From: Streptomyces sp. NBC_01689
GTDB taxonomy: Bacteria; Actinomycetota; Actinomycetes; Streptomycetales; Streptomycetaceae
Direction: 5' to 3'
NCBI RefSeq assembly: GCF_036250675.1
Contig: NZ_CP109592.1
Span: 5,270,001 to 5,334,000 of the forward strand
DNA: 64,000 nt
Shown here: positions 1 to 64,000 of the stretch, in pieces
How the letters are laid out: every line of letters starts with the position of its first letter
Numbering within the stretch: position 1 is the stretch's first letter
Notes under the pieces: model-generated
Seen by the model: only the letters and a program-made list of their open reading frames with translations
What the model was told of the DNA's origin: nothing
Database searches by the model: none
Made by a program: the position numbers and the translations under genes

Positions 1-1270
1 GGGGCACCTCGCCGTCCGTCAGCCGGGCCGCGGAGGGTTCGTGGGCGATCGCGACGTCGACGGGGGTGCCCGCGGCGCGCTGGTCGCGCAGGGCGGAGGC
101 GAGGCGGGCGCCGGCCAGTTCCTCCGCGGCGCCGCCGCCGGGCGCGACCGAGCGGTCGGGGGTGAACTGCGGGTCCCCGATGCCCGCGAAGCGCAGGCCG
201 GCGACCGTGAGCGCGCGGCCGTCGTCCAGGACGTGCGCGTTCTTCAGGTGTTCCAGGTAGCGCTGGGTGACGCGGCTGTCGTGGTTGCCCCTGACCCAGA
301 CGTAGGGGGCGCCCAGGTCCGCTATCGGGTCCAGGAAGCCGTTCTCGGCCGCGGTGCCGTGGTCCATGGTGTCGCCCGAGTCGACTATCACGTTGATGTC
401 GTACTGCTTCACCAGCGAGGCGATGATCTTCCAGGCGGCCGGGTTGAGGTGGACGTCGGAGACGTGCAGGACCCGGATGGTGCTGGGGTCCGGTTCGTAG
501 GCCGGGAGCGTGGAGGTGACGTCGTACAGCTTCGTCACGTTCGTCACCAGGCGGGCGAGTTCCTTCTGGTAGACGTCGAACTCGCTGACGATGCTGCGGG
601 CGTTGCCGACCAGCGAGGGGGCGGAGGAGAGCAGGCCCGAGTACTTCGGCTCCAGCACGGAGTCCGGGTTCCAGGTGGCGAAGGCCGTCGCCCCCGAGGC
701 GGCGAGCAGGGTGAGGGCCAGTCCGCCGGCTGCCAGGGCGCGGCGGGGCCGGCGGTAGACCGCGAGGCCGAGCGCGGTGGCCCCGGAGACGACCGCGACG
801 CAGGACCGGACGGCGAGGTCGAGGGTGCCGTGTTCGACGTCCCGCGCGACCTCCTCCTGAAGGCCGGAGAGGCGTTCCGGGTGGTCGACCAGGACCTGTG
901 CGCGGACCGGGTCCAGCTGGTCGACGTTGACGTCGAGCCGGACGGGGGCGACATGGCTGTCGAGTTCGAGGGCGCCCAGCGGCGAGACGTTTATCTTCGT
1001 GCCGCCGGTCACCGACGGGCGCAGGGTCATCGTGGTGTTCATCGGGCCGACCGGGACGCGCACGTTGCCCACGATGAGCAGGCCCAGCCAGGCGCCGAGC
1101 AGGACGACGGCCGTCAGGCCGAGCGCTCGGGCGTACGGGGACGGCTGCTGCACGAGTTCCTGGGCCAGGGGGCGGACACGCGGGGTGCGGCGGACGCGGC
1201 TGCCGAGGGCGCGGCAGCGGCGGGCCAGGGCGGTCGTGGGGACGGTTACGGCAGCGGGGACGCGGGCCAT
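1..1270 (-). CDS. membrane-anchored metallophosphoesterase (C-terminus outside window)
   Basis: Calcineurin-type phosphoesterase whose 3' end runs off the left edge; about 423 residues are visible from the ATG at 1270. The N-terminus has a membrane segment around residues 48-70, and two more hydrophobic stretches lie at roughly 150-200. The catalytic part follows. It shows the family metal-binding motifs in order: DVH at 272-274, then GD in DSGDTMD, then GNHD. The last GHT-type motif is probably beyond the window edge. Metal-dependent hydrolysis of a phosphomono- or diester outside or at the membrane is the family expectation; the substrate cannot be read from sequence. The gene stands alone, divergent from the zincin gene at 1431. 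Confidence 0.85.
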   Translation of the reverse strand, partial: MARVPAAVTVPTTALARRCRALGSRVRRTPRVRPLAQELVQQPSPYARALGLTAVVLLGAWLGLLIVGNVRVPVGPMNTTMTLRPSVTGGTKINVSPLGALELDSHVAPVRLDVNVDQLDPVRAQVLVDHPERLSGLQEEVARDVEHGTLDLAVRSCVAVVSGATALGLAVYRRPRRALAAGGLALTLLAASGATAFATWNPDSVLEPKYSGLLSSAPSLVGNARSIVSEFDVYQKELARLVTNVTKLYDVTSTLPAYEPDPSTIRVLHVSDVHLNPAAWKIIASLVKQYDINVIVDSGDTMDHGTAAENGFLDPIADLGAPYVWVRGNHDSRVTQRYLEHLKNAHVLDDGRALTVAGLRFAGIGDPQFTPDRSVAPGGGAAEELAGARLASALRDQRAAGTPVDVAIAHEPSAARLTDGEVP

Positions 1271-1430
1271 TGGTCCCGTATGCCCAAGGGGGCGGGCGGG
1301 TATGCGGTGCGGCACGGGCGGGCGGACGCGCCCGTGCCCGGCGGGTTCGGTGCCCCCGGCGCCTCCCCGGTGTGCCGTGCGGGGCCGTCGTCGGCTCTCC
1401 CGCGGGGCGCTCGTGCCGGACAATGGCCTT

Positions 1431-1781
1431 GTGCTGGAGATGACGCGCGAGGAGTTCGAGGAACTGGTCGCCGAGTCGTTGGACCGGATTCCCCCGGAGC
1501 TGACACGGCTGATGGACAACGTGGCGGTGTTCGTCGAGGACGAGCCGGACCCGTCCGACCCGGAGCTGCTCGGGCTCTACGAGGGGACCCCGCTGACCGA
1601 TCGCGGGGAGTGGTACGCGGGGGTGTTGCCGGACCGGATCACGGTCTACCGGGGTCCCACGCTGCGGATGTGCGCGACCCGGGAGGACGTGATCGCGGAG
1701 ACCGAGGTGACCGTGGTGCACGAGATCGCCCACCACTTCGGGATCGACGACGAGAGGCTGCACGCGCTGGGCTACGGGTGA
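1431..1781 (+). CDS. small zincin-like metallopeptidase family protein
   Basis: A 116-residue protein starting at GTG 1431; an alternative ATG lies three codons later. The C-terminal HEIAH motif at residues 97-101, followed by HFGIDDERLH, is the zinc-binding helix of the short metallopeptidase family often called DUF1025 or zincin-like. Length and the position of the motif near the C-terminus fit that family. It has no signal peptide or membrane segment, so it should be cytoplasmic. The proteolytic substrate is unknown for this family. It is unlikely to be co-regulated with the lipoprotein that follows, which starts 131 bases downstream with its own ribosome site. Confidence 0.85.
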   Translation: MLEMTREEFEELVAESLDRIPPELTRLMDNVAVFVEDEPDPSDPELLGLYEGTPLTDRGEWYAGVLPDRITVYRGPTLRMCATREDVIAETEVTVVHEIAHHFGIDDERLHALGYG

Positions 1782-1912
1782 GCCGTCCGGCGGGCGGGCG
1801 CCTTCGCGTGTCCTCCTGCGGGCGGCGGGAGTTGGACAGGGGGACTCCCCGAACTTCCCCGGGCTCTCGGGAGCGATCGAGCGGGGGAGACCCCAACCGG
1901 AGGTGGCTGCCC

Positions 1913-2446
1913 GTGCGCGCCCTGTACGTACCCGTCCGTCTGGCCGCCACGGTCATCGTCGCCGCGGCCGCCGCCGGCTGCATGAGTGTGGGTGACGACG
2001 CGGGCCGCCCCGAGCCCGCGCACTCGGCCGGGCACCGCGGCCACGGGGCACCGGACGGAGGGTCCGGGGGCGGCGGGGGCGCCGGGTTCCACGGGGGGAC
2101 GGGGGCGAAGGGGGGCGGCCCGGACCGGCCCGGCGCGTCGCCGTCGGGGAAGGCGTCCGCGTCCGCGTCGGCGTCGGGCACGGCGAAGCCGTCCGGCGGG
2201 GCGAGCGGGAACGGGGACGGGAAGGGCCGGCCGGCCCGGCCCGGCCCGTCCGGCGGTGAGCCGAGTCCCACCCGCGCGACGTCCGATCCCACACCCCCGC
2301 CTCCGCCTCCGCCCCCGCCCTCGTCGCCGTCCCCCGAGCCGAGTACGGCGGAGCCCTCGTCGTCCGCGCACGAACAGGGCACCCAGATGCTGAACCGGAT
2401 GCCGGCGCCGCGGGCCGGGCTGCCGGTCCGGCACGGCCGGTGGTGA
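1913..2446 (+). CDS. proline/serine-rich hypothetical lipoprotein
   Basis: A 177-residue protein from GTG 1913, preceded by a GGAGG-type ribosome site near 1899-1903. The N-terminus has a hydrophobic signal ending in the lipobox AAAGC, so lipidation at that cysteine is expected. The rest is low complexity: glycine-rich, then Ala/Ser/Gly, then a run of prolines and Ser/Pro/Glu. No catalytic domain is recognisable. The last residues (RHGRW) and the stop codon lie in the first unit of a 24-base tandem repeat that continues downstream. It could be a wall-spanning spacer or surface protein; function is not known. Confidence 0.6.
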   Translation: MRALYVPVRLAATVIVAAAAAGCMSVGDDAGRPEPAHSAGHRGHGAPDGGSGGGGGAGFHGGTGAKGGGPDRPGASPSGKASASASASGTAKPSGGASGNGDGKGRPARPGPSGGEPSPTRATSDPTPPPPPPPPPSSPSPEPSTAEPSSSAHEQGTQMLNRMPAPRAGLPVRHGRW

Positions 2447-2503
2447 CACGGATCGCACGGCCGTTGGTGACGCGGACCGCACGGCCGGTGGTGACGCGGA
2501 CGG
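2432..2503 (+). repeat. 24-bp tandem repeat, three units, spanning a stop codon
   Basis: Three near-identical 24-base units lie head to tail (2432-2455, 2456-2479, 2480-2503), each beginning CACGGCCG and containing GGTGA. The first unit supplies the last codons and the TGA of the upstream lipoprotein gene; the others are non-coding. Confidence 0.8.
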
Positions 2504-2640
2504 TGCGGACCGGAAGGGATGAGGTCGGCGGGGGACGCGGGGACGCGAGGGACGAGAGAGGTGAGGGGGCCGGGGAATAGGTTCGGAGACGGCCGTGTTC
2601 CTCTTCCCGTACGCGCCTGACCTGGCTCTTCGGGGCCGGT

Positions 2641-2670
2641 TTGCCTTCAGGGGTGAGGGGTGCGTATGGT
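2641..2670 (+). promoter_or_regulatory. possible promoter of the DEAD-box helicase gene
   Basis: TTGCCT at 2641-2646 and TATGGT at 2665-2670, 18 bases apart, resemble a vegetative sigma-70-type promoter. The start codon at 2827 would leave a 5' leader of about 150 bases, which is common for cold-inducible RNA helicases. This is pattern matching only. Confidence 0.35.
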
Positions 2671-2826
2671 AGTAGATCGTTTGATCCCATTTGCCCGGCG
2701 CCAACGCAGAGAGCGCCGCGTGGCGCGTACTCTCCCTTGCCGTGGCCGGACCGCATAGAGGCGGTCGATTGCGACTTCACGGAGTTTGGGCGCGTGCCGA
2801 AGAACTCCGGAAGGTTCGCATTTCGC

Positions 2827-5070
2827 ATGTCTGTTTCCAGTACTGATCACGTCGTCGTGCCCGAGAACAACGAGGGCGTCAACGTCGACACCATCGAGGG
2901 CGTCGAGACCACCGTCGAGACCACGGAAGCCGTCGAGGCCTCCGCCCCCGAGATCACCTTCGCCGACCTCGGTCTCCCCGAGGGCGTCGTCCGCAAGCTC
3001 GCCCAGAACGGTGTGACCAGCCCGTTCCCGATCCAGGCCGCGACCATCCCGGACGCCCTGGCCGGCAAGGACATCCTCGGCCGCGGCCGCACCGGCTCCG
3101 GCAAGACCCTCTCCTTCGGTCTGCCGACCCTGGCGCAGCTCGCCGGCGGCCACACCGAGAAGAAGAAGCCGCGCGCCGTCATCCTGACGCCGACCCGTGA
3201 GCTGGCCATGCAGGTCGCCGACGCGCTGCAGCCCTACGGCGACGTCCTCGGCCTGAAGATGAAGGTCGTCTGCGGCGGTACGTCGATGGGCAACCAGATC
3301 TACGCCCTGGAGCGCGGCGTCGACGTCCTCGTCGCCACCCCGGGCCGTCTGCGCGACATCATCAACCGCGGCGCCTGCTCCCTGGAGAACACCCAGATCG
3401 CCGTCCTCGACGAGGCCGACCAGATGTCGGACCTGGGCTTCCTGCCCGAGGTCACCGAGCTGCTCGACCAGATCCCGGCCGGCGGCCAGCGGATGCTGTT
3501 CTCCGCCACGATGGAGAACGAGATCTCCACGCTGGTCAAGCGCTACCTGAGCAACCCGGTCACGCACGAGGTCGACAGCGCCCAGGGCAACGTCACGACC
3601 ATGTCGCACCACATCCTCATCGTGAAGCCCAAGGACAAGGCGCCGGTCACCGCGGCGATCGCCTCCCGCAAGGGCCGCACGATCATCTTCGTCCGCACCC
3701 AGCTGGGCGCCGACCGCATCGCCGAGCAGCTCCGCGACGCCGGTGTGAAGGCCGACGCGCTGCACGGCGGCATGACGCAGGGCGCCCGTACGCGGACGCT
3801 GGCCGACTTCAAGGACGGTTACGTCAACGCGCTCGTCGCGACCGACGTCGCCGCCCGCGGCATCCACGTCGACGGCATCGACCTGGTCCTGAACGTGGAC
3901 CCGGCCGGTGACCACAAGGACTACCTGCACCGCTCCGGCCGCACCGCGCGCGCCGGCCGCTCCGGCACCGTCGTGTCGCTGTCGCTGCCGCACCAGCGCC
4001 GCCAGATCTTCCGGCTGATGGAGGACGCGGGCGTCGACGCCGCGCGTCACATCATCAACTCCGGTACGGCCTTCGAGCCCGAGGTCGCCGAGATCACCGG
4101 CGCCCGGTCGATGACCGAGGTCCAGGCGCAGTCGGCGGGCGACGCCGCCCAGCAGGCCGAGCGCGAGGTCACGCAGCTCACCAAGGAGCTGGAGCGCGCG
4201 CAGCGTCGTGCCGCCGAGCTGCGCGGTGAGGCCGACCGTCTGGTCGCCCGTGCCGCGCGCGAGCGGGGCGAGGACCCGGAGACCGCGGTCGCCGCGGCCG
4301 CCGAGGCCGTGGTCGAGCAGGCGGCGGCCGAGGCTCCCGCCGAGGCGCCGGCCGTCGAGTCCGAGCAGACCGCGGAGCGTCCGTCCTACGAGCAGCCGCG
4401 TCAGCGCCGTGACGAGCGGGGCAACTACGAGCGTCGTGACAACGACCGTGGTGGTTTCCGCCGTGACGACAACCGCGGGGGCGGCTTCAACCGCGACGAC
4501 CGCGGTGGTTTCCGCCGGGACGACCGCCGGGACGGTGACCGTGGTGGCTTCCGCCGCGACAACGACCGCCGGGACGACCGTGGCGGCCGCTCCTTCGAGC
4601 GCCGTGACGACAACCGCGGGGGCGGCTTCAACCGCGACGACCGTGGCGGCCGTTCTTTCGAGCGTCGTGACAACGACCGTGGTGGCTTCCGCCGTGACGA
4701 CAACCGCGGGGGCGGCTTCAACCGCGACGACCGCGGCGGCCGTTCCCCCGAGCGCCGGGACGGCGACCGTGGCGGTTTCCGCCGGGACGACCGCCGGGAC
4801 GGTGACCGTGGTGGCTTCCGCCGCGACAACGACCGTGGCACCGGCGGCCGTTCGTTCGAGCGCCGTGACGACCGTGGCGGCCACCGGGGAAGCGACCGTC
4901 CCTTCAACCGCGACCGTCAGGGCGACCGTCCCTCGGGCGGCGGCTTCCGTACCGGCGGCCACGACCGTCCCTACGCCCGCCGGGACGACCACCGCGGCAC
5001 CGGCACCGGCCCGGGCACCGGCGGCGGCTTCCGCCGCGACGAGAAGCCGCGCTGGAAGCGCAACGGCTGA
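2827..5070 (+). CDS. DEAD-box ATP-dependent RNA helicase with RGG/RDD-rich tail
   Basis: A 747-residue RNA helicase. The start is the ATG at 2827; the open frame extends upstream but without coding character. The Q motif region (FADLGL to PFPIQ) is near residues 43-65, Walker A (GSGKT) near 88, DEAD at about 195, SAT near 226, and the HRSGRTARAGR motif VI near 368-380, so both RecA domains are complete. After a coiled, Ala/Glu-rich stretch (about 440-510), the last 220 residues are repeats of RRDD, NRGGGF and DRGG units, an RNA-binding disordered tail. The expected role is RNA duplex remodelling in ribosome assembly or mRNA decay. A strong terminator follows at 5121. Confidence 0.95.
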   Translation: MSVSSTDHVVVPENNEGVNVDTIEGVETTVETTEAVEASAPEITFADLGLPEGVVRKLAQNGVTSPFPIQAATIPDALAGKDILGRGRTGSGKTLSFGLPTLAQLAGGHTEKKKPRAVILTPTRELAMQVADALQPYGDVLGLKMKVVCGGTSMGNQIYALERGVDVLVATPGRLRDIINRGACSLENTQIAVLDEADQMSDLGFLPEVTELLDQIPAGGQRMLFSATMENEISTLVKRYLSNPVTHEVDSAQGNVTTMSHHILIVKPKDKAPVTAAIASRKGRTIIFVRTQLGADRIAEQLRDAGVKADALHGGMTQGARTRTLADFKDGYVNALVATDVAARGIHVDGIDLVLNVDPAGDHKDYLHRSGRTARAGRSGTVVSLSLPHQRRQIFRLMEDAGVDAARHIINSGTAFEPEVAEITGARSMTEVQAQSAGDAAQQAEREVTQLTKELERAQRRAAELRGEADRLVARAARERGEDPETAVAAAAEAVVEQAAAEAPAEAPAVESEQTAERPSYEQPRQRRDERGNYERRDNDRGGFRRDDNRGGGFNRDDRGGFRRDDRRDGDRGGFRRDNDRRDDRGGRSFERRDDNRGGGFNRDDRGGRSFERRDNDRGGFRRDDNRGGGFNRDDRGGRSPERRDGDRGGFRRDDRRDGDRGGFRRDNDRGTGGRSFERRDDRGGHRGSDRPFNRDRQGDRPSGGGFRTGGHDRPYARRDDHRGTGTGPGTGGGFRRDEKPRWKRNG
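4433..4890 (+). repeat. internal direct repeats encoding RDD/RGG tail of the helicase
   Basis: The DNA for the helicase tail is built from re-used blocks such as CGTGACGACAACCGCGGGGG and GGTTTCCGCCGGGACGACC, recurring several times with few changes. The low-complexity DNA produces long open frames on both strands here. Copy-number variation by slippage is likely between strains. Confidence 0.75.
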
Positions 5071-5120
5071 TCCGCCGGACCGATCCGGTGAACTGACGCC
5101 GGCGCACCACCAGGACTGAG

Positions 5121-5156
5121 AAGGGCCCGTACGACATCCCCGTCGTACGGGCCCTT
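5121..5156 (+). terminator. terminator after the DEAD-box helicase
   Basis: A perfect 15-bp inverted repeat (5121-5135 and 5142-5156) with a 6-base loop lies 50 bases after the helicase stop. There is no U-tract, as is usual in Streptomyces. Confidence 0.85.
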
Positions 5157-5584
5157 CGGCGTCCCACGGGGACTTCGCGGTCGCCGCGGAGAGCGCGCCG
5201 TCGTACCCGGGATGGGTCCAGCGGGTGGCACTGGTGTACGACGACTGTACGACGACGAGGTGGACGCGATCCGGCCGTACGTCGACGGCCGACCGGCGGC
5301 AGGTGCCGCGTACTCCTACGCCGCGAAGACCGCCGGCCCCTTTCGGACCGGACGGGCCGCGACCGCCGACGGCCGGGGCGGGCACACGCGGGGCCGGGTC
5401 GGCGGGGTGCGCGCCCGCACCGGTGCGCCCGCACGGACCCGGGTCGCGCAACCGGCGGGACGGGGCCACGGAGGTCCGACGGGCCGGGGGCGGGGGCGTG
5501 GGGGCTTGTTCCGGCCCGGTCACGGTCGAGTTTCGGCCGTAGTGCGACGCATGTCGGGCTCCCGGCGAGGGAATCGCTGGGGGC
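5157..5584. other. intergenic region without a recognisable gene
   Basis: Between the helicase terminator and the permease start. Open frames exist on the plus strand (for example 5225-5542), but they are Arg/Pro/Thr-rich shadow-like translations without a recognisable domain. The permease promoter must be in the right part. I see no RNA gene or clear operator. Confidence 0.5.
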
Positions 5585-7120
5585 ATGACAAACGACGTCA
5601 AGGCGAGTGGGCCGTCGGACGAAGAGCGGCTTGCCCAGCTCGGCTACACGCAGGTTCTCGCCCGCCGCATGTCGGCGTTCTCCAACTACGCGGTCTCCTT
5701 CACGATCATCTCGGTGCTCTCGGGCTGTCTGACGCTGTATCTGTTCGGGATGAACACCGGCGGTCCCGCCGTGATCACCTGGGGCTGGGTCGCCGTCGGA
5801 CTGATGACGCTGTTCGTCGGTCTGGCCATGGCCGAGATCTGTTCGGCCTATCCGACCTCCGCCGGGCTGTACTTCTGGGCGCACCGCCTGGCCCCCGAGC
5901 GTTCCGCGGCGGCCTGGGCGTGGTTCACGGGGTGGTTCAACGTCCTCGGGCAGGTCGCCGTGACCGCGGGCATCGACTTCGGCGCCGCGTCCTTCCTGGG
6001 CGCCTACCTGAACCTGCAGTTCGATTTCGAGGTCACCCCGGGCCGGACGATCCTGCTCTTCGCGGGCATCCTGGTCCTGCACGGGCTGCTCAACACCTTC
6101 GGGGTGCGGATCGTCGCCCTGCTGAACGACATCAGTGTGTGGTGGCACGTCCTGGGCGTCGGGGTGATCGTGGGCGCCCTCGCCTTCGTGCCGGACCACC
6201 ACCAGTCCGCGTCCTTCGTCTTCACGCACTTCGTGAACAACACCGGCTGGGGCAGCGGTGTGTACGTCGTCCTCGTCGGGCTGCTGATGGCGCAGTACAC
6301 GTTCACCGGATACGACGCCTCCGCCCACATGACGGAGGAGACGCACGACGCGTCGACGGCCGGTCCCAAGGGCATCGTGCAGTCCATCTGGACGTCGTGG
6401 GTGGCCGGTTTCGTCCTCCTGCTCGGCTTCACCTTCGCCATCCAGTCGTACGACAAGGAGCTGGGCTCGGCGACCGGCGCGCCGCCGGCCCAGATCCTGC
6501 TGGACGCGCTGGGGGCCACCGCGGGCAAGCTCCTGCTGCTGGTCGTGATCGGCGCGCAGCTGTTCTGCGGAATGGCGTCCGTGACCGCCAACAGCCGCAT
6601 GATCTACGCCTTTTCGCGTGACGGGGCACTGCCGTTCTCCCGGGTCTGGCACACCGTGAGCCCGCGCACGCGCACCCCGGTCGCGGCGGTGTGGCTGGCG
6701 GCGCTGGGGGCGCTGGTGCTGGGGCTGCCCTACCTCATCAACGTGACCGCGTACGCGGCCGTGACGTCGATCGCCGTGATCGGGCTGTACATCGCCTACG
6801 TCATCCCGACGCTGCTGCGGCTGCGCAAGGGGGAGGCGTTCGAACGGGGGCCGTGGCATCTGGGCCGGTGGTCGCGGGCGATCGGCGTGGTCTCGGTCGC
6901 CTGGGTGGCCGTCATCACCGTGCTGTTCATGCTGCCGCAGGTCTCCCCGGTCACCTGGGAGACGTTCAACTACGCCCCGGTCGCCGTCCTCGTGGTCCTG
7001 GGGTCCGCCGCGGCCTGGTGGACGGCCTCGGCGCGCCACTGGTTCCTCAACCCCGACCACGCCCGTACCCGCGCCCGTGAGGCGGCGCGCAAGGGCGCGC
7101 CGGAGCCGGTCGATCCGTAG
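5585..7120 (+). CDS. APC-family amino-acid permease
   Basis: A 511-residue integral membrane protein with about twelve hydrophobic segments and the N-terminal pattern of the amino acid/polyamine/organocation family: a cytoplasmic start (DEERLAQLGYTQVLARRMSAFSNYAVSF is split over the first membrane entry) followed by a glycine-rich helix 1. The AEICSAYPTSAG motif near residue 90 is typical of the GABA/choline/ethanolamine-type branch of APC permeases. It should import an amino acid or related amine by proton symport; the substrate is not determinable. It stands alone between a terminator and tRNA-Lys. Confidence 0.88.
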   Translation: MTNDVKASGPSDEERLAQLGYTQVLARRMSAFSNYAVSFTIISVLSGCLTLYLFGMNTGGPAVITWGWVAVGLMTLFVGLAMAEICSAYPTSAGLYFWAHRLAPERSAAAWAWFTGWFNVLGQVAVTAGIDFGAASFLGAYLNLQFDFEVTPGRTILLFAGILVLHGLLNTFGVRIVALLNDISVWWHVLGVGVIVGALAFVPDHHQSASFVFTHFVNNTGWGSGVYVVLVGLLMAQYTFTGYDASAHMTEETHDASTAGPKGIVQSIWTSWVAGFVLLLGFTFAIQSYDKELGSATGAPPAQILLDALGATAGKLLLLVVIGAQLFCGMASVTANSRMIYAFSRDGALPFSRVWHTVSPRTRTPVAAVWLAALGALVLGLPYLINVTAYAAVTSIAVIGLYIAYVIPTLLRLRKGEAFERGPWHLGRWSRAIGVVSVAWVAVITVLFMLPQVSPVTWETFNYAPVAVLVVLGSAAAWWTASARHWFLNPDHARTRAREAARKGAPEPVDP

Positions 7121-7251
7121 CCCCGCGCGTGCCCGGTCCCCGGCCGTGCGCACCTCGGCGCGGCCGGGAGGCCGATACCCGATCGGAGTCCGGGCCTCGT
7201 CCGGCTATGCTCGGGGATGCGTCGGCGCGTGAGGGATGCGGGCCGGTGTGT

Positions 7252-7324
7252 GGACCCTTAGCTCAATTGGCAGAGCAGTGGACTTTTAATCCATTGGTTG
7301 TGGGTTCGAGTCCCACAGGGTCTA
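7252..7324 (+). tRNA. tRNA-Lys (anticodon TTT)
   Basis: A 73-base cloverleaf: acceptor GGACCCT pairs with AGGGTCT (with a G-U at the first pair), D-stem GCTC/GAGC, anticodon stem GTGGA/TCCAT with loop CTTTTAA giving anticodon TTT at 7285-7287, and T-arm GTGGG-TTCGAGT-CCCAC. CCA is not encoded. Confidence 0.97.
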
Positions 7325-7329
7325 CCGAC

Positions 7330-7365
7330 GAGCCCCGGGCCGGATACGTATCCGGCCCGGGGCTC
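7330..7365. terminator. bidirectional terminator between tRNA-Lys and ribA
   Basis: A perfect 36-base palindrome (two 18-base arms meeting at 7347/7348) lies directly after tRNA-Lys on the plus strand and 23 bases after the ribA stop on the minus strand. It should terminate both converging transcripts. Confidence 0.88.
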
Positions 7366-7387
7366 CGGTGTGTTGGGGGTGGCGGGC

Positions 7388-8014
7388 TCAGCCCGCCGTG
7401 AGCTCCGGCAGCGGGAGCGTGTGCTGGGTCTGCAGGACCTTCGCGCGGAGGTAGCGCACGTTGTGGGCCGTGGTGAAGACGCCCGTCGGCACGCGGTGGG
7501 AGACCTCGATGCCGAGGTCGCGGAGCTGCTCGGCCTTGTCGGGGTTGTTGGAGAGCAGGTCCAGGGAACCGACGCCGAGGGCCCGCAGCATCTGGGCGGC
7601 CGCCGTGTAGTCGCGGTCGTCCTCGGGGAGGCCCAGGGCGGCGTTGGCGGCGTAGGTGTCGAGGCCCTGGTCCTGGAGGGCGTATGCGTCGAGCTTGTTG
7701 TAGAGGCCGATGCCGCGGCCCTCCTGACGCAGGTACAGGAGCACACCGCCCCGTTCCGCGATCCGTTCCACCGCCTCGCGCAGCTGGGGGCCGCAGTCGC
7801 AGCGGGCCGAGCCGAAGACGTCACCGGTCAGGCATTCGGAGTGCAGCCGCACCAGCGGGTCCTGGCCCACTTCGCCGAGTACGACGGCGAGGTGTTCCCG
7901 GCCGTCGGCCAGACCGTGGAAGGTGACCAGCTCCGCGTCGACCGAGTAGCCGTCGCCGAAACGCAGGGGCACGGCGACGCGGGTGCGCACCGTGGCGGTG
8001 GGGAAGTCGCGCAT
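7388..8014 (-). CDS. ribA: GTP cyclohydrolase II (riboflavin/deazaflavin entry)
   Basis: A 208-residue RibA domain protein. The ATG at 8014 has GGAGAG just upstream, so it is preferred to the longer frame at 8083. The zinc-binding cysteines are in HSECLTGD and RCDCG, the substrate motif is RQEGRGIGL, and the tyrosine of LLYLRQEGR, associated with full GTP cyclohydrolase II chemistry, is present. It converts GTP to 2,5-diamino-6-ribosylamino-pyrimidinone phosphate, formate and diphosphate. The RibB (DHBP synthase) domain is absent, so this is a stand-alone RibA. It lies downstream of marR on the same strand with its own operator-like palindrome at 8061, and faces a reversed-order RibD gene across the locus. 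Confidence 0.93.
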
Positions 8015-8060
8015 GTTGTCTCTCCGGTCCAGCGGGTCGGTGGCAGTGGTTTCCGGGAAC

Positions 8061-8082
8061 TGTGCTTCATATTTGAAGCACA
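8061..8082. promoter_or_regulatory. MarR-type operator upstream of ribA
   Basis: A perfect inverted repeat with 9-base arms (TGTGCTTCA and TGAAGCACA) and a 4-base AT spacer lies about 46 bases before the ribA start. The TTCA/TGAA core matches the palindrome at 8714, pointing to the MarR protein encoded next door. A related imperfect site (CTTTAAAGTTCAAG) lies near 8109-8122. Confidence 0.65.
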
Positions 8083-8191
8083 TCCTCGGAAGCCGACCGT
8101 ACCTGATGCTTTAAAGTTCAAGCAACACTTCGGGGAGGGATGAGCCGACCGCGGCTCGTCCGCCCCGCCCGCCCGCCTCGTCCGTGCGCCC

Positions 8192-8695
8192 TCAGGAGGA
8201 ACGCCGGCGCCAGGGCAGATCTTCCCCCTGGGCCCCGGGTGTCTCCCCCTGGAGGCCGCGCGTGACGCTCGCGCAGATCTCCTCCAACTGCCCCACCTGC
8301 TCAGGGGTCAGCCGGTCGAAGAGCGCCGTGCGCACCTGCTCGACATGCCCGGGCGCCGCCCGCTCCAGGACCGTCATACCCTCGTCGGTGAGGACCGCGA
8401 CCTGGCCGCGCCGGTCCGTGGGGCAGCCCTCGCGCCGCACCAGGCCGTCGTTGGCCAGCCGGGTCACGCCGTACGTCAGCCGGCTGCGGGTGATCTTCAG
8501 GACCTCGGCGAGCTCGGTCATCCGCAGCCGGCGCTCCGGAGCCTCGGACAACATGGCCAGGATGGAGTAGTAGAGGTGGGGCATGCCGGTCTCGGCCTGG
8601 AGCTGCCGGTCGATCGCGTCCTCCAGCAGCGAGGTGGCGGCGATGTACGAGCGCCAGGCGCGTTGCTCGGCGGGGGTGAGCCAGCGGGTCGTCAT
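8192..8695 (-). CDS. MarR-family regulator of the ribA/ribD-like locus
   Basis: A 167-residue winged-helix protein of typical MarR length. It shows the hydrophobic dimer helices at the start (WRSYIAATSLLEDAIDRQL), the recognition-helix region LRMTELAEVLKITRSRLTYGVTRL, and the wing with basic DRRGQVAVLTDEG near residue 95. It lies between ribA and the reversed-order RibD gene, and palindromes sit before both (8061 and 8714). The simplest reading is that it represses both and itself; the ligand is unknown. It is transcribed leftward toward ribA with a 177-base gap that holds its operator. Confidence 0.9.
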   Translation of the reverse strand: MTTRWLTPAEQRAWRSYIAATSLLEDAIDRQLQAETGMPHLYYSILAMLSEAPERRLRMTELAEVLKITRSRLTYGVTRLANDGLVRREGCPTDRRGQVAVLTDEGMTVLERAAPGHVEQVRTALFDRLTPEQVGQLEEICASVTRGLQGETPGAQGEDLPWRRRSS

Positions 8696-8713
8696 GCCAC
8701 CAGTCTAGGTATT

Positions 8714-8728
8714 GTTCAAAAGTTGAAC
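8714..8728. promoter_or_regulatory. MarR-type operator between marR and the RibD-like gene
   Basis: Inverted repeat GTTCAA (8714-8719) and TTGAAC (8723-8728) with a 3-base spacer lies 19 bases before the marR start codon and about 80 bases before the plus-strand gene. It overlaps the divergent promoter region, so one site could control both directions. Confidence 0.65.
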
Positions 8729-8806
8729 CACTTGTTCGTCCAGCAGTCCCCAGTTCCCCAGCCCGCACCGATCGCCCGGCGCGCGCAGACCCGGAGGCAG
8801 CGTCCC

Positions 8807-9946
8807 ATGCCCCATCCCCATGTCCTGTTGTCCGCCGCCGTCTCCCTCGACGGCTTCCTGGACGACACCGGCCCCGAGCGGCTGCTGCTCTCGGGTCCGG
8901 CCGACTTCGACCGGGTCGACGAGGTGCGGGCGTCCTGCGACGCGATCCTGGTCGGCGCGGGCACCATCCGCTCGGACAACCCGCGGCTCCTCGTCAACTC
9001 CGCCGAGCGGCGCGCGGCCCGGGTCGCCGGGGGCCGCCCCGCCTACCCGTTGAAGGTCACCGTCAGCGGGTCGGGCGACCTCGACCCCGGCGCGCGCTTC
9101 TGGCACACCGGCGGCGAGAAGATCCTCTACACCACCGACAAGGGGGCCGAACGGGCCGCCGGGCTGCGCGGTCCGGACGTCGACGTGGTGGCGACGGGGG
9201 CCGAAGTCGACTGGCGCGCCGTGCTCGAACACCTCCATGACGTACGGGGGGTGCGCCGCCTCATGGTCGAGGGCGGCGGACGGGTGCACACCCAGCTGAT
9301 GACCCAGGGGCTGGCCGACGAGCTGCAGCTCGCCGTCGCACCGCTCTTCGTGGGCCAGGCGGACGCGCCGCGGCTCTTCGGCCCCGGGGGATACCCGCCC
9401 GGCCGGATGCGGCTGGTGGAGACCCGGGCGGTGGGCGACGTCGTCCTCATCCGCTACGTCCCCACCGCGCCCGGCACCGGCGGCCTTGCCGCCGCCGCGG
9501 ACCGGCACTGGCTGGGGGTGGCGTGCGAGCTGGCCGCGCTGTGCCCGCCGTCGCGGACCGCGTTCAGCGTGGGCGCGGTGGTGGTGGCCGCGGACGGCAC
9601 CGAGCTGGCCCGCGGACACTCGCGGGAGGGGGACGACCCCGTCGCGCACGCCGAGGAGGCGGCCCTCGCCAAGATCCCCGCGGGGGATCCGCGGCTGGCC
9701 TCCGCCACGGTCTACAGCAGTCTGGAACCGTGCGCCCGCCGGGCCTCGCGGCCCGCGCCCTGCGCCCGGCTCATCCTCGACGCGGGGGTGCGCAGGGTGG
9801 TGACCGCCTGGCGGGAACCGGACACCTTCGTGACGGACGCGGACGGGAACGGGCTGCTGGCGGCCGCGGGGGCGGACGTCGTGGTGCTCCCGGAGTTCGA
9901 GGAGCGGGCCACGGCACCGAACCGGCACCTCCTCGGGGACGGCTGA
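8807..9946 (+). CDS. bifunctional pyrimidine reductase-deaminase, RibD domains in reversed order
   Basis: A 379-residue fusion. Residues 1 to about 215 are a RibD C-type (dihydrofolate-reductase-like) reductase: an AAVSLDGFLDD start, LVGAGTIRSDNPRLL, and VEGGGRVHTQLM near 160. Residues about 225-379 are a RibD/cytidine-deaminase-like zinc deaminase with HAE (H281), PC (C309) and C319. Canonical RibD/RibG has deaminase first, so the order is swapped here. Together the domains could convert the RibA product to 5-amino-6-ribitylamino-uracil phosphate, precursor of riboflavin and of the deazaflavin FO. With ribA and marR it forms a regulated three-gene locus. The start is ATG 8807 with GGAGG upstream. 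Confidence 0.88.
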   Translation: MPHPHVLLSAAVSLDGFLDDTGPERLLLSGPADFDRVDEVRASCDAILVGAGTIRSDNPRLLVNSAERRAARVAGGRPAYPLKVTVSGSGDLDPGARFWHTGGEKILYTTDKGAERAAGLRGPDVDVVATGAEVDWRAVLEHLHDVRGVRRLMVEGGGRVHTQLMTQGLADELQLAVAPLFVGQADAPRLFGPGGYPPGRMRLVETRAVGDVVLIRYVPTAPGTGGLAAAADRHWLGVACELAALCPPSRTAFSVGAVVVAADGTELARGHSREGDDPVAHAEEAALAKIPAGDPRLASATVYSSLEPCARRASRPAPCARLILDAGVRRVVTAWREPDTFVTDADGNGLLAAAGADVVVLPEFEERATAPNRHLLGDG

Positions 9947-10110
9947 GCGCCGGGCGCTGACCCCGGGGGCCGGGAGCGAGGGGCCCGTCTCCCGGAGGGC
10001 CTTCCGGCGCACCGGGCGACGGTCGTGGCTCGGGGAAAAGGCCTGGTCGTGGGACGTGCGTAAACGGGTGTGCTCGGGGGGTCGAACATGGCGTACACTG
10101 GTGTCAACGA

Positions 10111-10184
10111 CGCGGGGTGGAGCAGCTCGGTAGCTCGCTGGGCTCATAACCCAGAGGTCGCAGGTTCAAATCCTGTCCCCGCTA
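10111..10184 (+). tRNA. initiator tRNA-fMet (anticodon CAT)
   Basis: A 74-base tRNA with anticodon loop CTCATAA. The three consecutive G-C pairs in the anticodon stem (GGG/CCC) and the unpaired first acceptor position (C1 against U72) identify it as the initiator rather than elongator tRNA. CCA is not encoded. Confidence 0.95.
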
Positions 10185-10196
10185 CTGAAGGCCAAG

Positions 10197-10229
10197 GGCC
10201 GGAACTCGGATTCACGAGTTCCGGCCTTT
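10197..10229 (+). terminator. terminator after tRNA-fMet
   Basis: A 12-bp stem (10197-10208 with 10215-10226), a 6-base loop and a short TTT run lie 12 bases after the tRNA. Confidence 0.85.
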
Positions 10230-10429
10230 GGTGTTTCCGACTCTTGGTGTTTCCGGCCCTGGTGCTTTCGGTCGTTCATGTCTCCCTTCGGTGTTTCCGG
10301 CCCCGGCGTTGCCCGCCCCCCGGCGAGAGGGAACGGTCACTCTCACCCGTACGAGTGCCGGCGCCGGTGCCGTCGCTCGGTCGGTCCACACCGCTGGCCC
10401 CCTCCCCCCGCTCCGTGAAACCTGTACGG

Positions 10430-11671
10430 GTGGGGCAGCGAGGAGGTGCGTGGCGGGCCGAAAGGCCCGACGGCCGGCCGGACCGGCGGCCACCCGGCGG
10501 CCCCGTGCCCGGTCCGGGACCGGACGGCGAGCCGTCGCGGGTGCGGGCCGGCACGGACCCGGGCCGGATCTCCCACACCTGGACCCTGGTACGGGCACTG
10601 CCGGTACTGCTCGTCGTCAGCGCGGTGGCCTACGACCTCGCGACGCCGCCCGACTTCACCGCCGCCCCGCTCTTCACGGCCGCCCCGCTCGTCGCCGCGC
10701 CGCTGTTCTCGCTGCGTGGCACCTTCCTCACGGGGCTCCTGACGCTGGCCGCGCTGCTCGCGCTCCGCCTCAGGCTCGGTCTGCGGATGGGGATCGGCTC
10801 GGTCACCGAGGTCGTCACGGTGGCGACCGTCGTCGTCATCGCGCTCCTCATCAACGTCCTCGTCCGCCGCTCGGACGAACGGCTCGCCTCGGCCCGCCAG
10901 ATCGCCGAGGCCGCGCAGCGCGCCGTGCTGCCCGAACCCGAGGCACGGATCGGCGGCCTGGAGGTGGCGGCGCGCTACGAGGCGGCCCAGGAGGGCGCGT
11001 CCATCGGCGGCGACCTGTACGCGGTGCAGGACACGCCGCACGGCGTACGGCTGGTGGTGGGCGACGTCCGCGGCAAGGGCATGGGCGCGGTGGCCGCCGT
11101 CGCGGTGCTCATCGGGGCGTTCCGTGAGGCGGCCGAACAGGAGGCGACGGTGGAGGCGGTCGCACGGCGGCTGGAACGCGCGCTGGCGCGCGAGGGCGCC
11201 CGGCGCGGCGGCCTGGACGCCTTCGAGGGCTTCACCACGGCCGTGCTCGCGGAGATCCCGCACGACGGCGAATCGGTACGGATCGTCCACCGGGGGCATC
11301 CGCCGCCGCTGCTCCTGCACGAGGACGGCACGTTGGCCGTCCTCGCCGTCGAGAACCCCGCGCTGCCGCTCGGGATGGGCGACCTGGACGCCCGGCCCGA
11401 CCGCGCCGGGACGGTGGACTTCCCGGCCGGGTCCACGCTCCTTTTCCACACCGACGGTCTGTCCGAGGCCCGCGACCGCCACGGCCGCTTCTACGAGCCT
11501 GCCGAACGGCTCGCGGGGCGGACGTTCCGTGATCCGGAGGCTCTGCTGACCGCGCTCGCGACGAGTGTCCGCCGGTACACCGGGGGCGCCCTGGCCGACG
11601 ACATGGCGCTGCTCGCGGTCCGGCGCCCCCGGGAGACGCCGGGGCTCCTCGAACACGGTGACGAGGAGTAG
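10430..11671 (+). CDS. membrane PP2C-family serine phosphatase (SpoIIE domain)
   Basis: About 413 residues if it starts at GTG 10430. GTG 10538 is also possible, and no clear ribosome site decides between them. Three to four hydrophobic segments (WTLVRALPVLLVV to VVVIALLINVLV) are followed by a linker helix and a SpoIIE/PP2C domain. Metal-binding acidic motifs are visible in GGDLYAV, VGDVRGKGMGA, LFHTDGLSE and DDMALL. Such proteins dephosphorylate anti-anti-sigma factors in partner-switching cascades in Streptomyces. No anti-sigma or antagonist gene is adjacent, so the partner must be elsewhere. Confidence 0.85.
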   Translation: MGQRGGAWRAERPDGRPDRRPPGGPVPGPGPDGEPSRVRAGTDPGRISHTWTLVRALPVLLVVSAVAYDLATPPDFTAAPLFTAAPLVAAPLFSLRGTFLTGLLTLAALLALRLRLGLRMGIGSVTEVVTVATVVVIALLINVLVRRSDERLASARQIAEAAQRAVLPEPEARIGGLEVAARYEAAQEGASIGGDLYAVQDTPHGVRLVVGDVRGKGMGAVAAVAVLIGAFREAAEQEATVEAVARRLERALAREGARRGGLDAFEGFTTAVLAEIPHDGESVRIVHRGHPPPLLLHEDGTLAVLAVENPALPLGMGDLDARPDRAGTVDFPAGSTLLFHTDGLSEARDRHGRFYEPAERLAGRTFRDPEALLTALATSVRRYTGGALADDMALLAVRRPRETPGLLEHGDEE

Positions 11672-11889
11672 CCGGACGGTGTCCCTCCGCGTAACGACTG
11701 ACACACCGTCAGAACGGATGGCGAAAACCCGCTGGGGCCAACTCGCCCGCTTTCCCCCGGTCATGCCCCGTAAGTCCTGGCCAAGAGTGCGCAATGATCC
11801 GAACGAACGGCTTGGAATCCGGTACCCGAGTCTATTAACGTTCGATAACGCAGCGCGGTCGTTTCAGCCGTCACAAGAGATGGCTCCGT

Positions 11890-12032
11890 GCGCACGCGCC
11901 GAATCCCGCGAGGGAACCGGGGAACCACCAACTTGGGGTGAATCGAGCGTCTTTCACGGTGGAGACACCGTGGATTGACGCGCGTAGGAGACCTTCCTGC
12001 TCCGAACCCGTCAGCTAACCCGGTAGGCGAGA
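11890..12032 (+). promoter_or_regulatory. c-di-AMP riboswitch (ydaO-yuaA class)
   Basis: The leader of the M23 peptidase gene carries the conserved blocks of this class in order: GAGGGAACCGGGGAACCA near 11910, TTGGGGTGAATC near 11933-11944, then a variable hairpin (CACGGTGGAGACACCGTG), AGGAGACCTTCC near 11987, and CCGAACCCGTCAGCTAACC at 12002-12020 followed by GGTAGGCG. In actinobacteria this riboswitch precedes cell-wall hydrolase genes and turns expression off when c-di-AMP is high. Boundaries are approximate. Confidence 0.92.
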
Positions 12033-12055
12033 AGGAAGGAAAGGAGCGCGCCCAC

Positions 12056-13093
12056 GTGGCGTCCAACCCGCCTGCCCGGCCCACCTCGTTCGCGCCGAAC
12101 GAAACCCAGACGTTCGGCTACGCCCGCGGCGACGACGAGGGGCCCTGGGAGGAGTGGAATCCCACCGCGGATTCCGTCCGTCCCGTCCGCGGCCGGCACC
12201 GCGTCTCCAAGCAGCGCGGGGGCGGACTCGCCCGCAGCTCCACCGTTCTCGGCGTCGGTGTGCTGGCCGCCGTCGGCGCGGGTGGCATCGCCACCGCCGC
12301 GCCCGGCAAGCCGCCCGTGTCGATCTCGCTGCCCGACCTCTCCTCGGTCACCGAGTCGGCCAAGGCCCTGATATCCGACGGCGGTTCCAGCACGCCGAAG
12401 GGCTCCTCCACCCCGCTCACCGGCGCCGGACTGACCAGCGCCGACGCCGCGCAGGGCAACGCGGACGCCGGCGAGGCGCTGCGTGCCCGCATCATCGAGC
12501 AGGCCGAGTCCCAGCAGGACCAGGTCGACAGCGCGGCCCAGGCCGCCGCCGAGGACGCCGCCGCGAAGAAGGCGGTCGCGCTGGCCGCCGAGCAGCAGGA
12601 CGAGGCCAAGGCCAAGGAAGCCGCCGCGAAGAAGAAGGCGGACGCGGAGGCCAAGCAGAAGGCCGAGGCCGCCCGCCTCGCGAAGCTCGCCAAGAGCTTC
12701 TCGCTGCCGACCTCCTCGTACACCCTGACCTCCCGCTTCGGCGACGCCGGTTCCATGTGGTCCTCCGGCTACCACACCGGTCTCGACTTCGCCGCGCCCA
12801 CGGGCACGCTGATCAAGGCGGTCCACAGCGGCACCGTCACCGAGGCGGGCTGGGCCGGCGCGTACGGCTACCGGACGATCCTCACCCTCGACGACGGTAC
12901 GGAGCTGTGGTTCTGCCACCAGTCCTCCATCAGCGTCAGCGTCGGCCAGAAGGTGGCCACGGGTGATGTCATCGGACGGGTCGGCGCCACCGGCAACGTG
13001 ACCGGGCCGCACCTCCACCTGGAGGTCCACCCCGGCGGCGGCGACGCGATCGACCCGATGGCCTGGCTGCACAGCAAGGGCATCAACCCCTGA
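12056..13093 (+). CDS. secreted M23 (LytM) peptidoglycan endopeptidase
   Basis: A 345-residue protein from GTG 12056, with AAGGAG eight to fourteen bases upstream and the c-di-AMP riboswitch in its leader. A basic N-terminal region is followed by a hydrophobic export segment (about residues 65-85), a long Ala/Lys/Glu-rich coiled coil (about 150-220) and a C-terminal LytM domain. The zinc ligands are visible: H240 and D244 in HTGLDF, and H321 in HLHLE (H319-x-H321). It should cleave cross-links in peptidoglycan during growth or sporulation, with expression lowered by c-di-AMP. Confidence 0.93.
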   Translation: MASNPPARPTSFAPNETQTFGYARGDDEGPWEEWNPTADSVRPVRGRHRVSKQRGGGLARSSTVLGVGVLAAVGAGGIATAAPGKPPVSISLPDLSSVTESAKALISDGGSSTPKGSSTPLTGAGLTSADAAQGNADAGEALRARIIEQAESQQDQVDSAAQAAAEDAAAKKAVALAAEQQDEAKAKEAAAKKKADAEAKQKAEAARLAKLAKSFSLPTSSYTLTSRFGDAGSMWSSGYHTGLDFAAPTGTLIKAVHSGTVTEAGWAGAYGYRTILTLDDGTELWFCHQSSISVSVGQKVATGDVIGRVGATGNVTGPHLHLEVHPGGGDAIDPMAWLHSKGINP

Positions 13094-13160
13094 CCCCGTG
13101 CCCGCCGAGAACACGGCGGGTGCGGAATGCGGCCGTCCGGTACGGCTGTTGAAATGGGGT

Positions 13161-14105
13161 ATGACTCCTCTCCGCACGCTCGGATCCTCCGACATCGAGG
13201 TCTTCCCGCTCGCCCTCGGCGGCAACGTCTTCGGCTGGACCGCCGACGAGACACAGTCCTTCGCCGTCCTCGACGCCTACACGGCCGGGGGTGGCAACTT
13301 CGTCGACACCGCCGACAGCTACTCGGCCTGGGCCCCCGGCAACCAGGGCGGCGAGTCCGAGACGATCATCGGCAAGTGGTTCGCGGCGCGGGGCAACCGC
13401 TCCGATGTCGTGCTCGCCACCAAGGTCGGCGCCCATCCCCAGTACAAGGGGCTCGCCCCGGACACCATCAGGGCGGCGGCCGACGCGTCACTGCGCCGGC
13501 TCGGCACGGACTACATCGACCTCTACTACACCCACTTCGACGACACGTCGGTCCCGGTCGAGGAGATCATCGGCACCCTCGACGAACTGGTCCGGGCGGG
13601 CAAGGTCCGGGCGATCGGCGCCTCCAACCTCTCCGCCGAGCGGCTCGCGGAGTCCCTGGAGTTCTCCGACCGCGAGGGCCTCGCGCGCTACACCGCGCTC
13701 CAGCCCCACTACAACCTCGTCTCGCGCGACACCTACGAGGGCCCGCTCCAGGAGGTCGCCTCCCGGACCGGACTGGCCGCCGTCCCGTACTTCGCCCTCG
13801 CCGCGGGCTTCCTCACCGGCAAGTACCGTCCCGGCACGTCCGTCGACTCGGCACGGGCCGAGGGCGCGGGCAAGCACCTGGAGACGGAGCGGGGCCCGCG
13901 GGTCCTCGACGCCCTCGACGAGGTCGCCCGGGCCCATGACGTGCCGGTCGCCACCGTCGCCCTCGCCTGGCTCGCCGCCCGGCCCACGGTCGCGGCCCCG
14001 ATCGCCTCCGCACGGACGGTGGAACAGCTTCCGGCGCTGCTCGCCGTCGCGGACCTGACGCTGAAGGACGACGAACTGGCACGGCTGACGGAGGCGTCGG
14101 CCTGA
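13161..14105 (+). CDS. aldo/keto reductase
   Basis: A 314-residue TIM-barrel oxidoreductase starting at ATG 13161. The AKR tetrad is readable: D49 and Y54 in FVDTADSY, K88 in LATKVG and H125 in YYTHFDD. The NADPH-binding C-terminal region (ASARTVEQL) is intact. It is expected to reduce small aldehydes or ketones. It stands alone and ends at a strong palindromic terminator shared with the PrsW gene. Confidence 0.92.
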   Translation: MTPLRTLGSSDIEVFPLALGGNVFGWTADETQSFAVLDAYTAGGGNFVDTADSYSAWAPGNQGGESETIIGKWFAARGNRSDVVLATKVGAHPQYKGLAPDTIRAAADASLRRLGTDYIDLYYTHFDDTSVPVEEIIGTLDELVRAGKVRAIGASNLSAERLAESLEFSDREGLARYTALQPHYNLVSRDTYEGPLQEVASRTGLAAVPYFALAAGFLTGKYRPGTSVDSARAEGAGKHLETERGPRVLDALDEVARAHDVPVATVALAWLAARPTVAAPIASARTVEQLPALLAVADLTLKDDELARLTEASA

Positions 14106-14110
14106 GCGGC

Positions 14111-14140
14111 GCGGGGGCCGGACGGCCGTCCGGCCCCCGC
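14111..14140. terminator. bidirectional terminator, perfect 30-base palindrome
   Basis: Two 15-base arms meet without a loop, five bases after the aldo/keto reductase stop and five bases after the PrsW-type gene stop on the other strand. Confidence 0.85.
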
Positions 14141-14145
14141 ACCAC

Positions 14146-15528
14146 TCAGGGCCGGTAGGGGTCGTACGCGGGGCGGGGCGCCGCCGGGTCCGGGCCCGGG
14201 TACGACCGGCCGTCCCGGGCGGACGGCTGCGCCGGCACGTACCCGTAGCCGTAGCCGCCCTGGCCATGGCCGTACGGAGGCCACGGCGGCGGCACCGCCG
14301 GTGCGGTCGCCCGAGCCGCGTACGCGAGGGAGGGACGGGCGACCTCACGGCGCCGCCACAACTCCTGGAGCAGCTCCCGCTCCCGTACGACGAAGTCCGC
14401 GCCGGCGCGGCCGCGGCGCCCCCGATGCCGCAGGAACGCCAGCGAGGTCGCGCACGCCTCGTACCGCGCGACCGACCGCGCCGCCGCCCTGCCGAAGTGG
14501 TGGGCCGCGTACTGACGGGCGATCCGGCGCGCCCGCATCGAACCGAGCACGAACGGCTCGGGCGGCGTCAGCCACCCGGCGGCCGCGTACGCGGGGAGTT
14601 CGGCGCGGACGGTCCGCAGTTCGCGCTGGCGCGTCCAGATGACGAGGAAGGTGAGCAGGCCGAACGCCGGCACCATGAACGTGCCGTACACCGCGAAGAA
14701 CCCGTACTCCCCGAAGCTCGACGAGCCGTTCCACATCGCGTGCATGCCCATCGCGAGCAGCAGTCCGGCCAGGGGCAGCAGGACACGGCGCAGCCGCCGG
14801 CGCTCGGCGGACAGTGCCGCGACGCCGAAGCCGATGCCGGTGAACACGGTGAACAGGGGGTGCGCGAAGGGCGCCATCACGACCCGGACGAAGAAGGTCG
14901 CGGCGGTGACGGAGGACAGTCCGCGCTCGCCGCTGAGCTGGTCCGTGCCGAAGGCGTTGCCGAGGTAGAGGATGTTCTCGGTGAAGGCGAAGCCGGTCGC
15001 GGTGACCCCGGCGACGACCACGCCGTCGACGATCCCGGTGAAGTCCCGTCTGCGGAAGAGGAAGACCAGCAGCACGGCGGTGGCCTTCGCGGACTCCTCG
15101 ACGATCGGCGCGATGACCGTCGCACCGAGCGTGTCCGCGCTCGACGGGTCGGCGGTGGCGGTCGCTATCCACCGGGTCGCGAAGCTGTTGGCGACGATCG
15201 CGATCAGGGCCGCCGCGCACGCCCCCCAGGCGAACGCGAAGATCAGGTTCCGCCAGGGGCCCGGCTCGACCCGGTCCAGCCAGCGGAACGCGGTGAGCAG
15301 GAGCGGGACGGGCAGCACGGCGAGGCCAAGACCCACCAGGAAGCCCTCCGTGCCGGTCTGCCGGCGCACCAGGGCCAGGATGACGAGACCGGAGAGCGCG
15401 AGCAGCGTGGTCGGCGCGCCGTAGCGCACCCAGGGCCGCTGCCACCAGTGCGGGTGCCGGGGCGCACCGGCGGCCTGCTCGCGGCCCGGCGGGCCGGGGT
15501 GCGCGGGGTACGCGGGAAAGCTGGCCAC
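14146..15528 (-). CDS. PrsW-family intramembrane metalloprotease
   Basis: A 460-residue membrane protein with about eight hydrophobic segments in residues 35-300 and the PrsW signatures: EESAK near 145, the TGFAFTENILY region near 180, HPLF near 222 and HAMWN near 268. These glutamates and histidines form the presumed metal site. The last 130 residues are a cytoplasmic basic segment and a Pro/Tyr/Gly-rich tail. In other bacteria PrsW cleaves an anti-sigma factor inside the membrane; the substrate here is unknown. It is transcribed leftward, upstream of the shared palindromic terminator. Confidence 0.9.
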   Translation of the reverse strand: MASFPAYPAHPGPPGREQAAGAPRHPHWWQRPWVRYGAPTTLLALSGLVILALVRRQTGTEGFLVGLGLAVLPVPLLLTAFRWLDRVEPGPWRNLIFAFAWGACAAALIAIVANSFATRWIATATADPSSADTLGATVIAPIVEESAKATAVLLVFLFRRRDFTGIVDGVVVAGVTATGFAFTENILYLGNAFGTDQLSGERGLSSVTAATFFVRVVMAPFAHPLFTVFTGIGFGVAALSAERRRLRRVLLPLAGLLLAMGMHAMWNGSSSFGEYGFFAVYGTFMVPAFGLLTFLVIWTRQRELRTVRAELPAYAAAGWLTPPEPFVLGSMRARRIARQYAAHHFGRAAARSVARYEACATSLAFLRHRGRRGRAGADFVVRERELLQELWRRREVARPSLAYAARATAPAVPPPWPPYGHGQGGYGYGYVPAQPSARDGRSYPGPDPAAPRPAYDPYRP

Positions 15529-15592
15529 GGCATTGACCCTAACGAGGCAGGGGCGGCGCCCACGACGGTGCCGGAGGCGGTCCGCGGGGGTG

Positions 15593-16426
15593 TCAGTCGC
15601 GCGGAGTGTGCTGCTGCCGGTGCTGTACGCGCCGGAAGAGCAGGTCGTTCACCACATGACCCTTCTCCAGCCCCTGGCCCTCGAAACGGGTCAGCGGGCG
15701 GAAGGCCGGACGGGGCGCGAAACCGCCGTCCGGCGCGGTGTTCTCGAACGCGGGGTGCGCGGTCAGCACCTCCAGCATCTGTTCGGCGTACGGCTCCCAG
15801 TCGGTCGCGCAGTGCACCAGGGCGCCCGGCGCGAGGCGGGTCGCGGCGAGGTCCAGGAACTCCGGCTGGATCAGCCGGCGCTTGTGGTGGCGCTTCTTGG
15901 GCCACGGGTCGGGGAAGTACACGCGCAGCCCGCTCAGCGAGTCCGGCGGGAGCATCTCGCGGAGCAGGATGATCGCGTCGCCGTTGCCGACCCGGATGTT
16001 GGACAGTCCGTTCTGGTCCGCCAGGTTGAGCAGGTTGCCCTGGCCCGGGGTGTGCACGTCGACGGCCAGGATGCCCGTCCCCGGGTCCTCCGTGGCCATC
16101 CGTGCCGTGGCCTCCCCCATGCCGAACCCGATCTCCAGGACGACGGGAAGGCCGGCGCCGAACAGCTCGGCCAGGTCGATGACCCGCTGCCCGTCGATGT
16201 CGAGCCCCCACTTGGGCCACAGCCGCTGCAGCGCGTCCGCCTGCCCGGTCGTCACCCGGCTCCGGCGCGGCTGGAAGCTCCGGATCCGCCGCTCGAAGTG
16301 CGACCCGGCGGGATCGGCCTTCGGCCCGTCGGGGAACCGGGGCTCCCCCTTGGCACGGGGGCGCTCCCGCGGGGTGTCGCGGGTGGGCTGGGGTTCTTCG
16401 GGGGAGCTGCTCAGGAACTCAGACAC
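15593..16426 (-). CDS. trmB: tRNA (guanosine-46-N7)-methyltransferase
   Basis: A 277-residue SAM-dependent methyltransferase. The SAM-binding loop is LEIGFGMG near residue 98, and the diagnostic YFPDPWPKKRHHKRRL segment, split by its PDPWPK core, is near 170-185. It methylates G46 of tRNA. The first 45 residues are a disordered, charged extension common in Streptomyces orthologues. The gene starts at ATG 16426, and a dispersed intergenic repeat lies upstream. Confidence 0.93.
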   Translation of the reverse strand: MSEFLSSSPEEPQPTRDTPRERPRAKGEPRFPDGPKADPAGSHFERRIRSFQPRRSRVTTGQADALQRLWPKWGLDIDGQRVIDLAELFGAGLPVVLEIGFGMGEATARMATEDPGTGILAVDVHTPGQGNLLNLADQNGLSNIRVGNGDAIILLREMLPPDSLSGLRVYFPDPWPKKRHHKRRLIQPEFLDLAATRLAPGALVHCATDWEPYAEQMLEVLTAHPAFENTAPDGGFAPRPAFRPLTRFEGQGLEKGHVVNDLLFRRVQHRQQHTPRD

Positions 16427-16474
16427 AATGCGACGATTTTACGACCAGGACTCGTGGGTGCCGTCCGCTGCCGG

Positions 16475-16690
16475 GTGGGGGCTGCCGCCCCCAGGCCCCC
16501 GCATCGCCCGAAGGGCGTCCTCAAACGCCGGACGGGCTGAGTGTGTCCGCCTGCGCTCAAAGGCCGACGCCCGGGCATCTCCAGCCCGTCCGGCGCTTGA
16601 GGACGAGGCCGTTCAGGCCGAAGCGGGGGTTCAGGGGGCGCAGCGCCCCTGGCGGGGTCCGGGGCGGAGCCCCGGGGGTCGGGTCGGGCG
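16475..16690. repeat. dispersed intergenic repeat, compound copy
   Basis: Between trmB and lhgO. Two inverted copies of the core element (16517-16539 on one strand, 16582-16604 on the other; core like CAGCCCGTCCGGCG followed by TTGAGGAC) are flanked by GC-rich palindromes of the GGGGGCG-CAGCGCCCC and GGGGCGGAGCCCC types. The same element recurs at 22576-22598 and 59996-60018. Confidence 0.85.
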
Positions 16691-16700
16691 GCGAGGGGAC

Positions 16701-17906
16701 TCAGGTCGAGGCCAGCGCGGCGAGTGCCCGGCGCGCCACCTCCCTGCCGATCGGCAGCGCCGCCGTCGCGGCGGGCGACGGCGCGTTCAGCACGTGCACC
16801 GTCCGCACCCCCTCCTCGATCAGGAAGTCGTCCACCAGCGTCCCGTCCCGCAGCACCGCCTGCGCCCGCACCCCCGCCGCCGCCGGCAGCAGATCGTCCA
16901 CCGTCACCGCGGGCAGCAACCGCTGCACGGCCCTGGTGAACGCCGTCCTGGACACCGACCGCCGCAGCTCCCCCGCCCCGTACCACCAGTGCCGCCGCGC
17001 CATCCGCCACGACCCGGGCCAGGCCAGGGTCGTGCCCACCTCCCGGGGCCGGATCACCCCCCACCCGTACCCCTCCCGGGCGAGCGCGGGCACCGCGTTG
17101 GGCCCGATGTGGACGTCCCCGTCGATCCCCCGGGTGAGATGCACCCCGAGGAACGGGAAGGCGGGGTCCGGCACGGGATAGACGAGCCCCCGCACCAGCT
17201 CGGGCCGCGCCAACGAGTAGTACTCGCCGCGGAACGGCACGATCCGCATGCCGGGCTCGTCCCCCGCGAGCCGCGCGATCTCGTCGCACCGCAGTCCCGC
17301 GCAGTTGACCAGCACCCGGGCGCGGACGATCGTGCCGTCGCCCGTCAGGACGGCGACTCCGAGGGCGTCCCGCCGGTCGATGCGGACGACCTCGGCGCCG
17401 TACCGGATCTCCGCGCCGGAGGACTCCGCGAGCTGCCGGGCGACCGCCACGTAGTCGCACGTCCCCGTCGTGCCGACGTGGATGGCGGCGAGGCCGCGCA
17501 CCTCCGGTTCGTACTCCGAAATCTGGCCGGGGCCCAGCTCCCGCACCGGGATGCCGTTCTCCCGGCCCCGCTGCACGAGGGTGTGCAGGCGGGGCAGCTC
17601 GGACTTCTCCGTGGCGACGATCAGCTTGCCGGTGACGGCGTGCGCGATGCCGTACTCCGCGCAGAACTTGACCATCTCGGCGGCGCCGCGCACCGCGTAC
17701 CGCGCCTTCAGGGAGCCCGGCCGGTAGTAGATCCCGCTGTGGATCACCCCGCTGTTGCGTCCCGTCTGATGCCGGGCCGGGCCGGGTTCCTTCTCCAGCA
17801 CGGTCACCCGTGTGCCCGGCGCGGCGCGCGTGATCGCGTAGGCCGTCGACAAGCCCACGATCCCGCCGCCGATCACCAGCACATCGCAGTCGTGGACGAT
17901 CCGCAC
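16701..17906 (-). CDS. lhgO: L-2-hydroxyglutarate oxidase
   Basis: A 401-residue FAD-dependent oxidase of the DAO/LhgO family. The N-terminal dinucleotide-binding loop is GGGIVGLSTAYAI, followed by the E of VTVLEKE. The family motif RNSGVIHSGIYYRPGS is near residue 55, and GEYYSL and the C-terminal NAPSPAATAALPIG segment match LhgO. It oxidises L-2-hydroxyglutarate, a side product of 2-oxoglutarate dehydrogenases, back to 2-oxoglutarate. The GTG at 17906 has GGGAGG about nine bases upstream and is preferred to the longer frame. It is monocistronic, ending at the dispersed repeat. Confidence 0.9.
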   Translation of the reverse strand: MRIVHDCDVLVIGGGIVGLSTAYAITRAAPGTRVTVLEKEPGPARHQTGRNSGVIHSGIYYRPGSLKARYAVRGAAEMVKFCAEYGIAHAVTGKLIVATEKSELPRLHTLVQRGRENGIPVRELGPGQISEYEPEVRGLAAIHVGTTGTCDYVAVARQLAESSGAEIRYGAEVVRIDRRDALGVAVLTGDGTIVRARVLVNCAGLRCDEIARLAGDEPGMRIVPFRGEYYSLARPELVRGLVYPVPDPAFPFLGVHLTRGIDGDVHIGPNAVPALAREGYGWGVIRPREVGTTLAWPGSWRMARRHWWYGAGELRRSVSRTAFTRAVQRLLPAVTVDDLLPAAAGVRAQAVLRDGTLVDDFLIEEGVRTVHVLNAPSPAATAALPIGREVARRALAALAST

Positions 17907-18078
17907 CTGCTCCACCTCCCGGCTCCGATAGTGCACTGCGCCACTGACAATGCCCTCAAACCCGGAAAGCGCCGCGAAGATCGGACAGACGGACGAGTGG
18001 GCGTCGCGCGGGCGGGGAACGGGCGGGCCCGTGTCCCGCGGGGGCCCGTCCCGTCCCCGCGCACCGGGGCGGTTCCGG

Positions 18079-19503
18079 TTACGCGGGAGCCATCAGCAGC
18101 GGTCGCGCGCGCTCGCGGAGTTCCGCCACGCGCGGTTCGTCGCCGTACGGCTCCAGCCGGTGCAGCAGGTCCTTCACGTACTCGGTCGTGCGCGCCGAGG
18201 AGATGCGCCCGGCGACCTCCACCGCCCGTACGCCCTGTTCGCACGCCGCGTCCAGGTTGCCCGACTCGAGCTCGGCGACCGCCGACACCACCAGGCGCAG
18301 ACCGTGGGAGCGGACGAACTCCTCGGTCGGCTTCGACAGCGCCTGCTCGGTGAAGCGGCGGACCTGGCGGGGCGCCTTGAGGTCGCGGTAGCACTCCGCC
18401 GCGTCGGCGGCGAACCGGTCGTACGAGTAGAAGCCCAGCCAGGAGGGATCGTTGTCGCCGTCCCGGGCGCGCTCCAGCCAGCCCTCGGCCGCCCGCAGGG
18501 CGCCGCCGGCCGCGTGGGCGTCCCCGGCGCGCGCGTGGGCGCGGGCCTCGACGAGCCGGAAGAAACTCATCGTGCGGGCCGTGGCGAGGCCGCGGTTGCG
18601 CTCCAGGGCGGCCTGGGCGAGGTCGACGCCCTCGTCGCCGAAGCCCCGGTAGGTCGCCTGGAGGGACATGGAGGCGAGCACATAGCCCCCGAGGGGGACG
18701 TCCGCCGCCGCCCTGGCGAGCCGCAGCGCCTGGATGTAGTAGCGCTGCGCCGCCTCCTGCTGGCCGGTGTCGAAGGCCATCCAGCCCGCGAGCCGGGTGA
18801 GTTCGGCGGACGCCCCGAAGAGGGCCCTTCCGACCTCGTCGGAGTACGAGCCGAGCAGCAGTGGAGCCGCCTCGACCCGCAGGCACTCCGGCACCATCGA
18901 CGAACGCCAGTCGCCGCCTCCGTACTTGGAGTCCCAGCGTCTGGCGTCCTCGGCGGCCTCGCGGAGCTTCTGCACGTCGCTGTGGCCGACTTTCAGTGCC
19001 GCCGCGGAGCCCTCGGCAGGGTTCGCGTCCCGCGCCACCGAACTGTCGGCCGGGGTTATCAGCCAGCGTGAGGCGGGGGTCGCGTAGGCGCTGACGGCGA
19101 AGGAACCCGCCAGCGACTGCCAGATGCCGCCGCTGCCGGCCCGGCGGCCGGCGAGGTCGAGACGGTACAGATCGGTGGCCGAACGCACCGCCTGCCCGAC
19201 GTCCCGGGGGAAGGCGAGGCCCACTTCCGGGGCGGGATCCGCGTCCGCCAGGCCGATCTCGTGGAGCGGCACCGGGCGGCCGAGCTTCTGTCCGATGGCG
19301 GCCGCGATGAGATGGGGCGCCGCCCCTTGGGGCACCATCCCCTTCGACACCCAGCGCGCCACGGACGTCTTGTCGTAGCGAAGAGTCAACCCGCGTTGAG
19401 CGCCAAGATCGTTGACGCGCCGCGCGAGTCCTGCGTTGCTGATTCCCGCGAGGGCGAGAACGGCGCCGAGTTTTTCGTTCGGCCCGCGTTGCTCCCTGGA
19501 CAT
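18079..19503 (-). CDS. developmental regulator with HTH-like N-terminus and TPR repeats
   Basis: A 474-residue protein starting at ATG 19503, with GAGGGGTGG upstream. The first 80 residues ([21 protein letters not shown] through [14 protein letters not shown]) look like a DNA-binding helix-turn-helix of the Streptomyces TPR-regulator family. From residue about 200 the protein is all-helical with TPR character ([39 protein letters not shown]). From memory it corresponds to the SCO4114-type sporulation-associated protein, a relative of the NsdA class of developmental regulators. DNA targets and ligand are unknown. It is well separated from the next gene. Confidence 0.75.
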
Positions 19504-20251
19504 GCGCCACCCCTCGACACAGACGGCTGCCGCGCTGGCATAACCATGCGGCATTCGTAAACCCAGCGTAGTTCGCCGCATCCCATGCGTTAAGGGGCGT
19601 TGTTCCGGATGGCGGGATTGTGGTCCGTACGGAAGTACGGACGGTTGCGGCGTGCTCCTGGCGTGTGGCCGTGCGCCCGCCCGTGCGCTCTTCTCCGGCT
19701 ATCGGGAGAGCGCTTCCATGGAGGGTGCGTGGGTCGGCCCGCTGTACTGGATCCAGTGGGCTGGGGGACACCGCCGCCTCCATCCCCGCGGGCGGCGGAC
19801 CGGTCCGGGAGGCGAACTCCGCCTCCCGGACCGTGCGTCGGCCGAGCGGTGCGCAGGGCCTGTACGGAGCGTGTCCACGACTGTCCGCCCGTGGCCGATT
19901 TGGCCGAAAATCGACGGTGCCTCGCGTGGGTGATTACCGCTCCTACCACGCGACTTGAGGGCGCGCAGGGTGTCTCGGGGGAGCGTATCGGGGGCGCATT
20001 CGCGTCGCAGATCCACCCCCGTCCTCGGTGCACCGTCCCCCCGTCTCCCCCGAACGCCGCCTGTCCCGGCGGGCGTTCGCAGTTGTTCCGGATCGGCTTT
20101 GCAGTCGCCCCCCAGCGGCGCGCAGGCGTTCGCGGGGGCGCATTCCAGGGGGCGCGAGCCGTCGCAGGAAGCCTCCCGCGCGCACTCTTCGTGGCAGCAT
20201 GGTGCCGAGTTCGTACGGTGCACTGGTTGTCCACAGTCCGTGGAGGCGTCG
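19504..20251. other. 748-base intergenic region upstream of the asparagine-synthetase-like gene
   Basis: No convincing gene. It holds a 14-bp hairpin (19801-19814 with 19820-19833, loop AACTC) and a perfect Streptomyces DnaA-box 9-mer TTGTCCACA at 20227-20235, just before the downstream gene. It also has short direct repeats: GGGGGCGCATTC near 19990 and 20136, and GGCGTTCGC near 20072 and 20125. Promoters of both divergent genes must lie here. I looked for a short lasso-type precursor ORF and found none. Confidence 0.5.
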
Positions 20252-22348
20252 ATGCGGTGGTTGGTGGGGTGGAGCAGTACCGCCGCCAGGGCGCCCGAGA
20301 TCGGTTCGGCGGGCGCCACCGGAAGCGACGGCGAGACCGTGCACCCGGTGGGCTCCCAACTCCTGTGGGGCGACCCCGATCCGCTCTGGGCGGTCGGTGA
20401 CTGGCGCCCCGACGAGGTCCGCGTCGTGAAGGCCGACGAGCAGAACCGGATCGCGGTCCTCGGCATCTGCGGCGCGAGCGACGAGGAGCTCAGGGTCGGC
20501 CTCTTCGCGGCGCGCGGCGGCGCACTGCGGCATCTCACCGCGTGGTCCGGCAGTTACACCGCCGTCGTCCAGGTCGGCCGCCGCGTCACCGTCGCGGGCG
20601 ATCTCGCGGGCGTCCGGCCCGTCTTCTACACCCCCTGGGCCGACGGCACGGCGTACGCGACCGCCGCGCTCCCCCTCGCCGACCTCATCGAGGCCAACCT
20701 CGACTTCGGACACCTGGCGGCCGTGCTCGCGGCCCCGGACGTCCCGGCCGCCGTCCACGACTCCACCCCCTACGAGGGCGTGCGGCGCATCCCGCCGGGC
20801 CACGCACTGATCCTGCGTACCGGTGCGCGGGAGATCGCCGGCTACGAACCCGTCGCCTCGCTCGCCGTCGCTGCGCCCTCCGCCGACCCCGAGCGCGCGG
20901 TGGACGGCGTCCGCGACGCGCTGGTCGAGGCGGTGCGCGCGCGGCTCGCGGCGCCCCGGCACGTGCCCGGCACCGACATCGACCCCGGGCCCGTGCCCGG
21001 GATGGGCCCGGCGGAACGGCGCGCGGCGCGGGGCATGCCGGTGCCCGGGATCGGGGCCGACCTCTCGGGCGGACCGGCCTCGGGGACGCTGGCCCTGCTC
21101 GCCGCGGGGCTCCCCGGTGCGCCCGGGACCGTACTGGGGCATGGCACGGGAGCCGGCGAACGGCTGCTCGCGGTCACGTTCAACGACCTCACGGCGCGCG
21201 GGCGGGAGGCCGAACTGGAGCGGGCCGGGACGCTGGCCGCCAACCCGCGGCTGCACCACGTGGTCGTCGCCGGGACCGAGGAGACCCTCCCCTACGCCGA
21301 CCTGGACGGACCGCTGACCGACGAGCCCGGACCCTCGCTGGTGACCGCGGCGCGGCACCGGGCGCGGCTCGCCGCCGGCAGCGCGGACCACTTCACGGGG
21401 TACGGGGCCCGGCAGGTGCTCGACGCCCATCCGGCGCGACTGGCCGACCTGCTGATGGACCGCAAGAGACGTCATCTGGTGCGGCCCGTCGCCGCGCTGG
21501 CCAAGGCCGACGGCTCGGTCATGGTTCCCGCGCGCGTGTACGGCGCGGCACGCAAGCTGGCCCGCACGCCGTACCGGACCGGTGTCGACGTCCTCGCCGA
21601 CCGGCTGCTGCACCGGCGGTTCGAGGAACCCGGCGGAGCGGTCGGGGCGTCGCTCGCCGCGCTCACCTGGGCCAGGCCCGGTCCCGCGGCGCGTTGGCTG
21701 ACCGGTGAGGCGTTGGCTGAAGTATCGGTTCGCCTGCAGGGAATCACAGGTCGGCCGGGGGTCGGGCCCGGACAGCGGCCCGGTGACTTCCGGGCCCGTG
21801 CGGCGCTCGCCCGGCATGCCGGGGATCTCCGTGTCCTGGAGCAGGCCGCCGAGATCCGGTTCCAGCGGCTGCACATGCCGTTCCTCGACAACCAGGTGGT
21901 CCGCGCCTGCCGTGTCCTTCCGGAGGCGCTGCGGGTGCAGCCGGGGGCGCGGGCGGAGATCCTGCGTTCGGTGCTGGAGGGGGCCGGGGTCGCCGAACTG
22001 CCGCCCGGGTGGGGGGCGCCGTCGCACGCGTCCTCGGCGGCGGCCGCGCGGACGGGGCTGCGGGTGGCCGCGGACTCCCTGATCGCGCTCTTCGACACGC
22101 CGTTGCTCGCGCAGGCGGGGCTGGTGGAGGCGCGGGTCGTCCGCAAGGCCCTGCGGGCGGCCGCGGCGGGGGAGCCGCTGCCGCTGGACGGGCTCGCGGA
22201 CCTGGTCGCCCTGGAGCTGTGGCTGCGACGGCTGCTGGCCCGCCGGGGGACGTGCTGGACGGGGACGCCCGCCCGGCAGCGGGCGGTACCCGCGGGGATC
22301 GTTCCGCAGGGGCGGGCGTTGGGGGCGGGGGCCGGGGGGCGGGGGTAG
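20252..22348 (+). CDS. asparagine synthetase / lasso-cyclase-like protein with degenerate glutaminase domain
   Basis: A 698-residue protein from ATG 20252 with GGAGG upstream. Residues 1 to about 215 resemble an N-terminal class II glutaminase fold but start MRWLVG, so the catalytic Cys at position 2 is missing. The C-terminal part is an asparagine synthetase (ATP-pyrophosphatase) domain with a PPi-loop SGGPAS in ADLSGGPASGT near residue 272, and the RLHMPFLDNQVVRA segment near 547 typical of asparagine-synthetase and lasso-peptide cyclases. It should activate a carboxylate by adenylation and transfer it to an amine. There is no precursor peptide, leader-binding protein or peptidase beside it, so the substrate is open. 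Confidence 0.75.
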   Translation: MRWLVGWSSTAARAPEIGSAGATGSDGETVHPVGSQLLWGDPDPLWAVGDWRPDEVRVVKADEQNRIAVLGICGASDEELRVGLFAARGGALRHLTAWSGSYTAVVQVGRRVTVAGDLAGVRPVFYTPWADGTAYATAALPLADLIEANLDFGHLAAVLAAPDVPAAVHDSTPYEGVRRIPPGHALILRTGAREIAGYEPVASLAVAAPSADPERAVDGVRDALVEAVRARLAAPRHVPGTDIDPGPVPGMGPAERRAARGMPVPGIGADLSGGPASGTLALLAAGLPGAPGTVLGHGTGAGERLLAVTFNDLTARGREAELERAGTLAANPRLHHVVVAGTEETLPYADLDGPLTDEPGPSLVTAARHRARLAAGSADHFTGYGARQVLDAHPARLADLLMDRKRRHLVRPVAALAKADGSVMVPARVYGAARKLARTPYRTGVDVLADRLLHRRFEEPGGAVGASLAALTWARPGPAARWLTGEALAEVSVRLQGITGRPGVGPGQRPGDFRARAALARHAGDLRVLEQAAEIRFQRLHMPFLDNQVVRACRVLPEALRVQPGARAEILRSVLEGAGVAELPPGWGAPSHASSAAAARTGLRVAADSLIALFDTPLLAQAGLVEARVVRKALRAAAAGEPLPLDGLADLVALELWLRRLLARRGTCWTGTPARQRAVPAGIVPQGRALGAGAGGRG

Positions 22349-22559
22349 GCCGCCGGGTCGACGTCCGCGGGTGGTGCGGGCGGCGGTGGTGGGTCGGGGC
22401 CGCGCCGGTGTACCGAGGCCGTCGCCGCTGGATCAGACGTGGACCGGGCATGCGAGCCGCTGCTCGACCCGGACGTAAGCGACGGCCTCGGCACACCGGC
22501 ACGGCCCCTTCCGAGCGTCGCCGGGTCCGGGTCCGGGTCCGGGTGCGGATCGGTGGCGG

Positions 22560-22690
22560 GGCAGGCGCGTATCTTCAGCCCGTCCGGCGTTTGAGGACGA
22601 GCCCTTCGGGCGATGGGGGGCCAGGGGGCGCAGCGCCCCCTGGTGGGGGTCTGGGGGCGGAGCCCCCAGGTACAGATGGGACGGGTAGGG
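22560..22690. repeat. dispersed intergenic repeat, second copy
   Basis: Core element at 22576-22598 (CAGCCCGTCCGGCG then TTTGAGGAC), followed by GC-rich palindromes (AGGGGGCGCAGCGCCCCCT near 22621-22639 and CTGGGGGCGGAGCCCCCAG near 22652-22670). It lies between the asparagine-synthetase-like gene and the AfsR-like regulator; the rest of 22349-22793 holds no gene. The palindromes probably also stop transcription. Confidence 0.85.
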
Positions 22691-22793
22691 GCGGCGGGGG
22701 CGAGGGACGGGTTTCGGCGGCAGCGACGGGCGCGACGCCCGGTCGGAGGGGAAACCCTCGGCCCCACTCACCCGCGCCGGTGAGAATGGGTAC

Positions 22794-25700
22794 GTGCGGT
22801 ACAGAATCCTGGGAGTCGCCCAGGCGGAGGACGAGCGGGGAACCCCGACCACGGTCGGCGGCCCCCGCGTCCGCGCGCTCCTCACCGCCCTGGCCCGCCG
22901 CCCCGACCGCACCACCTCCCCGGAAACCCTGATCGACGAGGTGTGGGCCGACGACCCCCCGCTGGACGCACCGGCCGCCCTGCAGGCCCTGGTCGGCCGT
23001 CTGCGCCGCGCCCTCGGCAGGGACGCCGTCGTCTCGGAGCCCGGCGGCTACCGTCTGCGCGCCACCAGCGACGACATCGACCTGTTCGTCTTCGAGCGAC
23101 TGGTGCGCGAAGGCACCGCGGCCCTCGGACACGGCGACGCCCCCACCGCCGCCCGCAGCCTCCGCGAGGCCCTCGCCCTGTGGCGCGGCCCCGCCCTCGC
23201 GGACCTCCCCGACCGCGGCGCCGCCACCCGCGTCGAGGCACTCCGCCTGGAGGCGACGCGCACCCGCATCGAGGCGGACCTGCGACTCGGCCGCGCCCCC
23301 GACCTCGTACCCGAACTGCGGGAGCTGACGGCCGACCACCCGTACGACGAGGCCCTGCGCGCGCTGCTTCTCCGGGCCCTGCGCGACGCGGGCCGCGGCG
23401 CGGACGCGCTGGCCGCGTACGAGGAGGTGCGCCGCGCCCTGCTGGACGGCCTGGGTACCGATCCGGGTCCGGAACTGCGTTCCCTGCACGCGGAGCTGCT
23501 CGGCCGGGAGAGCGGGCCGACGCCGATACCCGTCCGGCCCGGGCGGAACAGCAACATCCGCCCGCGGCTGAACTCCTTCGTCGGGAGGGAGACCGATCTG
23601 GAGGCCATCCGCTCCGATCTGCGGGGGGCCCGCCTGGTCACGCTGACCGGGCCGGGCGGTTCGGGGAAGACCCGCCTCGCCGAGGAGGCCGCCACCGGGC
23701 TTCCGCAGGCGTGGCTGGTCGAACTGGCCCCGCTCGACCGGCCGGAGGCGGTCCCCGGCGCCGTGGTCAGCGCCCTTGGCCTGCGCGAGACCGCGCTGAT
23801 GAGCAACGAGACGGTCACCGGCCAGGACGACCCGGTCGCCCTGCTCGTCGAGTACTGCGCCGCCCGCCCCCTGCTCCTCGTCCTCGACAACTGCGAACAC
23901 GTCATCGGCGCCGCGGCCGACCTCGCCGAGACCCTCCTCACCCATTGCCCCGGGCTCACGATCCTCGCCACCAGCCGTGAACCCCTGGGCGTGCCCGGCG
24001 AGTCGGTGCGCCCGGTCGAGCCGCTCCCGCCCGATCCCGCACGGCGTCTGTTCACCCAGCGCGCGGCCGCCGTGCGTCCCGGTGCCGACGTGGCGCTGGG
24101 CGATCCGGACGCGGTGGACGAGATCTGCCGGCGGCTCGACGGCCTGCCCCTGGCCATCGAACTGGCCGCCGCCCGACTGCGGTTGCTCACCCCGCGGCAG
24201 ATCGCCGACCGCCTCGACGACCGCTTCCGGCTGCTCACCTCCGGGAGCCGCACCGTGCTGCCCCGCCAGCAGACCCTGCGCGCCGTCGTCGACTGGTCCT
24301 GGGACCTGCTCGACGAGGCGGAGCGGACCGTGCTCCGCGAGGCGTCGGTCTTCGCCGGCGGCTGGGACCTCGCCGCCGCCGAGGCCGTCTGCACCGGTCC
24401 CGCCGCCCACCTCGTCGGCGCCCTCGTCGACAAGTCCCTCGTCGTCGCGACCCCGTACGACCCGGACGACGACAGGAGCGGCGCCGCCGGGACGCGTGGC
24501 GGCGGAGGCATGCGGTACCGGATGCTGGAGACCATCCACGAGTACGCCGCCGAGCGTGCCGCCGAGGTTCCGGATCTGCGCGCCGAGGCCGAGCGCCGCC
24601 ACCGCGTGTGGGCACGCGGGCTCGCCGAGCGGGCCGAGCCGCTGCTGCGTTCCGCCGCCCAACTGCCCTGGATCCGCCGTCTGGAGACCGAACTCGACAA
24701 CATCCGGGCGGCCCTGCACCGCGCACTCGTCGCAGGTGCCGAGGAGGAGGCGGGCTCGCTCGTCCTGGCCATGGGCTGGTTCTGGTGGCTGCGCAACTTC
24801 CGTGACGAGGGCACGGACTGGACGGACCGCGTCCTGCGCCTGGGAGCGGCGCTGGACGCGACCGGATCCGCGCCCGGCGCGCACGGAGGCGCCGGGCTCG
24901 CCGGGCTCGAACGCTTCGACCCGCTGGACGCCTTCCTCGACGCGCCGGGCAGGGAGGAGTCCCACCCGCTGCACCGTCTGCGGATGCGGGTGCGGATGCT
25001 GCACCTGTTCATGCGGGTGGAGACCGAGCAGCTGGGCGAGGAGACGAACCCCCGCCTGAGGGAGTACGTCGAGCGAGTGCGGGACGCCTTCGAGAAGGGC
25101 GGCCCGGACGCGGCGAGCATGCCGGGCATCGTCTGGCCGATGGCCGCCTTCTTCCTGAGCGGCTCGTACGACGTGCGCCCGGCGATGGAGAAGGCGGTCG
25201 CCAACTGCCGTGCTTACGGGGACGACTGGGCGATCGGCGTCACCCTGATGTTCCGTACCCACATGGTCGTCGACGCTCCGGGCGGCATGCCCGGCGTGGA
25301 CGACGACCTCGCCGAACTGCGCGTGCTGAGCAGGCGGGTGGGCGACCGCTGGATGCGCGCCCAGGTGTGCAGCGCCGCCGCGGAGGCGGCCATGGCGCGC
25401 GGCCTCTTCGACGAGGCGAAGGCGGAGTACGAGGAGGCGCTGCGGCTCGCCTTCGAGGTCGGCGCGAACGCCGAGACGCCGTTCCTGCTGGCGCGGCTGG
25501 CCGAACTCGCCTACCGCTCCGGCGAGCGCGCGCAGACGCTGGCCGCCCTTGACGAGGCGGACGCGGCGGCCGATCGGTACGGGGTGACGGACTCCCGGGC
25601 CTTCGTCCGGCTGCTGCGCGCCCAGCTGGCGCTGGACGACGACGAGACGGCCCTCGCGCGCGACATGTGGAGCAAGGCCCACGAGATGAGCCTGCGCGGC

Positions 25701-26135
25701 ACTCCGCCGCCCCAGTTCATGGCGGCGCTGAACTGGGTGGAGGCGCTCATCACGGCCGCCGAGTCCGGCCCGGAGCGCGGCCTGCGGAAGATGGCCGCCG
25801 CCCTGGACGCGGCCGTCGCGGGGCGGTGCGCCGACACGGTGACGGCAAGCCTGGTCGAGAGCGCGGCGGGTCTGCTGTCCGGGCTCGGCGACCATGCCCG
25901 CGCGACCCGGCTGCTCACCGCGGGGGAGCGGTGGCGCGGCGGTCACCCCCGGCTCGCCCTGGAGCGTGCCGCGGCGGAACGCGGCGAGGCCGCCGCCCGG
26001 GCGGTCCTCGGCTCCGGCCGCTATGCGTCGGAGCGCGGCAGGGGGGCCGGTTTCACCGCCGACGACGCGCTGCGCGATCTCGCGGACGCGGTGCGGGAGC
26101 ACCCCGCGCGGGAGCCCTCCGTGGGGAGCCGGTAG
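22794..26135 (+). CDS. large AfsR/SARP-like regulator (DNA-binding, BTAD, NTPase, TPR)
   Basis: A 1113-residue transcription factor from GTG 22794. The domain order is visible: a winged-helix of the OmpR type (about 1-90, ending GGYRLRA), a bacterial transcriptional activation domain (about 95-245), then an NTPase module opening with SFVGRETDLEAI. Walker A is TGPGGSGKTR near 283 and Walker B is LLLVLDNCEHV near 365. The C-terminal 500 residues are TPR-like helices. Such proteins activate secondary-metabolism or developmental genes, with the NTPase/TPR part gating activity. Its target is not evident. It lies alone between a dispersed repeat and the ECF sigma gene, converging with the latter. 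Confidence 0.9.
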   Translation: MRYRILGVAQAEDERGTPTTVGGPRVRALLTALARRPDRTTSPETLIDEVWADDPPLDAPAALQALVGRLRRALGRDAVVSEPGGYRLRATSDDIDLFVFERLVREGTAALGHGDAPTAARSLREALALWRGPALADLPDRGAATRVEALRLEATRTRIEADLRLGRAPDLVPELRELTADHPYDEALRALLLRALRDAGRGADALAAYEEVRRALLDGLGTDPGPELRSLHAELLGRESGPTPIPVRPGRNSNIRPRLNSFVGRETDLEAIRSDLRGARLVTLTGPGGSGKTRLAEEAATGLPQAWLVELAPLDRPEAVPGAVVSALGLRETALMSNETVTGQDDPVALLVEYCAARPLLLVLDNCEHVIGAAADLAETLLTHCPGLTILATSREPLGVPGESVRPVEPLPPDPARRLFTQRAAAVRPGADVALGDPDAVDEICRRLDGLPLAIELAAARLRLLTPRQIADRLDDRFRLLTSGSRTVLPRQQTLRAVVDWSWDLLDEAERTVLREASVFAGGWDLAAAEAVCTGPAAHLVGALVDKSLVVATPYDPDDDRSGAAGTRGGGGMRYRMLETIHEYAAERAAEVPDLRAEAERRHRVWARGLAERAEPLLRSAAQLPWIRRLETELDNIRAALHRALVAGAEEEAGSLVLAMGWFWWLRNFRDEGTDWTDRVLRLGAALDATGSAPGAHGGAGLAGLERFDPLDAFLDAPGREESHPLHRLRMRVRMLHLFMRVETEQLGEETNPRLREYVERVRDAFEKGGPDAASMPGIVWPMAAFFLSGSYDVRPAMEKAVANCRAYGDDWAIGVTLMFRTHMVVDAPGGMPGVDDDLAELRVLSRRVGDRWMRAQVCSAAAEAAMARGLFDEAKAEYEEALRLAFEVGANAETPFLLARLAELAYRSGERAQTLAALDEADAAADRYGVTDSRAFVRLLRAQLALDDDETALARDMWSKAHEMSLRGTPPPQFMAALNWVEALITAAESGPERGLRKMAAALDAAVAGRCADTVTASLVESAAGLLSGLGDHARATRLLTAGERWRGGHPRLALERAAAERGEAAARAVLGSGRYASERGRGAGFTADDALRDLADAVREHPAREPSVGSR

Positions 26136-26164
26136 CCCGGTGGGCCCGGCGGCCGGCAGGGTTC

Positions 26165-26182
26165 GGCGCCGCTGACGGCGCC
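26165..26182. terminator. short hairpin between converging genes
   Basis: A 7-bp GC-rich stem (26165-26171 with 26176-26182) with a 4-base loop lies in the 66-base gap between the converging AfsR-like and ECF sigma genes. It is a weak candidate for termination of both. Confidence 0.35.
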
Positions 26183-26201
26183 GCCCCGGACGTGGTGGGG
26201 C

Positions 26202-28223
26202 TCACCGGCACTCGAACTTCGACTCCGCCCAGTCCGCCAGCGTCACGGAGTCGAACGGTGTGCGCGGTTCCACGACGAGCCGGACCGTCCTGCGGCCCGT
26301 GAGGTCCACCCGGACGGGGATCGCGCGGTCCCCGCCCGCGACCAGGGGTGACCGCCACAGGTGTGCTCCGTCGGCGTAGACGGAGAAGCTGACCCGGCCG
26401 AGCCCCATCGTCAGGTCGTCGACGCCGACCCGGGCCTCGTAGGCCGAGCAGGGGCGGTTGAGGTCGACGGTGACGGAGGACGCGCCGTGGACGGTCACTC
26501 CGTACGCGTACCGCTGGTCCGCGATCGACATCCCCCAGCGCTGCCAGACCCAGCTGCTCGCGCCGAGCCGCATCTCGGGCCGGGTGTGGTCGCCGGTGAG
26601 GTCGTAGCGCAGCTGGTTCCACCGGTAGACGACCGGCTCGGGTGCGGGCGTCGGGGTGGGCGCCGGGTCCGGGGGCAGCGGCGGCGACGGGGGCGGGGGC
26701 GGTGTGGGGTCGGGGGTGGGGTCCGCGGCCGTCTTCGTGGGGGTCGGGGACGGCGTGGGCGCGGGTTTCGGGGGGGACTTCGGCGCCGGGGCGGGGGCGG
26801 GGGCGCGCGTGGGCACGGTCGCCGCGACCGGCTGCTGCGGCGCGGGCCTCTTCGACGGCGGGAGCGCCGGTGTCCGGGGCGGCGCTTCGACGGCGGGGGA
26901 GGCGGCGGGTCTGGCCTCGGGTTTCCTGGCGGCGGTCTCGTTGCCCACCAGGGCGAGTGCGACCGCCGCGGCGGCCACGGCGACGACGCCCGCCGCGATC
27001 CCGGCCTTGACGGGCGCCCCGAGCCCTTCGGAGGCGGCCGCGCCGCCGCCGGCCGCACCGGAGCCGCCCGCCGCGGCGGCCGCGCCCGCCGCGCCCGCCG
27101 CGCCGGCTCCGGCACCGCCGGCGATGAGCGCGACGGCCTTCGCGTACCCGGCGGCGCCGAACCAGCCGATGACCGCGACCGGCACGACGGCCGGGATACC
27201 GCTCGCGACCTCCTTGATCTGGCCCGCGGCCAGCCGGCACTTCGCGCACTCCTCCAGGTGCTTGCGCAGCCCGCGCTCGGCCCGGGTGCGCAGTCCGCCG
27301 CGGGCGTAGGCGCCGAGCCGGTCGGCGTAGCGCGCGCACTCCTCGTCGCCGGTGAGCGTGGCGCTCACGTGGGCCTGGAGGTAGGCCTGCTTGAGCCCCT
27401 CGCGGGCGCGGCTGGCGAGGACACGGGTGCCGTTGGCGTCCAGCCCGAAGAGCGTGGCGACCTCGCTCGGCGACTCGTCCTCGACCTCCGTGTGCCACAG
27501 CACCGCCTGCCAGCGCTCCGGCAGCGAGCGGAACGCCTGCATGGCCATCGACCGGTCGGCCTCGCGCAGCGCGCGCGCGTCGGCGCCGAGGCCGAGCGTG
27601 TCGTCGTCGGGGCTCTCCGTGCCGCGCGCGGTCTGCGCGGCGAACACCGCGAAGTCGTCGACCAGTTGCTCGCGTTTCGCGGTCTTCGTCCAGTGGGCGG
27701 CGACCCGGCGGACGGTGGTCAGCAGGTACGCGCGTACGGCGTGCTCGGGGCCGTGGCCGCCGCGCACCGCCTGGAGCATGCGAGCGAACACCTCGGCGGT
27801 CAGGTCGTCCGCGGTGTGCGCGTCCCGGCAGCAGGTACGGGCGTAGCGGCGGACGGCCTCCGCGTGGCGGCGGTACAGCGCCTCGTAGGCCGTGTCGTCG
27901 CCTGAGCGCATGCGTCCGATCAGATCGGCGTCGGACGGCGGCTGTTCGGGCGGGGACGGCAGCACACTGCTGACGTCGCGGGGGTCGAACCGGTCGCGCT
28001 GCGCCGGGACGCTGGGGTCGCCGGTCGGGCCCTGGCCGCCCCCGGAGGGGCCGGGGAGGTGCGGGGCGCCGGACGGGTTCGGGACGCCCGCGGGCCTCGG
28101 GGGGGCGGAGGGGCCCAGATCGTCTCCCGGGGGTCCGCCCTGGCTGGGAACCTGCTGCGAGGGCAGGCCACCCGCCTCCGCGCCCCCGTCACCGAGTGAC
28201 TCGTCCCGCCCGTCAACGCTCAT
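26202..28223 (-). CDS. ECF sigma factor fused to anti-sigma zinc finger, membrane segment and NPCBM-like sensor domain
   Basis: A 673-residue one-protein signalling system, started at ATG 28223. A 95-residue Pro/Gly-rich lead is followed by sigma region 2 (LIGRMRSGDDTAYEALYRRH to AEVFARML, about 100-150) and region 4 (SLPERWQAVLWHTEV to ASRAREGLKQAYL, about 205-265). Next comes an anti-sigma zinc finger with H-x3-C-x2-C in KHLEECAKC near 310, then hydrophobic segments (about 330-360 and 390-415) and a long Pro/Thr/Lys wall-spanning linker. The C-terminal ~130 residues resemble an NPCBM carbohydrate-binding module (starting YDLTGDHTRPEM). The design suggests that an extracytoplasmic glycan signal controls the tethered sigma. 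Release would need proteolysis; this is inference. Confidence 0.85.
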   Translation of the reverse strand: MSVDGRDESLGDGGAEAGGLPSQQVPSQGGPPGDDLGPSAPPRPAGVPNPSGAPHLPGPSGGGQGPTGDPSVPAQRDRFDPRDVSSVLPSPPEQPPSDADLIGRMRSGDDTAYEALYRRHAEAVRRYARTCCRDAHTADDLTAEVFARMLQAVRGGHGPEHAVRAYLLTTVRRVAAHWTKTAKREQLVDDFAVFAAQTARGTESPDDDTLGLGADARALREADRSMAMQAFRSLPERWQAVLWHTEVEDESPSEVATLFGLDANGTRVLASRAREGLKQAYLQAHVSATLTGDEECARYADRLGAYARGGLRTRAERGLRKHLEECAKCRLAAGQIKEVASGIPAVVPVAVIGWFGAAGYAKAVALIAGGAGAGAAGAAGAAAAAGGSGAAGGGAAASEGLGAPVKAGIAAGVVAVAAAAVALALVGNETAARKPEARPAASPAVEAPPRTPALPPSKRPAPQQPVAATVPTRAPAPAPAPKSPPKPAPTPSPTPTKTAADPTPDPTPPPPPSPPLPPDPAPTPTPAPEPVVYRWNQLRYDLTGDHTRPEMRLGASSWVWQRWGMSIADQRYAYGVTVHGASSVTVDLNRPCSAYEARVGVDDLTMGLGRVSFSVYADGAHLWRSPLVAGGDRAIPVRVDLTGRRTVRLVVEPRTPFDSVTLADWAESKFECR

Positions 28224-28407
28224 CGCGGAAAGCCCCCGCCTGCACACACTCGGACCCGAATACCGGGACAGAGTGCCACACGGTTCCGGGGCGGGACCGT
28301 GTCTCACGGACCAACCACTCGTCCGTGGGGTTTTGCCGCACGAGAGCTCTAGCGGTCACCCGTTTGGGGAATAGTCAATAAATGCTTCCGGAGGGGGAGT
28401 TGGCACG

Positions 28408-28494
28408 ATGACCGCTATGTACCGTTGTGTACGCCCGTGTTGGGCGTCGGCCGGAGAAAGCCGCACGGCCCGCGCCACCCGACGCGACGGGTGA
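28408..28494 (+). CDS. possible 28-residue small ORF ending in a terminator stem
   Basis: In the 489-base gap between the ECF sigma and atrA genes. An ATG at 28408 is preceded by GGAGGGGG at 28390-28397 and opens a 28-residue frame (starts MTAMYRCVRPCW, two Cys). Its stop at 28492-28494 lies inside a hairpin. Strong ribosome site, short length and adjacent hairpin are the only evidence; no homologue is known to me. It may be chance. The rest of the gap carries the sigma promoter and GC-rich sequence without a gene. Confidence 0.25.
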   Translation: MTAMYRCVRPCWASAGESRTARATRRDG

Positions 28495-28506
28495 CACGGG
28501 CCGTGC
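28463..28506. terminator. hairpin downstream of atrA (bidirectional candidate)
   Basis: A 10-bp stem GCACGGCCCG (28463-28472) with CGGGCCGTGC (28497-28506) encloses a second inner stem (CACCCG/CGGGTG). It could end the leftward atrA transcript and the small plus-strand frame. Confidence 0.5.
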
Positions 28507-28712
28507 CGGTGGTGCGGGTCGTGCGGGTGGCGCGGTGGTTCGGACGGGCGGACGGTGCGCGGGGTGTGAGCACCGCTCCCCGCGCCCGTGGACGGCGTGC
28601 GCGACGGCGTGCGCGCGGCGCGGCTGTCCGGAGCGCCCGTGTCCGGAGCGCCCGCGCCCGGTGGTCCACCGCCGCGGGAGATCCGGTCGCCGCCGGACGG
28701 GTCCGTGGCCGC

Positions 28713-29477
28713 TCACGCCGGGCGCGAGCGCAGTCCCTCCAGCAGGATGTCCAGCAACCGGGCCGAGGCCGCGGCCTGCTGGGCGGCGTCCGGCAGCGAG
28801 GGCGCGGCCGTGGCGATCACCAGCAGTACGTCCGCCACGGTCACGTCCGGGCGCAGCTCGCCCGCGGCCCGCGCCCGGTCCACCAGCCGGCCCACCACGT
28901 CGAGCAGCGCGGCCGCTCCGGCGTCGTCGACCACGTCCTCGGGCGAAGGCCTCTGCTCGACGAGCCTGAGCTCGGTGCCGGACTGGGACCGCTGCTGAGG
29001 CACCCGGGCCTCGTCCGCGACGGTCTCGTCCTCCGCGACACCGACCCGCAGGATCTGCGGCGGCAGCAGCCGTCCCGCGCCCGAGGCCACCGACGTCCGC
29101 AGGAAGCGCGAGAGCGCCGACCACGGTTCGTCCTCCTGACCGAGCGCCGTGCGCGCCTGATCGGTCAGCCGGGAGGTCTCCTCCTCGGCTATCCGGCGCA
29201 CCAGGACGTCCTTGCTCGGGAAGCGCCGGTACACCGTGCCGACACCGACCCGGGCGCGCCGCGCGACGTCCTCCATCGGCGCGCCGTATCCCAGCTCGCC
29301 GAAGACCTCGCGCGCCGCGCGCAGTACGTGTTCCAGATTGCGCTGTGCGTCCACGCGCAGCGGCGCCGTCCGCGATCCGTCCCCCGGACCACGGCCGTTG
29401 CCGCCCGCTGCCGCGCCGACCGTGCCACCGGATGCGATGGCAGACGCGGACGACCAATGAGAGTCCTGAATGTGCAT
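28713..29477 (-). CDS. atrA: TetR-family regulator, AtrA orthologue
   Basis: A 254-residue TetR regulator starting at ATG 29477 (MHIQDSHW). The helix-turn-helix is in residues about 65-100 (MEDVARRARVGVGTVYRRFPSKDVLVRRI), followed by a variable ligand domain ending LLDILLEGLRSRP. The N-terminal sequence and the divergent NADH dehydrogenase neighbour match, from memory, AtrA (SCO4118), the activator of actinorhodin and other antibiotic and developmental genes. The long N-terminal Gly/Ser region before the HTH is also characteristic. Its 5' region (29478-29849, 372 bases) is shared with the divergent ndh gene, so mutual control is possible. Confidence 0.82.
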   Translation of the reverse strand: MHIQDSHWSSASAIASGGTVGAAAGGNGRGPGDGSRTAPLRVDAQRNLEHVLRAAREVFGELGYGAPMEDVARRARVGVGTVYRRFPSKDVLVRRIAEEETSRLTDQARTALGQEDEPWSALSRFLRTSVASGAGRLLPPQILRVGVAEDETVADEARVPQQRSQSGTELRLVEQRPSPEDVVDDAGAAALLDVVGRLVDRARAAGELRPDVTVADVLLVIATAAPSLPDAAQQAAASARLLDILLEGLRSRPA

Positions 29478-29849
29478 AAGCGTTCCCCCGGTAATGACGT
29501 CTCCCCCCGGAGACTCCCCGCCATTGGAAGGCGGGGCGAGTGGAACGGGCCTGATTCCCGAACCCGCCGCGCGGACTCGTCCAGCACATCCCCCTACACC
29601 CCGTCGACACACGAACATAGTTGAGTGAGGGTCAATTCAGAAGGGGCAGGTTCCGCACGGAGCGCCCCCCGATCGGAGTACGGGCCGGATACCTCCCGTT
29701 TACGCCCCCTCCGCACCCCCTATTCACCCGTACTGACCTGCGAATTTCCCGCGTACTCCGGCAAATCGACCAACCCTCCGCGTTCACGGCGGCCGGTCAC
29801 ACAAATTGTCGAGCCTGTGGACAAACTCCAGAGCTGGGTGCGTCATGGG
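29478..29849. other. divergent atrA-ndh control region
   Basis: A 372-base gap holding the start regions of both genes. Visible are a DnaA-box-like 9-mer on the minus strand (TGTGGACAA at 29816-29824) and AT-richer patches near 29610-29635 and 29745-29810. I see no clear Rex operator (TGTGAACGCGTTCACA-like) and no second gene. Confidence 0.45.
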
Positions 29850-31226
29850 ATGGTGAAGGAACCTGTGCGCATTCTCATCGTCGGCGGCGGCTACGTCGGG
29901 ATGTACACCGCCCTCCGTCTCCAGCGGAAGTTGAAGTCGGAACTTAAACGGGGCGAGGTCGAGCTCGTCGTCGTCTCGCCCGACCCCTATATGACGTATC
30001 AGCCGTTCCTTCCCGAAGCGGCCGCCGGCTCGATCTCCCCGCGCCATGTGGTCGTCCCGCTGCGCCGGGTCCTCGACCGCTGCCGGATCGTCATCGGCGA
30101 GGTCCGTTCCATCGACCACGCCCGGCGCACCGCGACGCTCAGCACGCTCGCCACCGAGGAGGGCGTGGGCACGGAACAGCTCACCTACGACGAACTCGTC
30201 CTCGCCCCCGGCTCGATCTCGCGCGCCCTCCCGATCCCCGGCCTCGCCGACTTCGCCATCGGCTTCAAGACCGTCGAGGAGGCCATCGGCCTGCGCAACC
30301 ACGTCATCGAGCAGATGGACATCGCCTCCTCCACCCGCGACCCCGCGATCCGCGACGCGGCCCTGACCTTCGTCTTCGTGGGAGGCGGATACGCGGGCGT
30401 CGAGGCGCTCGGCGAGCTGGAGGACATGGCCCGCTACACGGCGCGGTATTACCACAACATCGAGCCCGGGGACATGAAGTGGATCCTCGTCGAGGCCTCC
30501 GACCGCATCCTCCCCGAGGTCGGCGAGGAGATGGGCAAGTACACGATCACCGAGCTGCGCCGCCGCAACATCGACGTACGCCTGGGCACCCGCCTCGACT
30601 CCTGCGCCGACCGGATCGCCGTCCTCAGTGACGGCGCCCGCTTCCCCACCCGTACGGTCGTGTGGACCGCCGGGGTGAAGCCGCACCCGGTGCTCGCCGC
30701 GACCGACCTGCCGCTGAACGCACGCGGCCGTCTCCGGTGCACCCCGCAGCTCACCGTCGACGGCACCCCGCACGCGTGGGCGGCCGGAGACGCCGCCGCC
30801 GTGCCCGACGTCACCGCCGCGGAGACCGGCACGGAGACCGCGCCCAACGCCCAGCACGCGGTGCGCCAGGCCGGCGTCCTCGGGGACAACATCGCGCACT
30901 CCCTGCGCGGCGAACCGCTCGAGACGTACTCCCACAAGTACGTCGGCTCGGTCGCGTCCCTGGGGCTGCACAAGGGCGTCGCGCACGTCTACGGCCGCAA
31001 GCTGAAGGGCTATCCTGCCTGGTTCATGCACCGCGTCTACCACCTCAGCAGGGTCCCGACCTTCAACCGCAAGGCCCGTGTACTCGCCGAATGGACCTTG
31101 GCGGGACTCTTCAAGAGGGAGATCGTGTCCCTCGGATCCCTCGAACACCCCCGAGCGGAGTTCGAACTCGCGGCCGGTGGAAAACATCCGCTCGACCCGA
31201 AGCTCGACCCGAAGGGGTCGTCCTGA
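29850..31226 (+). CDS. type II NADH dehydrogenase (NDH-2)
   Basis: A 458-residue FAD-dependent NADH:quinone oxidoreductase from ATG 29850. The FAD-binding loop is ILIVGGGYVGMYTA and the NADH-binding loop is FVFVGGGYAGVEALGEL near residue 175. The AAGDAAAVPD segment near 310 binds FAD, and the C-terminal RVYHLSRVP helix probably docks to the membrane. It passes electrons from NADH to menaquinone without pumping protons. Its promoter region is shared with atrA on the other strand. GTG 29817 is a less likely alternative start. Confidence 0.9.
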   Translation: MVKEPVRILIVGGGYVGMYTALRLQRKLKSELKRGEVELVVVSPDPYMTYQPFLPEAAAGSISPRHVVVPLRRVLDRCRIVIGEVRSIDHARRTATLSTLATEEGVGTEQLTYDELVLAPGSISRALPIPGLADFAIGFKTVEEAIGLRNHVIEQMDIASSTRDPAIRDAALTFVFVGGGYAGVEALGELEDMARYTARYYHNIEPGDMKWILVEASDRILPEVGEEMGKYTITELRRRNIDVRLGTRLDSCADRIAVLSDGARFPTRTVVWTAGVKPHPVLAATDLPLNARGRLRCTPQLTVDGTPHAWAAGDAAAVPDVTAAETGTETAPNAQHAVRQAGVLGDNIAHSLRGEPLETYSHKYVGSVASLGLHKGVAHVYGRKLKGYPAWFMHRVYHLSRVPTFNRKARVLAEWTLAGLFKREIVSLGSLEHPRAEFELAAGGKHPLDPKLDPKGSS

Positions 31227-31467
31227 CCGGAGTCAGGAACTCCGCCGATCAGGCGGGCGTCTGACGGATGTCGGTCCGGTCGGCCAGACTGGTCCACGAC
31301 CCTGGGCGGGCCGACGGCTCGCTCTCCGCACCCAAGAGGCTTCTTCCCAAGCGCCGCACCCCCAGGGGACGCGGCCCTCGGCGACCGCGCCGCGGGCCCA
31401 CCCCGACCGGATCCGGAGCCGACCGGAGACGACCACCACCAGGCAAGGATCACGAGGCAAGGATTCG

Positions 31468-33123
31468 GTGAATTTCACGCGCTGGAGCGCCCGGCTCCCC
31501 GGAACGCAGCGCCGCGCCGCAGCGCGGACCGAGCACACCGCCTCCCCCGACCGGCGAGGCGAGGGGGCCGTGCCCGCGGCCCGCGCCGAGCGGCCGACCG
31601 AAGGCCGGGAGCCCGCCCCCGCCGTCGACGACCTTCCCGTGCGCGAGGTCCTCGACCGTGTCCCGGCCCTCGTCGCGCTCGTGCACGGCCCGCAGCACCG
31701 CCTCGCCTACGTCAACGACGCCTACGCGGCCGCCTTCGGGCCCCGGCCCGTCGGCGAGCCCGCGCACGAGGCACTGCCCGAGCTCGCGGAGATCGGCCTG
31801 CTCCCCCTCCTCGACCAGGTCCTGCGCAGCGCCAAACCCCGTACGGTCAAGTCCCGCAAGGCGCCCGGCGGCCGCTCGTACACCTTCACCTGCACACCCG
31901 TCGACGCCACGCCCGACGGACCCGACGGCGGCGTGCTGGTCTTCGCCACCGACGTCACCGACCACGCCGAGGCCGCCGAGCGGCTGCGTGCCAGCGAGCG
32001 CCGCCAGCGCGAGACCGCCGTCACCCTCCAGCGCTCCCTGCTCCCCCAGGAGCTGGAGGAGCCCGACGACCTGCGGGTCGCCGCCACCTACCAGCCGGGC
32101 GGCACCGAGGCCGCGGTCGGCGGCGACTGGTACGACGTGATCACCCTCGGCGGCGGCCGTACGGCCCTGGTCATCGGTGACGTGATGGGACGGGGGGTGC
32201 GGGCCGCGGCCGTCATGGGCCAGCTCCGCACCGCCGTGCGCGCGTACGCCCGCCTCGACCTGCCCCCGCACGAGGTGCTCCAGCTCCTCGACGGCCTCGC
32301 CACCGAGATCGACGCCAACCAGATCGCCACCTGCGCGTACGCCGTCCACGACCCCAACGAGGGCCGGCTCGTGTACGCGTCGGCGGGCCATCTCCCGATC
32401 CTCGTGCGCGACGAGAACGGCACCGTGCTGCGGGCCGACGAACCCACCGGACCGCCCCTCGGCACCGGCGGCTGGATGCACGCCTCGGGATCGGTCCCGC
32501 TCGGACCCGGCTCGACGGCCGTCCTCTACACCGACGGTCTGGTGGAGCGTCGCAACGAGGACCTCGACGAGGGCATCGCCGCCCTGGAGCGCGCCCTCGC
32601 CGGCGCCACCGGCACACCCCAGGTCGTCTGCGACCGGCTCGTCCGCTCGGCGGGCGTCACCGCGGACCACGACGACGACGTGGCGGTCCTGGTCCTCCAG
32701 CACCCCGCCCGCACGGGCCCCGACGGCGAGCTCTTCCGCAACGCCGCGCTGGAACTGCTGGGCGGGGTCGAAGCCGCGCCCCGCGCGCGGGCCTTCGCCT
32801 CCGGCGTCCTGACGAGCTGGCGTTTCCCCGCGGACCTGCACGACCTGGGCGTCCTCGCCACCAGCGAACTCGTCGCCAACTCCCTGCAGCACGGCACCCC
32901 GCCGATGCGGCTGCGACTGCGCCGGACCGACCGCCGCCTGATCATCGAGGTCACCGACGGCGACGACCACCTCCCGCGCCGCCGCCGCGCCGAGCCCGCC
33001 GACGAGGCGGGCCGGGGCATCGCGATCGTCGCCACCATCGCCTCGGGCTGGGGCTCCAGACGCACCCCCGGCGGCGGAAAAGCCGTGTGGTGCGAGTTCG
33101 CACTCCCCCGCGCCGCCCACTGA
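31468..33123 (+). CDS. PAS-SpoIIE phosphatase-HATPase regulatory protein
   Basis: A 551-residue cytoplasmic signalling protein from GTG 31468, with AAGGA just upstream. The N-terminal PAS domain (about 50-165; LDRVPALVALVHGPQHRLAYVN) is followed by a SpoIIE/PP2C phosphatase (about 185-415, acidic metal motifs GGDWYD, GDVMGRG, LYTDGLVE, DHDDDVAVL). A C-terminal HATPase (RsbW-like) domain follows (about 440-551; LATSELVANSLQHG, GRGIAIV). Such proteins combine an anti-sigma-like kinase with its phosphatase, integrating a small-molecule or redox cue into partner switching. No anti-anti-sigma gene is adjacent. About 240 bases separate it from ndh. Confidence 0.9.
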   Translation: MNFTRWSARLPGTQRRAAARTEHTASPDRRGEGAVPAARAERPTEGREPAPAVDDLPVREVLDRVPALVALVHGPQHRLAYVNDAYAAAFGPRPVGEPAHEALPELAEIGLLPLLDQVLRSAKPRTVKSRKAPGGRSYTFTCTPVDATPDGPDGGVLVFATDVTDHAEAAERLRASERRQRETAVTLQRSLLPQELEEPDDLRVAATYQPGGTEAAVGGDWYDVITLGGGRTALVIGDVMGRGVRAAAVMGQLRTAVRAYARLDLPPHEVLQLLDGLATEIDANQIATCAYAVHDPNEGRLVYASAGHLPILVRDENGTVLRADEPTGPPLGTGGWMHASGSVPLGPGSTAVLYTDGLVERRNEDLDEGIAALERALAGATGTPQVVCDRLVRSAGVTADHDDDVAVLVLQHPARTGPDGELFRNAALELLGGVEAAPRARAFASGVLTSWRFPADLHDLGVLATSELVANSLQHGTPPMRLRLRRTDRRLIIEVTDGDDHLPRRRRAEPADEAGRGIAIVATIASGWGSRRTPGGGKAVWCEFALPRAAH

Positions 33124-33186
33124 GCCCCACCCCTCGCGGCACCGGGCGCGGACGGGCGTCCCCGCCGACCCTCTTCCTCATACGGA

Positions 33187-33221
33187 ACGGGCCGCCACCA
33201 CACGAGGTGGTGACGGCCCGT
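33187..33221. terminator. bidirectional terminator between the PAS-SpoIIE and MFS genes
   Basis: A 14-bp stem with one mismatch (33187-33200 with 33208-33221) and a 7-base loop lies between the two converging genes. Confidence 0.8.
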
Positions 33222-33265
33222 CCGCAAATCGTCCGGCCGTGTGCAGTACGTCCGAGTGCCGCCCG

Positions 33266-34558
33266 TCAGGCGTGCGCCGTGACCGGCTCCGCGGGCGCCC
33301 CGCCCTGGGCGACCACCCGGCTCCTCGCCGTCCACGGCTGGTCCTGCACCGGAGTGAGGTGCCGCCCGAGCCGCACCGCGAGGACCGTGATGCCCAGCGA
33401 GAACAGCAGGAACGTCACGACGTACGGACCGTGCAGCGAGGCACCCATCGGACCGCCCGCCGCCGGACCGATGGCCAGCGCGAGCTGCTTCACCAGGGCG
33501 AAGGCGGAGTTGTACTGCCCGGCCAGGCCCGCCGGTGCCAGATCGGCGACCAGCGGCGCCACGGTCGGCGACAGCATCGCCTCACCGAGTCCGAAGAGCG
33601 CGTACGTCGAGACGAACGCGGCGGTCGCCATCGTCCGGCTGCCGTGCCCGAGCCCCGCGTACCCGGCGGCGAGCCACGCGACGGCCCAGATGAGCCCCAC
33701 CGCGGCGATCACCCGGGACCGCTTCCGGCGCTCGACGAGCTTCAGCACCGCGAACTGCGCCACCACGATCATCGCCGTGTTCGCCGCCATCGCCGTACCG
33801 AGCGCGGAGGTCGAGATCCCGGCCGCCTCCACGCCGTACGCGGAGAGTCCGGACTCGAACTGCCCGTAGCAGGCGAAGAACAGCACGAAGCCCAGCACGG
33901 ACAGCTGCACCATGGCCCGGTCGCCGAGCAGCTGCCGCCAGCCGCCGCCCCTGGCCTGCGGCGCCGCGTCCCGGATCCGCGGCGCACGCGGCATCCGCAC
34001 CGTCGCCATGATCACGACGAGCACCAGGAACATCGCCGCCTCGATCGCGAACAGCAGCGTGAACGAAGCCGCCCGGCTGGTGTCGACGATGTGGCCGCCG
34101 ATCAGCCCACCGACCCCGAGCCCGAGGTTCTGCAGGAAGAACTGTGTGGCGAAGGCGCGCGAACGGGTCTCCGCGGTGGAGCAGTCCACGATCATCGTCG
34201 CCAGCGCCGGCTGCATCACGGCCTGCCCCGCACCGAGCGCCGCCGCCGACAGCACCACCGTCGTGGCGGTGCTCGCGAGCCCCAGGCTCAGCGCTCCGAG
34301 GGCGGCGGTGGCCAGGGCGGTGAGCAGGACCGGCAGCGGGCCGCGCCGGACGATGGCCCGTCCGGCGAACGGCAGCACCACGAGCGCGGCCACGGCGAAG
34401 ACGGCGAGCACGACGCCCGCCGTCATGGAGCCGAGTCCCCGCACCTGCGCCACATAGACATAGAGGAAGGGGACGGTAAAGCCGAGCCCGAACGCTCCGA
34501 GTGCGTTGCCCACGTGGATCCGGCGCATCGCTGCGCCCATCGCCCTGGTCACTTTCAC
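33266..34558 (-). CDS. MFS efflux transporter
   Basis: A 430-residue transporter with twelve predicted membrane segments, opening at GTG 34558 (the ATG at 34540 is an alternative). The MFS loop 2-3 signature region (FAGRAIVRRGPLPVL) and typical glycine-rich helix 5 (GLGVGGLIGGHI) are visible. It faces a MarR gene across 131 bases that contain inverted repeats, a common arrangement for drug-efflux pumps controlled by their divergent regulator. Substrate unknown. Confidence 0.88.
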   Translation of the reverse strand: MKVTRAMGAAMRRIHVGNALGAFGLGFTVPFLYVYVAQVRGLGSMTAGVVLAVFAVAALVVLPFAGRAIVRRGPLPVLLTALATAALGALSLGLASTATTVVLSAAALGAGQAVMQPALATMIVDCSTAETRSRAFATQFFLQNLGLGVGGLIGGHIVDTSRAASFTLLFAIEAAMFLVLVVIMATVRMPRAPRIRDAAPQARGGGWRQLLGDRAMVQLSVLGFVLFFACYGQFESGLSAYGVEAAGISTSALGTAMAANTAMIVVAQFAVLKLVERRKRSRVIAAVGLIWAVAWLAAGYAGLGHGSRTMATAAFVSTYALFGLGEAMLSPTVAPLVADLAPAGLAGQYNSAFALVKQLALAIGPAAGGPMGASLHGPYVVTFLLFSLGITVLAVRLGRHLTPVQDQPWTARSRVVAQGGAPAEPVTAHA

Positions 34559-34576
34559 CTGCCTTGGTCGCGAAGC

Positions 34577-34661
34577 TCAGGCCCGCACCGGGAAGGGTGC
34601 AGGCCTGAAGACTTCGAAGCTAAAGTTAGAAGTTGAACTCTACACCTCGAAGGACTTCAAC
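34577..34661. promoter_or_regulatory. divergent MFS-marR control region with inverted repeats
   Basis: A 13-position inverted repeat with one mismatch (TCAGGCCCGCACC 34577-34589 with GGTGCAGGCCTGA 34596-34608) is followed by GTTGAA (34632-34637) and TTCAAC (34656-34661). The TTGAA/TTCAA type half-sites resemble MarR operators such as those at 8714. Either could be the operator. Confidence 0.45.
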
Positions 34662-34689
34662 GCCAAGCGAGCCATGCGATACTTCCGCC

Positions 34690-35241
34690 ATGGCCGACAC
34701 CCCCGGCGTCGGCGGCGAGCCGACACTCGAAGAGCAGATCGCCGCCTATCAGCGCGAGTTCCAGGACCTCGACCCCCAGGTCGAGAAGATCGTCTCGGCT
34801 CTCGGCCGCCTCAACCGCCGGATGAACGTGGCCTACGGCCGCCAGACCGCCAACCTCGGCATCAGTAACGCCGAGTGGGAGGTCCTCAAGGCCCTCGTGC
34901 TCTCCGGTGCCCCCTACCGCATGGGCCCGAGCGACCTGGCGAAGCGGCTGGGGCTGACGCCGGCCGCGATGACCCACCGGATCGACCGCCTGGTCGCCGA
35001 GGGACTCGTCACCAGGGAGCGCGACGAGTCCAACCGGGTGCGGGTCATCGTGGAGCTGACCTCCGAGGGCCGCGAGAAGTGGCTGGAGGCCATGCGGCTG
35101 GCCACGGTCTTCGAGGAGGACCTGCTCCAGGACCTCTCCACCGAGGAGCGCGGTGTCCTGGGCGAGGTCCTCACCCGGCTCCTGCGCCGCGTGGAGCACG
35201 CCCAGCCGGACGCCGGCGGACGGCTCACGGACCTCGATTAA
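34690..35241 (+). CDS. MarR-family regulator of the divergent MFS pump
   Basis: A 183-residue MarR protein from ATG 34690. The winged helix is readable: GISNAEWEVLKALVLSG, then MGPSDLAKRLGLTPAAMTHRIDRL (recognition helix), then the wing RDESNRVRVIVELTSEG. An N-terminal acidic helix of about 35 residues precedes the core. Its position opposite an MFS transporter suggests ligand-relieved repression of efflux. The gene ends 19 bases before the first rRNA promoter. Confidence 0.9.
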   Translation: MADTPGVGGEPTLEEQIAAYQREFQDLDPQVEKIVSALGRLNRRMNVAYGRQTANLGISNAEWEVLKALVLSGAPYRMGPSDLAKRLGLTPAAMTHRIDRLVAEGLVTRERDESNRVRVIVELTSEGREKWLEAMRLATVFEEDLLQDLSTEERGVLGEVLTRLLRRVEHAQPDAGGRLTDLD

Positions 35242-35890
35242 AGATCTTGACAGCGGCGGTTGACACGCCCCTGCCGGATCCGTAAGGTTCTTCGAGTTGC
35301 CACGGAGCCGTAACGGTTCTCCGGAAGCACCTCCGCCGCGGACGCGGCACCCAAACCACCAGCACGATCTCCCAGCCGGGGCGAATTCGGTGTGCCCGAA
35401 TTCAATTCGAATGGGTCCGGCGGCCCGATTAGGACCTGCCGGAGGGATCCGCTAAAGTTTGGGACGTCGGAACGGCCCAACGGCCGCGAAGACAACCCCC
35501 GCTGACTGGGAATCAGGCCCGAAAGGATCTGATAGAGTCGGACTCGCCGGAAAGGGAAACGCGAAAGCGGGAACCTGGAAAGCGCCGAGGAAATCGGATA
35601 CGGAAACGGTCTGATAGAGTCGGAAACGCAAGACCGAAGGGAAGCGCCCGGAGGAAAGCCCGAGAGGGTGAGTACAAAGGAAGCGTCCGTTCCTTGAGAA
35701 CTCAACAGCGTGCCAAAAATCAACGCCAGATATGTTGATACCCCGTCTCCGGCCGATCGGTCGGGGCGAGGTTCCTTTGAAAAAGTCCTGCCTTTCGGGG
35801 CAGGCGCACAGCGAGGACGCTGTGAACCGGGGGATTATTCCTCTTCCGGTTCCGCTCTCGTGTGTGTCTCACCGGATTACCGGTAAGCAT
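35242..35890 (+). promoter_or_regulatory. rRNA operon multi-promoter and leader region
   Basis: This 649-base stretch has no protein gene. It holds a good promoter (TTGACA 35260-35265, 17-base spacer, TAAGGT 35283-35288) and two copies of a CTGATAGAGTCGG block with -10 hexamers TAGAGT at 35533-35538 and 35615-35620. A further TAAAGT lies near 35453. Near the 16S end is a TTGAGAACT motif (35694-35702) that recurs in the 16S-23S spacer. Several tandem promoters before rRNA operons are normal in Streptomyces. Confidence 0.8.
35260..35288 (+). promoter_or_regulatory. rrn promoter with consensus -35
   Basis: TTGACA and TAAGGT separated by 17 bases, just after the marR stop; the best vegetative promoter match in the window. 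Confidence 0.7.
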
Positions 35891-40846
<4,956 letters not shown>

Positions 40847-40932
40847 AGTTGCTCGCGTCCACTGTGTTGGTTCTGAAACCACGAACAACCGTCGTAGCCG
40901 TTTTGGCTGTGGCTCCGGTTGTGTTTCATAGT

Positions 40933-41051
40933 GTTTCGGTGGTCATAGCGTGAGGGAAACGCCCGGTTACATTCCGAACCCGGAAGCTAAGCCTTACAGC
41001 GCCGATGGTACTGCAGGGGGGACCCTGTGGGAGAGTAGGACGCCGCCGAAC
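40933..41051 (+). rRNA. rrf: 5S ribosomal RNA
   Basis: About 119 bases, starting GTTTCGGTGGTCATAGCG and ending CGCCGCCGAAC, with the CCGAACCCGGAAGCTAAG internal block of 5S rRNA. It follows 23S by about 86 bases. Confidence 0.95.
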
Positions 41052-41060
41052 AAATATTGA

Positions 41061-41107
41061 GAAGAAGCCCCAACTCCGGGATAGAACCCGTGAGTTGGGG
41101 CTTCTTC
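41061..41107 (+). terminator. rRNA operon terminator
   Basis: A perfect 16-bp stem (41061-41076 with 41092-41107) lies directly after 5S rRNA. Confidence 0.9.
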
Positions 41108-41198
41108 GCGTTGTCGGTCCGGATCGTCCCTCGGCACCGTTACCGATACGGGCGGTCCGGTGCGTGGGCCGGCGGTCACCGAGCAACTCACAGAGCTC

Positions 41199-41232
41199 CG
41201 GCCCCCACCCCCGTGTCCGGGAGTGGGGGCCG
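41199..41232 (-). terminator. terminator of the CDP-alcohol phosphotransferase gene
   Basis: A 10-bp stem CGGCCCCCAC (41199-41208) with GTGGGGGCCG (41223-41232) lies 29 bases past the stop of the leftward gene. Confidence 0.7.
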
Positions 41233-41260
41233 ATCGCGTCGAGGACCGTCCTGGGAACCG

Positions 41261-42022
41261 TTACTTCAGACGGGACGAGGCGACGATCGAGACGATGTGC
41301 GCGGGGACGAGCAGCCACACGATGACCGTCACACCCACCGTCGCCACCCGCGTCGCGGTCAGATCGCCGAGCGCGAGGTCCACGACCGCCGTCACGAGCA
41401 GCAGCAGCGTGCACTCGATGCCGTTGACCAGGCGGTGCAGGCCGACCGCGGAGGTGAGACGGCGTATCCGCGCGAGACCGCTGGAACGCGGGACGACGGA
41501 CTGGTCGGTCGCCTTCTCCATGCCGCTGTCCGAACGGGCCACGTGCACCAGGTCCGAGGACGACTTCAGCAGCAGGACGCCGATGGCCGCCGCGAGGCCG
41601 GCCACCAGGTAGGGGTCCAGGCCGAGTTCGGCGGCCCGGATGCCCATACCGACCATCACGGCCGCGTCGGCGAGATAGGCACCGAGCCGGTCCAGATAGA
41701 CACCGAGCGGGCTGTACTGCTTGCGCCAGCGGGCGACTTCACCGTCCACGCAGTCCAGGAGCAGGTACAGCTGCATGAACACCACGGAGAGCACGGCGCC
41801 GCCCAGCCCCGGCAGGACCAGCGCGACCCCGGAGAGCACACCCGCGACGACCATCACGGCCGTGATCTGGTTGGGCGAGAAACGGGTTCCGAGAGCCAGC
41901 CGTGTCACCCGGAGGGAGACGGAACGCATGTAGAGGCGGCCGGCCCAGTGCTCCGCCCTGCTCTCCAGCTTGCCCGGAGGATGGATGACGTGGCGGAGTT
42001 CTGCGAGTGGGACCTTGGGCAT
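41261..42022 (-). CDS. CDP-alcohol phosphatidyltransferase family membrane protein
   Basis: A 253-residue protein from ATG 42022 with GGGAGAA upstream; the longer open frame to 42706 is not coding in character. About five or six membrane segments follow a 55-residue cytoplasmic start. The family motif D-x2-D-G-x2-A-R-x8-G-x3-D is present (DCVDGEVAR ... GVYLD), but the fourth aspartate of the consensus (D-x3-D) is an alanine here (DRLGA). Members transfer a phospho-alcohol from a CDP-alcohol to an acceptor to make phospholipids or inositol phosphates. The altered motif leaves activity uncertain. It lies between rRNA and a GNAT gene transcribed away from it. Confidence 0.85.
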   Translation of the reverse strand: MPKVPLAELRHVIHPPGKLESRAEHWAGRLYMRSVSLRVTRLALGTRFSPNQITAVMVVAGVLSGVALVLPGLGGAVLSVVFMQLYLLLDCVDGEVARWRKQYSPLGVYLDRLGAYLADAAVMVGMGIRAAELGLDPYLVAGLAAAIGVLLLKSSSDLVHVARSDSGMEKATDQSVVPRSSGLARIRRLTSAVGLHRLVNGIECTLLLLVTAVVDLALGDLTATRVATVGVTVIVWLLVPAHIVSIVASSRLK

Positions 42023-42216
42023 GCGTCGTTCTCCCTGGCAAGCCGGTGACGATGGGGGTCGATTCCGTGGCGGGGCAACGTCGTCGAGGACACGGCCGAG
42101 CACGTCGTACAGGGAAGAGCATGACGGGGGCCTGTACGGCGGGGATCGGCAGGGTGGATTTCCGGGTGCGGAAAATCCGGGTGAGCGCGGTGGCGTCCGG
42201 CCCGTACCGTGGCCGT

Positions 42217-42762
42217 ATGAATCAAGTGATCCGTTCCATACGGGCCGACGAGTGGCGCTCGGTGAGGGAACTGCGGCTGGTCGCGCTGCAGGACCCCGTC
42301 GCGCATCTCGCCTTCCGGGAGACGTACGAGGAGTCCGTGGCACGGCCTGACGCGTTCTGGCAGGAACGGGCGGCGGGGGCCGCCGAAGGCGTGGACGAGC
42401 GGCGGCAGTTCGTCGCCGTCGACCCTGACGGGGTGTGGATCGGCTCGGTCGTCGTCCTGGTCGAGAGGGCCGGGGAGGCGGACTTCCTCGGGCACCTCGG
42501 CGAGTGGGACCAGGCACATCTGGTGGGTGTCTTCGTACGGCCCGAGCACCGGGGAAGCGGGGTGACGGACGCCCTGTTCGAGACCGCGCTCGCCTGGGCC
42601 TGGGAGACCGGCCTGGACCGGGTCCGGCTGTTCGTGCACGAGAAGAACGGACGCGCCGAGGCGTTCTACCGCCGCGTCGGGTTCGTGCCGACCGGCGGGA
42701 GCGCACCGACCCCGGGGGACACGGGGGAGCGGGACCTGGAGTTCGTGATCACGCGGTCCTAG
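42217..42762 (+). CDS. GNAT-family N-acetyltransferase
   Basis: A 181-residue acyltransferase from ATG 42217. The acetyl-CoA site is in LVGVFVRPEHRGSGVTDALFETAL (about 107-130), where R/Q-x2-G-x-G/A appears as RGSGV, and motif B is in AEAFYRRVGFVPTG. The acceptor substrate is unknown. It is transcribed toward the cmd operon and ends 19 bases from the cmdA stop on the other strand. Confidence 0.88.
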   Translation: MNQVIRSIRADEWRSVRELRLVALQDPVAHLAFRETYEESVARPDAFWQERAAGAAEGVDERRQFVAVDPDGVWIGSVVVLVERAGEADFLGHLGEWDQAHLVGVFVRPEHRGSGVTDALFETALAWAWETGLDRVRLFVHEKNGRAEAFYRRVGFVPTGGSAPTPGDTGERDLEFVITRS

Positions 42763-42781
42763 GACCGGCGGGTGGTGGCCG

Positions 42782-44320
42782 TCAGAGCGGGAGTTCGTAC
42801 CGCGGCCAGCGGGACCTGCCCTGTTCGCGGGAGCGGAGCAGGGCCAGGGTCGGAAGGCCCTGCCCCGCTCCGGCCGACAGCAGGTCGGGGAGCTGCGGGA
42901 GCGGGGCGACGGCAGCCACGTCGTCCAGGACGAGCGTAAGTGGTGGGTCGAGGCGACCGGAGGATGACCGTTCGGCCATGCGCCGGCCGCGCTCGACCAC
43001 GCTTGAGACGAGGGCCGTCAGGAGCGGCATGGCGCCGGGATTCGCCCTGGGGTCCTCGATGGGTTCACCGACCACATAAAGCGTGCCCCCTTCGTCGACG
43101 AAGGAATCCAGCGCGAGGGCGTCACTTCGGTTCGGCGTGCACGCCTCGCGGATGTTGACGGTGAACAGGGACGACAGCGCACGGGCCGTCAGCTCCTGCG
43201 CTATGTCGCGGCGTTCGGGGTGCGAGGTGAGCGCGGCCTCCAGTTCGCCCGCCGCGCCGGAAGCGGCCTTGGGATGGGTGCGGAGGGCCCGTACCGCGTC
43301 CTGGACCTGGTTTCCCTGGGCCCAGCGGTGGACGTGGCGGAAGGGCTTGCCGTCCACGGCCGCGGCGTGCAGATAGCTCCGCAGGAGCGTTTCCGCGACG
43401 TCGGCCATGGCGTGGTCGACCTTGGCGGTGGGGCGGACGGGAGCCAGCAGCGCGGCGGCCCGGGCGGCCGCCGTGGCCCTGTCCTCGCAGCCGGCCGCGG
43501 GGGACCAGTGGAGGCGGGCCGGGGTGTCGCAGCGGTGCGTGGGGTCGTAGAGGAGCACGGGGCCGAGCTTGGCCCGGGCGTCCTTGGTCTCCGACCAGGT
43601 CCGCGGGTCCGAGGTGACGACCAGGACGGGGCCTTCCGCGTCCCGTACTGCCTGGGCCGCGGTGGGATGGCGGTCCTCGGCGGGTCCCAGGACGACCGTG
43701 CCCGCGGTCGGGGTGCCCTCCCAGCCGCCCGTCCGCGGGGCTCCGGCCGCCAGGGGGGCCGGCGTCGTCCGCGGTGCTTCGGCGGGGAGGGCGGCGGGGT
43801 GCTCGGTGGGGAGGGGTGCGGGCCGGGGCACCGGGACCTCGTGACGTACGGGCTCCTCGGCGCTCCTGGGGACCTCGCCGTGGGCGTCGACCGGCTCACG
43901 CGCCGGTTCGGGCACCCGAGCGGTGGTCTCGGTCCGCGCCGCGTAGGCGCCGGCCTTCCGGCGTGCGCGCACCGCCCGCCACCGTGCCACCGTGCCCATT
44001 ACGAAGACCGTGAGCACGATGAGCACCATCAACTGCCCGATGAACAGCCCCCAGAAGAGCCCGTACCCCGACAGCTGGTCGGCGGGGGTGTCCGGCCAGG
44101 CGCCCGCGACGTCCTGCGGCTGCCCGATCAGATGGCGCAGGGCCAGGGGCGTACGGGCGACGGTGACGGCCGCCGGCCAGGCGCCCCGGGCGAACCATGC
44201 GGCGAGTCCGGTGGCGGACCACACCAGCAGGGTCAGGCCGAGGAGGAAGGCCAGTACGCCTACCAGCAGACCGTCGGGGACGCCTCCGGCGCGCTCCTGA
44301 TCCCGTTCGTCCCGTCTCAT
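42782..44320 (-). CDS. cmdA: VirD4/TraG-like coupling protein with degenerate P-loop
   Basis: A 512-residue protein, last gene of the six-gene leftward operon. Two membrane segments (about 16-42 and 86-112) are followed by a Pro/Glu linker and a VirD4-like ATPase fold. The Walker A position (about 209-221, VVLGPAEDRHPTA) lacks the GK(S/T) needed for nucleotide binding. The following GPVLVVTSDPRTWSETKDAR and VLLYDPTHRCD match the usual VirD4 continuation, and Walker B (LTLVLDDVAAV) is present. The start overlaps nothing but is one base from the cmdB stop. By recalled synteny it is SCO4126 (cmdA), in a cluster needed for normal differentiation and antibiotic production. Confidence 0.8.
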   Translation of the reverse strand: MRRDERDQERAGGVPDGLLVGVLAFLLGLTLLVWSATGLAAWFARGAWPAAVTVARTPLALRHLIGQPQDVAGAWPDTPADQLSGYGLFWGLFIGQLMVLIVLTVFVMGTVARWRAVRARRKAGAYAARTETTARVPEPAREPVDAHGEVPRSAEEPVRHEVPVPRPAPLPTEHPAALPAEAPRTTPAPLAAGAPRTGGWEGTPTAGTVVLGPAEDRHPTAAQAVRDAEGPVLVVTSDPRTWSETKDARAKLGPVLLYDPTHRCDTPARLHWSPAAGCEDRATAAARAAALLAPVRPTAKVDHAMADVAETLLRSYLHAAAVDGKPFRHVHRWAQGNQVQDAVRALRTHPKAASGAAGELEAALTSHPERRDIAQELTARALSSLFTVNIREACTPNRSDALALDSFVDEGGTLYVVGEPIEDPRANPGAMPLLTALVSSVVERGRRMAERSSSGRLDPPLTLVLDDVAAVAPLPQLPDLLSAGAGQGLPTLALLRSREQGRSRWPRYELPL

Positions 44321-44321
44321 C

Positions 44322-45746
44322 TCATGCCACCGTGGACTCGGATGAACCGTCGAGATCGCCGAGGTGCTGCTCCACGAAGGCCGCGGCCCGCTCCTCGGCC
44401 TCCAGCTCCGCGGCGCGCAGCGCGTCGTCGGCCAGATGGTCCGCGGAGGACTCGGTCATGGCCCGGTCGGTGAAGACGAGGGGCCGTTCGGTCTCCGTGA
44501 TCAGGTGTTTGACGACCTGTACGTTGCCGTTGACGTCCCAGACCGCGATGCCCGGGGTGAGGGTCGGGATGATCTCCACGGCCCACCGGGGCAGACCGAT
44601 CACCCGTCCCGTCGCCCGTGCCTCGTCGGCTTTCTGGGCGTAGATCGTGCGGGTGGAGGCCATCTTGAGGATCGCGGCGGCCTCCTTGGCCGCGGCTCCG
44701 TCCACCACGTCGCTCAGGTGGTGCACCACCGCCACGAAGGACAGGCCGAGTCGGCGGCCGAACTTCAGCAGGCGCTGGAAGAGCTGGGCGACGAAGGGGC
44801 TGTTGATGATGTGCCACGCCTCCTCCACCAGGAAGATGCGCTTCTTGCGGTCGGGCCGGATCCAGGTGTGCTCCAGCCACACGCCGACGATCGCCATCAG
44901 GATGGGCATGGCGATGGAGTTGCGGTCGATGTGGGAGAGGTCGAAGACGATGAGGGGGGCGTCCAGGTCGATGCCGACCGTCGTGGGGCCGTCGAACATG
45001 CCCCTGAGGTCGCCGTCGACCAGCCGGTCGAGCACGAGGGCCACGTCCAGGCCCCAGGCCCGTACGTCGTCTATGGCGACGTTCATCGCCTCGGCCGATT
45101 CCGGTTCGGGGTGGCGGAGTTGCTCGACGATGTCCATCAGGACCGGCTGGCGCTCGACGATGGTCTCGTTCACATAGGCGTGCGCGACCTTCAGGGCGAA
45201 GCCGGACCGCTCGTCGAGGCCGTGCCCCATCGCGACCTCGATGATGGTGCGCAGCAGGGCCAGCTGGCCGGTGGTGGTGATCGCCGGGTCGAGCGGGTTG
45301 AGCCGGATCCCCATGTCCAGGGCGGCCGTCGGGTCGAGGCGGATGGGAGTTATACCCAGCTCCTCCGCGATGAGGTTCCATTCGCCGACCCCGTCCTCGC
45401 CCTGGGCGTCGAGGACGACGACCTGCCGGTCGCGGAAGCGCAACTGGCGCAGGACGTAGGTCTTCTCCAGGGCGGACTTGCCGTTGCCGGACTCGCCGAG
45501 GACCAGCCAGTGCGGGGCCGGGAGCTGTTGCCCGTACAGCTGGAAGGGGTCGTAGATGTATCCCTTCCCGGAGTACACCTCGCGTCCGATGATGACGCCC
45601 GAGTCGCCGAGTCCGGGTGCGGCGGTGGGCAGGTAGACGGCCTGTGCCTGGCCCGTGGAGGTGCGGACCGGCAGCCGGGTCGTCTCGACCTTGCCGAAGA
45701 GGAAGGACGTGAAGGCGTCCGTGGCGGCGGACAGCGGATCCCGCAT
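44322..45746 (-). CDS. cmdB: VirB4/TraC-like ATPase domain protein
   Basis: A 474-residue motor ATPase corresponding to the C-terminal half of VirB4. Walker A is GESGNGKS at 84-91, a VLDAQGE strand is near 111, Walker B is RIFLVEEAWH near 305, and the VirB4-like FGRRLGLSFVAVVHHLSD sensor region follows. It has no membrane segments; it should sit at the inner-membrane base of a type IV secretion-like complex and hydrolyse ATP. The N-terminal half of VirB4 is encoded separately by the upstream gene (cmdC). It is seven bases from the cmdC stop. Known by recollection as SCO4127, the ATP/GTP-binding member of the cmd cluster. Confidence 0.88.
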   Translation of the reverse strand: MRDPLSAATDAFTSFLFGKVETTRLPVRTSTGQAQAVYLPTAAPGLGDSGVIIGREVYSGKGYIYDPFQLYGQQLPAPHWLVLGESGNGKSALEKTYVLRQLRFRDRQVVVLDAQGEDGVGEWNLIAEELGITPIRLDPTAALDMGIRLNPLDPAITTTGQLALLRTIIEVAMGHGLDERSGFALKVAHAYVNETIVERQPVLMDIVEQLRHPEPESAEAMNVAIDDVRAWGLDVALVLDRLVDGDLRGMFDGPTTVGIDLDAPLIVFDLSHIDRNSIAMPILMAIVGVWLEHTWIRPDRKKRIFLVEEAWHIINSPFVAQLFQRLLKFGRRLGLSFVAVVHHLSDVVDGAAAKEAAAILKMASTRTIYAQKADEARATGRVIGLPRWAVEIIPTLTPGIAVWDVNGNVQVVKHLITETERPLVFTDRAMTESSADHLADDALRAAELEAEERAAAFVEQHLGDLDGSSESTVA

Positions 45747-45753
45747 CAGGGCC

Positions 45754-47313
45754 TTACCTCCGAATACCGGTGGCGAAGGGGAGCGTGTTGACGAAGGCCC
45801 GGTGGTGCTCGCGGTCGCACCACTCCAGCTTCAGATACGACTTGCCGGCGGAGGCGCGGATGGTGCGCTTGTCGCGGGCGAGGGCCTCGGGTGAGCGGGA
45901 GGAGACGGTGATGTACCCGACGAGGTTGACTCCCGCGGCGCCGCTGGCGAGGTCCTCGCCGCGCTGGTCGAGGCGGTTGTGGGAGGCGATGTCGCGGGGG
46001 TCGACCGTGCGGTTCATCTTGGCCTGGCGGCTGGCCTCGGCCTCGTCGTTGGTCTTCTCGGTGAGCATGCGCTCGATGGCGATCTCGGTGGGTTCGAGGT
46101 CCATGGTGACGGCGACCGTGCGGATGACGTCCGGGGTGTGGACCAGCAGCGGGGCGAGGAAGTTGACGCCGACCGGGGTCATCGGCCACTCCTTCACCCA
46201 GGCCGTGGCGTGGCACCAGGGCGCGCGGGTGGAGGACTCGCGGGTCTTCGCCTGGAGATAGGTGGGTTCCATGGCGTCGAGTTCGGCGGGCCAGGCGTTG
46301 CGCTTGGTCATCGCCTGGATGTGGTCGATGGGGTGGTCGGGGTCGTACATGGAGTGCACGAGGGAGGCGAGCCGGCCCTGGCCGAGGGGCTGGCGCACCC
46401 GGATGTCGGCTTCCTGGAGGCGCGAGCAGATGTCGGTCAGTTCGCGCGCCATGACGACGGCGAGGCCGGCGTCGCGGTCCAGTTTCTTCCCGCCCTGCGG
46501 CCGGGCGGCACGGGCCATGGCCTGCGCCTCGGCGGCGAGTTCGCGGGTCCAGTGCATGCAGGCGACGAGATAGGCGCGGTGCTGCTCGCTGCTGGTGGAC
46601 ACCATGGACTGGAGCTGGTCGTACGACTGCTGGAGCCAGCCGGGGGACTTCTCGTCGCCGCGTACGGCGACGTCCTTGGCGTGGGCGTCCGGGTCGGCGG
46701 GGAGGGTGCGGGCGAGCATCTGGAGGCGGGTGACGAAGCCGTCGCCGTTCGCGACGTGCTTGAGGAGGGTGCCGAAGCGGTCGACGAGGGCCTCCTGGTC
46801 CTCGCTGTCGCGCAGGCCGACACCGGGGCCCTCGATCTCGATGGCGGCCGTGACGGTGCGGCGGTCGGCGTGCAGGAGCACGGCGATCTCGTCGGGCCCG
46901 AAGGGGGCCGCGAGCCAGGAGATCCGGCCGATGCCGGGCGGCGGGCCGATCTCGATCTCCCGGCCGTCGAGGTGCGTGCCGGCCTCCATGACGTTGCTGC
47001 GGTAGGCCGTGCCGCGGCGCAGGCTGCGCTTGTAACTGCGGTTGATCTCGAACCACTTGTAGAACGTGCGGCGCTTGTACGGGACGTACACGGCGGCGAG
47101 GGCGAGCAGGGGGAAGCCCATCAGCAGCACGATCCGCAGGGACAGTACGGGGACGAGCAGACCGCACATCATGCCGAGGAACGCGCCCGCGATGATGAGC
47201 ACGATCTCGCCGGACTCGCGGTTCCGGCCGACCATCGCGTTCGGCCGGGCGCGGCCGATCAGATATGTACGGCGGGGCGTGACCGGATGGGACACGTGGG
47301 ACTCGGTCGTCAA
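45754..47313 (-). CDS. cmdC: VirB3/VirB4-N-terminal-like membrane protein (SCO6880 family)
   Basis: A 519-residue protein. After a 35-residue start come two adjacent membrane helices (about 36-80, VirB3/PrgI-like). A long soluble part then resembles the non-ATPase N-terminal half of VirB4 (HADRRTVTAAIEIEG, LVGYITVSSRSPEAL). No Walker motif is present, consistent with the ATPase being the next gene. Its ATG overlaps the cmdD stop by four bases (47310-47313), implying translational coupling. It should anchor the CmdB ATPase to the membrane. Confidence 0.82.
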   Translation of the reverse strand: MTTESHVSHPVTPRRTYLIGRARPNAMVGRNRESGEIVLIIAGAFLGMMCGLLVPVLSLRIVLLMGFPLLALAAVYVPYKRRTFYKWFEINRSYKRSLRRGTAYRSNVMEAGTHLDGREIEIGPPPGIGRISWLAAPFGPDEIAVLLHADRRTVTAAIEIEGPGVGLRDSEDQEALVDRFGTLLKHVANGDGFVTRLQMLARTLPADPDAHAKDVAVRGDEKSPGWLQQSYDQLQSMVSTSSEQHRAYLVACMHWTRELAAEAQAMARAARPQGGKKLDRDAGLAVVMARELTDICSRLQEADIRVRQPLGQGRLASLVHSMYDPDHPIDHIQAMTKRNAWPAELDAMEPTYLQAKTRESSTRAPWCHATAWVKEWPMTPVGVNFLAPLLVHTPDVIRTVAVTMDLEPTEIAIERMLTEKTNDEAEASRQAKMNRTVDPRDIASHNRLDQRGEDLASGAAGVNLVGYITVSSRSPEALARDKRTIRASAGKSYLKLEWCDREHHRAFVNTLPFATGIRR

Positions 47314-48626
47314 CGCCCTTCACCTCCCGTGCGGTTGGGACTGCTGTTGCGGGTGTTTCCGGTGGGACTCGTGCGTGGTGGCGGTGCGGCGGCGGGGACG
47401 GATCCGCCGCCCGCGTTCGGGGTGCGTGTGCTGTGTGCCGCGACGCCTCCGGAGGCGGGGTTGGCGGGGCGGGCCGGCTGGTTGCCGCCTCCGCCTCCTC
47501 CTCCGCCGCCGTTGTTGTCGGCGCGGGCGCTGTGCGTCTTGATGCCCTGGGCGACAAGCGTGGCCGGGGAGCTGATCACGGCCGCGGCCTTGCCTTCGGC
47601 GCCCTGCATGATGCGGTTGTTGCGAGAGTTCGCGATCTCGTCGCCGAAGCCGGGGACGAAGCGGTAGATCATGGCGCTGGCGAAGATGGCGAGCAGGATG
47701 ATGGCGAGGCCGGAGACGACGGCGGAGAAGGAGTCCGGGCCGTCGTCGGTCGACAGGGCGCCGGCCAGGCCCAGGACTATCACGATGACCGGTTTCACCA
47801 GGATGACGGCGATCATGACGCCGGCCCAGCGGCGGACGTGCCCCCACAGGTTCTTGTCGACGAGTCCCGCGTACACGACGGTGCCGAGGAGGGCGCCGAC
47901 GTAGAGGAGCGCGGCGCGGATGACGAGCTCCAGCCACAGGACGCCGGCGGCGAGGATCGACACCAGGGACACCACGATCAGCATGATCGGGCCGCCGCCG
48001 ATGTTCTCGCCCTTGGCGAGCGCGCCGGAGAAGGTGCCGAAGAAGGTGTCGGTCTGGTTGCCGGTGGTCTTGGCGAGGACCTCGGTGACGCCGTCGGAGG
48101 CCGAGACGACGGTGTAGAGGATCAGCGGGGTGAACGCGGACGCCAGGACCGTGAGCCAGAGGAAGCCGATGGCCTCGGAGAGCGCGGTGCCGAGGGGGAC
48201 GCCCCGGACCGCCCTCTTCGCCACGGCGAGCAGCCACAGCAGGAGGGTGAGGATCGTCGACGCCGCGAAGACGACGGCGTACTGCTGGAGGAACTTGGGG
48301 TTCGTGAAGTCGACGTTCGCCGTGTCGTTGACCGCGGAGGACAGCTTGTCGATGGTCCAGGACGCGGCGTCGGCACAGCCCTTGGCGAGGGAGGAGAGGG
48401 GGTCGAGGGTGGAGGTGAGGCTGGGGGTGGAGCCGCCGGTGTGGCCCGATCGGCTGCCGTTCTCGCAATAGTCCTTGGCGGGACCGCGGATGAGGTCGCA
48501 GGGGTCGTTGCTGCTCGTCGGCGATGGCTTGGGGGCTGCGATGGCGCGAGTGGCCAGCAGCACCGTAGTGGCCTGAATGGCCGTGACAGCGGCGGCTGCT
48601 TTGAGTACGCGGCGGCTACCGGGCAT
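47310..48626 (-). CDS. cmdD: VirB6/TrbL-like polytopic membrane protein
   Basis: A 438-residue protein from ATG 48626, which has GGAGGG seven bases upstream; a longer frame to 48650 exists. An N-terminal signal-like segment is followed by a Cys-containing extracytoplasmic part (DPCDLIRG, DYCENG). Six or more membrane helices follow (about 130-345), and a Gly/Pro/Asn-rich tail closes the protein. This is the layout of VirB6/TrbL channel components. Its start overlaps the cmdE stop by 11 bases, and its stop overlaps cmdC. Confidence 0.82.
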   Translation of the reverse strand: MPGSRRVLKAAAAVTAIQATTVLLATRAIAAPKPSPTSSNDPCDLIRGPAKDYCENGSRSGHTGGSTPSLTSTLDPLSSLAKGCADAASWTIDKLSSAVNDTANVDFTNPKFLQQYAVVFAASTILTLLLWLLAVAKRAVRGVPLGTALSEAIGFLWLTVLASAFTPLILYTVVSASDGVTEVLAKTTGNQTDTFFGTFSGALAKGENIGGGPIMLIVVSLVSILAAGVLWLELVIRAALLYVGALLGTVVYAGLVDKNLWGHVRRWAGVMIAVILVKPVIVIVLGLAGALSTDDGPDSFSAVVSGLAIILLAIFASAMIYRFVPGFGDEIANSRNNRIMQGAEGKAAAVISSPATLVAQGIKTHSARADNNGGGGGGGGGNQPARPANPASGGVAAHSTRTPNAGGGSVPAAAPPPRTSPTGNTRNSSPNRTGGEGR

Positions 48627-49479
48627 ACGTGAACCCTCCGTACTCTTCAACGGCCTTGGTCATGTCGTCGGCGGTGGACGCCTTCTGGTCGCGTCCGACG
48701 GGGACCGGCCCGTCCTTCTGCGAGAAGTCCGTGATCTTCCAGTCGTCGCTGATCCACTTGAGTCGGTACGTGGTGGTGTACCAGCTCTCCGAGACGGGGT
48801 TCGTCGACCCTTGTCCGGACAGACCGAACAGCGACGTGTACCAGAGGTCGACCGTGGCGCTGTCCGCGCTGGAGGATGTGACTTTCGTGCCCACCGGGAT
48901 GACCCGCGAGATGAAGGTCTGGCCCGCGGGTGCCGCGCCGTCCTTGTCCAGACCGATGTTGGTCAGGAACTTCTCACTGGAGTAGGCGCTGTCGAGGTCC
49001 GACTGTCGGGCATCGGCGACTTCGGGTGCGTACACAGTGCCGACGATCGCGTGACGTTGGCCGGAGTCGAACATCCCAGTTGATCCGAGCGCCACACCGT
49101 AGTTCGCCGCCGCGCTCTGCGCCCCCTGCTCGCTGTGGGCGAATCCCGTCGGGATGGTGCCGGACTTCGAGTCCACCGGCCGGTTCCCGGACGCCGCCGT
49201 GGGGGACGTGCCGGACTTGGCGCCGCCGTTCCCCCCTCCGGTGCCCGAGGAAGAGGAATCGTCTCCTCCACGGTTCGCGAAGGCGATCGCGGCGATCAGG
49301 AGGACGACGACGCCGACCACCGTGACCAGGCTGCGTGAGGACGAGCGTCCGCGGCGGGCGCCGCCGTAGACGTCGCCGGGGCGGTCGGGGAGCCGGGTCC
49401 GGGTCTGGCCCGTGCCCCCGTATCTCCCGTCGTCACCGCGAGAGCCGTCCCCGTATCCGGGTTCGTCACCGAGACTCAT
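48616..49479 (-). CDS. cmdE: VirB8/TcpC-like bitopic protein
   Basis: A 287-residue protein: a cytoplasmic Gly/Arg-rich region, one membrane helix near 50-68 (LVTVVGVVVLLIAAIAFA), a Ser/Gly linker, then an extracytoplasmic domain of about 180 residues with NTF2-like character (SWYTTTYRLKWISDDWKITDF). This matches VirB8/TcpC-type periplasmic scaffold proteins of type IV secretion systems. About 178 bases separate it from the upstream small membrane protein gene. Confidence 0.78.
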   Translation of the reverse strand: MSLGDEPGYGDGSRGDDGRYGGTGQTRTRLPDRPGDVYGGARRGRSSSRSLVTVVGVVVLLIAAIAFANRGGDDSSSSGTGGGNGGAKSGTSPTAASGNRPVDSKSGTIPTGFAHSEQGAQSAAANYGVALGSTGMFDSGQRHAIVGTVYAPEVADARQSDLDSAYSSEKFLTNIGLDKDGAAPAGQTFISRVIPVGTKVTSSSADSATVDLWYTSLFGLSGQGSTNPVSESWYTTTYRLKWISDDWKITDFSQKDGPVPVGRDQKASTADDMTKAVEEYGGFTYAR

Positions 49480-49657
49480 GCCGCGTACGCCCCCTCAACC
49501 TCTGCTGAATCGCGTAGTACGACGGTAGCCGTGCTGGTTTCCGCGCGGACGCGGTGTGGTGACTCGACATCAGGGAAACGCAACCTCAGCCGGTGGGCGC
49601 GACGGACAGGTGGATCGGACAGACGTAGGAGAGAGGAGCCGGGCGCCCCGGCCGGGG

Positions 49658-50125
49658 CTAGACGGCCATGCCGTACACGATGGTGAACAGCGTGCCCAGG
49701 GACCCGATGATGAAGACCCCGGTGAGGCCCGCGATGATCAGGCCCTTGCCCTGTTCCGCGCTGAAGGTGTCGCGCAGCGCCGTCGCGCCGATGCGTTGCT
49801 TGGCCGCTCCCCAGATCGCGATCCCGAGGCAGAGCAGGATGGCGACCGCCATCACGACCTGGATCATCGTCTTGGCTTCGTTGCCCAGGCTGCCGAAGGG
49901 ACCCCAGTCCGGGGCGATCCCGCCGATGATTGTGGTGATGTCGCCCTTGTCGGCTGCGAAAAGCATGTAAGTCACCGCCCCTAGTGGGTAGTTCTGCACC
50001 CCCTGCCACTGCGCGCAGAGGTCGGGCCCATTCTCGCCGACAATGGCGCCGTCGCATGTCGACTTGGCGTCATTGATTGGCGGGTTTCGTACGAATCCCT
50101 TGCCACCGGCGCACGCGGGCCCCAT
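49658..50125 (-). CDS. cmdF: small VirB2/TrbC-like membrane protein, first gene of the cmd operon
   Basis: About 155 residues from ATG 50125. This start is chosen because codon third positions stay GC-rich back to it. A TTG at 50197 and an internal ATG preceded by AGGGGCGG near 49966 are alternatives. Two hydrophobic helices (MIQVVMAVAILLCLGIAIWG and GLIIAGLTGVFIIGSLGTL) separated by a short basic/polar loop match the size and layout of VirB2/TrbC pilin-like proteins. Four cysteines lie before the first helix. It is the most upstream gene of the leftward cluster. Confidence 0.7.
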   Translation of the reverse strand: MGPACAGGKGFVRNPPINDAKSTCDGAIVGENGPDLCAQWQGVQNYPLGAVTYMLFAADKGDITTIIGGIAPDWGPFGSLGNEAKTMIQVVMAVAILLCLGIAIWGAAKQRIGATALRDTFSAEQGKGLIIAGLTGVFIIGSLGTLFTIVYGMAV

Positions 50126-50993
50126 TCGGGAGGCGTGCGCCGGTATGCGCAGAGTCGTATGGTCACTCTGTGTATCACGGCAGGTCACGCCGGGCAATGA
50201 AGCCGATGCGGAACCTGTCGTGTGGTTCCGTCGTTAACCCCTTCTACGAACCTCGTGGGGCGGTCGCCCTGCTCGTCCCGTAGGTCCACCGCGGACGCGT
50301 CCCGGTTGCGGCGGGTTGTCGAGCCGATGTTCTCCGGGTCGCGCGTCTGCCGGAGGTGGACGCGCGGCCGCTGTCACGCAGGCTATCCCCCGTCGCGGTG
50401 GCGCGCGGAGACGGGCCGTGGCCGTTCGCCCGCCGTCCTTTCGCCGGACGCTCCCGTCCGACTGGCCGCGCGGAAAACGTTGTTGACGGTCAGGCGGTCC
50501 GGGATGCCCTGGTGCCGGCGGTACTTGGGGCGGCGCCCGGACGCGGGGGCGCACGTGCCGCGTGCGAGGGCGGCGTCGCGGGGTGCGTACGGGCCCGTCG
50601 CCGGGGAGGGTGGGAGCTCACCGCCCGCGTCCACCTGGTCGCGGCCCGCCTGCCCCGGCTCCCTGACGAGCGCCGGCGGGGAGCGGGGCGACCCCGGTCC
50701 TGGCCCCCTACCCGGGTCTCCCGGGGCGGTGACCCCTGCCGCGTCCGGCCGGGGTTCGCGGGTACCCGGGCCGCGGGGGTCTTCCCCTCCCGGATGTCCA
50801 CAGGCTGTGGACATCCGTCCGACGCGCGCGTGGGACGGGACTGGAGTAACGTAGCGTGACGTCAATTGATCGGAGTGCGAGAGAGAGCGGTCGGCGGACG
50901 TGGGCCGTACGGTGGATCCGGCCCGCGACTCATGGCAGTTTCTCAAGGTGGTTTCAGGATTCCTCTCAGATCCGTGAGCCAGAGTGTGAACCG
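50126..50993. other. 868-base gap upstream of the cmd operon and the serine-protease gene
   Basis: No recognisable gene; open frames here (for example 50356-50859) are Arg/Pro/Gly-rich without domains. It should hold the cmd promoter on the left and the protease promoter on the right. The notable element is a perfect inverted repeat at 50792-50816. Confidence 0.5.
50792..50816. repeat. inverted repeat containing two DnaA-box-like sites
   Basis: Perfect 11-base arms (GGATGTCCACA 50792-50802 and TGTGGACATCC 50806-50816) with a 3-base spacer. Each arm contains TGTCCACA, eight of nine bases of the Streptomyces DnaA box. It may be a regulatory site or simply a hairpin terminator. Confidence 0.6.
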
Positions 50994-51752
50994 ATGAAGC
51001 GCATCACTCGTCCCCCAGGCGCCCGGCGCAACGCCCTGCTCGTCGCGGTCGCGGTGCTGGCCGTGACCTCGGCCTCCGTGGCCGCCGCCGACGACGGACG
51101 CGGCCCCCTGGGCGTGACCGCGCGGGCCTCCGGCACCGTGGCCGCCTCCCGCGTCGGCGCGCTCTTCGGCGGCAGCGGGGCTCTGCGGGGCGGCCACTTC
51201 TGTACCGCGTCCGTCGTGCACAGCACGGGGCGGAACCTGCTCGTGACCGCCGCGCACTGCCTGGACGGCGGCGGCAAGCTCCGCTTCGTGCCCGGATACC
51301 GCGACGGGAAGGCTCCCTACGGCATCTGGGAGATCCGCAGGACCTACGTCGGTGACGCCTGGACCGGCGCCCAGGACGAGGACAGCGACGTCGCCTTCGC
51401 CACCGTCGCCGACCGGGGCGGCAAGGGCGTCGAGGACGTCGTCGGCGCCAACACGTTCGTCACCGGCCGGAAGACCGGGGCCACCGCCGTGACCGTCACC
51501 GGCTACCCCAGCATCCTCGAAGCGCCGATCACCTGCACGAACAGGCCCACCGCTGTCAGCCGCACCCAGCAGCGCATCGCCTGCCCCGCCTTCGCCGGCG
51601 GCACCAGCGGCAGCCCCTGGGTGAACGGGTACGGGGAGGTCGTCGGGGTCATCGGCGGCCGCGAGGCGGGCGGGAACACCGACGACATCTCGTACAGCGT
51701 CGTCCTCGGCGACGAGGCCCGCGACCTCTACCGGTCGACGCAGGCGCAGTAG
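50994..51752 (+). CDS. secreted trypsin-like serine protease
   Basis: A 252-residue chymotrypsin-fold protease from ATG 50994. It has a basic start, a hydrophobic signal (about 16-33, ending SVAAADD) and a mature domain with the triad H88 (TAAHC), D132 (EDSDVAF) and S205 (GTSGSP). Paired cysteines (HFC, AHC, TCT, IACP) suggest disulfides. It should act outside the cell. It is transcribed away from the cmd operon. Confidence 0.88.
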   Translation: MKRITRPPGARRNALLVAVAVLAVTSASVAAADDGRGPLGVTARASGTVAASRVGALFGGSGALRGGHFCTASVVHSTGRNLLVTAAHCLDGGGKLRFVPGYRDGKAPYGIWEIRRTYVGDAWTGAQDEDSDVAFATVADRGGKGVEDVVGANTFVTGRKTGATAVTVTGYPSILEAPITCTNRPTAVSRTQQRIACPAFAGGTSGSPWVNGYGEVVGVIGGREAGGNTDDISYSVVLGDEARDLYRSTQAQ

Positions 51753-51970
51753 CGGGGGTCCGCCGCGCCGCGCGCGGCTTCCGGTCAGGCGGCCGTGCCC
51801 TTTTCGGCGTGATATCGCCTTGCGCGACAGGGGAGTTGCGCGAGGGGCGCGGCGGACGGTCCGGCAGGCCCGCCACATGCGGTTTCTCCTCGTGTGTGAT
51901 CGTCCCGCGGCACGGAGGCCGCCTCTACACTGGCGACGGCGGACTCCCGGGCGGCGAGGGGCGGTTGACG

Positions 51971-52972
51971 GTGCGTAAGGCATGGGTCGTGGCGGCCGCT
52001 GTCGCCGGGGTGGGACTCTCCTTCGTGATGCTGCTCGTCGTCGGGGTCTTCGTCGTCGCGGGCAACCTCGCCAACGGGGTCGGCGGCGGTTCGGTCGGAC
52101 TCGCCAAGGGCGCGGTCCCGGCGGCGTACCAGACGCTCGTGCAGAAGTGGGGCAACCTCTGCGGCGCGATCAACCCCGCCCTGCTCGCCGCGCAGCTGTA
52201 CCAGGAGAGCGGATTCGACCCGAACGCCAAGAGCCCCGCGAAGGCCGAAGGAATAGCGCAGTTCATCCCCGGGACGTGGGCCACGCACGGAGTCGACGGC
52301 GACGGGGACGGCGACCGCGACGTATGGGACCCGAATGACGCGATTCCGTCGGCCGCCTCCTACGACTGCCAGCTCGCCTCGTACGTCAAGGACGCGCCCG
52401 GGAACATCACGGAGAACATGCTCGCCGCCTACAACGCGGGGGCGTACGCGGTCATCAAGTACGGGGGTGTCCCGCCGTACCGGGAGACCCAGAACTACGT
52501 GAAGACAATCACGACCCTGGAGAAGAGCTTCGCCCGGCCCGTCAACCGGGTCGATCCCTCACGGCAGGCCGCCGCGGCCATCTACTACGCGCAGAAGAAG
52601 CTCGGCACGCCCTATCTGTGGGGCGGCAACGGCACCGCTGACCAGGGCGGACGCTTCGACTGCTCGGGTCTGACGAAGGCCGCGTACGAGAGCGTCGGGG
52701 TCACCCTGCCGCGGGTCGCCAACGACCAGTACAACGCCGGTCCGCACCCCGCGCGGGAGGAACTGCTGCCGGGGGACCTGGTGTTCTTCTCCGACGACCT
52801 CACCGACTCGCGGGCGATCCGGCACGTGGGCATCTACGTGGGCGGCGGCTACATGATCGACGCGCCGAGGACGGGTGCCGTCATCCGCTTCGACCCGATC
52901 GACACCCCCGACTACTTCGGGGCCACGCGCGTGACCGAGGATGGCGCGAAAGCACTCCCGACCACGGTCTGA
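51971..52972 (+). CDS. bifunctional lytic transglycosylase / NlpC-P60 hydrolase (VirB1-like)
   Basis: A 333-residue secreted cell-wall hydrolase from GTG 51971, with GAGGG ten bases upstream (TTG 51965 is possible). An N-terminal membrane helix (about 5-35) is followed by an SLT/lysozyme-like domain with catalytic E79 (YQESGFDPNA). An NlpC/P60 domain follows, with C231 (RFDCSGL) and H285 (RHVGIYVG). It should cut both glycan strands and stem peptides. This two-domain layout is that of VirB1-type hydrolases of Gram-positive conjugation systems, and it lies near the cmd cluster, though on the other strand and beyond a protease gene. Confidence 0.92.
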   Translation: MRKAWVVAAAVAGVGLSFVMLLVVGVFVVAGNLANGVGGGSVGLAKGAVPAAYQTLVQKWGNLCGAINPALLAAQLYQESGFDPNAKSPAKAEGIAQFIPGTWATHGVDGDGDGDRDVWDPNDAIPSAASYDCQLASYVKDAPGNITENMLAAYNAGAYAVIKYGGVPPYRETQNYVKTITTLEKSFARPVNRVDPSRQAAAAIYYAQKKLGTPYLWGGNGTADQGGRFDCSGLTKAAYESVGVTLPRVANDQYNAGPHPAREELLPGDLVFFSDDLTDSRAIRHVGIYVGGGYMIDAPRTGAVIRFDPIDTPDYFGATRVTEDGAKALPTTV

Positions 52973-53186
52973 ACCCACCCCCTGAGCTGCGGCGATGTAT
53001 CTCTCTTCGATAACGTCTGCGTGATCATTCGGTGGAGTGTGGAACGTACTGAAGGGCACTGTGCGTTCCTGTTGAGGTAGAGCGGATCCAGGACTTCCGG
53101 GCCGCGGATCTACACACCACGGGGTGGTTCGGGCGGCGCACGAAAGGGTGCGCCCGCGGGAAAGACGACGAAGGGGCCGCAGCACC

Positions 53187-53888
53187 ATGGCTGGACTCGC
53201 CGAATCCGGTTCGAACCCCGACGTCGACCTGCTCTACGACATCAACGGACTCGCCAAGGACGCACCCCGCTGGTTCGACCGGGGCATGGAGTTCGTGGGC
53301 GAGTACGGGCTGCTGCTCGCTCTGGTCCTGCTGGTGCTGTGGTGCTGGTGGACCGTGCGGCGCGGTGGCGCCGAGGGCGCGGCGGCGTCCGTGGCCGGGC
53401 TGGTCTGGGCACCACTGGCCGCCGGTATCGCCGTGCTGGTGAACGTGCCGATAAGGGGCTTCGTCGAACGCCCCCGTCCGTTCGTCGACCACCAGGGTCT
53501 CGACGTGCTGGTGTCGGGCAAGACCGACTTCTCGTTCGTGAGCGACCACGCGACGCTCACGATGGCGATGGGGGTCGGCCTGTTCGTCGTGCACCGGAAG
53601 TTCGGCCTGGCGGGGATAGGGCTCGCGCTCGTCGAGGGCTTCTGCCGGGTCTACATGGGCGTGCACTACCCGACGGACGTCATCGGCGGATTCGCCCTGG
53701 GCACGGCCGTGGCGCTGCTGCTCTCCCCGCTGGCCATGGCCCTGCTGACGCCGGTGATGAAGGCCGTCGAGGGGTCCCCGCGGGCCGGCCGGCTCGTCCG
53801 GGCGCGGCGCGCGGGTCTCACGGGGCAGCAGGCGCGGATTCCGGAGGCCCGGGCGGAGCGGCCGGACGAGTCCGATCTGGCGGCCTGA
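53187..53888 (+). CDS. PAP2-family membrane phosphatase
   Basis: A 233-residue integral membrane protein from ATG 53187. The phosphatase signature is spread as in the family: the RPRPF region (ERPRPFVDH), then FVSDHATLTMA, then YMGVHYPTDVIGG with the second histidine. Five or six membrane helices carry it. It should hydrolyse a lipid phosphate or diphosphate (phosphatidate or undecaprenyl-PP are family examples). The substrate is not determinable. It stands alone. Confidence 0.9.
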   Translation: MAGLAESGSNPDVDLLYDINGLAKDAPRWFDRGMEFVGEYGLLLALVLLVLWCWWTVRRGGAEGAAASVAGLVWAPLAAGIAVLVNVPIRGFVERPRPFVDHQGLDVLVSGKTDFSFVSDHATLTMAMGVGLFVVHRKFGLAGIGLALVEGFCRVYMGVHYPTDVIGGFALGTAVALLLSPLAMALLTPVMKAVEGSPRAGRLVRARRAGLTGQQARIPEARAERPDESDLAA

Positions 53889-53944
53889 GGGCCGTCCCGG
53901 GCCAGGGACGGCGAGGGGCGACCCCCGTCCGCGGCGGGCGGAGG

Positions 53945-55516
53945 CTACAGCGCCTGGGGGAACGAGAAGAAGCGGTTCGGGTCGTACTGCTTCTTCAGCG
54001 CGGTGAGCCGGGGAGCCGCGTCGCCGTAGTACGCCTTGCGCCAGTCCGTGAGGGTCGGGTCCGTGTAGTTCTGGTAGGCGGCTCCGGAGGCGTGGCGGGC
54101 CATCGCCGTGTGCGCCGAGGTCAGCCAGGACTGGGCCGTGGCGCCGGAACCGCCCGGCTGCCAGGAAACGATGTACTGGGCGAGCATCCTCGACCGGCGG
54201 TGCACGAAGGCCGTCGCGGTCGGTGCGACGCGGTTGACCGCGCCGCCCAGCGCGGTGAACGCGATGCTGCCCGAACCGCCGCGGACCGAGCCCAGCTGGT
54301 TCAGGAGGGTCTGGATGCCGGCCGCGGAGAGCGAGCGGTCGAAGAAGTCCGACCGGGCCGCGTACGTCTCCCGGCCGAGGGCGCCCTGCGCGGACCGGCC
54401 CGGCGTCGTGCCCGGCAGATGGCACTGGGGGTCGGTGGGGAAGGAGGAGCAGCCCGCGTACGCCTCCATCGACTCCTCGTAGGAGTGCCTCTTGAGGGAG
54501 ACGCTGGAGGCCGGCCCGCCGACCCGGTCGGCCAGGCGGTCCACGGCGTTCTGGAGTTCGCCGTAGGTGCCCAGGGAGAAGGCGGCGACGGAGACGCGGG
54601 GGCTGCCGCCGGCGGCCCTCTCGAGATGCAGGGACGACCAGATCTCGTCCGGCTGGTCCGGTCCCCACTCCTGCCAGGCCTTCACCACGGCGGCGGCCTT
54701 CGCCCACGGCCAGGTCAGGTACGCGGAGACGGCCTGCGGGGCGGGGTGGGTCCGGTAACGGAGCTCGGTGACGACCCCGAAGTTGCCGTTGCCCGCGCCG
54801 CGCAGCGCCCAGAAGAGGTCCTTGTGCTCGCTCGCGTTCGCGACGAGCTCCTTGCCGTCCGCCGTGATCAGCGTCGCCTGGGTGAGACTGTCGCAGGTCA
54901 GGCCGTACGCCCGCGACACGACACCGTGGCCGCCGCCGAGGGTCAGACCGGAGACGCCGACGGTCGGGCAGGAACCCGCGGGGATGGTGACGCCCTTCGC
55001 GGCGAGTCCGCGGTAGACGTCGATCAGCTTGGAACCGGCGCCGACGACGGCCTCGTTCGCGGACGCCCGGATCTTGTCGAGCTTGGAGACGTCGAGGATC
55101 AGCCGGCCGTCGCCGGAGGACCAGCCGGCGTAGGAGTGGCCGCCGTTGCGTATCGACAGGGGTATGTGATGGGCGCGGGCGTAGGCCATGGCCGTACGTA
55201 TGTCGTCGGCGTGGGCGGCGTACGCGACGGCCGCGGGCTTCAGCGTGTCGAAGCGGGTGTTGTACAGCTGGTGCGCGGTGGACCAGGCGCGGTCGCCGGG
55301 ACGGACCAGGATGCCGTCCAGGTCCTTGGCGAGGGCGGTCCAGTTCGCGGCGGCGCGGACGCCCGCGGGGGTGGCGCTCGCGGTCGCGTGGACCGGAGCC
55401 CCGGACGTCTGCGCCGCCGCCGACGCCCGGGTGGAGGGGCCGCCCTTCGCGTTGCAGGCGGTGGTGACCGCCGCCGCGAGCGCGGCCGCGCCGCCTATGA
55501 ACATCCGCCGTTGCAT
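53945..55516 (-). CDS. exported FAD-linked oxidase, berberine-bridge-enzyme type
   Basis: A 523-residue flavoprotein from ATG 55516 with GGGAGG upstream. The start MQRRMFIGGAAALAAA has a twin-arginine and ends in TTAC, suggesting Tat export, possibly as a lipoprotein. The PCMH-type FAD domain shows H127 (GGHSYAGW) and C208 (YGLTCDS), the pair used for bicovalent flavin attachment in BBE enzymes. The C-terminal BBE motif (NYTDPTLTDWRKAYYG, YDPNRFF) is intact. It probably oxidises a sugar or a secondary metabolite outside the membrane. Confidence 0.9.
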   Translation of the reverse strand: MQRRMFIGGAAALAAAVTTACNAKGGPSTRASAAAQTSGAPVHATASATPAGVRAAANWTALAKDLDGILVRPGDRAWSTAHQLYNTRFDTLKPAAVAYAAHADDIRTAMAYARAHHIPLSIRNGGHSYAGWSSGDGRLILDVSKLDKIRASANEAVVGAGSKLIDVYRGLAAKGVTIPAGSCPTVGVSGLTLGGGHGVVSRAYGLTCDSLTQATLITADGKELVANASEHKDLFWALRGAGNGNFGVVTELRYRTHPAPQAVSAYLTWPWAKAAAVVKAWQEWGPDQPDEIWSSLHLERAAGGSPRVSVAAFSLGTYGELQNAVDRLADRVGGPASSVSLKRHSYEESMEAYAGCSSFPTDPQCHLPGTTPGRSAQGALGRETYAARSDFFDRSLSAAGIQTLLNQLGSVRGGSGSIAFTALGGAVNRVAPTATAFVHRRSRMLAQYIVSWQPGGSGATAQSWLTSAHTAMARHASGAAYQNYTDPTLTDWRKAYYGDAAPRLTALKKQYDPNRFFSFPQAL

Positions 55517-55732
55517 ATGAGCCTCCCGATGGTTCCCGTGGGACGAGACGGGTGACCGGTTCCGAGGGTTCCACAACGGGAGGCCGAAGAACGGAATCGC
55601 TACAGGACCGTGATCCCCGTATGACGGATATCACGGACATCGCACCCCGATCGCGGCCTCCGGCCAGGCACTTCACGCCCGCCCGTCGCCCGCGCGGAGG
55701 CCGCTCGGGGCGGCGCGGGGGCAGGAGAGGGG

Positions 55733-55903
55733 TCAGGCGAGAGGGGCCGCCGTGTGGGACTCGGCGTCGGTGCGGGCAAGGCTGCGGGCCCGGCGGGCGG
55801 GGCCTCTCCAGCCGCAGGAGCAGCGGGCCACGCAGAAGCGGCCCTGCTCGACGGTGATGGTCCGGTGCTCTCCGGCGAATGCGATGTCGTCCTGCTGCGC
55901 CAC
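55733..55903 (-). CDS. small conserved Cys-containing protein
   Basis: A 56-residue frame starting at GTG 55903 (MAQQDDIAFAGEH) and ending near ARTDAESHTAAPLA. The middle has the pattern C-x3-C-x-C-GW (FCVARCSCGWRG), which looks like a zinc-ribbon-like knuckle. No function is known. The reading frame has good third-position GC and resembles short conserved Streptomyces proteins, but length makes it less certain. Confidence 0.6.
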   Translation of the reverse strand: MAQQDDIAFAGEHRTITVEQGRFCVARCSCGWRGPARRARSLARTDAESHTAAPLA

Positions 55904-56021
55904 GTCAACAACGTTACCCAGGGCAAGCAAACGGAATCGCCCCCGCGTGACGGGCGTCCCTACCCGTCGTTAACCGGTACGACAGGAGGCCCGGGACGGA
56001 CCGGCTGGGGGTCGGCGGACG

Positions 56022-56882
56022 ATGGTGGCGCAGCAGGGCAGGCGGACGGAGACGCGCGTTCTCGCGGTCGCGGTGGCGGGGCTCATGTGCTGCGTCGCCG
56101 GATGTTCGGCCGGCCGCGCCGGTGCCGAGGACGCGCGTCCCGCCGCCGTGGGGACCCGCTCCGGCGCCGTCTCCGCCGGGGTGCTGCACCGCGCGGCCGC
56201 GGCCCTGGAGCGGGCCGGCAGCGCGAGGGCGCGTACGTCGATGGAGATGGCCACCGGCGGGACCCGTGTCACCATCCGGGGCGAGGGGGTCTACGACTTC
56301 CGGAAGCGGTCGGGGCGGCTCACGGTGGAGCTGCCGCAGGACCCGGCCGGAGCCGAGGAGCACCGGCCGATCACCGAACTCCTCGCTCCGGGAGCCCTGT
56401 TCATGAAGAACCGGGGCGCGGGTGTGCCGGCCGACAAGTGGGTGCGCGTCGAGACGGCCACGCTCACGGACGGGAATCTGGTGACGGGCGGGGCCACCGA
56501 CCCGTTCGCGGCGGCCGAGTTGCTGCGCGGGGCGCGGACGGCGACGTACGTGGGCCGGACGGAGGTGGCGGGCGTCCCGGTGACGCACTATCGCGGGATC
56601 GCCGACCTGGACCTCGCCGCGCGGAGCGCGTCGGAGGGGAACCGGGAGGCGCTGCGGGCGGCGGCGAAAGGGTTCGCCACTGCGGAGGTGCCGTTCGACG
56701 TCTACCTCGACGACGAGGGACGGATCCGCGAGCTGCGGAACCGGTTCAGCTTCGTGGGCGGTCAGCACCGGGGCAGCGTCGCGGTCGTCTCGACGACCCG
56801 GCTGGACGACTTCGGGGTTCCGGCGCCCGTACGTCTTCCCGAGCCCGCGGACATCTTCGCGGGGAAGATCGCGGAGCCGTAG
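56022..56882 (+). CDS. secreted lipoprotein, LppX/LprG-like
   Basis: A 286-residue protein with signal sequence and lipobox CVAGC at about residues 24-28. The mature part (TSMEMATGGTRVTIRGEGVYDFRKRSGRLTVEL is its first half, then a LFMKNRGAG strand, then VPFDVYLDDEGRIRELRNRF) resembles the half-barrel lipid-binding lipoproteins of the LppX/LprG/LolA-like type. That assignment is from pattern only. It stands alone. Confidence 0.75.
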   Translation: MVAQQGRRTETRVLAVAVAGLMCCVAGCSAGRAGAEDARPAAVGTRSGAVSAGVLHRAAAALERAGSARARTSMEMATGGTRVTIRGEGVYDFRKRSGRLTVELPQDPAGAEEHRPITELLAPGALFMKNRGAGVPADKWVRVETATLTDGNLVTGGATDPFAAAELLRGARTATYVGRTEVAGVPVTHYRGIADLDLAARSASEGNREALRAAAKGFATAEVPFDVYLDDEGRIRELRNRFSFVGGQHRGSVAVVSTTRLDDFGVPAPVRLPEPADIFAGKIAEP

Positions 56883-57108
56883 GGTGCGGAGGCCCGCGCG
56901 GACGAAGGGCGTGGTGGAGGGTGTGGGACGGGCCCGCGGGGTCCGGGCCGAGGGCGGCGCGGGGGCGGTGCGGGAGCGCGGTGCGCCCGCGCGGGAGGCA
57001 TGGGGTGCGGCGGGGGTGGGGGCTGGAAATGGCCCTTCCGTGCCATGCGCGGTGTGTAGACCGCTCCCTACTCTAGGAAGTCGGTGACGGCAGAAAGAGG
57101 TGACGCGC

Positions 57109-57288
57109 GTGGCTCCGGTCGGCGGTACGGCAGTTCAGGACCACGTGGCCCTCGCCGAGATCGAGCTGTGCGGCGATCTGATCATCGCGGCGTCGGCCGC
57201 CGACGAGGACCGGCTCAGCCTGGAGAGCATCGACGAGGTGCTGAAAGTGGCCGAAGAACGCGCGCGGGAGGGCGGCGCGGGGGAGTAG
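57109..57288 (+). CDS. small conserved acidic protein
   Basis: A 59-residue frame; GTG 57109 has AGAGG eight bases upstream and is preferred to GTG 57100. The sequence (ALAEIELCGDLIIAASAADEDRLSLESIDEVL is its core, split around a single Cys) is predicted helical and acidic. I recall similar short proteins in other Streptomyces but no function. Confidence 0.6.
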   Translation: MAPVGGTAVQDHVALAEIELCGDLIIAASAADEDRLSLESIDEVLKVAEERAREGGAGE

Positions 57289-57299
57289 GCCGGGCGGCA

Positions 57300-57560
57300 G
57301 CAGGTCGGGCGGGCGGAGTCGGGGCGGGCGGCACCGGCCGGAGTCTGTCGGGACGGTGGGTGGGCGCGGGACGCCGGCCGGGTTCCGTCTGACGGTGGGG
57401 TGCGGGGCACCGGCCGGGTTCTGTCGCGACGGTGTGATGCGGGGCACGGGCCGGTTTGTGTCGGGACGGTGGGGCGCGGGACGCCGGCCGGGTTCCGTCT
57501 GACGGTGGGGTGCGGGGCACCGGCCGGGTGGTGTCGTGGCCCGGTGGCGCGTGCGGGGTG
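57300..57560. repeat. degenerate tandem repeats with a 57-base exact duplication
   Basis: The gap between the small acidic protein and csoR is filled by alternating GGGACGCCGGCCGGGTTCCG and GGGGCACCGGCCGGGT-type units. The segments 57363-57419 and 57473-57529 are near-identical, 110 bases apart. No gene is visible in 57289-57647. Confidence 0.75.
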
Positions 57561-57647
57561 GGTGCGGTTCCGTCGTGACGACGCGGTGCGGGGGAGCGGT
57601 GTGCGGTCGGGCGTCCGCGCCGGACCGCTCGGTCCGGGCGGCAGGCC

Positions 57648-58016
57648 CTACGTGCGCAGCAGCCGGCCGATCGCCTTCGTCGCCTCCTCGACCTTCGCGT
57701 CGATCTCGTCGCCGCCCTTGAGCGCCGCGTCCGCGACGCAGTGGCGCAGGTGCTCCTCCAGGAGCTGCAGGGCGAAGGACTGCAGGGCCTTGGTGGAGGC
57801 GGAGACCTGCGTGAGTATGTCGATGCAGTAGACGTCCTCGTCGACCATCCGCTGCAGGCCGCGGATCTGCCCCTCGATCCGGCGCAGCCGCTTGAGGTGC
57901 TCGTCCTTCTGCTTGTGGTAGCCGTGGACACCGCGGTCGTGGTCGGTCACGACCGGCTCCGCGGTCGCCCGCGGGTCACCGGAGGGGGCCGGCGCGCCGG
58001 CCTCGGTGGTCGTCAT
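57648..58016 (-). CDS. csoR: copper-sensing repressor CsoR
   Basis: A 122-residue DUF156 protein. The Cu(I) ligands C64 (VYCIDIL), H89 and C93 (EEHLRHC) are all present, and the DNA-contacting basic helix (KRLRRIEGQIRGLQRM) is intact. An N-terminal 30-residue extension is typical of Streptomyces. It represses copper-efflux genes until Cu(I) binds. No copZ/copA lies nearby, so it acts in trans and probably on its own promoter through the palindrome at 58055. Confidence 0.95.
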   Translation of the reverse strand: MTTTEAGAPAPSGDPRATAEPVVTDHDRGVHGYHKQKDEHLKRLRRIEGQIRGLQRMVDEDVYCIDILTQVSASTKALQSFALQLLEEHLRHCVADAALKGGDEIDAKVEEATKAIGRLLRT

Positions 58017-58054
58017 CGCGTCCTCCTGCTGATCCCGCCGGAAAGGTCGGCTAC

Positions 58055-58075
58055 ATATACCCCTGGTAGGTATAT
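58055..58075. promoter_or_regulatory. CsoR operator
   Basis: Inverted repeat ATATACC (58055-58061) and GGTATAT (58069-58075) with a 7-base CCTGGTA spacer, 39 bases before the csoR start, of the TATACCCC-type GC/AT pattern of CsoR boxes. A second GGGTATAGGG lies at 58092-58101. Confidence 0.75.
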
Positions 58076-58240
58076 GGTATCGAACTTCGTTGGGTATAGG
58101 GCCCTTGCCCGACGGCGGGACCGGACCCTGTGCTGATCACTGTGCCTCATGGGCGACACTGGGGGACGGCCGGTTAGCCGTGGCCGGATGATGCGCCTAG
58201 CATCAGCCTGACCGAAACAAAAGGACCCCGAGGACCTCAC

Positions 58241-58861
58241 GTGCGATTTCGTCTGACCCCCAGGGAGACGAGCTTCTACGACATGTTCTCCGCATCAGCG
58301 GACAACATCGTCACGGGCTCGAAACTCCTGATGGAACTGCTCGGGGCCGACGCCTCCGCCCGGGCCGAGATCGCAGAACGGATGCGGGCAGCGGAGCACG
58401 CCGGTGACGATGCGACGCACGCGATCTTCCACCAGTTGAACTCCTCCTTCATCACGCCCTTCGACCGCGAGGACATCTACAACCTGGCCTCGTCCCTCGA
58501 CGACATCATGGACTTCATGGAGGAGGCCGTCGACCTGGTCGTGCTGTACCAGGTCGAGGAGCTCCCCAAGGGCGTGGAGCAGCAGATCGAGGTGCTGGCG
58601 CGGGCGGCCGAGCTGACCGCCGAGGCGATGCCGAACCTGCGGACCATGGACAACCTCACGGAGTACTGGATCGAGGTCAACCGTCTCGAGAACCAGGCCG
58701 ACCAGATCCACCGCAAGCTGCTCGCCCAGCTCTTCAACGGCAAGTACGACGCCATCGAGGTCCTGAAGCTCAAGCAGATCGTGGACGTGCTGGAAGAAGC
58801 GGCCGACGCGTTCGAACATGTGGCGAACACGGTGGAGACCATCGCCGTCAAGGAGTCCTGA
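58241..58861 (+). CDS. PhoU-like DUF47 protein, partner of PitH
   Basis: A 206-residue all-helical protein from GTG 58241. DUF47/PhoU-related patterns are visible: FYDMFSASADNIV, ITPFDREDIYNLASSLDDIMDFMEEAVD and an E/D-rich ENQADQIHRKLL helix. Such proteins regulate or gate the Pit-type phosphate transporter encoded next to them. Its stop is six bases from the start of that gene, so they are almost certainly one operon. Confidence 0.93.
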   Translation: MRFRLTPRETSFYDMFSASADNIVTGSKLLMELLGADASARAEIAERMRAAEHAGDDATHAIFHQLNSSFITPFDREDIYNLASSLDDIMDFMEEAVDLVVLYQVEELPKGVEQQIEVLARAAELTAEAMPNLRTMDNLTEYWIEVNRLENQADQIHRKLLAQLFNGKYDAIEVLKLKQIVDVLEEAADAFEHVANTVETIAVKES

Positions 58862-58867
58862 GGCTTC

Positions 58868-59866
58868 GTGGACACCTTTGCGCTGGTCGTGACCATCCTG
58901 GTCGCGCTCGGATTCACGTACACGAACGGCTTCCACGATTCGGCGAACGCCATCGCCACGTCGGTGTCCACCCGGGCGCTGACCCCCAGGGCCGCGCTCG
59001 CCATGGCCGCGGTGATGAACCTCGCGGGCGCGTTCCTCGGCAGCGGGGTCGCGCACACCGTGAGCAGTGGCCTGATCTCGACGCCCGAGGGGTCGAAGGG
59101 GATGGGCATCCTCTTCGCCGCGCTCATCGGAGCCATCGTCTGGAACCTGGTCACCTGGTACTTCGGTCTTCCGTCGTCCTCGTCGCACGCGTTGTTCGGT
59201 GGGCTCGTGGGGGCGGCGCTCGCGGGCGGTACGACCGTCCTGTGGTCCGGTGTCCTGGACAAGGTCATCATCCCGATGTTCCTGTCGCCGGTCGTCGGTC
59301 TGATCGGCGGCTATCTGGTGATGTGCGCGATCATGTGGCTGTTCCGGCGGGCCAACCCGCACAAGGCCAAGAGGGGTTTCCGGATAGCCCAGACGGTTTC
59401 CGCGGCCGGTATGGCGCTCGGGCACGGTCTGCAGGACGCGCAGAAGACGATGGGGATCGTCGTGATGGCGCTCGTCATCGGTGACGTCCAGGGTGCCGAC
59501 GATCCGATTCCGGTGTGGGTGAAGATCTCCTGCGCCGTGATGCTGTCCCTCGGTACGTACGCGGGTGGGTGGCGGATCATGCGGACGCTGGGGCGGAAGA
59601 TCATCGAGCTCGATCCGCCGCAGGGGTTCGCCGCGGAGACGACCGGGGCGTCGATCATGTTCGCGACGGCGTTCCTGTTCAAGGCGCCGATCTCGACGAC
59701 GCATGTCATCACGTCCGCGATCATGGGTGTGGGGGCGACCAAGCGGGTGAACGCCGTGCGGTGGGGTGTCGCCAAGAACATCGTGCTGGGGTGGTTCATC
59801 ACCATGCCGGCGGCGGCGGTGGTGGCCGCGGTGAGTTTCTGGGTCGTGGATCTGGCGTTTCTGTAG
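58868..59866 (+). CDS. pitH1: PitH-type low-affinity phosphate transporter
   Basis: A 332-residue transporter of the PiT family from GTG 58868. The duplicated signature is visible: FTYTNGFHDSANAIATSVSTRAL at the start and LGHGLQDAQKTMGIVVMALV near 180, with the GANDxP-like NGFHDSANA. About ten membrane helices. It imports inorganic phosphate (or metal-phosphate) by symport. The symbol follows, by recollection, the S. coelicolor pitH1 gene beside pst. Confidence 0.93.
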   Translation: MDTFALVVTILVALGFTYTNGFHDSANAIATSVSTRALTPRAALAMAAVMNLAGAFLGSGVAHTVSSGLISTPEGSKGMGILFAALIGAIVWNLVTWYFGLPSSSSHALFGGLVGAALAGGTTVLWSGVLDKVIIPMFLSPVVGLIGGYLVMCAIMWLFRRANPHKAKRGFRIAQTVSAAGMALGHGLQDAQKTMGIVVMALVIGDVQGADDPIPVWVKISCAVMLSLGTYAGGWRIMRTLGRKIIELDPPQGFAAETTGASIMFATAFLFKAPISTTHVITSAIMGVGATKRVNAVRWGVAKNIVLGWFITMPAAAVVAAVSFWVVDLAFL

Positions 59867-59929
59867 GGAGTGCGTCGGAGGTTCGCGAGGGGGTTCTCTC
59901 GCCCCCGCCGCCCCTACCCGACCCATCCC

Positions 59930-60018
59930 CGGGGCTCCGCCCCGGACCCCGCCGAGGGGCTCTGCCTCCTGGACCCCCGATCGCCCGAAGGGCTCGTCCT
60001 CAATCGCCGGACGGGCTG
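59930..60018. repeat. dispersed intergenic repeat, third copy
   Basis: Core on the minus strand at 59996-60018 (GTCCTCAATCGCCGGACGGG then CTG), preceded by GGGGCTCCGCCCCGG-type palindromes. It lies after pitH1 in a 470-base gap that otherwise holds no gene (59867-60336). Confidence 0.8.
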
Positions 60019-60246
60019 GGGTGTCGGGCTCTGTCTCAAGTGCCCCGGGCTGAGTGCCCGCGTATCGAACACCGGCCCCGGCCTCGCGTGCCGAACCGGG
60101 GAATCGCGCACCGGCTCCGGCCTCGCCTTCCGGCCGTGGAATCCCGCGTCGGCCGGCAGCCGACCTCCGTTGACCTGCGGACCTCTCCACCTGTCCGTAA
60201 GGAGCCCGCACGCCAGGCCGCAGCCTGCGCCGGAGGGGAAATGGAG

Positions 60247-60277
60247 GGGCCCGCCCCCGGGAGCCAGGGGCGGGCCC
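60247..60277. terminator. bidirectional terminator between pitH1 and pstB
   Basis: An 11-bp stem GGGCCCGCCCC (60247-60257) with GGGGCGGGCCC (60267-60277) and a 9-base loop, between converging phosphate operons. Confidence 0.8.
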
Positions 60278-60336
60278 TTCTCGTCCTCGCGGTGGCACCG
60301 CCATGCAGCACCGCGAGGGGTTCTTGTGGGAGCGGC

Positions 60337-61113
60337 TCAGCCGAAGCGGCCCGAGATGTAGTCCTCGGTGGCCTGGACCGACGGGTTGGAGAAGATGCGC
60401 TCCGTGTCGTCGATCTCGATGAGGCGGCCCGGCTGGCCCACCGCGGCCAGGTTGAAGAACGCGGTGCGGTCGGAGACGCGCGCGGCCTGCTGCATGTTGT
60501 GCGTCACGATGACGATCGTGAAGCGCTCCTTCAGCTCACCGATCAGGTCCTCGATGGCGAGGGTGGAGATCGGGTCCAGGGCCGAGCACGGCTCGTCCAT
60601 GAGGAGGACCTGCGGCTCCACCGCGATCGCCCGCGCGATGCACAGACGCTGCTGCTGGCCGCCGGACAGGCCCGAGCCGGGCTTGTTCAGGCGGTCCTTG
60701 ACCTCGTTCCAGAGGTTCGCGCCCTTGAGGGACTTCTCGACGATGTCGCCCAGCTCGGACTTGCGGTAGTTGCCGTTGAGCTTGAGGCCCGCCGCCACGT
60801 TGTCGAAGATCGACATGGTGGGGAAGGGGTTGGGACGCTGGAAGACCATGCCGATCGTGCGGCGCACGGCGACCGGGTCGACACCCTGGCCGTACAGGTC
60901 CTCGTCGTCCAGCAGGACCTTGCCCTCGACGCGGCCGCCGGGGGTGACCTCGTGCATCCGGTTGAGGGTGCGCAGGAAGGTCGACTTGCCGCAGCCGGAG
61001 GGGCCGATGAAGGCCGTCACCGAGCGGGGCTCGACCGTCATCGAGATGTCTTCGATCGCCTTGTGGGCGCTGTAGTAAGCGGTCAGGCCGCTCACGTCGA
61101 TTCGCTTGGCCAT
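60337..61113 (-). CDS. pstB: phosphate ABC transporter ATPase
   Basis: A 258-residue ABC ATPase, started at ATG 61113 (MAKRIDVS; a GTG three codons upstream is an alternative). Walker A is GPSGCGKST near residue 38, the signature LSGGQQQR is near 150, Walker B is VLLMDEP near 170, and the switch His is in VTHNMQQ. It powers high-affinity phosphate import with PstA and PstC. It is the last gene of the leftward operon, 48 bases after pstA. Confidence 0.97.
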
Positions 61114-61161
61114 GTCAATCACTGCTTCTTTCGCAAGGGTTCGGGTCGCTGATCGGCCGCG

Positions 61162-62220
61162 TCAGCGGCCCGTCTTGGGGGCCTTCCAGCGTGCGATGGC
61201 ACGCGCGCCCATGTTGAGGATCATGACGAAGAGGATGAGCGCCAGTGCTGCCGCCCAGGCCCGGTCGGTGGCCACGTCGGTTCCCGCGCTGTACTGACGG
61301 TAGATGTACAGCGGGAGCGAGGCCTGCGGACCGGAGAACGGGTTGTTGTTGATGAAGTTGGTGCCCCACACCAACAGCAGCACGGGAGCGGTCTCACCGG
61401 TGATACGCGCGATGGCGAGCATCACACCCGTCGTGATTCCGCCGATGGACGTCGGCAGGACCACCTTGAGGATGGTGCGCCACTTCGGGACACCGAGGGC
61501 GAGGGAGGCCTCGCGCAGCTCGTTCGGGACGAGCTTCAGCATCTCCTCGGTGGAGCGGACCACCACGGGCATCATCAGGATCGACAGGGCGAGCGCACCG
61601 GCGAAGCCGGAGTAGCCCATGTCCAGGATCAGGATCCAGAAGCTGAGAATGAACAGACCGGCGACGATCGACGGGACACCCGTCATGACGTCGACGAAGA
61701 AGGTGACCGCCCTGGCGAGCTTGCCGCGTCCGTACTCGACGAGGTAGATCGCGGTGAGCACACCGATCGGCACGGCGATCAGCGTCGCGATGCCCACCTG
61801 CTCCAGGGTGCCGAGGAGCGCGTGGTAGATGCCGCCACCGGGCTCGTTGTCGGCGACCACACCCATGGAGTGGCCCAGGAAGTAGGGGTCGAAGGACTTC
61901 ACACCCCGCTTGACGGTCTCCCAGATCAGGGAGGCCAGCGGGACGACGGCGAGGAGGAAGCAGACCCACACCAGGTTGGTGGCGATGCGGTCCTTGGCCT
62001 GACGGCGGCCCTCGACGCGCGTGGCGATGACGTAGGTGCCGAGCAGGAAGAGGATCGCGGCGATCAGGCCCCACTGGACCTTGCTGTCCAGGCCGCCTGC
62101 CAGGCCGATGCCCACGGCCACGACGACGGCGCCCGCGGCGATGGCCCAGGAGGACCACTTGGGGAGGTTGCCGCCGCGAAGCGTGCTGGTGCGCTTGTGG
62201 GTGGCGGGTGCGGTGCTCAT
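61162..62220 (-). CDS. pstA: phosphate ABC transporter permease
   Basis: A 352-residue inner-membrane permease with about eight membrane helices; the N-terminal 120 residues carry two or three extra segments compared with a minimal permease. The EAA-like loop (ELREASLALGVPKWRTILKVVLPTS) that contacts PstB is visible. Its ATG overlaps the pstC stop by four bases (62217-62220). Confidence 0.96.
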   Translation of the reverse strand: MSTAPATHKRTSTLRGGNLPKWSSWAIAAGAVVVAVGIGLAGGLDSKVQWGLIAAILFLLGTYVIATRVEGRRQAKDRIATNLVWVCFLLAVVPLASLIWETVKRGVKSFDPYFLGHSMGVVADNEPGGGIYHALLGTLEQVGIATLIAVPIGVLTAIYLVEYGRGKLARAVTFFVDVMTGVPSIVAGLFILSFWILILDMGYSGFAGALALSILMMPVVVRSTEEMLKLVPNELREASLALGVPKWRTILKVVLPTSIGGITTGVMLAIARITGETAPVLLLVWGTNFINNNPFSGPQASLPLYIYRQYSAGTDVATDRAWAAALALILFVMILNMGARAIARWKAPKTGR

Positions 62221-63224
62221 GCGTTGGCCCCCGAGTACTCCTTGCGGCGGTTGATGATGATGCGTGCGCCGCCGTTGACCAGCAGGGTGATGACGAACAG
62301 GACGAGACCCGAGGCGATCAGGGCGTCCTGGCCGAACGGGGTGGCCTCGTTGAACTTGCTCGCGATGTTCTGCGCGAACGTGCCGCCGCCCGGGTCGAGC
62401 AGGCTGGCGTTGATCTCGAAGGTCGGGGAGAGGACCGTGGCGACGGCCATCGTCTCGCCGAGCGCGCGGCCGAGGCCCAGCATCGAGGCGGAGATCACGC
62501 CGGAGCGGCCGAAGGGCAGCACCGACATGCGGATGACCTCCCAGCGGGTGGCTCCGAGGGCCAGCGCGGCCTCCTGGTGCATCTGCGGCGCCTGGCGGAA
62601 GACCTCACGGCTCACGTTCGTGATGATCGGAATGATCATGATCGCGAGGAGGATGCCGACGGCGAGCATCGAGCGGGGCGCTCCGCCCTGCCACTCGAAG
62701 ATGCCGGTCCAGCCGAAGTAGTGGTCGAGCCAGCCGAACAGGCCGTTCAGATGCGGTACGAGGACGATGGCGCCCCAGAGGCCGTACACGATCGAGGGGA
62801 CGGCGGCCAGCAGGTCGATCACGTACGCGATGGGTCCGCCGAGCTTGCGCGGCGCGTAGTGCGTGATGAACAGGGCGATGCCGACCGAGACCGGGACCGC
62901 GAGGGCCATGGCGATGATCGCGGAGACCACCGTGCCGAAGGCCAGCACCGCGATGCCGAAGCTCGCCGGTTCGAGGTTGGTGTTCCACTCGAACGTGGTG
63001 AGGAAGTTGCCGTGGTCCTTGCTGATCGCGTTCGCGGCGCGATAGGTGAGGAAGGCCGCGATGGCGGCCATGATCACCAGGAGCAGGATGCCGGACCCGC
63101 GGGAGAGGCCGATGAAGACCCGGTCTCCGGTGGGGGAGGCGCCCTGGTCGGCGATCTTCGTGCCGACGGCGGAAGTCTGTGGGGTGGGAGGTGGTGCTTC
63201 GGTGTTCTGCGTCGTTATGTCCAT
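62217..63224 (-). CDS. pstC: phosphate ABC transporter permease
   Basis: A 335-residue permease from ATG 63224 with GGAGA upstream; the longer frame to 63317 runs into the terminator and is not used. Six or more membrane helices and the EAA loop (QEAALALGATRWEVIRMSVLPF) are present. It pairs with PstA. A strong hairpin just upstream (63287) separates it from pstS. Confidence 0.96.
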   Translation of the reverse strand: MDITTQNTEAPPPTPQTSAVGTKIADQGASPTGDRVFIGLSRGSGILLLVIMAAIAAFLTYRAANAISKDHGNFLTTFEWNTNLEPASFGIAVLAFGTVVSAIIAMALAVPVSVGIALFITHYAPRKLGGPIAYVIDLLAAVPSIVYGLWGAIVLVPHLNGLFGWLDHYFGWTGIFEWQGGAPRSMLAVGILLAIMIIPIITNVSREVFRQAPQMHQEAALALGATRWEVIRMSVLPFGRSGVISASMLGLGRALGETMAVATVLSPTFEINASLLDPGGGTFAQNIASKFNEATPFGQDALIASGLVLFVITLLVNGGARIIINRRKEYSGANA

Positions 63225-63286
63225 CAGGATTCTCCGGTCTGCGGAACCGTAAGGGGTGGCGGCTCCAGGCGGCGGTGCACCGGACG

Positions 63287-63317
63287 GTGCGGCCCGCCTC
63301 GGCGAGGCGGGCCGCAC
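63287..63317 (-). terminator. intercistronic hairpin between pstS and pstC
   Basis: A perfect 14-bp stem (63287-63300 with 63304-63317) with a 3-base loop, eight bases after the pstS stop. It probably gives partial termination, so that more pstS than pstCAB mRNA is made. Confidence 0.8.
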
Positions 63318-63324
63318 ACTCAGG

Positions 63325-64000
63325 TCAGCTCAGGTTCGAGACGGCGGCGCGAACCTTGGTGATGATCTCGGCGGGGATCGGCGCGTACTGCGCGTCGGTC
63401 AGAAGCTTCTGACCGTCCTCGCTCGCGATGTAGTTGAGGAAGGCCTTCGTGGCGGGCAGGGTGTCCGCCTTGTTGCCCTTCTCGCAGACGATCTCGTAGG
63501 TGACCAGGGTGAGCGGGTAGGCGCCCTCCTCGGTCGGCTTGTAGTTCAGGCCGAGGGACAGGTCGTTGCCGGTGCCCTTGACCTCGGCGGTGGCGATGGC
63601 CTTGGTGGCGTTCTCGACGCTGGCCTTGACCGGGGTGGCGGCGTCCGTCTTGAGGTCCACGGTGCTGATGCCGTCAGCGGCGTAGGAGAGCTCGAAGTAG
63701 GAGATCGCGCCGGCGGTCTGCTTCACCTGCTGGGCGAGACCGGAGGAACCCTGAGCGGACTGGCCGCCCTTGGCCTGCCACGCCTTGCCGCCGGAGTAGT
63801 TCCAGTCGGACGGGGCGACGGCCTTCAGGTACTTGGTGAAGTTGTCCGTGGTGCCGGACTCGTCCGAGCGGTGGAACGCCTGGATCTTGGTGCTGGGCAG
63901 CTTCGCGGTGGTGTTCAGCTTCGCGATCGCCGGGTCGTTCCACTTGGTGATCTTGCCGTCGAAGATCTTGGCGATGGTGGACGCGTCGAGGACGAGGCCG
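63325..64000 (-). CDS. pstS: phosphate-binding protein PstS (N-terminal part outside window)
   Basis: The C-terminal 224 residues of the periplasmic-type phosphate-binding protein; the start lies right of the window. HRSDESGTTDNFTKYL is the phosphate-binding signature (Ser/Arg/Asp/Thr ligands), and GAISYFELSYA and LVTYEIVCEKG are typical of PstS. It delivers phosphate to PstCAB. The operon promoter, where PhoP boxes would be expected, is not in the window. Confidence 0.96.
   Translation of the reverse strand, partial: GLVLDASTIAKIFDGKITKWNDPAIAKLNTTAKLPSTKIQAFHRSDESGTTDNFTKYLKAVAPSDWNYSGGKAWQAKGGQSAQGSSGLAQQVKQTAGAISYFELSYAADGISTVDLKTDAATPVKASVENATKAIATAEVKGTGNDLSLGLNYKPTEEGAYPLTLVTYEIVCEKGNKADTLPATKAFLNYIASEDGQKLLTDAQYAPIPAEIITKVRAAVSNLS

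Follow-up and report, generated by a model that had tools for sequence, protein, structure and literature searches.

Layout of the cmd locus

The cmd locus of Streptomyces sp. NBC_01689 was examined within a window of 64,000 nt (the whole stretch of DNA that was analysed), in which ORF and gene calls place six leftward genes packed near-continuously, with a gene for a peptidoglycan hydrolase nearby on the opposite strand (Table 1). A single nucleotide separates cmdA from cmdB and 7 nt separate cmdB from cmdC, cmdD and cmdE overlap, and cmdE and cmdF are 178 nt apart; cmdC and cmdD share 4 nt when the longest cmdC ORF is taken, or lie 14 nt apart if cmdC starts at 47295. For cmdF a GTG start at 49975 is preferred (105 aa), the longest ORF reading from 50197. 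A preliminary description of this DNA had reported six leftward genes with overlaps or tiny gaps between most of them, a VirB1-like transglycosylase/NlpC gene on the other strand and a base composition like that of the surroundings, all of which hold (the operon has a G+C of 0.701 and the window, with its rRNA operon excluded, one of 0.721). It had also equated the genes with cmdABCDEF (SCO4126–4131) of Streptomyces coelicolor, where the same six genes are found with tgdA (SCO4132) nearby (PMC2782261); this identity is supported by family names, gene order and phenotype papers, and it is from these, not from S. coelicolor sequence, that the SCO numbers were assigned.

Table 1. Positions of the cmd genes and adjoining features, numbered from the first nucleotide of the window.
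Gene	Position (nt)	Strand	Product features
cmdA (SCO4126 place)	42782–44320	-	VirD4/TraG-like coupling protein, degenerate Walker A
cmdB (SCO4127 place)	44322–45746	-	RecA-like C-terminal ATPase half of VirB4
cmdC (SCO4128 place)	45754–47313	-	SCO6880 family; VirB3-like TMs and VirB4 N-terminal-like part
cmdD (SCO4129 place)	47310–48650	-	polytopic membrane protein, putatively VirB6/TrbL-related; likely start 48626
cmdE (SCO4130 place)	48616–49479	-	one TM and predicted extracytoplasmic VirB8/NTF2-like domain
cmdF (SCO4131 place)	49658–49975	-	small two-TM protein, VirB2-like in topology
trypsin-like serine protease gene	50856–51752	+	Trypsin_2 (4.4e-11)
tgdA (SCO4132 place)	51809–52972	+	SLT transglycosylase and NlpC/P60 endopeptidase (Pfam), VirB1-like

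Among 20 loci from relatives, tgdA is divergent and starts at most 423 bp from the cmdF match in 16, lies 2.3–3.2 kb away in two and was not found at the locus in two. The protease gene sits between cmdF and tgdA, inside the span that the preliminary description had assigned to the machine; it had no homolog at an E-value of 1e-3 in the 20 cmd loci (tblastn) and probably does not belong to the machine. In two close relatives, too, cmdF and tgdA are separated by 2–3 kb, and no similar protease was found in this gap. A Pfam scan (E limits 1 to 1e-4) of 38 of the 39 gene calls in the window, covering every call except 63325–63726, found no relaxase, integrase or transposase domain, in agreement with the earlier statement that no relaxase or integrase was seen. 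A dip in G+C at 36–41 kb was considered as possible foreign DNA and proved to be the rRNA operon, and ORF 53025–55676, previously used as a neighbour, is probably not a real gene (53945–55516 has FAD-binding domains). The window further holds a c-di-AMP riboswitch (11887–12044) just upstream of an M23 peptidase gene (12056–13093), and SpoIIE-type phosphatase domains in two genes (10070–11671 and 31078–33123).

A 2009 study described the cmd locus and its sporulation phenotype and reported homology to VirB4 and the possibility of a type IV-like channel (PMC2782261), so that the idea of a type IV secretion system (T4SS) at cmd is not new. Loss of cmd delays sporulation and raises actinorhodin production (PMC2782261). 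tgdA was published in 2013 (cited in PMC6585502) and shares its phenotype with cmd, which its authors read as a cell-envelope effect; mutants of cmd, tgdA and SCO5677, reported separately, have a common phenotype. In the accessible portions of the 2009 account CmdA is only a membrane protein, and a coupling ATPase, VirB8, VirB6 and SCO5677 are not named (PMC2782261); elsewhere SCO5677 is named with cmdBCDEF among ‘DNA transaction genes’ and, in the text available, not as a coupling protein. The open-licence literature searched gave no mention of a degenerate ATPase role for CmdA, a VirB8-like fold for CmdE, SCO5677 as a VirD4 protein or a two-locus model. An alarmone synthetase reported near T4SS-like genes (PMC12691689) belongs, from the part available, to another cluster.

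Relationship of the Cmd proteins to type IV secretion components

CmdB matches AAA_10 (Pfam, 5.7e-13) and the Thermoanaerobacter VirB4 structure 4ag5 (4.3e-06), as well as VirB4/TraC families at scores below the full-length cut-offs of those families, and has a Walker A motif, GESGNGKS, at residues 84–91 with its lysine at K90. This lysine is reported to be required for function, the authors cautioning that the mutation may have destabilised the protein (PMC2782261). CmdC matches NF042935 (4.1e-53), and the family NF045971 is covered contiguously, if weakly, by the two proteins, at 138–362 by CmdC (E 0.25) and at 370–679 by CmdB. These matches argue for CmdB as the C-terminal half of a split VirB4 and, less firmly, for CmdC as the N-terminal half. 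CmdC also has two N-terminal TMs, and its likeness to VirB3 comes from this topology only; of the preliminary assignments (VirB3/B4N and VirB4 ATPase), the VirB4 part is carried by profile matches and the VirB3 part by topology.

CmdD has seven hydrophobic segments and matches SCO6881_fam (8.7e-05) far under that family's cut-off; the window protein itself had no Pfam match. Homologs at 23% identity in two mobile-type clusters (L176 and L177) match TrbL/VirB6 PF04610 (9.2e-10 and 6.1e-05), these being two of 18 members of the CmdD family, and CmdD is on this indirect evidence a putative VirB6-like polytopic protein. CmdE has one TM and a VirB8/NTF2-like domain (~104–282) outside the cytoplasm, with DUF8175 (Pfam) in its relatives. 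When its predicted model was compared with known folds, rows 1–21 by Z were all T4SS VirB8 relatives, including DotI and IcmL-like proteins, by a small margin over unrelated NTF2 folds, which Foldseek put first; its profile found nothing useful among PDB sequences. The model thus suggests a VirB8-like NTF2-fold protein with one TM. The VirB8- and VirB6-like assignments made earlier are in this way upheld, by the predicted CmdE fold and by the relatives of CmdD, and the relation of CmdB, CmdC and CmdD to VirB4, VirB3 and VirB6 appears in profile searches for VirB4 and VirB6. The VirB2-like assignment of CmdF stands by topology (two TMs); T4SS_pilin was matched at 0.013, below cut-off, in one of 17 family members, a plasmid-type relative (row L148 of the CmdF alignment is in the wrong frame).

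CmdA has TM segments at 18–36 and 89–107 and matches TraG-D_C at 1.7e-4, just short of that family's cut-off; in profile–profile comparison it matches the coupling proteins (T4CPs) of plasmid- and mobile-type clusters at 2.9e-73. At the Walker A position, the aligned sequence reads GPAEDRHP and not GxxxxGK, and the C-terminus of the window protein is shortened and ends early. Counted with a profile built from nine plasmid- and mobile-type T4CPs only and then collapsed to genomes, the canonical Walker A is absent from CmdA in 68 of the 69 genomes that cover the region, with GK in one. Two rows first taken as CmdA (L159 and L160) were discarded as an unrelated gene, by reading of the sequence a secreted nucleotidase. 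The VirD4-like gene claimed for the operon is therefore homologous to T4CPs, but the motif is lost in nearly all genomes and the working VirD4 is likely to lie elsewhere. CmdA would be a pseudo-ATPase, at most a scaffold, or gone. A cmdA deletion in S. coelicolor left sporulation without apparent difference in the part of the report available (PMC2782261) and, together with the missing motif, this indicates that the operon does not by itself encode a complete machine.

Conservation and plasmid relatives

Homologs of CmdA, CmdB, CmdC, CmdD, CmdE, CmdF and TgdA were found at 16, 20, 20, 19, 19, 20 and 18 of the 20 relatives' loci, respectively, and the most highly conserved of the six Cmd proteins include CmdB and CmdC. 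All 81 family-set genomes, from 17 genera, have CmdB, as do 118 of the 119 in the order set (103/104 of the window's genus, 14/14 of family f48 and 1/1 of family f47; the miss is G428). The best CmdB pieces are 80–98% identical to the window's, with the match broken into pieces in a few genomes. In the class set, scored on at most five candidates per genome, 106 of 296 genomes had a CmdB match at 1e-10, 28 of them from the window's family; among the matches listed outside the family identity was at most 37%, except for 78% in G007, an assembly of 970 contigs with 6% contamination. In a CmdB tree (from which L155, for its length, and L175 were left out), the 20 chromosomal rows form one clade (98/97), the f47 and f48 copies lying outside the window's family; the corresponding support in the CmdC tree (without L158, for its length) is lower at 85/97, and long branches limit statements on deeper joins. 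In one single-contig genome (L161, G312) CmdC follows almost directly after CmdF, and the locus yielded no match to CmdD, CmdE or TgdA. This distribution points to an ancient, vertically kept chromosomal machine of the order; of the earlier term ‘domesticated’, the vertical keeping stands and a recent capture does not, since one clade spans the order.

Relatives also occur on plasmids. All 101 plasmid records are less than 60% identical in CmdB (SLP2, 33%); the ten nearest have 40–49% and sizes of 88 kb to 1.7 Mb, and five fetched clusters with 47–49% have relatives of all six Cmd proteins in every case. One plasmid-type VirD4 was scanned and is intact (T4SS-DNA_transf, 1.3e-16), a difference from the chromosomal set. 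SLP2.21–23 are reported to resemble cmdBCD (PMC2782261), and an SLT/C40 hydrolase gene adjoins the SLP2 transfer genes. Five Streptomycetaceae genomes (L166–L170) have a second complete CmdA–F-like set, with relatives on large plasmids; a peptidoglycan hydrolase lies near it in the examples scanned, and L166 and L170 encode a methylase/helicase protein, at least 2000 aa long and cut off by the end of the stretch. The feature annotation of one such plasmid region names no relaxase. The whole gene set resembles plasmid clusters, as it would if cmd were a decayed or dormant conjugative element, an ICE or a plasmid remnant. That reading was rejected as extremely improbable in view of the order-wide presence with a well-conserved CmdB, the single chromosomal clade, the conserved gene order and the lack of mobility genes among the 38 of 39 window gene calls scanned.

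A candidate coupling ATPase at a second locus and the proposed machine

A second AAA_10 match in the genome (L003) proved to be FtsK, and the SCO5677 gene was therefore sought through synteny with gabT (SCO5676 is a GabT homolog and SCO5679 a semialdehyde dehydrogenase, PMC8998196, in the part available). It lies at C1:3397550-3399676, ~1.9 Mb from the cmd operon. Its predicted model has two N-terminal TMs, a RecA fold with Walker A and a TrwB-like overall structure, with fold matches to TrwB, Cagbeta and the Legionella coupling complex; neither the protein nor its profile gave anything significant against Pfam and PDB sequences (IcmO/DotL at 0.81). Walker A is kept in 59/59 distinct sequences of the family. 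The model makes SCO5677 a likely VirD4-type coupling ATPase and likely the working one. A T4CP-type motif glutamine kept in the homologs of other families (LTQSL, LAQTI) is arginine in Streptomycetaceae (LTLRTL etc.).

The SCO5677 family is present in 80 of 81 family-set genomes (the miss, G326, has 800 contigs) and in 116 of 119 order-set genomes, with G376 represented by a piece at a contig edge only; searching with a profile recovered a piece in G423 and nothing convincing in G424 (710 contigs), G326 or G362 (20 contigs, 98% complete). Among 77 order genomes examined for CmdA it is present in 76, and the exception, G362, is the genome with the canonical CmdA P-loop; this coincidence is suggestive, as a single contrast. 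In both f48 genomes read, gabT (71–77% identical to that of the window's genome) adjoins the SCO5677 homolog, which is therefore a positional ortholog. We infer that SCO5677 serves the Cmd machine on the grounds of its phenotype, its presence across genomes and the degeneracy of CmdA. Counting against a strict pairing, 14 Jiangellaceae-like genomes (f19) have SCO5677 homologs at 34–35%, and six of these had no CmdB relative at 1e-10; at the two f19 loci read (L142 and L145) neither gabT nor the dehydrogenase was near, and no T4SS gene was recognised. These lone homologs, and the very unlike rates of change (SCO5677 falls to ~40% identity within the order, where CmdB does not), are what would be expected if SCO5677 were an independent DNA or protein translocase with partners of its own, Cmd lacking a coupling ATPase and receiving substrates through CmdB or from outside the membrane. 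With near-identical presence within the order, a matching phenotype and the coincidence of its absence with an intact CmdA motif on the other side, this is possible but doubtful.

The reading that we think rather probable is that cmd is an ancient, chromosomally fixed, relaxase-less T4SS of the order, coupled by SCO5677 and exporting protein at aerial growth; that it is split over two distant loci for development, with CmdA reduced to a pseudo-ATPase or lost altogether and cargo loaded by a second VirD4 lineage, is a more evenly balanced judgement. In such a machine TgdA would open or loosen the peptidoglycan, CmdE (VirB8), CmdD (VirB6), CmdF (VirB2-like) and the membrane part of CmdC (VirB3) would form the channel, CmdC and CmdB would jointly make the VirB4 motor, with CmdB powering assembly or transport, SCO5677 would load substrate and CmdA would be a vestigial or structural paralogue. 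During formation of aerial hyphae, one or more proteins would be exported through the membrane and wall of the hypha, a protein cargo being likelier than DNA since no relaxase was found. The 2009 authors suggested instead that a type IV-like channel with CmdB as motor clears or segregates chromosomes at sporulation septa. Their null mutants gave 6–8% anucleate spores and uneven chromosomes and PHYRE matched their CmdB both to the FtsK motor and to RecA (PMC2782261); the model of SCO5677 resembles TrwB, a DNA-handling coupling protein, the closest plasmid-borne relatives sit on large plasmids, and three SLP2 transfer genes resemble cmdBCD. However, no relaxase domain was found in the 38 gene calls scanned, the genome has its own FtsK, and in the portions of the paper available the mutant showed no significant change in pQC542 transfer and the phenotype begins before septation, with delayed aerial growth (PMC2782261). 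A DNA channel is on balance unlikely, and the anucleate spores could be secondary or a sign of DNA handling. Still less likely is an envelope assembly complex centred on TgdA that no longer secretes and in which T4SS parts serve as the scaffold on which growing hyphae remodel their wall: the closely divergent tgdA, the shared phenotype read as an envelope effect, the lost CmdA motor and the listing of CmdE (SCO4130) as a glycoprotein (PMC6593405, in the part available) speak for it, but CmdB keeps its Walker A and needs K90, CmdB and CmdC are so well conserved, and the SCO5677 family is invariant in Walker A.

Dot/Icm and Cag are T4SSs with outer-membrane complexes and known effectors. Cmd, read as a protein exporter, is likened to these by the predicted folds of CmdE (DotI/IcmL-like) and SCO5677 (Cagbeta, Legionella coupling complex). 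From Gram-positive conjugative T4SSs of the pIP501 and pCF10 type it differs in that no relaxase was found, VirB4 is in two genes and the working coupling ATPase would lie outside the operon. TraB/FtsK-type Streptomyces conjugation likewise uses a membrane ATPase machine acting on hyphae (PMC12857230, in the part available), with an FtsK/SpoIIIE motor; CmdB has no FtsK family among its Pfam or NCBIfam matches. T4SSs are known mainly from conjugation and effector injection, and a relaxase-less developmental T4SS in the core genome would, if the proposal is true, be a distinct use of this machinery, namely a Gram-positive T4SS whose motor has been replaced and which serves a core function of the cell. 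It would also explain the common phenotype of the cmd, tgdA and SCO5677 mutants, and the naming of a likely motor makes the cargo testable, in that proteins bound through SCO5677 should be cargo.
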